The translations under genes were made by a program, and so were the position numbers. Shown here piece by piece: positions 1 through 25,042 of a stretch of 25,042 nt of DNA. Source of the DNA: a virus. How positions within the stretch are numbered: position 1 is the first letter of the stretch; the number at the start of each line of letters is the position of its first letter. The notes below the pieces were generated by a model. It searched no databases. It had not been told where the DNA came from and saw nothing but the letters and a program-made list of their open reading frames with translations. The stretch lies in the IMG/VR virus record IMGVR_UViG_3300017768_000075, positions 1 through 25,042 of that record; one strand, written 5' to 3'.

Positions 1-416
1 CAACAGCAGTAGGAAATGCAGTTGTATTTGGTGGCTCAGTTCAAGGAGTTTCAAGTTCAGGTAAAACTGCAGCTTTAGGAGATGAAATAATTATTGGTGA
101 CTGTAACATTACAGCAGCACAGGTTGGAGATGTAACAGCTACAACTGCGTTAAGTTCTATAAGTTTACAAACTTTTAATGTATTACCTATGACAGGCTTA
201 AGCAGTTCTGCTTCTTTAGGCACAGTAATAGTAATTCCTGAATGTAAAGTTTCTGTAAGCTCAGTAAGTGCAAGTGGAAGCTTAGGAGTTTTAAATATTT
301 GGAGTTTAGTTAATGATGAACAAACACCAAACTATACACCCGTTAATGATAATCAGTCTGCAGGATATTCTGAAGTTAATACAACTCAAAATCCTAATTG
401 GACTGACGTAGCATAA
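1..416 (+). CDS. C-terminal part of a virion/tail structural protein (5' truncated by window edge)
   Basis: An open frame enters the window from the left (first full codon at base 3) and stops at 414-416, giving about 137 residues. The visible part is rich in Ser, Thr, Val and Gly with alternating hydrophobic residues, as in beta-structured phage fibre or decoration proteins. It ends in a tail with repeated P-N-x-T/W-x-x-V turns (the motifs TPNYTPVN and NPNWTDVA). That kind of repeated short terminal motif is familiar from marine phage structural proteins. It lies 20 bases upstream of the tail fibre gene, in the same direction. The internal Met at 189 is not a likely start because the frame is open well before it. 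The exact role is unknown. Confidence 0.7.
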   Translation, partial: TAVGNAVVFGGSVQGVSSSGKTAALGDEIIIGDCNITAAQVGDVTATTALSSISLQTFNVLPMTGLSSSASLGTVIVIPECKVSVSSVSASGSLGVLNIWSLVNDEQTPNYTPVNDNQSAGYSEVNTTQNPNWTDVA

Positions 417-436
417 TTTTTTAAAAGAGGAACAAT

Positions 437-1804
437 ATGGCAAGTACATATGATAACGATTTGCGTTTAAATGAAATGGCAACCGGTGACCAAAGTGGTA
501 CATGGGGTGACACTACAAACTTAAATTTACGTTTGATAGCAGAAGCTTTTTCATATCAAACAGACGCAACATTTACAACAGATGCAAATAAACAAGTAAC
601 CATAGCAAATGGAGCTTCTGATAAATATAGAGGTATGTATATCAAAGTAACATCAACAGTAAATGGTGGTCTTACTGCTACAAAAGATTTAGAAATTTTA
701 CCTACAACTGTATCTAAAGTTTTGTTTGTAGAAAACTCAACAACAGGAGGACAATCTATTGTAGTCAAACAAGGCTCTGGAGCTTCTGTAACTATAGCTA
801 ATGGAACTTGTAAATTATTATTTTTAGATGGAGCAGGTGCAGGTGCTGCTGTTTATGATGGCTTGAATAATCTAGCTTTGAGTGGTGACCTAACTATAGA
901 AGGTGACGATTTAAAAATGGGTACTAATACTAGTGGTCATGTATTAGTTGCAGATGGCACAAACTATAATCCTGTTGCAATTAGTGGAGACGCTACTATT
1001 GCAGCTAATGGTGCTATAACTATTGCTAATGACGCAGTAGAACAAGCTATGATTGCAGACGATGCAGTTGGTGCAGACCAATTAGCTTCAGACGCAGTTG
1101 TCAATGCTAGTGTAGATGCTAATGCTGCTATTGCTTTTAGTAAAATGGCAAACTTAACTACTAGTAGAGCTTTAGTATCTGATGGTAATGGAGATGTCAC
1201 ACCGGCAACTACAACATCTACAGAAATAGGTTATGTAAATGGAGTCACATCAGCAATACAGACACAATTAAATACAAAACTAAGCAATGCTACTAATACA
1301 TGGGTAAGCTCTTCTGATGGAATAAATAGATTTTACTTTACTAATGCAGGTGCTACGCTTTATAAAACAGGAGCCGACCATCAATTTAGAAATGGCTCAG
1401 ATGTAACAGTAGTTGAGTTTACTTCTACCGGAGTAGGAAGATTTGATAATGATGTTGTCGCTTACTACTCGTCAGATGAAAACTTAAAAGAAAATATAAA
1501 AGAATTACAAAGTCCATTGGAAAAATTAAGTCGTATTAGAGGAGTGACTTTTGATTGGAATGATAATCAAGATACTTATGAAGGTAGCGATATAGGTGTC
1601 ATTGCACAAGAAGTACAAAGACAATTTCCTGAGCTTACTACTACTCGTTCTGATGGATATATGGCAGTAAAGTATGAAAAGCTTACTGCTGTATTGATAG
1701 CAGCAGTCAATGAGTTAGCTGATGAAGTTCGTGGCAATAGAGAATTGATAAAAGCAATGGAAGCTATTTTAATTGCAGATAAAATACCTGAGCAAACTAA
1801 CTAA
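437..1804 (+). CDS. Tail fibre protein with C-terminal S74 intramolecular chaperone/peptidase domain
   Basis: 455 residues. A good ribosome site (AGAGGAA at about 424-430) precedes the ATG. The N-terminal 150 residues probably form the virion attachment part. The middle is low-complexity beta-helix-like sequence (GDATIAANGAITIANDAV and following), typical of fibre shafts. Residues about 345-455 match the S74 family: the segment SSDENLKENI, then a W-N-D motif, then IGVIAQEVQRQFPEL and a helical C-terminus. In this family the domain trimerises the fibre and cuts itself off before a conserved Ser, here probably S345 or S346. The protein is therefore expected to mature as a trimeric receptor-binding fibre or spike. 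The stop overlaps the next start by one base (TAATG). Domain call is strong; receptor is unknown. Confidence 0.88.
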   Translation: MASTYDNDLRLNEMATGDQSGTWGDTTNLNLRLIAEAFSYQTDATFTTDANKQVTIANGASDKYRGMYIKVTSTVNGGLTATKDLEILPTTVSKVLFVENSTTGGQSIVVKQGSGASVTIANGTCKLLFLDGAGAGAAVYDGLNNLALSGDLTIEGDDLKMGTNTSGHVLVADGTNYNPVAISGDATIAANGAITIANDAVEQAMIADDAVGADQLASDAVVNASVDANAAIAFSKMANLTTSRALVSDGNGDVTPATTTSTEIGYVNGVTSAIQTQLNTKLSNATNTWVSSSDGINRFYFTNAGATLYKTGADHQFRNGSDVTVVEFTSTGVGRFDNDVVAYYSSDENLKENIKELQSPLEKLSRIRGVTFDWNDNQDTYEGSDIGVIAQEVQRQFPELTTTRSDGYMAVKYEKLTAVLIAAVNELADEVRGNRELIKAMEAILIADKIPEQTN

Positions 1805-2475
1805 TGCCATTACCTAGTTCCGGACAAATAACTTTAAATGAAATGCACGTTGAGGCTAGTGGCTCTTCTGGGACACAATCAAACGTAAACTCTGCACCAA
1901 TACGTTCTTTAATAAATAAATCAGCAAGTGTACAGATGGCTTTTACAGAATGGTATGGAGCTTCTTCTGGACCTCCACCTGCAGTTGCTGCAACAGGAAC
2001 AACTACACAAACACACACAATGACTTATGTTCCTTTTAATAATCCTTTTGTTAATGTAGATGGTTATGTAAATGGACCTGTGACTCTTTCTCCTTCAGAT
2101 ATGGGTGGATTTAACCCTGCCGGAGTTCCTTATGGAAGCAGTACCCTTGGCTCTTTATCTCCTTCTACATATACCGGTTGGTCAGGAGCTTATTTTTCCT
2201 CATCTATTTCATATCAAAAATCAGGTTTTGGTAATGCTCGTTTAGAAGTAACATTTAGTCAAAGAAGAACTAATAGTAATTGGAATACAATGAGACATAC
2301 CCAAACAACTCTTGGACAACTAACAATTCCAAGAATAAGTATGACTTATGCAACATATTGGACGCCCGGACAACCTGCTACAACAGGTCAAACAAAGTAT
2401 ACATATACTGCAGCTCCTTCTGTCAATACAATTTATTTTAATAATAGTCAAACAAACTACGTACATTGGACATAG
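1804..2475 (+). CDS. Putative tail fibre/tail-associated protein
   Basis: 223 residues, starting in a TAATG overlap with the tail fibre gene. The N-terminus (MPLPSSGQITLNEMHVEASG) is a recognisable opening of tail-associated proteins in marine phages: a short I-T-L-N-x-M-H-V-E segment, a flexible Ser/Gly stretch and then IRSLINKSASVQMAFTEWYGAS, likely an attachment helix and turn. The rest is rich in Thr, Ser, Pro, Tyr and aromatic residues without charged clusters, as in extracellular beta-sandwich proteins. There are no Cys pairs or catalytic motifs that I recognise. Its position right behind the S74 fibre suggests a second fibre component or adhesin tip. That role is inferred from context and composition. 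Confidence 0.6.
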   Translation: MPLPSSGQITLNEMHVEASGSSGTQSNVNSAPIRSLINKSASVQMAFTEWYGASSGPPPAVAATGTTTQTHTMTYVPFNNPFVNVDGYVNGPVTLSPSDMGGFNPAGVPYGSSTLGSLSPSTYTGWSGAYFSSSISYQKSGFGNARLEVTFSQRRTNSNWNTMRHTQTTLGQLTIPRISMTYATYWTPGQPATTGQTKYTYTAAPSVNTIYFNNSQTNYVHWT

Positions 2476-2476
2476 C

Positions 2477-2653
2477 ATGAAAGATGAAGCTTTAAATAAA
2501 ATACATTCACACGAAAGAGAATGTACTATTAGATATGAGAATTTAGAAAAAAGATTAGAGGAAGGCTCTAAAAGATTTGTACGTATTGAATTGCTTATAT
2601 ATGGTTTATATGCAGGTATGGCAGCAATAGAAATAACTTCGAGGTTTATATGA
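2477..2653 (+). CDS. Small coiled-coil protein with C-terminal membrane segment (holin-associated candidate)
   Basis: 58 residues. The start at 2477 is chosen over the in-frame 2348 Met because it follows the previous stop directly (TAGCATGA), and the longer version would lie inside the preceding gene. The N-terminal 34 residues are highly charged and helical (HERECTIRYENLEKRLEEG). They are followed by one hydrophobic helix, about residues 37-57 (IELLIYGLYAGMAAIEI). This order, a cytoplasmic coiled coil then a C-terminal anchor, is that of XhlA-type lysis-associated proteins. The similarity is only architectural. It ends in an ATGA overlap with the next gene (2650-2653). Confidence 0.6.
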   Translation: MKDEALNKIHSHERECTIRYENLEKRLEEGSKRFVRIELLIYGLYAGMAAIEITSRFI

Positions 2654-2844
2654 AATTATTTTTAACAGAATTTACACATGATAAAAAAAGATACTCAGGA
2701 CCTACTATAGTTGCTGAGAGTTTACAAATGGCAGAAGACTCTGCTGCAGACCTAGGTGTAGAAGTAGTAGGGGAACTAGACAGTTTAGTTTCAGTAGTTT
2801 TAGAGTCACTATGGGAAGCTGACGAAGACAAAGTCTTGCATTGA
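2650..2844 (+). CDS. Small acidic hypothetical protein
   Basis: 64 residues, beginning in the ATGA overlap with the preceding stop. It has a beta-rich start (MKLFLTEFTHDKKRYSGPTIVAES), a helix (LQMAEDSAADLGVEVVGEL) and an acidic C-terminus (LWEADEDKVLH). There is no signal peptide or membrane segment. The layout suggests a small soluble alpha/beta protein. I do not recognise a function. The stop codon TGA overlaps a TTG that seems to start the next small gene. Confidence 0.6.
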   Translation: MKLFLTEFTHDKKRYSGPTIVAESLQMAEDSAADLGVEVVGELDSLVSVVLESLWEADEDKVLH

Positions 2845-2996
2845 ATAGCGAGTTAGTTTTTGTAATAGCTTTAAATGTAATATTCTTAATAGGATTATTA
2901 GGATTAAAATTTTATTTGAAAAGAAAAGCTGAAAAAAATATGAAAGCTTATCTTAGATATTTAAGACACAAGAGAAAATATAATGTACGAATATAA
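2841..2996 (+). CDS. 51-residue single-pass membrane protein with TTG start (too short for standard gene calling)
   Basis: This frame has no ATG at its start. TTG at 2841-2843 overlaps the TGA stop of the preceding gene (TTGA), and the frame runs without a stop to TAA at 2994-2996, overlapping the nuclease start by 14 bases. It fills what would otherwise be a gap of 138 bases in a gene-dense operon. The product begins with a clean hydrophobic segment (residues about 5-23, LVFVIALNVIFLIGLLGLK) followed by a strongly basic tail (KRKAEKN and RYLRHKRKYNVRI). The positive-inside rule places the C-terminus in the cytoplasm. Size and layout suit a small membrane effector such as a pinholin-like or regulatory protein. 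That role is inference; the reading frame itself is well supported. Confidence 0.6.
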   Translation: MNSELVFVIALNVIFLIGLLGLKFYLKRKAEKNMKAYLRYLRHKRKYNVRI

Positions 2997-3405
2997 ATGC
3001 ACAATAGATAGAGTAGTAGATGGAGATACTGTAGACGCTACTCTTGATTTAGGATTTTCTGTTTTATACAAAAGTAGAGTAAGGCTTTTTGGCATAGATA
3101 CTCCTGAGTCTAGAACAAGAAATAAAGATGAAAAAGCTAGAGGTAAACTAGCTGCTAAATTTTTAAGTGATGCTATAGATAAAGCAGATACTGTAGTTAT
3201 ACGTACAGAACTAAGAGACTCTAGAGGAAAGTTTGGCAGAGTTTTAGGCACAATTGTTTGTGATGATATAGATATAAATAATTCTATGATAGAAAATTTT
3301 ATGGCAGCAAAATATTTTGGTCAAAACAAAACTGCAATAGAAGCTGTACATCAATCTAATAGAACTAAACTTATTGAGTTAGGTTTGTTTGAGCCTGTTG
3401 AATAA
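2983..3405 (+). CDS. Staphylococcal nuclease-like (SNase/thermonuclease) endonuclease
   Basis: 140 residues, a complete SNase OB-fold domain. The family's catalytic residues are all visible: D13 and D15 in VVDGDT (calcium binding), R34, D39, T40 and E42 in VRLFGIDTPES, and R86 in GKFGRVLG. These correspond to D19/D21, R35, D40, T41, E43 and R87 of the Staphylococcus enzyme. The family cleaves DNA and RNA to 3'-phosphate products with calcium. There is no signal peptide, so the enzyme should act in the host cytoplasm, probably on host DNA or in DNA processing. The gene overlaps the small TTG-start gene upstream by 14 bases and the next gene by one base (TAATG). A nuclease in a late structural and lysis operon is unusual. 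Confidence 0.92.
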   Translation: MYEYKCTIDRVVDGDTVDATLDLGFSVLYKSRVRLFGIDTPESRTRNKDEKARGKLAAKFLSDAIDKADTVVIRTELRDSRGKFGRVLGTIVCDDIDINNSMIENFMAAKYFGQNKTAIEAVHQSNRTKLIELGLFEPVE

Positions 3406-3755
3406 TGGACGATATTGTAAAGTTAATAACTGAGTTAGGATTTCCTGTTGCTGCAGCATTAGGACTAGGTGTATTTGTTTGGAAACTAATTAATAGAATT
3501 ATAGACGGCATGGAATCTAAGATTGATGTTGTTGATGATAAAGTAAATGAACAATTAAAAGCTATGGAAGGTAGGCTAGATGCTAAATTAGAAGCACAAC
3601 ATGGAATATTGATTGCTTTGATAGACAGAGTTAGAAGTGTAGATAATGAAATTATTAGACAAGATACTTTACTTAAGACTATGTTAGGTGTACCTAATCT
3701 AGTACAGAACGATAAAATAGCAAAGGCAGATAGAGATGACCAAAGAAAAGATTAA
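3405..3755 (+). CDS. Single-pass membrane protein with long coiled coil (holin candidate)
   Basis: 116 residues. A short amphipathic N-terminus (MDDIVKLITEL) leads into one membrane segment (about residues 12-33, GFPVAAALGLGVFVWKLINRII). A long charged helix (35-85) and a polar tail (DKIAKADRDDQRKD) follow. The layout, a short N-terminus, one transmembrane helix and a cytoplasmic coiled coil, resembles BhlA/UviB-type holin-like proteins. No sequence signature that I can see proves this. It is the best holin candidate in the window because the lysozyme at 7440 has no signal peptide and needs a membrane pore. It begins by TAATG coupling to the nuclease and overlaps the CsgF start by 20 bases. 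Confidence 0.65.
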   Translation: MDDIVKLITELGFPVAAALGLGVFVWKLINRIIDGMESKIDVVDDKVNEQLKAMEGRLDAKLEAQHGILIALIDRVRSVDNEIIRQDTLLKTMLGVPNLVQNDKIAKADRDDQRKD

Positions 3756-4278
3756 AAGAAAAAGAGGCAGACCTTCTAATGCAGAACTAGTTGCTAGAAA
3801 GAAAGCAAGAGATAAAGACGTAGCTTTAATTATTTGTATGTATGTTGGTTTATTTATAGTCATAGCATTTTGTGTAAATCTAGCATTAGCTGATGAAATG
3901 AATTTTAAATTTAAGTCACCAAGCTTTTCAGGTATCAATACATCTCAACATTATTTAACAATAGAAAATCAAGAACATACTAGATATAAAACATTGCAAG
4001 AAGAAGTAGAAGCTTTAGTAGAACAGGCAGAAAGAGATGAACAGAATACTACAACTGCAAGATTTATAAGAAACTTTGAAACAAGAGTTTATGCAAAATT
4101 ATCTCAACAATTAGTTGATAAGTTGTTTGGAGAAACTGCACAAGATAACGGGACAATAGAACTTGAGGGGAATACTATTGACTATAAGGTTGATGAAACC
4201 AATATAATTTTGACAGTTACTAATGAAGCTAACAAACAAACAGTTATTACTTTTCCTCTTAATAGTTTTACTTTCTAG
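3736..4278 (+). CDS. csgF: CsgF-like curli secretion accessory protein with basic N-terminal extension
   Basis: 180 residues. Residues 29-52 form a hydrophobic signal segment ending in ALA, with predicted cleavage after A52. The mature start DEMNFKFKSPSFSG matches E. coli CsgF GTMTFQFRNPNFGG in exact register (M3, F5, F7, P10, F12, G14). This is the CsgF segment known to plug into the CsgG barrel. A helical middle (RFIRNFETRVYAKLSQQLVDK) and a beta C-terminus (DYKVDETNIILTVTNEAN) follow in family order. E. coli CsgF anchors the nucleator CsgB at the pore. Unusual is the 28-residue N-terminal extension with a KRKRGRPSNAEL segment like an AT-hook, placed before the signal segment. It lies directly before csgG, with its last 56 bases overlapping it, as for paired partners. 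Confidence 0.85.
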   Translation: MTKEKIKRKRGRPSNAELVARKKARDKDVALIICMYVGLFIVIAFCVNLALADEMNFKFKSPSFSGINTSQHYLTIENQEHTRYKTLQEEVEALVEQAERDEQNTTTARFIRNFETRVYAKLSQQLVDKLFGETAQDNGTIELEGNTIDYKVDETNIILTVTNEANKQTVITFPLNSFTF

Positions 4279-5026
4279 CTGTACTGTCTTTTATGATGAT
4301 GCTTTACAAAATCAAAAGATTTCAAAGTATGCTGAAAGAGTTGGAGTTATTAATAAAGAAATAGAGACTATTTTACCGGCAGATAAAAAACCTATAGTAG
4401 CTATATACCCAACTTCTTTTACAGACCAAACAGGACAAAGAAGAAGTAATAGTAATTTTGCAACGTTTAGCACAGCAGTCACACAAGCACCATATGTGCT
4501 TTTGATAAAGACTTTAAAAGCTGTATCTAACGGAGAGTTTTTTGAAGTTGTAGAAAGAATAGGTTTAGATAATCTAACTAAAGAAAGACAACTAATAAGA
4601 AATACCAGAGAAACATTTGATGACCCACAAAAATTAAAACCATTAGTTTTTGCAGGTCTTATAATGGAAGGAGCTATAGTCGGCTATGAAACCAATACAA
4701 GAAGTGGAGGTCGTGGAGCTAGACTTTTAGGTATAGGGTTATCAAAACAATATAGACAAGATACTGTCACACTGTCTTTGAGAACTGTATCTGTTTTAAC
4801 CGGTAGAGTTTTAATAGAAGTTACAGTATCAAAAACTATATTAAGTGTTGGAACTAATCAAGACGCTTTTAGATTTATAGAAAATAAAACCGAATTGATT
4901 GAAATAGAAAATGGTGATGTAGAAAATGAAAGCGTAACGATAGCTGTACAAGCAGCAATTGAAGAAGCTATTTTGTCTACAATCAAAAAAGGAATTGAAA
5001 AACAATATTGGAGCTATAAAGAATGA
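4223..5026 (+). CDS. csgG: CsgG-like outer-membrane lipoprotein pore for curli subunit export
   Basis: 267 residues (E. coli CsgG 277). A lipoprotein signal with a perfect lipobox, LSSC, puts the lipidated Cys at residue 20. This makes the start at 4223 convincing even though it lies inside csgF in another frame. Family segments follow in order: IYPTSFTDQTGQ, FSTAV, ERIGLDNLTKERQLIR, the transmembrane hairpins around IMEGAIVGYETNTRSGG and LSLRTVSVLTGRV, then SKTILS, FRFIE and the C-terminal helices ending at W. CsgG is known to form a nonameric 36-stranded barrel that exports amyloid subunits. By eye, E. coli constriction residue F56 is kept (F82) while Y51 and N55 are replaced by Ser and Thr. 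The E. coli C-terminal tail is absent. It ends in ATGA overlap with the curlin-like gene. Confidence 0.92.
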   Translation: MKLTNKQLLLFLLIVLLSSCTVFYDDALQNQKISKYAERVGVINKEIETILPADKKPIVAIYPTSFTDQTGQRRSNSNFATFSTAVTQAPYVLLIKTLKAVSNGEFFEVVERIGLDNLTKERQLIRNTRETFDDPQKLKPLVFAGLIMEGAIVGYETNTRSGGRGARLLGIGLSKQYRQDTVTLSLRTVSVLTGRVLIEVTVSKTILSVGTNQDAFRFIENKTELIEIENGDVENESVTIAVQAAIEEAILSTIKKGIEKQYWSYKE

Positions 5027-5730
5027 AAAAGTATTTACCAGTAATTATTTTTTTAAGTATAAATATTTTTGCTACAGACAATGAAATATCTATAGACCAA
5101 GCAGGAGCTACGGCAAATATAGATATTGAGCAGCTTGGGTCTGGAAACTTAATCGGTGGAGCTACTGCTGTATCAGGTACTATGACACCATTAGATTTAG
5201 ATGGTGCAACAATGACACTTGATGTAAACCAACTAGGTAATTCAAATATATTTAAAGGCGATATATATGCTGATAGTTATACAGGCTTTTTTGAATTTAC
5301 CGGAGACTCTAATACATTTGCCATACAGACAGACCCTAATAATACTTATGGTGCAGACAGTTCTAATATAAATGTACAAGTGTCTGGGTCATCAAATGCT
5401 TTTACTTTTAATCAGGCGACTAATGCACAAGCTTCTACATTAGATTTAGATTGGACAATAAATGGCTCTAATAATTCAATTACATCTGCAATTGACCAAG
5501 ACTTAGCTACAAACTATATGAACATAGATGGGTCTGATAATACTGTGACATTTGATGGTGACGGGTATCAAGGAGCATATTTTCATTTGACTCATACAGG
5601 AGGGTCAAGAACAATAAATGTTACACAACAAAGCACACTTGATAATGATTGGCTTAAGATTACTTCTAATGGCTCTAATGGTACTTTCTGTGTCAATCAA
5701 AACGACCAAGGCACTAGCACAAGCTGTTGA
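5023..5730 (+). CDS. Secreted curlin-like repeat protein, candidate CsgG substrate
   Basis: 235 residues, starting in the ATGA overlap with csgG. Residues 1-17 are a signal peptide (MKKYLPVIIFLSINIFA). The mature protein is built of strand-turn-strand units with a G-x-x-N turn flanked by alternating hydrophobic residues and Gln or Asn: around Q26, Q37/G39/N42, Q70/G72/N75, G94/N97, G122/N125, G148/N151, G170/N173 and G217/N219. The spacing is about 22-33 residues for most. Curlin repeats have the pattern S-x5-Q-x-G-x-x-N-x5-Q, so the first three units fit well and the rest are degenerate. It is almost free of Lys and Arg. Two Cys (C223, C235) sit at the C-terminus and could form a disulfide. 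Best read as a CsgA/CsgB-like amyloid subunit. A beta-helical adhesin is the alternative. Confidence 0.75.
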   Translation: MKKYLPVIIFLSINIFATDNEISIDQAGATANIDIEQLGSGNLIGGATAVSGTMTPLDLDGATMTLDVNQLGNSNIFKGDIYADSYTGFFEFTGDSNTFAIQTDPNNTYGADSSNINVQVSGSSNAFTFNQATNAQASTLDLDWTINGSNNSITSAIDQDLATNYMNIDGSDNTVTFDGDGYQGAYFHLTHTGGSRTINVTQQSTLDNDWLKITSNGSNGTFCVNQNDQGTSTSC

Positions 5731-6763
5731 TATAGGAACTGTAGAACAAGTATCAGGATATGCCAGAATAGAACGTGACAAAAATTATGATGTAATTACA
5801 GACTTTGGCATACAGTCTTACGACAAAGCACAAACAGAAGCAGGTCGTATGGGTATTAGATTTATAGACGATACAAGTATTCGGATTACTGAACATTCAA
5901 TGGTAGTCATAGATGAATTTGTATTTGATGCAAACCCAGATAATTCTAGATTAGCTTTAAATTTTGTAAAAGGTACAGCAAGATTTACTTCAAGTCTTAC
6001 TAATAAAATATCTAAAAAAAATATAAAGCTTACAACAAATAGTGCAGTAGTAGGAATTAGAGGAACAGACTTTACAATAACAGTAGAGCCAGATACAGGA
6101 AAAAGTTTGTTTATATTATTACCTGACAAAGATGGCAACCCATCAGGCGAAATATCTGTGACAACAGCAATGGGTACAGTAATACTTAATAAACCTTATC
6201 AGGCTACAACTACTAGAGTTTATGAAGCTCCACCAAGTAATCCGGTTATTTTAGATTTGTCTTTGGATTTTATAAACAATATGTTATTGATTGCTCCACC
6301 CGAAGAAGATAAGGATATAGAAGAAAATACTGAAAAAAAACAAGAGAATAATTTATTAGATTTTGATGAACTAGATGTAGATTATTTAGCTGATGATTCG
6401 CTAGATAAAGACGAACTAGAATTTACAGAATTAGACTATGATGCTTTGAATGTAAATTTTTTAGAAGATTTGTTAGATATAATTACTGAACTTGATGTTT
6501 TAGATAATGAGAAAGAATTAACTCAAACAATATCAGCAGTAAATATAGAAGGCACTACTATAGGGCAAGACCAAAAAACACAAATAACTACAATAGTTTC
6601 TGGACAAGAAGTAAAATTAACAAGGTCAGTCGCTTCATCTACATCAATACAAATAGATAGTGGAGAAAGCTACTTAGTAGTTTTAGAACAAGATGGTGTC
6701 ACTAATCAAGTTAAAGTAAATGGTGGTGGCTCTTCTGTAATTGTAATAAGGCAAAGTCAATGA
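5618..6763 (+). CDS. Secreted FecR-domain protein with acidic linker and curlin-like C-terminus
   Basis: 381 residues from the Met at 5618, which has an AGGAGGG element 13 bases upstream. Met 10 (5645) is an alternative start. Either gives a signal peptide ending near KALAQA. Residues about 38-200 form a FecR domain: IGTVEQVSGYARIER, an IRITEHSMVVIDEF strand, and the family hallmark VVGIRGTDFTI (G146-F152). Residues about 229-302 are an Asp/Glu-rich linker with repeated L-D-x-D-x-L pieces. The end (351-379) contains QDGVTNQVKVNGGGSSVIVIRQ, which matches a curlin repeat. No FecI sigma factor or TonB receptor is nearby, so iron signalling is unlikely. A role at the cell surface with the curlin-like protein is inferred. 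It overlaps that gene by 113 bases and the spanin by ATGA. Confidence 0.8.
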   Translation: MLHNKAHLIMIGLRLLLMALMVLSVSIKTTKALAQAVDIGTVEQVSGYARIERDKNYDVITDFGIQSYDKAQTEAGRMGIRFIDDTSIRITEHSMVVIDEFVFDANPDNSRLALNFVKGTARFTSSLTNKISKKNIKLTTNSAVVGIRGTDFTITVEPDTGKSLFILLPDKDGNPSGEISVTTAMGTVILNKPYQATTTRVYEAPPSNPVILDLSLDFINNMLLIAPPEEDKDIEENTEKKQENNLLDFDELDVDYLADDSLDKDELEFTELDYDALNVNFLEDLLDIITELDVLDNEKELTQTISAVNIEGTTIGQDQKTQITTIVSGQEVKLTRSVASSTSIQIDSGESYLVVLEQDGVTNQVKVNGGGSSVIVIRQSQ

Positions 6764-7152
6764 GTAAAATTTTATTAGGTGTAATAGCAGTTTTGATTTC
6801 TATATGTGGATTTTTGTATTGGCAAAATTCTTCTTTGCAATCTTTAAATAAAGCTTATGAGCTAAGAAATCAAGAACAAAAAGAAGCTATTGAAAGTATG
6901 CAACAAGATTTTGAAATGCAAACAAAAGGATTAGTAGAACTACAATCCAGAAATCAAGAGATTCAACAAGAAATGAATAGGTATCTTGATATTTTTAAAC
7001 GACATAATCTTAGCAAGTTAGCAGCAGCTAAACCGGGGTTAATAGAAAAGAGGGTAAACAATGGAACTAAAGAAGTATTTAATGGCATTGAAGCAGATAG
7101 TCGTATCATTGATAGTCTTGATGACGGCTTACAGTTGCAGTCTAATCCCTAA
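6760..7152 (+). CDS. Rz-like inner-membrane spanin (i-spanin)
   Basis: 130 residues. An N-terminal membrane anchor (about residues 4-22, ILLGVIAVLISICGFLYW) is followed by a long periplasmic coiled coil (NKAYELRNQEQKEAIESMQQ and on) and a conserved-looking end segment (LAAAKPGLIEKRVNNGTKEVFN) seen in phage Rz-type proteins. In Gram-negative phages the i-spanin pairs with an outer-membrane lipoprotein and fuses the inner and outer membranes in the last step of lysis. The partner gene starts inside this one in another frame and runs past its end, the classic Rz/Rz1 arrangement. It starts in the ATGA overlap with the FecR-domain gene, tying lysis to the curli cassette. Confidence 0.85.
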   Translation: MSKILLGVIAVLISICGFLYWQNSSLQSLNKAYELRNQEQKEAIESMQQDFEMQTKGLVELQSRNQEIQQEMNRYLDIFKRHNLSKLAAAKPGLIEKRVNNGTKEVFNGIEADSRIIDSLDDGLQLQSNP

Positions 7153-7435
7153 ACAAGTAGATGTAATTAGTAAACCTTTAAAAAGAACAATAGCTCAACC
7201 GGTCATGCCGAGAGAGATAAATCTTAATGAGCCATATTGGTTTGTAGTTTCTGAACTTAATGTAGATGAATTTTTAAAAAGAGTTAAAAAAGAAGAAGGT
7301 CGAATAGTCTTTGTAGCAATGTCAATTCCTGACTATGAATTGATGTCTTACAATATGCAAGAACTAAAGAGGTATATAAATGAACTTAAAGAAGTGGTGG
7401 TCTACTATAGAAAAGTCACTACCTATGAGGAGTAA
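7061..7435 (+). CDS. Rz1-like outer-membrane lipoprotein spanin (o-spanin)
   Basis: Up to 124 residues. The first Met is at 7061, but the Met at 7082 (MALKQIVVSLIVLMTAYSCS) gives a tidier lipoprotein signal of 18 residues before the Cys. The lipobox reads A-Y-S-C, weaker than consensus. The mature part is basic and has short proline-containing pieces (QPVMPREINLNEPYW), then a helical C-terminus. It is longer than lambda Rz1. The frame is nested within the i-spanin end for 71-92 bases and extends beyond it. Overlap with an Rz-like gene plus a lipoprotein signal gives the call. The TAA stop is five bases before the lysozyme start. Confidence 0.75.
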   Translation: MELKKYLMALKQIVVSLIVLMTAYSCSLIPKQVDVISKPLKRTIAQPVMPREINLNEPYWFVVSELNVDEFLKRVKKEEGRIVFVAMSIPDYELMSYNMQELKRYINELKEVVVYYRKVTTYEE

Positions 7436-7439
7436 GAAA

Positions 7440-7883
7440 ATGAAAATATCTAAAGAGGGTATTGCCCTTATAAAGAAGTTTGAAGGCTTAGAACTTACAG
7501 CATATCAAGATAGTGTTGGAGTTTGGACTATAGGTTGGGGTCATACTAAAGAAGTATTTGAAGGCATGGAAATATCTAAAGAAGAAGCAGAAGCATTTTT
7601 AGAAATAGAACTTGAAGAATTTGAAAGCTATGTAGAAGATTTAGTAGATGTAGAATTAGAACAATGTCAGTTTGATGCACTAGTATGTTGGACATATAAC
7701 TTAGGACCAACAAATTTATCTAGTTCTACAATGCTTAAAGTTTTAAATAAAGGTATGTATGAAGAAGTTCCATATCAAATTAAAAGATGGAATAAAGCAG
7801 GAGGAGAAGTGCTTAACGGATTAGTAAGAAGGCGAGAAGCAGAAGCTCTTTTATTTCAAGGAGAGCAATGGCATGAGGTATAA
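7440..7883 (+). CDS. GH24 (T4-type) phage lysozyme, endolysin
   Basis: 147 residues. The start at 7440 (MKISKEG) is chosen over an in-frame Met at 7380 because an AGGAG at 7427-7431 sits at ideal distance, and the longer version would overlap the o-spanin by 56 bases. The catalytic triad of T4-type lysozymes is complete with family spacing: E15, D24 and T30 in KKFEGLELTAYQDSVGVWT, followed by IGWGHT. The family's NLGPTNLSSST and RRREAEALLFQG segments are present. The enzyme hydrolyses the beta-1,4 bonds between MurNAc and GlcNAc in peptidoglycan. There is no signal peptide or anchor, so it depends on a holin. It follows the spanins directly and precedes structural genes. Confidence 0.95.
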   Translation: MKISKEGIALIKKFEGLELTAYQDSVGVWTIGWGHTKEVFEGMEISKEEAEAFLEIELEEFESYVEDLVDVELEQCQFDALVCWTYNLGPTNLSSSTMLKVLNKGMYEEVPYQIKRWNKAGGEVLNGLVRRREAEALLFQGEQWHEV

Positions 7884-9737
7884 ATGGCATTAGTAAAGTT
7901 TCAATTTAAACCCGGAATAAACAAAGAGTCTACAGCCTATGCTGCAGATGGTGGTTATGTTGACTCAGAAAAAATAAGATTTAGAAAAGGCGTTCCTGAA
8001 AAAATTAATGGCTGGACAAAAAATAGTACAAATACTTTTATTGGAACTTGCAGAAAAATACACAACTATAGTGATACCGGTTTAACAAACTATACAATTC
8101 TTGGAACACATCAAAAGCTTTATATTAAAGAAGGTAATGCTTTTAATGATATTACTCCTATACGATTAACTACTGCTGCAGGAGATGTCACATTTGCAGC
8201 GACAGAAAATTCAAGCACTCTTACTGTAACAGATGCAAACCATGGAGCTAATCCGGGAGACTTTGTTACCTTTAGTGGTGCACAAAGTTTAGGTGGCAAT
8301 ATAACAGCAGCAGTTTTAAATAAAGAATATCAAATTCAAACAACACCAACTGCAAATACATATACTATTACAGCTACAGTAACAGCTTCTGCAAATGATG
8401 TAGGGCAGTCAGGTGGAAGTAATACTGTTGGTACATATCAAATAACCGGTGGCTTAGATGTTTTTGTTTCAGGTTCAGGTTGGGGGTCAGGTGTATGGGG
8501 TGCAGGTGGTTTTGGAAGTACAAATCCAATTGCATTAAACAGCCAATTAAGAATTTGGACAATAGATAATTTTGGAGAAGATACTTTAGCAGCACCTAGA
8601 GGTGGTCCACTTTATTTGTGGGACGAAAGCAATGGAACTACAACTCGTGCAGTTCTTGCTAGTTCTTTAGGGGGTGCTAGTGATATACCTACTTCAATAC
8701 TACAAGTAATGATTTCTGATGTGGATAGGCATTGTGTTGCTTTTGGAGCTAACCCTATAGGCTCTGCTGTAGTAGACCCATTATTTGTTAGATGGTCAGA
8801 CTCTGAGTCTTTTTTAGATTGGACACCTAAAGCAACTAATAGTGCCGGTGGAGTAAAACTTTCTTCAGGTAGTCAGATTATTGGAGCCATACCTACTAGA
8901 CAAGAAACTTTAGTATTTACAGATACAAGTGTAGTTTCTATGAGATTTGTTGGCTCACCTTTTTATTTTTCTTTTAATGAAGTTGCTACAGGATTAGGCA
9001 TGATTGGACCTAATGCAGGTATAGCTATAGGAACTGCAGTATATTTTATGGACGATGGTGCTTTCTATAAAGCTGAAGGTAGTGTAGGAAAACTGCCATG
9101 TACAGTTTTAGATTATGTATTTAGTGACTTCAATCAATCACAAAAATATAAAGTTTTTGCAGCAAACAATTCTGCTTACAATGAAATAATTTGGTTTTAT
9201 CCTTCTTCAGGAAGCAATGAAATAGATAGATATGTTTCTTATAATTATTTAGAAAATGCTTGGGCAGTTGGTACAACAACAGATGGTTATACGAGAACAG
9301 CTTGGTCACAAGCTCCTACCCTAGATTTTCCTTTAGCTGCAGGTAAGTTAGACAATACAAATCTTAATTATTTATACAATCAAGAAGATGGCAATTTAGC
9401 AGATGGCTCAGGTTTTACATCATATGTAGAAACTGCAGATTTTGATTTAGACCCTGCCGGAGAACAGCTTATGTTTATTTCAAAAGTTATACCAGACTTA
9501 AAATTTTTACAATCAAGCAGTACTAATGACACAGTAAGTTTTATTCTAAGAGGAAGAAAATATCCTTTAGAAGATTTAGCTACTCTTTCAACTTCTAACG
9601 TAACTCCATCTACTACTTTTGTAAGTACACGAGGAAGGTCAAGACAAACTGCACTTAAAATACAATCTACATCAGGAGACTTTGGTTGGCGACTTGGTGA
9701 TTTAAGATTAGATATAAGAGCTGACGGAGAAAAATAA
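7884..9737 (+). CDS. Putative virion structural protein (neck/tail stabilisation type)
   Basis: 617 residues, starting right after the lysozyme stop. The opening (MALVKFQFKPGINKESTAYA) and a following EKIRFRKGVPEKINGW segment are typical of large structural proteins of marine phages. The general plan, repeated short beta units such as YTILGTHQKLYI and a bladed middle, suggests a beta-propeller-like tail accessory factor comparable to the P22 gp10 class. That comparison is architectural only. Residues about 196-212 form a Gly/Trp-rich loop (SGSGWGSGVWGAGGFGS). There is no signal peptide and no enzymatic motif. It overlaps the next start by one base. A tail hub or nozzle role is inferred. Confidence 0.65.
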   Translation: MALVKFQFKPGINKESTAYAADGGYVDSEKIRFRKGVPEKINGWTKNSTNTFIGTCRKIHNYSDTGLTNYTILGTHQKLYIKEGNAFNDITPIRLTTAAGDVTFAATENSSTLTVTDANHGANPGDFVTFSGAQSLGGNITAAVLNKEYQIQTTPTANTYTITATVTASANDVGQSGGSNTVGTYQITGGLDVFVSGSGWGSGVWGAGGFGSTNPIALNSQLRIWTIDNFGEDTLAAPRGGPLYLWDESNGTTTRAVLASSLGGASDIPTSILQVMISDVDRHCVAFGANPIGSAVVDPLFVRWSDSESFLDWTPKATNSAGGVKLSSGSQIIGAIPTRQETLVFTDTSVVSMRFVGSPFYFSFNEVATGLGMIGPNAGIAIGTAVYFMDDGAFYKAEGSVGKLPCTVLDYVFSDFNQSQKYKVFAANNSAYNEIIWFYPSSGSNEIDRYVSYNYLENAWAVGTTTDGYTRTAWSQAPTLDFPLAAGKLDNTNLNYLYNQEDGNLADGSGFTSYVETADFDLDPAGEQLMFISKVIPDLKFLQSSSTNDTVSFILRGRKYPLEDLATLSTSNVTPSTTFVSTRGRSRQTALKIQSTSGDFGWRLGDLRLDIRADGEK

Positions 9738-9943
9738 TGGCTAATAAATCTTCCATACCTTTACCTATACCAACACCTGAATATGTAATGGATAATGAAT
9801 TAATTACACGCAGAACTATTGAGCAAATAATTCAAGACATACATAGTGATATAGGTTTGATAGATGAATTGAAGTCAACGATAGTTTCTAAGGCTATGCG
9901 AAGACATCAGTTTTTATTAATGGGGTCTAAAGGAAATGTCTGA
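9737..9943 (+). CDS. Small helical phage protein of unknown function
   Basis: 68 residues, TAATG-coupled to the preceding structural gene. A Pro-rich N-terminus (IPLPIPTPEYVMDNE) leads to a helical region (RRTIEQIIQDIHSDIGLIDELKS) and a basic end. There is no membrane segment or motif. Its place between virion genes and its tight coupling suggest a small virion or assembly component. It overlaps the next gene by eight bases. Function unknown. Confidence 0.6.
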   Translation: MANKSSIPLPIPTPEYVMDNELITRRTIEQIIQDIHSDIGLIDELKSTIVSKAMRRHQFLLMGSKGNV

Positions 9944-10271
9944 TAGTTTAAAAGTTTTAGGACAGTCAGCACCTAGTGCAACTACAGAAACAGATTTTTA
10001 TACAGTACCTTCTCAAACACAAACAACTGTAAGTTCTATAGTAGTTTGTAATAGAGGTAGTACAGGAACTTATAGAATATCTGTGGCAGTAGCAGGAGCG
10101 ACAACTGCTAATCCACAGTATTTATTTTATGACAAATCGGTGAACGCAAATACTTCCGATACTATTGTTATTGGCATAACTCTTAATGAGGCTGATAAAA
10201 TAAGAGTATACGCAAGTACAGCAGACTTTAGCTTTAATGCGTTTGGTTGCGAAACAACAGAGGAAAGATAA
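9936..10271 (+). CDS. Small beta-sandwich virion protein
   Basis: 111 residues. Alternating hydrophobic strands (TDFYTVPSQTQTTVSSIVVCN, TYRISVAVAGA, SDTIVIGITLNEADKIRVYAS) predict an all-beta sandwich. This pattern is typical of small tail or head decoration proteins of marine phages. An AAAGGA ribosome site lies just ahead of the start, inside the preceding gene. The stop TAA overlaps the following ATG. No enzymatic motif. The structural role is inferred from fold pattern and position. Confidence 0.6.
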   Translation: MSDSLKVLGQSAPSATTETDFYTVPSQTQTTVSSIVVCNRGSTGTYRISVAVAGATTANPQYLFYDKSVNANTSDTIVIGITLNEADKIRVYASTADFSFNAFGCETTEER

Positions 10272-11989
10272 TGACTATACAAAATCAAGTAAAGAGCATA
10301 GCTCAACAAGGAAGATATGGAGACAGTACATTAGTACATATGGCTCCATCTGAAGTTGCAGGGTTAGCACAAATGGGTCAGATGACAATTAATCCACAAA
10401 CAGGATTGCCTGAAGCATTTGGTTTAAGGGACGCAATACCTATTGCAGCAAGTATCGTAGGTGGTGTGTTTGGTGGACCTGTAGGTGCAGGTCTTGGCTC
10501 AGGTCTTGCAACCGGAATACTAGAAGGTGATTTGAAAAAAGGTTTAATGGCAGGTCTTACAAGTTATGGTTTAGGCTCAATACTTCAAGGAGCAAATGTT
10601 GCTGCTAAAGGAGCACAAGCTGCTACAGACGCAACAGCTAGTGTTGCTAATGAAGCAATTTTAAAAGCCGGTATGGATACAACTACTGACTTAGTCACTA
10701 AAGAAGCTTTACAACAAGCTGCAGGTGAAGCATTAGCTGATGCCGGTAATCAGGCATTTATACAAGGAGCAGAAACTGCAGTAACTTCAGCAGCAGAAGC
10801 TGCATTACCTACATTAACTAATCCTGCTTCTTCGTTTGCTAGTGGTGCTAAAGATTTATTTGCCACTCCATTTGAAGGTGGAGCTAGAGCAAGTTTTGAT
10901 GCTCTTGCAGCAGGAGCTTCCCAACCCGGAGCATACATTCCTCTTACTATTGGTGGTGGTGGATTAGCTATAACACAAGCACAAGAAGCTTTTGAAAGAG
11001 ATGTTCTTGCTAGAGATATGGCAGCAGAAGAAGAAAGAAGAATGAACTATCTTAATAATCCTGAGCCAATTTTATACTCAGCTATTGGTGGACTTACAGG
11101 ATATAACGAAGGTGGAGAAGTAGTAAGGACTGCACCACAAAGAAAAACTGTACCGGTTAATCCAGAGTTTATTCCGGGAATAAATGCTGAAGCTTTATAC
11201 TTTGACCCAAGCACTCTTAATGTTCCTATAAGCGAACAAGTTGCAACAAACTTTAACCCTAATGATATTATTGACCCTTTTCAAAATTTAGGAACACCAA
11301 CTGACTCTGCAATAAATCAAGGACCAGAAGTATCAAATAGAGAATTAGCTATGACACCTCAAAATTCTTTAGGTGGATTTGGTGCTCCAATGAATACACC
11401 AACTACGCCACAGACTATTGACCCTTTTAAAGCATATACAGGTATTGCACCCCCTATGTTAGAACAAGTTAATACAGCAGAAGCTTCATATAATTTTACT
11501 CCTGACATAAGTTCATCAGTAGCAAGTTTTGCAAATATGCCTGTTCTTGGCTCAATGCAATTTAATGCAGGTGGGATTACTGACCTAGAGTTAATGAATA
11601 AAGTTAGAGATTACATTGAAGGTAGGTCAGAAGATGATAGCGTTGTAGCTGAGTTTATAGATAAATATGGAGCTGAAGCTTATAGTGCTTTTAGACAATC
11701 TGTACTTTTAGAAAACACACCTTCAGCAGAATTAGTAGAAGGTAAAATAGAAGGTAATAACTTAGGTGGTCAAGCTGATGATGTCATGGCTGATATGGGT
11801 GGTGAAACTGTAGCTGTATCACAAGGAGAATTTATTATACCTGCAGATGTAGTTTCTATTGCAGGTGGTGGAGATACTGACTCTGGTGCTGCTAAGTTTT
11901 ATGACATGATGGACAAGATAAGACAAAAAGGAACAGGCACAACAAAACAAGTAAACCCAATAAACTTTAATGAGGTATTTCCTGTATGA
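10271..11989 (+). CDS. Putative internal/ejection virion protein
   Basis: 572 residues. The start at 10271 is chosen because it forms a TAATG junction and has an AGAGGAAAG element in front; the in-frame Met at 10247 would overlap the upstream gene. Residues about 55-100 are Gly/Ala-rich and hydrophobic (IPIAASIVGGVFGGPVGAGL), able to enter membranes. A long Ala-rich helical part follows, then a Pro/Asn-rich disordered stretch. The motif GGLTGYNEGG is at 11087-11116. Near the end is SQGEFIIPADVVSIAGGG (from residue 517), a C-terminal module found in many phage tail and ejection proteins. In short-tailed phages such proteins leave the virion with the DNA to build a conduit through the envelope. 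That role is inference. Confidence 0.6.
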   Translation: MTIQNQVKSIAQQGRYGDSTLVHMAPSEVAGLAQMGQMTINPQTGLPEAFGLRDAIPIAASIVGGVFGGPVGAGLGSGLATGILEGDLKKGLMAGLTSYGLGSILQGANVAAKGAQAATDATASVANEAILKAGMDTTTDLVTKEALQQAAGEALADAGNQAFIQGAETAVTSAAEAALPTLTNPASSFASGAKDLFATPFEGGARASFDALAAGASQPGAYIPLTIGGGGLAITQAQEAFERDVLARDMAAEEERRMNYLNNPEPILYSAIGGLTGYNEGGEVVRTAPQRKTVPVNPEFIPGINAEALYFDPSTLNVPISEQVATNFNPNDIIDPFQNLGTPTDSAINQGPEVSNRELAMTPQNSLGGFGAPMNTPTTPQTIDPFKAYTGIAPPMLEQVNTAEASYNFTPDISSSVASFANMPVLGSMQFNAGGITDLELMNKVRDYIEGRSEDDSVVAEFIDKYGAEAYSAFRQSVLLENTPSAELVEGKIEGNNLGGQADDVMADMGGETVAVSQGEFIIPADVVSIAGGGDTDSGAAKFYDMMDKIRQKGTGTTKQVNPINFNEVFPV

Positions 11990-12465
11990 CAAACGTAGCA
12001 CTAAATCAAGAGCCTTCGGGTGAATATGATTTTTCTATAGTAAACAATGACCAACTTATATTAATTTGGGAAGGAGCTAAAAAGTATTTAGAAAAATCTT
12101 GTAAGCGTTCTAATGGTCGCATTAGACCAGAAGATATTTTTTATGATTGTTTAAATGGCAGTCATAGACTTTGGATTGTCTATGATACAGGCTCATTTGA
12201 TATACGTGGTATTGCAGTTACACAAAAAATAGTTTATCCAACAGGCAAGACTATGTTGAGCGTAGAGCATATAACAGGTAATAACATGGAAGGTTGGGCA
12301 TCAACTGTTCTTGATGCCTTAGAAGAAGTTGGCAAAAAAGATGGTTGTGATGGCATTGAAGGTATAGGTCGTGCAGGTTTTTGGAATTGGGTTAAAGATA
12401 GAGATTGGTCTAAATTAGCAATTTTCATTGAATATAATTTTGAGGTAGAAGATGAGAAGATTTAA
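11986..12465 (+). CDS. GNAT-like acyltransferase-fold virion protein (T7 gp13-like position)
   Basis: 159 residues, starting in an ATGA overlap. The order of pieces resembles a GNAT fold: helix 1 (NDQLILIWEGAKKYLEKS), strands around HRLWIVYDTGSFDIRGIAVTQ, then a strand and helix (MLSVEHITGNNMEGWASTVL) and a late helix-strand pair (GFWNWVKDRDWSKL, FIEYNFEV). A clear acetyl-CoA loop of the R/Q-x-x-G-x-G/A type is not seen, so activity is doubtful. T7-like phages carry a GNAT-like protein, gp13, in the same area among ejection proteins, where it helps assembly. A similar role here is inferred. It overlaps the next gene by 14 bases. Confidence 0.5.
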   Translation: MTNVALNQEPSGEYDFSIVNNDQLILIWEGAKKYLEKSCKRSNGRIRPEDIFYDCLNGSHRLWIVYDTGSFDIRGIAVTQKIVYPTGKTMLSVEHITGNNMEGWASTVLDALEEVGKKDGCDGIEGIGRAGFWNWVKDRDWSKLAIFIEYNFEVEDEKI

Positions 12466-13489
12466 AGGTGGTGGTGGTACTCCTGCCAAACAAGAGATTG
12501 TACAAACTAAACTGCCCTCTTATGCAGAGCCTTATTTTACTAGGCTATTAGGTAGAGCTGAAGGCGAAAGTTTACAAGGATACACTCCTTACGGAGGACA
12601 AAGATTAGCAGGATTTGGTGAAGACGAAGGATTAGCACAAGCTATGACAAGAGGGTTTGCTACACAAGGAACGCCTGATTTATATAATCAAGCTGCACAA
12701 AATTTATCTGCAATGGACCCAACTGCTTTTCAAAGAGGAGACTCTATGTATGACAGAAGATTTTCTGTTGACCCATATCAAAGAGTATCTTTTGAAGAAG
12801 GTGTAAATAGATTTACTAATCCTTTTCAACAAGGTGTAACAGACATTGCTAAACGAGAGGCAAGAAGAGACTCAGAAATTTTAGCTAATCAAATAGAGTC
12901 TAAAGCTGCACAGTCTGGTGGATTAGGTGGTTATCGAGAAGCAATCTTACAAGCTGAACGTGAAAGAGGATTAGGTCAAAGACTAGATGATATACAACTT
13001 AAAGGTAGTAACTTAGCTTTCCAAAATGCTATGAAACAATTACAGTCAGAAAGACAAACCGGTTTAGCAGAGCAACAATTGTTTGAACAGTTAGGTATGA
13101 AACAAGAAGAACTTGCACAAAAAGCATCGCTAGTTGACCAAGGTGCAGGTAAATTAGGATTACAACAACAACAGTTACTGACTGATGTAGGTAGTACAAT
13201 TCAAGATGATGCTTTAAGAAGAATAGCTTCATTGGCTTCACTTGGTGAACAAGAAAGAGCTATGCGTCAAGCAGGTTTAGATATTGGTTATGATGATTTT
13301 ACTCGTCAAAGAGATTACACTAAAGACCAACTTAACTATTTAAGTTCTGTATTACAAGGTGTTCCTATTAAACCCGACCAATCAGTTAGTACGTATACAC
13401 AACAACCCGGACTTTTCCAATCTGCTTTATCTGCAGGATTAGGTGGTCTTGGTTTGTATAGAGCTACACAAGGAAGAGGTACAGCATAA
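12452..13489 (+). CDS. Putative internal virion/ejection protein, helical
   Basis: 345 residues, with a GAGGTAG ribosome site inside the preceding gene. The N-terminus has a Gly run (RRFKGGGGTPAKQE) and YAEPYFTRLLGRAEGES. The centre, about residues 135-280, is a long Gln/Ala/Glu/Arg-rich helix series (DIAKREARRDSEILANQIES, QQLFEQLGMKQEELAQKASL) typical of podovirus core proteins. The end carries a short Gly/Leu-rich hydrophobic stretch (FQSALSAGLGGLGLY). No catalytic motif. Composition and neighbours suggest a part of the internal core released into the host with the DNA. It joins the next gene by TAATG. Confidence 0.6.
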   Translation: MRRFKGGGGTPAKQEIVQTKLPSYAEPYFTRLLGRAEGESLQGYTPYGGQRLAGFGEDEGLAQAMTRGFATQGTPDLYNQAAQNLSAMDPTAFQRGDSMYDRRFSVDPYQRVSFEEGVNRFTNPFQQGVTDIAKREARRDSEILANQIESKAAQSGGLGGYREAILQAERERGLGQRLDDIQLKGSNLAFQNAMKQLQSERQTGLAEQQLFEQLGMKQEELAQKASLVDQGAGKLGLQQQQLLTDVGSTIQDDALRRIASLASLGEQERAMRQAGLDIGYDDFTRQRDYTKDQLNYLSSVLQGVPIKPDQSVSTYTQQPGLFQSALSAGLGGLGLYRATQGRGTA

Positions 13490-14901
13490 TGTCAAACTTA
13501 GTACAAGCAGCAGAAGAATTAGAATATGTGCCTAAACAAGATTTAGTACGCATGATGGAACAAGGAGATATGAAATATCCTCCTTATTTAGTGTTGTCTG
13601 AAATACAAAGAAGAACACAATTAGAGAACATGGTGGTACAATCTAAACCTAATACTACTATTGCACAGGAAGTAGTATCAGAGTTTGCACAACCACAAGG
13701 CTTGGCAGGTATGCCTCAAGGAATGTCAACAGATATTCCTCTCCCCCCCTCCTCCCAAACTGTATATGAGGATAGAGGAATACCTGCCTCCGGTATGGCT
13801 GCCGGTGGCTACTTAGGTGGTGGTCAAATGAGATATACCGGACCAATAATCTATGACGAAGAAGGCAATGAACTCGATGGTTTGGAAGCATTAAGGCAGT
13901 CTGGTGGATTAAAGCAATTTGTTAGAGCTATTGCTATGAATGAAGGAGGTCTGACCGGTTATAACATGGGTGGTCCACTTGAACAACCTTCCCCCGGATT
14001 AATAGAAAGTATAGCTAATAAATACAGAAAACCAGATGGTAGCTTTGATACTTCAAGAGCTATATATGATGGTATTGATGGAAGTTTATTAGCTGCAGCA
14101 ACAGCTTTAACTGTTGTTCCTACACCTGCGACTCAATTTGGTGGCAGAATATTAGGAGGTTTAAGAGGTGCTTTGCCTTTATTAAAAAATATTAAAATTC
14201 CTAAATTTTTAAAAGGTCCCGAAGGAAGTCTTCTTAAAAATCCTAGAACATATGGACTAGGATTTTTAGGAGCAAATTATTTATTAGGAGGCTCTGATGA
14301 AAATGCAACACCTAATCCTCCTCTTGATACTGATGGCAATGCAGGTGATGCTGATGGCAAAGATAAATTTGTAATAAAAGAAGGAGATACACAACCACCT
14401 CCTAATTCTTCTAACAAAGATTTATCAGAAATTATAAGAAGTCAAATGGGAACACTTGGTTTACCACCTACGGCTATTGAAGCACCAACTAAAGAACAAA
14501 GAGATTCTGAAAAAGACGCTTTAATTTTTTCTACTCTTGCAAAACAAATAGGTAGTGCTACAGATTTATCTGGCATAGGTCAGGGATTAGCTGACGCTAC
14601 ATCAGCAGTAATAGGTCAGACTCGTGCTAATAGAGCAGAAGATATAGAACTTGCTAAATCTGGACGTGCAGATGTTATTAGTGAAATACAACTTCTTTCA
14701 AGCTTACAAGATATACAAGCTAGATTAGAAAGTAATGACCTTAAACAAAAATCTATTGGTCAAGACCAATTAAATACAATGGTTAATTATTTAACAAATA
14801 ATTTTGCGACTATGACTCCTGAAGTTAAAGAACAGTTAACACGAGAAATTGAAAGAAGGTTTGGAATTACAATTCCTTCTAAACTTCCATCAACTAAATA
14901 A
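13489..14901 (+). CDS. Putative internal virion/ejection protein
   Basis: 470 residues. The N-terminus (VPKQDLVRMMEQGDMKYPPYLVLSEIQRR) matches a helical segment that recurs in marine phage ejection proteins. A Pro/Gly-rich part follows, containing GGLTGYNMGG (13945-13974), nearly the same motif as in the 572-residue protein upstream. Then comes a hydrophobic region (LLAAATALTVVPTPATQFGG, GLGFLGANYLLGG) that could insert into a membrane, a disordered acidic stretch, and a helical C-terminus (DVISEIQLLSSLQDIQARLES). A run of seven C bases at 13743-13749 lies in the frame. The next gene starts after a two-base gap. Role inferred from composition and context. Confidence 0.55.
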   Translation: MSNLVQAAEELEYVPKQDLVRMMEQGDMKYPPYLVLSEIQRRTQLENMVVQSKPNTTIAQEVVSEFAQPQGLAGMPQGMSTDIPLPPSSQTVYEDRGIPASGMAAGGYLGGGQMRYTGPIIYDEEGNELDGLEALRQSGGLKQFVRAIAMNEGGLTGYNMGGPLEQPSPGLIESIANKYRKPDGSFDTSRAIYDGIDGSLLAAATALTVVPTPATQFGGRILGGLRGALPLLKNIKIPKFLKGPEGSLLKNPRTYGLGFLGANYLLGGSDENATPNPPLDTDGNAGDADGKDKFVIKEGDTQPPPNSSNKDLSEIIRSQMGTLGLPPTAIEAPTKEQRDSEKDALIFSTLAKQIGSATDLSGIGQGLADATSAVIGQTRANRAEDIELAKSGRADVISEIQLLSSLQDIQARLESNDLKQKSIGQDQLNTMVNYLTNNFATMTPEVKEQLTREIERRFGITIPSKLPSTK

Positions 14902-14903
14902 AT

Positions 14904-17900
14904 ATGCAAAGATTTAATTTGCCAGATGGAAAATATATTCAGATAGAAGATAATCCTTCTAGAGAATATGCAATTGATTTGCAAAACTTTTTAGCAGAAC
15001 AATATCCAGATTATTATTCTCCATACAAAGAAGAAATAGACCCAACGATTTCTGGCAGAGTACGTGAAACTAGCAAAGGTTTTGTAAAAGGCGTTGGTGG
15101 AGGGATACTTGGTGGTGCAGAAGGTTTAGTTAATTACTTTGATAGTGGCAATGATAGTGCTATAGGTGATGGACTAAGGGGTATGCAAAGATATCTAAAT
15201 GAAACTTTGCTACCAACAGAAGAAGGCTATGAAGATTTATATACTACTAAATTAGGACAGGGTTTAGGTAGTTTTGCTTCTTTCTTTGTTCCGGGTTTTG
15301 GTGCATCAAAAGTTTTTGGAACACAACAAAAATTAGAAAGACTAGCCAAAGTTAAGCAGGGAGCAAGAACTCAAACACAACGAGATGCTATAGATAAAAT
15401 GATAAGGTCTGTACAAAGACAGCCTTTAATTGCTAGTGCTTCATTAGCTGTACCATTAGGTGTATCTGGACAAGGAGATAGATTAGAACAAGCTAGAGTT
15501 TTAGGGGAAGAGGTTAGTCCATTCCAAGAATTTTTAGCAGAAACTGCAGGTGGTTTAATAGGTCTTTCAGAACTATATGCACCTGACAGACTTTTAAGAA
15601 AAATTACTAAAGCTGATGGAGAGGTGTTAGATGTAGCTGCTCGTATAAGGTCAGCATTAACTACAGGTACTGCAGAAGCTATTCAAGAAACTATGGCAAG
15701 TATTGCACAAGACGCTGTAGCACGTGGAGTTTATAGTGATGAAGTCCCTATTGGTGAAAGTATGTATGACGACTTTACTGTAGGTGGTGGTACAGGAGCA
15801 ATAGCTGATTTATTAATAAGAGGTTTTGTAGGTAGACGACCTATTGCAAATAAGTATGCACTCGATTTAGAAACTGAAGCTGTAGAAGAAAGCAACGAAA
15901 AAGAAATTTTTGAAAAAAGAAAAGAACTAGATGAAGAGATACAAACTACAGGTCCTGCAATAGTTCGTGAAGAAGATTTATTTGAAGAATACGAAGAAAC
16001 AAAACAACCAGAAGTAAAAAAAGAATTACAAGTTATTGAAGAACTTAAAATAGAAAGACAAGAAGATGATACTGTACTTGTTGTTGGCGTAGATACAGGA
16101 AAAATATACAGCACACATAAGGTTGAAGTTGCTTCAGGTTTTCAAGAAGATGCTAATGGAAATCCTCTTTTAGATGAACAAGGTGAGCGTATACAAAAAT
16201 TTGACCTTGACCCAATAGCTACAATAAACGAGGCTGCATTATCTGCAGTAGAACAAAAAAAAATAAATAGAACAAAATTTGTTAATGATGCAATTGACAA
16301 TGTATTAGATATTGGAGGTCTAAAAGAAAGTGGCTCTCTAAAAAGTTTGGGTAAAAGAGTTCTATCGCCTTTATTTAATGTAGTTGATGTTAGAACTTTG
16401 TCTGTAATGGACTCAAGAATAAATGAAACAAGACAACAACAAGCTAAAAAATTAGAAAAATTAAACAAACAAGCTGAGAAACTTAAAGCTAAACAATTAA
16501 GAGATAGAAAGGCAGGTAAAACAAGACTTACTAAAAGTGGTCAGCCAGACTTAAGATACAAACAGTTAGATACACCGGGCACTTTAGACAGCACAGAAGG
16601 AGCTTTAGATATATCTCCTCTTAAACAAATTACTTCTGAAACACAAACTGATGAACAAAAAAGTTTGGTAGAACTTTTACAAGATAGAGCTGAACAAGTT
16701 GGATTGCCTCGTAAGAATTTTTACACTTATCAAGAAGCTCAAAAAATTCTAAAGCCTGATGACTTTAATCAATTGATGATGGAAAAAGCAAACATCATTT
16801 ATAAGTATTCAGAAAAAGAAGGAGCATATTTACCTAAGGGCAGAAGAAATAGAAGGACAGGAGATAGGATAGCTTCTGGCTTAAATCCAAGAGGAGCAGG
16901 TATACAAAGATATAATTTTTCTCCTAACAAATTTCAAGACACAAGCAGACAAGCAATATACGAAGCACTTAAAAGTAAAAATCTTGAGGCTAAAATAAAC
17001 AGTAAAGAGTTTCAGTATTTTGCAGAACAACTAACAGGCGAAAAAAATTACAACAAGATGAACAAAGGACAGAAGATGGTCTTGTTAAGTCGTATATATG
17101 GTATGCCTAGGTTAGATGTAAAAACTAAATTACCTTTGTTAACTCCTAGAACTTATACAGCACAGCAAATGAATTCTTTTTACGAGCTGTTTGGTTTGGC
17201 TACAGGTAAATCTATAACTGAAAATGATATAAAAACATTTTTTGATAATCAAAATATAAAAAAGAGTCAACAAAATATAAGGCAGTTTAAAGAAGATTTA
17301 ATTAATAGTGGCAGACTAAAAAAAGTAAAAGGCAAAACATTAGGCAACAGTCAATTTAAAACAGATGAAATGTCTAAGGCTTCTAGAAAAGAAGGAGAAA
17401 CTGTAGAAGATTACAAAGCTAGAATATCTACTGTTTTAACTGCTGAACAAATAGCTGACCTAGGTATGACTGAAGAACAATTTGATATACCCCTATTACC
17501 TGCACCTATTACAAATGAGTCTATGCCTAATCTTGCAAAAGAATTGCAAGGTAGATTAAACAAATTAGGTCTTAAAGATATAGCACTTAGAGTTACAAAC
17601 TTTCTAAATAGTTCACAAAACATAAAACGTGATGGCACAGGAAGATTGGTTTACGTTGCCGACCCAAATCGTAATGACAAAATGAGTTTGATTGATAAAG
17701 AAGCTGTGGGTTTATATGACAGAGCTTTGAATACTATCTTATTAAAACTAGAAAGTATCGACCCTAACAATCAACTATCTGAAGCAGAGTTAATAGACGC
17801 TTTGAGTGGCAGAATAGACCACGAAGCTATACACGCTATGATGCAATTAGATTTAATAACTGAAGATGAGTTTTTAAATCTTGTTAGATATGCAAAAAAA

Positions 17901-20900
17901 GCTTTGCCTTCAGATATGCAACAAGAGATGGCTAAATCATATGGACTAGGTCAATCCGGTGGTATAACAGCTAGAGGTTTTGAAGAAGAACTTGTAGCAG
18001 AATTGTTTAGACTTTACAGAAAAAATCCAAAAGGAATTATTGGTAAGCCTAGAAGTTTAATTGAAAGAATATTAAATTTTTTACAAGAGTTTTTATTTTC
18101 AATAAATGCTTCTGAGTTTGGTAGTCCTACTGTTTTATTAGAAAGGATTGCGTCAGGAGAAATAGGCAGTAGAGAAAGAGGTGTAAAAAGAAACTTGCGT
18201 ATGACAGCAAGTAATCAGTCTAGATTTTTACAAGCTGCAGTTGAAGTAGAAGAGCCGACAGAAGGTGGGACTCAAGGCAGACCTTCTGCTCAAGATATTT
18301 TAGCCGGAGAGAATCCTGACCCACAAATGCGAGAAGTTGTAAGCGAAGATGAGATAAATCGTTCAGCTATATTTGAGGAGCTTGAAAATACTTTGGTACA
18401 AAAAGGAGATATATCTTCTGCAGAAATGAGAAGTATATTCAAACAGTTTGCTCCACAGTCTAGAAAGTTTTTACCTATACCTTCATATAAAGAATTAAAA
18501 AAGAAAGTTGCTGAAGCTGCACGTATGGGATATGACCATTTATGGTATACAAGATGGGCACAAAAAGTTCCTTTATTAATTGGTGACGCAAACATGACAG
18601 AGTTTAGTGCTGTCTTTGGAATAACATCTGCACAACAAACTCCTGAAAAAAATTATCAAGATACTTTAAATACAATGATAATTGCTAGGAAGATAGACCC
18701 TATTAAAAGTCCTAAAAGATTTATAAATGCTATAGCAAAAAAAAATGTTGGTATGAAAAATCCAACTCGATTAAAACAAATACAAGAGTTTTATAAGACA
18801 GGTTTATTTCAGAATAAAGATACAGGAGCTAAGACAGCTTTTTATGCTAATCAAATATTTGAAGCAAGTCAGGGTAGGTTTACTCCGTTTACAGTTAACG
18901 ACATTCATATGAGAAGGCAGTTTGGAATGATAGACCCAAACAAACCAGAAAAAAATCAAGAGAGTCCTACTGCTATCGAGTATCAATTTCAAAATGATTT
19001 AATGAGATTGTTAAGCACAGAAGTTTATAACGTCAATGGAGTGCGTAGAAAATATCAAGAGCCATCAGAAATCCAAGCTATGTTGTGGGGATTGCAAAGA
19101 TATGAAGGAGGAACTAATCCTACTAATGAAGGTAGTTATGCTTCAGCAGAAGCAGCAGCACAAGAACAAATAGCTGAAATACAAGAAATGCAAAGGGAAG
19201 GTAAGTTTGATACTGCTACTCCATTAACAGATAGAATGATTAACTCGCCACAAAACATTGCATATCAAAATGTTAAAGGCACATATGGAAGTGTGACACA
19301 AAGAAACTTTCAAGAAGCTATTGCAGAACAGTCTCCTGTAATTGAAGTAAGTGTTATGCCCGGAACTGAGATACGTGGTGTTTGGTCTGAGTCTAAATTA
19401 ATTCCTTATAGAAAAAAAATACAATATTTTAATTCTGTTTTTCGTGCGATAACAGAAGGCAATCAATTAAAGTTTTTAAAATTTTTAAAGATACCTCACT
19501 CAATAACTCTTAATGCAGGAACATACAATGGTGGATACCTGACTCCGGGATTTAATTTATCTATGCCTAATGCAAGTGAAGCAACACTCAGAGGAGTTGC
19601 ACAGTTTTTAACTGATGCTTTGTATTTAGACTCTACGTTGATAACAACCCCTACAGCACAAGGAGCTAAAAGACAGGCTGCTGTATTAACAAAGCCTGAT
19701 AATGAAGGCTTTACTATTGATGAAATAAAATCTATTCAAGAAAGAATACAGAGGAACGACCCTAACGGAGACATAGGAGAGTTTGTTTTACAGTCAACAG
19801 GTAATGCTTTAACTTTCACAGACAAAAAAGAATTCAATGGATTGCCATATACAAAAGAACTTTATCAAACTTACATAAACTTCTTACGTGATATGTTTGC
19901 TAATACAGGATACAATCTAAATACTTATGGACAAAAATCAGAACTCATCAGCTACGGACCAACAAGAGATGACAGAACAGGAACAAGAGGAGGTATTGAA
20001 AACCTTAGGGATTACACCTCTACCTTCAACGCACCCGATATACGGAGAGCCCTCCTCAGTAATCTCTACCTCCCTGCCCTTAGAGCCTTCCAAAGTTTCC
20101 AAAAAGAACTAGGAGTAAGCGTACCAACACAAGGCAGAAGCAGAAATTTTGCCATGCCTAACTCTGCTTTTAATCCACAAACTACTACTAATAAACCTAC
20201 CAAAGATGAACTTGCAGATGCAGAGGCTATAGCTTTTGCAAAGGCAGAAGCAGAAAATTATACAGCCGGAGCCGTGCCTTTAATAAATCCTAATGCTAGT
20301 GGACTAGCAATACGTACTGCATTACAAGTAAGAGATGGATTGAAGCCAGAAAATATATTACCTGAAGACCCATACATGAGAGGGTCAGGAACAATACCTT
20401 CTAAGTTTGAAAATGTTGTAAACAAAACCGGAGGCAAAACTAAAGGAAAAGAGAAAGGTGGTTTCTTTGATGCACTTAATAATGTTACAAATGCAAACGA
20501 AAGTGCACGTGCTTTTATAAATAGATTCAGACAAAATCTTATAGATAACAAACAAATGTTATTAACAGGTGTAAAGATTTTAGCAGGAGACTCTAGTCAA
20601 GTACTTGAATTTGAAAGACGTGCTTCTACCGGAGCAATCCAAGCTTTAAGATTTGTAGATAATGCTAGAGGTGTCCTTGCTTCTATGATGAAAGATGGAC
20701 CCGTAACTCTACGTGATGGTTTGACTGCCACAATCAAAGACCCCCAACTTAATTTAATAAAAATATTTGCTCCTATTTATCAAAACTCAGCAGAGTATGG
20801 TATAGATTTTGAGTCTTTAGTTAAGGCTTATTTTATAGCTAGAAGAGGTAGTAGATTAGTAGAAAAGAAAATAAATGTTAAGCAGAAAGACGGAACATTT

Positions 20901-23210
20901 ACAGAAGAAAGAGTTATAGAAATACCTTTGACTGACCAAGAGATACAAGATGGTTTGCAAATAGGGGAAGACTATCAATGGATAAAAAAAGTATTTGACG
21001 ACTATCAAAAGTTTAATGAGTACACAATTAATTTTGGAGTAGACTCTGGCATACTTCAGGAAGAAAGAAGTGATAATGAATTTAGAGTTGAGTTAAATAA
21101 AGTTGGGTTTACTGATGTAGCTAAATCAGGAAACAGAGAGGCATTACTTAAAGCAGTTAAGATATATAACTCACGTGCTAAAGAAGGAGAGCTTATTGAA
21201 ACTAGAGGTACTGCACAAATATGGCGAGAAAACGCAGACCACTTTCCTTTCTATAGAGAAATGGAAAACGCTAGTAGAGAAATGTCTGCTCCTAGAATTG
21301 GCTCTGGATTACTTGCAGGTAATCCATTAGGTATAGAACTTAAAGGAAGTACTAAAGAGATAGATGTAGATTTCTTAGACGCTATATTAAGAAATCAACT
21401 TGCTATTATTACTGCAGGAATGAAGAACGATGGTTTATCTAAACTAGCTAGAAACTTTGTAGTGAGTGGTAGAGGTAGATTTATTAGACCTGATGAAGTT
21501 AAAGGCAGAATAGGTAAAGAAGTTATACCTGTTCATGTACAAGGAGTCCGAAGATTTTTAGAAATAGACGCAGAGCTTGGTCCATACCTTGAAGGTTTAA
21601 ATAATATAGGTGTAACTGATGATGGATTTTTATTAAAAGCTTTAGCAATACCGGCTTCATTACTTCGTGAGACTGTCACAAGAGACCCCGGATTTATGAT
21701 GGTCAATATGTTTAGAGACACAATGTCAGCCTTCGTTACAAGTGGAGCAGACTTCACACCTATATTAGATACAGCTAAAGGCTTTGCTTCTGATATGTAT
21801 GAACTAGAAAGATTTGGTGTACTTGGTGGTTATGATTATTCAAATGACGCAATGAGTATTTCATCTTTCTTAAAGAAACAATACAGACTTCAAGGCTTAG
21901 GTAAGAATGGGTCACTCAATCCTATAGACGCTACTGTTAAATTATGGGATTGGTTAGGACAACAAACATATAAATCAGATGGAGCAACAAGGTTAGCTGT
22001 TTACAATTCGGTCTTAAAAGAAACCGGTGATGTGGCAGAAGCAGCTTATCAAGCTAAAGAAATAATTAACTTTTCAAGAAGAGGAGCTAGTCCTATATTT
22101 AGAATTGTGACGACTGCCATACCTTTTATGAACGCAAGGATACAAGGACTTGATGTTCTTTGGAGGTCTGGTACAGGTCAGTATTCAGCAAAAGAGTTTG
22201 ATGCCGGTATTAGAAACGACCCTGAGTTGCAGAGAAAAGTTATAAAAAGTTTTGTAGCAAATGGAGCCTTGCTTACTTTTGTTACGGCTATGTATTATCT
22301 AATGGTTGGAGATACAGACGAATACAGAGCAAGACGAAGAGAAGAGAGAGATAACAATTGGTTGATTTTCACAGGTAAAGACCTTCCTCCTCTCAAGCTA
22401 CCTATTCCATTTGAAGTTGGTGTCATGTTTAAAGTAATTCCTGAAAGGACTATGGACTTTGTAGTCGGTGGAGCAAGTGGCGAAGAAACATTAGAGTCAT
22501 TTACAAGGGCAACAAAAGATACTTTAAAATTCAACCCTCTCTCATTCCAAGTATTAAAACCATTCATGGAAGCTTTTGTTTACAATCGCAGTAGCTTTAC
22601 CGGAAGTCCTATTGTGCCTCCATACATGGAGCAAACCATTGAAGAAGGACTTCAATATAGAGAAACCACAAGTGAGTTAGCTAAGATTGTCGGAGAGCAA
22701 TTCGGTATAAGTCCTTTGAAGTTAGAGTATATGTTGAATGGTTATTTAGGTACCCTTGGTGGGTATGGTCTGAGCCTCGTAGACACAGTTCTAAAAGGTC
22801 TTACCGGCAGAGACTTCATCAGACCTAGGGTAGACCAATTACCCCTCTTAAAACGTTTCTTTGGCAGTCCTTTGGGTGGTGGTTTACAACAGCAGTATTA
22901 CGAAATGAGAGAAGAGAGCAACAAAGTGATAGCAACTATGAACAAACTCAAAGATGAAGGTAGAGTAGACGAGTATCAATCCTATGCAAATAACAATCAA
23001 GGATACTTACAAACTAGAGGACAAGTATTAGCAATAGATAGAAGTTTGAAAGCTATTACAAAACAAGTGAACGCAGTTTACCAAAGCAAAGTTTTAAATC
23101 CTGAGCAGAAAAGAGTAGCACTTAGAAGTTTAGAGGAAAGACGCAACCAAGTTTTACAGTACATTCCTGATATGAGAAGGCAACAAGAAACATATTTAGG
23201 ATTGCAATAG
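14904..23210 (+). CDS. Giant polyvalent (ejected) virion protein with HExxH metallopeptidase and LPD38-like domain
   Basis: 2768 residues. Residues 1-30 form a small leading domain, then Gly-rich amphipathic helices (GFVKGVGGGILGGAEGLVNY) and a charged coiled coil (about 325-560). Residues 973-977 read HEAIH, a zinc metallopeptidase signature, with a likely third ligand in EEELVAE (1027-1033). Residues about 1190-1400 contain ITSAQQTPEKNYQ (I1240) and IQAMLWG (1390), a helical domain common in phage polyvalent proteins. About 2255-2700 resembles LPD38: RDPGFMMVNMFRD (2260), NFSRRGASPIFR (2389), a membrane segment from 2449 and NNWLIFTGKDLPP. Proteins of this class are packaged and delivered with the DNA, carrying several effector domains. 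Last gene of the + strand unit. The domain borders are by eye. Confidence 0.75.
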   Translation: MQRFNLPDGKYIQIEDNPSREYAIDLQNFLAEQYPDYYSPYKEEIDPTISGRVRETSKGFVKGVGGGILGGAEGLVNYFDSGNDSAIGDGLRGMQRYLNETLLPTEEGYEDLYTTKLGQGLGSFASFFVPGFGASKVFGTQQKLERLAKVKQGARTQTQRDAIDKMIRSVQRQPLIASASLAVPLGVSGQGDRLEQARVLGEEVSPFQEFLAETAGGLIGLSELYAPDRLLRKITKADGEVLDVAARIRSALTTGTAEAIQETMASIAQDAVARGVYSDEVPIGESMYDDFTVGGGTGAIADLLIRGFVGRRPIANKYALDLETEAVEESNEKEIFEKRKELDEEIQTTGPAIVREEDLFEEYEETKQPEVKKELQVIEELKIERQEDDTVLVVGVDTGKIYSTHKVEVASGFQEDANGNPLLDEQGERIQKFDLDPIATINEAALSAVEQKKINRTKFVNDAIDNVLDIGGLKESGSLKSLGKRVLSPLFNVVDVRTLSVMDSRINETRQQQAKKLEKLNKQAEKLKAKQLRDRKAGKTRLTKSGQPDLRYKQLDTPGTLDSTEGALDISPLKQITSETQTDEQKSLVELLQDRAEQVGLPRKNFYTYQEAQKILKPDDFNQLMMEKANIIYKYSEKEGAYLPKGRRNRRTGDRIASGLNPRGAGIQRYNFSPNKFQDTSRQAIYEALKSKNLEAKINSKEFQYFAEQLTGEKNYNKMNKGQKMVLLSRIYGMPRLDVKTKLPLLTPRTYTAQQMNSFYELFGLATGKSITENDIKTFFDNQNIKKSQQNIRQFKEDLINSGRLKKVKGKTLGNSQFKTDEMSKASRKEGETVEDYKARISTVLTAEQIADLGMTEEQFDIPLLPAPITNESMPNLAKELQGRLNKLGLKDIALRVTNFLNSSQNIKRDGTGRLVYVADPNRNDKMSLIDKEAVGLYDRALNTILLKLESIDPNNQLSEAELIDALSGRIDHEAIHAMMQLDLITEDEFLNLVRYAKKALPSDMQQEMAKSYGLGQSGGITARGFEEELVAELFRLYRKNPKGIIGKPRSLIERILNFLQEFLFSINASEFGSPTVLLERIASGEIGSRERGVKRNLRMTASNQSRFLQAAVEVEEPTEGGTQGRPSAQDILAGENPDPQMREVVSEDEINRSAIFEELENTLVQKGDISSAEMRSIFKQFAPQSRKFLPIPSYKELKKKVAEAARMGYDHLWYTRWAQKVPLLIGDANMTEFSAVFGITSAQQTPEKNYQDTLNTMIIARKIDPIKSPKRFINAIAKKNVGMKNPTRLKQIQEFYKTGLFQNKDTGAKTAFYANQIFEASQGRFTPFTVNDIHMRRQFGMIDPNKPEKNQESPTAIEYQFQNDLMRLLSTEVYNVNGVRRKYQEPSEIQAMLWGLQRYEGGTNPTNEGSYASAEAAAQEQIAEIQEMQREGKFDTATPLTDRMINSPQNIAYQNVKGTYGSVTQRNFQEAIAEQSPVIEVSVMPGTEIRGVWSESKLIPYRKKIQYFNSVFRAITEGNQLKFLKFLKIPHSITLNAGTYNGGYLTPGFNLSMPNASEATLRGVAQFLTDALYLDSTLITTPTAQGAKRQAAVLTKPDNEGFTIDEIKSIQERIQRNDPNGDIGEFVLQSTGNALTFTDKKEFNGLPYTKELYQTYINFLRDMFANTGYNLNTYGQKSELISYGPTRDDRTGTRGGIENLRDYTSTFNAPDIRRALLSNLYLPALRAFQSFQKELGVSVPTQGRSRNFAMPNSAFNPQTTTNKPTKDELADAEAIAFAKAEAENYTAGAVPLINPNASGLAIRTALQVRDGLKPENILPEDPYMRGSGTIPSKFENVVNKTGGKTKGKEKGGFFDALNNVTNANESARAFINRFRQNLIDNKQMLLTGVKILAGDSSQVLEFERRASTGAIQALRFVDNARGVLASMMKDGPVTLRDGLTATIKDPQLNLIKIFAPIYQNSAEYGIDFESLVKAYFIARRGSRLVEKKINVKQKDGTFTEERVIEIPLTDQEIQDGLQIGEDYQWIKKVFDDYQKFNEYTINFGVDSGILQEERSDNEFRVELNKVGFTDVAKSGNREALLKAVKIYNSRAKEGELIETRGTAQIWRENADHFPFYREMENASREMSAPRIGSGLLAGNPLGIELKGSTKEIDVDFLDAILRNQLAIITAGMKNDGLSKLARNFVVSGRGRFIRPDEVKGRIGKEVIPVHVQGVRRFLEIDAELGPYLEGLNNIGVTDDGFLLKALAIPASLLRETVTRDPGFMMVNMFRDTMSAFVTSGADFTPILDTAKGFASDMYELERFGVLGGYDYSNDAMSISSFLKKQYRLQGLGKNGSLNPIDATVKLWDWLGQQTYKSDGATRLAVYNSVLKETGDVAEAAYQAKEIINFSRRGASPIFRIVTTAIPFMNARIQGLDVLWRSGTGQYSAKEFDAGIRNDPELQRKVIKSFVANGALLTFVTAMYYLMVGDTDEYRARRREERDNNWLIFTGKDLPPLKLPIPFEVGVMFKVIPERTMDFVVGGASGEETLESFTRATKDTLKFNPLSFQVLKPFMEAFVYNRSSFTGSPIVPPYMEQTIEEGLQYRETTSELAKIVGEQFGISPLKLEYMLNGYLGTLGGYGLSLVDTVLKGLTGRDFIRPRVDQLPLLKRFFGSPLGGGLQQQYYEMREESNKVIATMNKLKDEGRVDEYQSYANNNQGYLQTRGQVLAIDRSLKAITKQVNAVYQSKVLNPEQKRVALRSLEERRNQVLQYIPDMRRQQETYLGLQ

Positions 23211-23223
23211 GTGATAGTCCGGG

Positions 23224-23240
23224 CTGTATCCATGATACAG
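23224..23240 (+). terminator. Stem-loop after the late operon, possible transcript end
   Basis: CTGTATC-CAT-GATACAG is a perfect seven-base-pair inverted repeat with a three-base loop, 14 bases past the stop of the giant gene and in the spacer between converging genes. No run of T follows (ACATAAAATATTT), so it is not a standard intrinsic terminator. It may mark or protect the 3' end of the late transcript. Confidence 0.35.
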
Positions 23241-23244
23241 ACAT

Positions 23245-23264
23245 AAAATATTTACCGGTAAATA
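23245..23264. promoter_or_regulatory. Perfect palindrome TATTTACCGGTAAATA (site 1 of a repeated motif)
   Basis: Bases 23249-23264 are a perfect 16-base palindrome, preceded by AAAA. The same layout, AAAATATTTAC then two bases then GTAAA, recurs at 24081-24098. Shared palindrome plus shared flank suggests a protein-binding site. The bound protein is unknown. Confidence 0.45.
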
Positions 23265-23333
23265 CTTTCTCTAGCTAGGGTCTGAAAGTTTTTTAGGACA
23301 CAACGTCCCACCTGCGAATCAGATTTTTTCAGG

Positions 23334-23681
23334 CTAGTATATTTCAGCAACAACTAATCTTTCGATTAGCTTTTCTTCTTTGAATGGTTTAGTTCTGAAG
23401 AAGCCTTCATACTGTGGATACCTAACATGAAAGAGTCTAGCGTAGAAAGATATGTAATCATTGCTTATCTTGAAGTCCCCACCTTTTGTTTCGACCTCAG
23501 CGTTCCACCTTATACGATTGATGATTGCCCATTGAGAATAGTTCTTTCTCCCTGAGGCTATCGCTTGTAAGGTGTACTCTTCAAACTTCTCCCATACCTG
23601 AGGGTTTTTCTTATGCCATTCCCACCAAGCCTTCTTCCGTTCTTTCAACTCTTCTTGTAATTGTTCTACCAACATAGACAT
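23334..23681 (-). CDS. Conserved-type phage hypothetical protein, Trp/aromatic-rich
   Basis: 115 residues. The start at 23681 forms a TAATG junction with the nuclease-like gene read before it, so the two are co-translated. It has an unusually high content of Trp, Tyr and charged residues: KKAWWEWHKKNPQVWEKFEE, NYSQWAIINRIRWNAE, then FKISNDYISFYARLFHVRYP and YEGFFRTKP. The pattern is one I associate with a frequent small protein of environmental phages that often sits by recombination or nuclease genes. No catalytic motif or membrane segment. A nucleic-acid-binding role is possible but not shown. Confidence 0.7.
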   Translation of the reverse strand: MSMLVEQLQEELKERKKAWWEWHKKNPQVWEKFEEYTLQAIASGRKNYSQWAIINRIRWNAEVETKGGDFKISNDYISFYARLFHVRYPQYEGFFRTKPFKEEKLIERLVVAEIY

Positions 23682-24034
23682 TACTCTTCCTCCTCCTCAA
23701 CTAATATACCTATAAATCTAATAAACTTTTCAGCGTCAATAACCAACAAAGGTTTAGTCTTGTTTCTTTTGATTACGACTATAGGCTCATAGCCTTTACA
23801 ATTCTCCTCAGCTTGTTCGTAAGCTTTCCAAATGTTCAGAGCCTCTTGGTTTTTACACTCAATACTGAAGGGAAACTTCTCTCTTGATTGCTTACCCATT
23901 ATCACATCTTCCCCTTGGCTTCCCATAGGTCGAGACTCTATATCCTCAGGGTCTAGTTTCAATATCTCTATCAACTTTTCTACTACCCACTTCTGTAGTT
24001 TCCTTCCTTTTGCTTTTGCAGATTGTGTTTTCAT
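23681..24034 (-). CDS. PD-(D/E)XK-type nuclease-like protein (Holliday junction resolvase-like)
   Basis: 117 residues. It shows the core order of small PD-(D/E)XK enzymes: an N-terminal helix (AKGRKLQKWVVEKLIEILK), a strand with a metal-binding Asp (GSQGEDVIMG, D43), and the E-x-K strand (FSIECKNQE, E59 and K61). A helix (NIWKAYEQAEENCK) and a further strand (YEPIVVIKRNKTKPLLVI) follow. This fold is used by resolvases and repair nucleases. A resolving or recombination role in phage DNA replication is likely but not certain. The C-terminus is a run of Glu. A palindrome lies about 47 bases upstream and could control this gene pair. Confidence 0.75.
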   Translation of the reverse strand: MKTQSAKAKGRKLQKWVVEKLIEILKLDPEDIESRPMGSQGEDVIMGKQSREKFPFSIECKNQEALNIWKAYEQAEENCKGYEPIVVIKRNKTKPLLVIDAEKFIRFIGILVEEEEE

Positions 24035-24080
24035 ACCTTAAAACTTACCATCATTTTTTTCCATCTCATTTCGCTGCGAG

Positions 24081-24098
24081 AAAATATTTACTAGTAAA
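24081..24098. promoter_or_regulatory. Palindrome TTTACTAGTAAA (site 2), candidate operator upstream of the nuclease pair
   Basis: Bases 24087-24098 are a perfect 12-base palindrome, in the 72-base gap between two - strand genes. With its flank it reads AAAATATTTACTAGTAAA, 16 of 18 bases equal to site 1 at 23245-23262. Read on the - strand it lies about 47 bases before the start at 24034, a fitting place for an operator or promoter element. Confidence 0.5.
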
Positions 24099-24106
24099 AC
24101 CTTTTC

Positions 24107-24415
24107 TCATGGTAGTTCTCTTGGCTCTTTAAGTAAATGCTCTACCTGTTCTAGCAGTTCTTCTTCCGTGCCATAAGCTTCTTCAAATCTTTTCTTGTTG
24201 GGGTGTCTGCTTATTGGTCTTTTGTGACTGCCGTTTCTATGATGAATGTCACAGAGAGGTAATACTCTCATGTGATTTCTTTTTTCTTTTCCTACAATGT
24301 GATGTATCTCTGCCGGAACATACGGATAACCATTGTTATAACAGACGATACACCCAATGCCACGGACTAAGTCCATGTGTTCTTGCTCTTCTTTTGTGGG
24401 GGGTTTGCCTTTCAT
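24107..24415 (-). CDS. Ref-like HNH nuclease (RecA-dependent nuclease family)
   Basis: 102 residues. Family features are clear: a zinc-knuckle start (GCIVC, C22 and C25), the EIHHI motif (H38, H39) of the HNH fold, LPLCDIHHRNG (C55, H58, H59), and a typical ending RHPNKKRFEEAYGTEEELLEQ. This matches the Ref nuclease described from phage P1, which cuts DNA at displacement loops made by RecA. Such proteins are common in phages and support recombination. Whether it depends on host RecA here is unknown. The start is not preceded by a clear ribosome site. Upstream lies an inverted repeat that could shape the mRNA. Confidence 0.8.
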   Translation of the reverse strand: MKGKPPTKEEQEHMDLVRGIGCIVCYNNGYPYVPAEIHHIVGKEKRNHMRVLPLCDIHHRNGSHKRPISRHPNKKRFEEAYGTEEELLEQVEHLLKEPRELP

Positions 24416-24425
24416 CTAGCAAGGA

Positions 24426-24475
24426 CTAGGTATGAAGATAGCAAAGTACCAATTAAGTCTATGCTCCATACCTAG
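24426..24475. repeat. Nine-base inverted repeat CTAGGTATG / CATACCTAG
   Basis: Perfect arms at 24426-24434 and 24467-24475, separated by 32 bases. One arm overlaps the end of the coiled-coil gene and the other lies 10 bases before the HNH start, on the - strand transcript. It could form a stem near the HNH translation start. No known family. Confidence 0.4.
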
Positions 24476-24800
24476 CTTGTTCTCTTCTCTGAGAGACTTC
24501 TCTTGTTCGCCAAACCTCGTAGCCTATCTCTAAGCTTTTGAGTTTAACTCGTATTGCCTCAAGAGTTCCTTTTGCAACTCCAACTTTCAGCCTAGCTTTG
24601 TGTAAATCTTCTGAAGCTTCGGCATGAGTTTCTTGCCCTGAGTTTGTTTTGATACCCATATCAATGGCTCTGAGTTTCAAGGTTGCTTGTAGTTTCTTAA
24701 CATCAGCCTCCTTCTCATGTACCTGATACATAGCTTGTTCAATTAACGGAGCAAGTTTTCTAATCTCATGTTGCCAATTCTCAATTAGTTCTTCTGACAT
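24459..24800 (-). CDS. Small coiled-coil protein of unknown function
   Basis: 113 residues, coupled to the gene read before it by a TGATG overlap. It is almost fully helical and charged (ENWQHEIRKLAPLIEQAMYQ, EKEADVKKLQATLKLR, DLHKARLKVGVAKGTLEAIR), with a small loop GIKTNSGQETHAE. There is no membrane segment. Coiled-coil proteins of this kind occur among early genes of marine phages, but I recognise no defined function. It is close to the Ref-like nuclease gene and likely shares its transcript. Confidence 0.65.
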   Translation of the reverse strand: MSEELIENWQHEIRKLAPLIEQAMYQVHEKEADVKKLQATLKLRAIDMGIKTNSGQETHAEASEDLHKARLKVGVAKGTLEAIRVKLKSLEIGYEVWRTREVSQRREQARYGA

Positions 24801-25027
24801 CAGCTATCTTCCTCCCTCTTATATGTATCAAAGACATTCAATACCTCTTTGGTTTTAGAAACTGAGAGTGCAGTTCTATCTCCGTAGAGTTCATCAAACT
24901 TTGCTTCAGCCAAAGGTCGAGGGTCTATATTATCTTTCCACATATAACGTTCTCTACTCTGCATACGATACCAACGTTCAAAGTTCTCTTCGTATGTTTC
25001 ATCATTAGACCAAACAAATTCTTCCAT
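24800..25027 (-). CDS. Small acidic phage protein of unknown function
   Basis: 75 residues. Its N-terminus is rich in Glu, Asp and aromatic residues (MEEFVWSNDETYEENFERWY) and followed by a basic/aromatic part (RMQSRERYMWKDNIDPRPLAE) and a helix. No motif or membrane segment is seen. The stop overlaps the start of the next gene (TGATG). Fifteen bases remain between its start and the window end, and the operon probably continues beyond. Confidence 0.6.
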   Translation of the reverse strand: MEEFVWSNDETYEENFERWYRMQSRERYMWKDNIDPRPLAEAKFDELYGDRTALSVSKTKEVLNVFDTYKREEDS

Positions 25028-25042
25028 ATCTATTTCTCAGCC

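Follow-up and report, generated by a model that had tools for sequence, protein, structure and literature searches.

The window analysed here, a stretch of DNA of 25,042 nucleotides from an ocean virus (IMG/VR record IMGVR_UViG_3300017768_000075), carries at 3405–6763 what we take, with a probability of about one half, to be a curli-like (type VIII) export cassette carried by a phage, which would be expressed late, along with the lysis genes, and whose product would coat or glue the dying cell. Four overlapping open reading frames at 3736–6763 encode a CsgF (180 aa), a CsgG (267 aa), a curlin-like beta-solenoid protein (235 aa) and an exported FecR-domain protein (381 aa), with successive overlaps of 56, 4 and 113 nt, and the reading frames together with Pfam matches to CsgF, CsgG and FecR bear out the four-gene cassette of the original prediction. 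A fifth cassette gene, with the working name HOL, lies just 5' of csgF (Table 1), and every gene between 2983 and 7883 abuts or overlaps the next. The order HOL(-HOL)-CsgF-CsgG-Cur-FecR, where Cur is the curlin-like gene, was found in 114 of the 117 distinct FecR loci having more than 3.2 kb upstream, and the SNase-type nuclease gene also stands upstream in many related loci. A scan for promoters and terminators was uninformative, returning 38 promoter-like sites where 46.0 were expected and 7 terminator-like sites where 5.4 were.

The cassette as such is already known, the same gene order having been published for HTVC023P-type pelagipodophages (PMC9599517). The relevant passages of that paper describe a CsgF-CsgG-CsgA/B-FecR module that has a gene called HK before it and no CsgE; in some cases a second curlin and an adenylate cyclase come after it. 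The window has in common with it the order CsgF, CsgG, curlin-like gene and FecR, a gene before csgF and the failure to find CsgE, whereas its ORF list contains neither an adenylate cyclase nor a second curlin gene after FecR; a second curlin was absent from eight of eight large related contigs too. Passages on pelagimyophages (PMC7029224) and methylophage Melnitz (PMC9004378) likewise report csgF and csgG, and the original statement that such homologues occur in marine phages is correct for both pelagipodophages and pelagimyophages. The HTVC008M/Melnitz cassette resembles that of the window in its HOL homologues (of which it has two) and its CsgF, CsgG, curlin-like and FecR proteins, but has a second curlin and adenylate cyclase after FecR, and a FecR end without Q-x-G-x-x-N. 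The passages concerned of PMC9599517, PMC7029224 and PMC9004378 do not mention linkage to lysis genes, a curlin-like FecR tail or a kinase-free HOL.

Table 1. Features of the cassette and its neighbours in the window.
Feature	Coordinates	Strand	Basis
SNase-type nuclease, upstream neighbour, non-cassette	2983–3405	+	PF00565 8e-13; phrog_452 1.4e-37
HOL, small cassette gene, 116 aa	3405–3755	+	one predicted transmembrane stretch and coiled coil
CsgF homologue, outer-membrane channel partner	3736–4278	+	PF10614 2.9e-14 and alignments
CsgF N-terminal extension before signal peptide	3736–3837	+	34 aa, basic, AT-hook-like
CsgG homologue, outer-membrane secretion channel lipoprotein	4223–5026	+	PF03783 1.1e-44
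Curlin-like exported protein, predicted beta-solenoid	5023–5730	+	profile, motif and model evidence
Exported FecR-domain protein	5618–6763	+	PF04773 5.6e-9
C-terminal curlin-like unit of FecR protein, residues 350–381	6665–6760	+	motif, Q358 to Q379
Rz-like inner-membrane spanin	6760–7152	+	phrog_739 1.2e-15
Rz1-like outer-membrane spanin, lipoprotein, overlaps Rz	7061–7435	+	phrog_812 3.5e-11
Endolysin (phage lysozyme)	7380–7883	+	PF00959 3.3e-47; phrog_7 3.9e-60
Virion structural protein (g7884), closes block	7884–9737	+	phrog_3287 2.5e-68

Both channel proteins scored above their Pfam cut-offs, CsgF at 53.8 bits (cut-off 25.8) and CsgG at 152.7 bits (cut-off 20.8). The CsgF profile aligned with E. 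coli CsgF across the last part of the signal peptide and the N-terminus of the mature protein, in agreement with the register claimed at the outset, at an E-value of 0.0048 that is weak alone; a passage of PMC7304575 describes the mature N-terminus as the part lining the CsgG channel. The CsgG profile covered most of the chain of the solved E. coli CsgG (E 4e-62), and its translation has the expected lipobox, L-S-S-C with Cys20. Judged by sequence, two core parts of a type VIII system, namely a CsgG-type channel lipoprotein and a CsgF with a channel-lining N-terminus, are present. In the alignment of CsgF sequences, three of 11 rows have the N-terminal extension, which gave a value of 0.05 against Pfam AT_hook, under the cut-off; an alternative CsgF start lies at 3838. 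Neither CsgG nor CsgF attained the NCBIfam cut-off for the E. coli type, CsgG scoring 139.7 bits against 505. CsgE, already noted as missing from the window, was found in none of ten related large records at E ≤ 0.001, with a positive E. coli control, whereas CsgC and CsgD were covered by a Pfam scan of ten window proteins. With the CsgE gate not found, the cassette is not claimed as a curli system of the enterobacterial type: in common with csgBAC-csgDEFG it has homologues of CsgG and CsgF together with a curlin-like substrate, but CsgE was not found, and its substrate falls under the curlin cut-off. HfaB of the Caulobacter holdfast anchor is a CsgG relative, a lipoprotein that serves a surface structure. 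The window CsgG is likewise a lipoprotein of the CsgG superfamily, scoring 16.0 of 300 bits with the HfaB model as against 139.7 with CsgG, and the window differs from the holdfast anchor in having CsgF. The failure to find the gate would suit an open CsgG/CsgF pore through which the infected cell takes up nutrients or cofactors, as proposed in passages of PMC7029224 and PMC9599517, but such a pore leaves the constrained exported proteins and the fixed order of five genes unexplained and is regarded as highly improbable.

The expectation of a secreted, curlin-like G-x-x-N repeat substrate was upheld in part. The protein carries a signal peptide, its Q-x-G-x-x-N positions are conserved to the other phage type and its fold has curlin-associated matches, but it is without regular repeats and its score of 14.3 bits against PF07012 lies under the cut-off of 20.7, for which reason it is named curlin-like and not curlin. 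PF07012 was matched at E ≤ 0.5 by 13 of 25 members of the family (best 2.1e-5); the Melnitz homologue exceeded the cut-off, at 26.0 bits, and the HTVC008M homologue gave no match. The structural check was divided. The predicted structure is all-beta (mean pLDDT 83), and it best matched viral protein models bearing the name 'Curlin associated' (TM 0.80, E 1.9e-6), as do three of the four viral matches at E ≤ 0.001, whereas plain Foldseek against the PDB returned no match at E ≤ 0.001. A second look at the PDB retrieved general beta-helices, phage tailspikes included, and SufD (Z 17.0, rmsd 3.2, 199 aligned). These PDB results, and the structural genes flanking the block, might be explained by a tail or virion component with a superficial likeness to curlin; the signal peptide, the fixed pairing with CsgG/CsgF, the conserved motif, the homologues over the curlin cut-off and the 'Curlin associated' fold matches make this very improbable indeed. 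As originally suggested, the phage appears to bring channel and cargo together, in that CsgG/CsgF and a predicted curlin-like exported protein occur in a fixed gene order.

FecR proteins of the FecI type have a cytoplasmic FecI-binding domain, followed by a transmembrane segment and a receptor-binding C-terminus. In the window protein, which may start at 5645 instead of 5618, PF04773 is the only Pfam family above cut-off (36.8 bits, cut-off 24), and a conserved A-x-A-like cleavage region in the alignment accords with the secreted FecR-domain protein predicted. Among regulator parts, family members match the FecR domain only (25 of 25): neither a FecI-binding domain nor a regulator domain at the C-terminus is listed, and none of the 11 other families listed for them is a regulator domain; by its sequence the protein lacks the partner domains of a FecI-type regulator. 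The FecR domain recurs in 121 of 385 alphaproteobacterial-class genomes, frequently, among the matches listed, within long reading frames of up to 6,913 aa, and the best NCBIfam match of the window protein is the surface adhesin Lsa33 (4e-6, far under cut-off). These observations, and the finding of a kinase family in none of 14 HOL proteins, speak against a sensor or regulator of the cassette comprising an iron-dependent regulator, a histidine kinase and an adenylate cyclase, a role given in passages of PMC9599517 and favoured by the CHASE2-adenylate cyclase that follows FecR in many relatives, albeit not in the window; it is considered distinctly unlikely. The FecR protein, a regulator in those passages, looks here more like exported material.

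The original prediction did not include a curlin-like unit at the C-terminal end of the FecR protein. Its motif, Q.G..N, was composed after inspection of the FecR end, with K permitted and then R after five exceptions, and was found in 47 of 51 phage FecRs, in none of 1889 other viral ORFs and in five of 3165 cellular ORFs. When tail and second curlin gene were tabulated (n = 147), 101 had the tail only, 44 the second curlin only, two neither and none both; a strict N in the motif changed these values to 87, 44, 16 and 0. The switch is one change on the tree (a quick tree, with long branches flagged), and since this provides only one independent pair the exclusion has no statistical weight. 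Second curlins can be short, at 121–127 aa. The tail stretch alone had no Pfam match, and a profile built from 837 curlin repeats placed the FecR end third among families at 6.6 bits (E 2.4, not significant), after curlin-like proteins (8.5) and a second phage curlin (7.8) and just ahead of an unrelated structural protein at 5.2 bits. When a FecR-end profile was run on 3039 cellular ORFs, two secreted proteins from Aquimarina came first, at 8.9 bits (E 0.16) and 6.8 bits (E 0.73), and each had three Q-x-G-x-x-N; with four or more motifs as the rule for a curlin, one of the top ten matches was a curlin, compared with 0 of 30 for control segments. In the phage set, curlin-like proteins made up 10 of the top 30 matches for this FecR end, 15 for the other-type FecR end, and 5 and 0 for two controls. 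The comparisons are not significant, and the FecR-end profile results are suggestive at most of curlin likeness. The predicted FecR model (pLDDT 54) was too poor for a fold search, and the FecR alignment had no match among sequences of solved structures. A tentative and unlikely reading takes FecR in this phage clade as a hybrid minor curlin in place of the second curlin gene of the related phage type, in which the FecR domain would hold the protein to the host envelope while the terminal curlin unit seeds the curlin-like protein; the export system and HOL, a CsgF-tied inner-membrane coiled-coil protein, would then be part of the lysis programme and lay down adhesive as the cell bursts.

HOL, a small membrane coiled-coil protein whose gene was likewise left out of the original prediction, is encoded upstream of 122 of 125 distinct CsgFs. 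Among 50,697 phage records it was found only in HTVC008M (two records) and Melnitz (four), all with csgG as well, and in the class sample, outside phage-like contigs, it was absent from 384 other genomes. It is probably the gene termed 'histidine kinase' in PMC9599517; a kinase nature is not borne out for this protein of 116 aa, a HisKA/HATPase or other kinase family being matched by 0 of 14 members scanned at E ≤ 0.5.

The genes at 6760–7883, also outside the original prediction, form by sequence a phage lysis cassette of spanin pair and endolysin. As in spanin/endolysin cassettes of tailed phages, Rz, Rz1 and lysozyme occur together, here directly downstream of FecR, but with export genes, which are not known lysis genes, placed among or before them. 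Among distinct loci having at least 3 kb downstream of FecR, lysis genes lay within 4 kb in 73 of 82 of the window's FecR type, nine being without the tested lysis families nearby, as against 0 of 31 of the other FecR type; HTVC008M and Melnitz have no annotated lysis gene within about 7 kb of the curli cassette. The words lysozyme, spanin, holin and endolysin are absent from the main text of PMC9599517, figures aside. Against the two relatives L060 and L095, dN/dS was 0.06–0.09 for CsgF, CsgG, Cur and FecR, compared with 0.20–0.29 for the structural genes g7884, g9737 and g9936 and 0.14–0.16 for g11986, indicating that all four proteins are kept and not the pore alone; two more distant relatives gave 0.21–0.46 for the four genes, near saturation. 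That spanin and endolysin genes are linked directly to the cassette in the window's clade would also be expected if the pore made by CsgG, alone or with CsgF, served lysis by opening the outer membrane or by setting the time of lysis, the rest being passengers, and a passage of PMC9004378 offers a pinholin-like reading for Melnitz. This is nonetheless unlikely, as the window already has Rz, Rz1 and endolysin, CsgG is no better conserved than the curlin-like and FecR proteins (dN/dS 0.09 against 0.06–0.08), and Melnitz, said in the same source to be without csgA/csgB, has two 'curlin associated repeat protein' genes over the Pfam curlin cut-off. Surface export would fit, too, a product that coats the infected cell against competing phages instead of gluing cells or debris, as a passage of PMC9599517 proposes; the siting of the cassette beside late and lysis genes speaks for expression late in infection, a stage at which superinfection exclusion is of least help, and renders this quite unlikely.

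DNA identity to four relatives (L010, L021, L029 and L017) was 81–93% from HOL to lysozyme, compared with about 53–77% just upstream of HOL and 69–70% just downstream of lysozyme. Transfer of cassette and lysis genes as a single recombination unit is nevertheless not claimed as established: g11986, farther downstream, also has 82–93% identity, and the csg genes are unremarkable at four-fold sites (46–68%, near neighbours 42–45%), where HOL, Rz and lysozyme stand out at 75–86% and Rz1 stands at 63%. The published origin of the cassette, as given in the passages concerned, is alphaproteobacterial. FecR and HOL were found near csgG in none of 74 non-phage loci (from 80 of 555 relatives, mostly Flavobacteriaceae), and near csgFG in none of five alphaproteobacterial-class loci. 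The g7884 protein is 34–35% identical to those of HTVC023P and HTVC027P and 41.5% identical to that of phage DSL-LC04.

In the preferred reading, that of a late export cassette whose product coats or glues the dying cell, the cassette would be read together with the late and lysis genes that follow, and nine CsgG and nine CsgF would, late in infection, assemble into a pore across the outer membrane of the host. The curlin-like protein would cross this pore unfolded and fold or polymerise on the surface, while FecR, exported to the periplasm or surface, would supply the nucleating or anchoring role of a minor curlin, a role that may belong to the second curlin gene in the other phage type. Around lysis, the exported material would serve to coat or glue the cell and debris, perhaps catching neighbouring cells, keeping other phages off or trapping debris. 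Of the purposes suggested originally, such as gluing, the blocking of superinfection and the opening of the outer membrane at lysis, several have also been put forward in the published work. A passage of PMC9004378 reports that no clumping of cells was observed with Melnitz, which counts against gluing, yet Melnitz is of the other FecR type. Homology and folds, gene order, low dN/dS, lysis linkage and the exclusion between tail and second curlin count for the preferred reading. Against it count the failure to find CsgE, a curlin-like protein below the Pfam cut-off and without regular repeats, the nonsignificant comparisons of FecR tail and curlin, the poor FecR model, the one-event tail switch, the dN/dS of 0.21–0.46 with the two more distant relatives, and the 9 of 82 window-type and 31 of 31 other-type loci without tested lysis families.

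We know of no demonstration of the effect of a curli-like exporter for any phage. Phages of this kind are reported, in a passage of PMC9599517, to be widespread in the surface ocean. To the known cassette are added its frequent siting beside lysis genes, a FecR protein that resembles exported material, and HOL as a fifth component that the bacterial curli systems examined here lack. Together, the lysis linkage, the curlin-like end of FecR and the CsgF-tied HOL offer, in place of a vague story about auxiliary genes, ideas that can be tested, namely that expression is late, that FecR is a disguised minor curlin and that HOL is a fifth component.

The original prediction placed a CsgF, a CsgG, a curlin-like substrate and a FecR-domain protein side by side at 3736-6763 of the window, which is an IMG/VR virus record and 25,042 bases long; the frames, coordinates and families of all four genes proved to be as described. 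From 2983 to 7883 every gene abuts or overlaps its successor. The curli-like cassette is real and already known, having been described for this phage group in main text passages of PMC9599517, which agrees with the original prediction's mention of csgG and csgF homologues in marine phages; the additions made here are anatomical and comparative. In literature searches and in passages of PMC9599517, PMC9004378, PMC7029224 and PMC7304575, no mention was found of a linkage to spanin or endolysin genes or of a curlin-like FecR end. By one structural protein, the closest cultured relatives share 33-42% identity, with HTVC023P and HTVC027P at 34-35%. Near 23.2 kb both the gene direction and the GC skew reverse, and the last genes of the window (region 23200-25042) lie on the minus strand.

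Genes of the cassette and its immediate flanks
Gene	Position	Arrangement
116-aa gene	3405-3755	directly upstream of csgF; overlaps csgF by 20 nt
csgF	3736-4278	overlaps csgG by 56 nt
csgG	4223-5026	overlaps curlin-like gene by 4 nt
Curlin-like gene	5023-5730	overlaps FecR gene by 113 nt
FecR-domain protein gene	5618-6763	
Rz-like spanin	6760-7152	directly downstream of FecR gene
Rz1-like lipoprotein	7061-7435	downstream of FecR gene
Lysozyme	7380-7883	downstream of FecR gene

The identity of CsgG was upheld by a profile match to the solved E. coli protein (E 4e-62). The solved CsgF was matched weakly (E 0.0048) by the CsgF profile, in register across the mature N-terminus as had been claimed; passages of PMC7304575 describe this segment as the lining of the CsgG lumen. 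CsgE, stated to be absent from the window, was found in none of 10 large related records, the E. coli control being positive. The window CsgF carries a basic 34-aa extension preceding the signal peptide, common to three of 11 aligned rows; the extension (3736-3837) is AT-hook-like, with the motif KRKRGRP, and is kept in close relatives including locus L028.

For 122 of 125 distinct CsgFs, the small protein is encoded no more than 600 nt upstream, as one copy in 67 and two in 55; the converse count (168/169) is biased, because most loci were retrieved by way of cassette genes. Among 50,697 phage records it is present in six (HTVC008M, a cultured carrier of the cassette, twice and Melnitz four times), all with csgG; the seventh record with csgG is 1.5 kb long and comes from a Salmonella phage. 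A csgG-like gene of 39% identity, possibly host DNA, is present in phage record OR851715.1 (Salmonella phage S.Kent 1-2-1; 1,499 bases). Across 385 genomes the small protein was found only in one, which holds phage-like contigs. Judged by position and copy number, this is probably the gene called 'histidine kinase' in passages of PMC9599517; none of 14 small-protein members matched a kinase family, and from its sequence we read the product as a putative membrane-anchored cytoplasmic coiled coil. At L028 (2708-3793), which has another backbone, a 361-aa gene of no assigned family stands in its place between SNase and csgF.

The predicted curlin-like substrate itself scores 14.3 bits against the Pfam curlin repeat, short of the 20.7-bit cut-off, and 13 of the 25 members of its family give a match with E<=0.5; the Melnitz homologue exceeds the cut-off (26.0 bits), the HTVC008M homologue has no curlin match, and the second curlins of the two phages both exceed it (33.1 and 21.8 bits). 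In the Q-x-G-x-x-N units, Gln and Asn are invariant across both phage types, i.e. those with a C-terminal curlin-like unit (tail) on FecR and those with a second curlin gene instead. The predicted model is all beta (pLDDT 83), with four matches at E<=0.001 among predicted viral structures, three of them named 'Curlin associated'; Foldseek against the PDB gave nothing at E<=0.001, and a second look there returned general beta-helices. The label 'curlin-like' is therefore used. Two cysteines near its end (gene 5023-5730) are nearly invariant in the tail-bearing type, which we take to be unusual for curlins.

The FecR domain was matched by all 25 aligned members, and no regulator domain was among the other families listed for them. 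The domain also occurs at E<=1e-15 in 121 of the 385 genomes (an alphaproteobacterial-class sample), where, among the matches listed and leaving out the genome holding phage contigs, it ends by profile position 273 of 378, often within long frames of up to 6,913 aa. The best NCBIfam match, far under its cut-off, is the surface adhesin Lsa33. At locus L231 (Pseudomonas genome, 7588-10809), a FecR-domain gene and an adenylate cyclase are neighbours on opposite strands; since this pair stands away from csg genes, it may predate the phage cassette.

The last 30 residues of FecR resemble one curlin unit (Q-D-G-V-T-N ... V-I-V-I-R-Q). After this end had been inspected, a pattern was drawn up for it; the pattern occurs in 47 of the 51 distinct FecRs from phages (40 if Asn is required), in none of 1889 other viral ORFs, in 1/54 curlin-like proteins and in 5/3165 cellular ORFs, all five with 4 to 30 Q-x-G-x-x-N motifs. 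Profile comparisons of the end with curlins were not significant, Pfam gave no match to it, and its predicted model is poor. Two further scans, the first retaining 80 of 305 relatives and the second 80 of 574, together with earlier loci, yielded 174 distinct complete FecRs, 147 of them with at least 1.2 kb downstream. Within these 147, 101 have only the tail, 44 only a second curlin, two (L248 and L308) neither and none both; with strict Asn the figures are 87, 44, 16 and none. On a tree of 93 FecRs with ends removed the tail changes once, so this is one evolutionary contrast and the exclusion has no statistical weight; it fits a tail that took over the role of a minor curlin, or the reverse. 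Passages of PMC9004378 state that Melnitz misses csgA and csgB; however, its record (MZ577097.1) contains two genes for curlin repeat proteins that score above the cut-off of Pfam, at 7740-8459 and 9518-10534.

Against the related phages L060 and L095, dN/dS is 0.06-0.09 for CsgF, CsgG, the curlin-like protein and FecR, versus 0.20-0.29 for window genes g7884, g9737 and g9936 and 0.14-0.16 for g11986. By this close comparison, all four cassette proteins are maintained. With two more distant phages, where synonymous sites are near saturation, the values are 0.21-0.46 for the cassette and 0.14-0.24 for the same structural genes, a comparison that does not favour the cassette.

A first set of 57 csgG contigs had a lysozyme 546-2397 nt past FecR in 47; eight of the remaining 10 are short of sequence, and L028 and L034 lack one over more than 6 kb of sequence. 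In a larger set of 82 distinct tail-bearing FecRs with at least 3 kb downstream, searched up to 4 kb, FecR is followed by Rz and lysozyme (37), a phrog_1544 protein, not recognised as a holin, and lysozyme (27), a GTA-type holin and M15 peptidase (six; Pfam-confirmed in L371 and L390), lysozyme (two) or Rz/Rz1 (one); nine have none of these families, L332 among them having them further on. None of 31 FecRs without a tail has any of these families, a count that would miss other lysis genes because the models were built from those of the window's clade. Contig L124, of the other type, has a lysozyme-like gene upstream that best matches tail lysozymes. Like L123, L125 and L202, it is a short contig that carries all or part of a phage cassette but is assigned to a bacterial MAG (Maricaulis, Rhodobacteraceae, Saprospirales); the four seem to be phage contigs that were binned with bacterial ones. 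In carrier L380, head-completion genes of siphophage type stand in place of the above lysis families; there (3556-7669) and in L385 these follow the cassette and an adenylate cyclase, a third kind of backbone. Since its carriers differ in backbone, the cassette is mobile between backbones.

In the window's clade, then, the cassette is accompanied by non-homologous lysis sets, which may reflect joint timing or merely a shared late operon. For Melnitz, a lysis-timing pore has been proposed from the neighbouring thyX and ssrA genes, in passages of PMC9004378. The most likely reading, to which we give about an even chance (0.5), is that the cassette is a late-expressed curli-like exporter, with glue, shield or help in lysis as candidate purposes.
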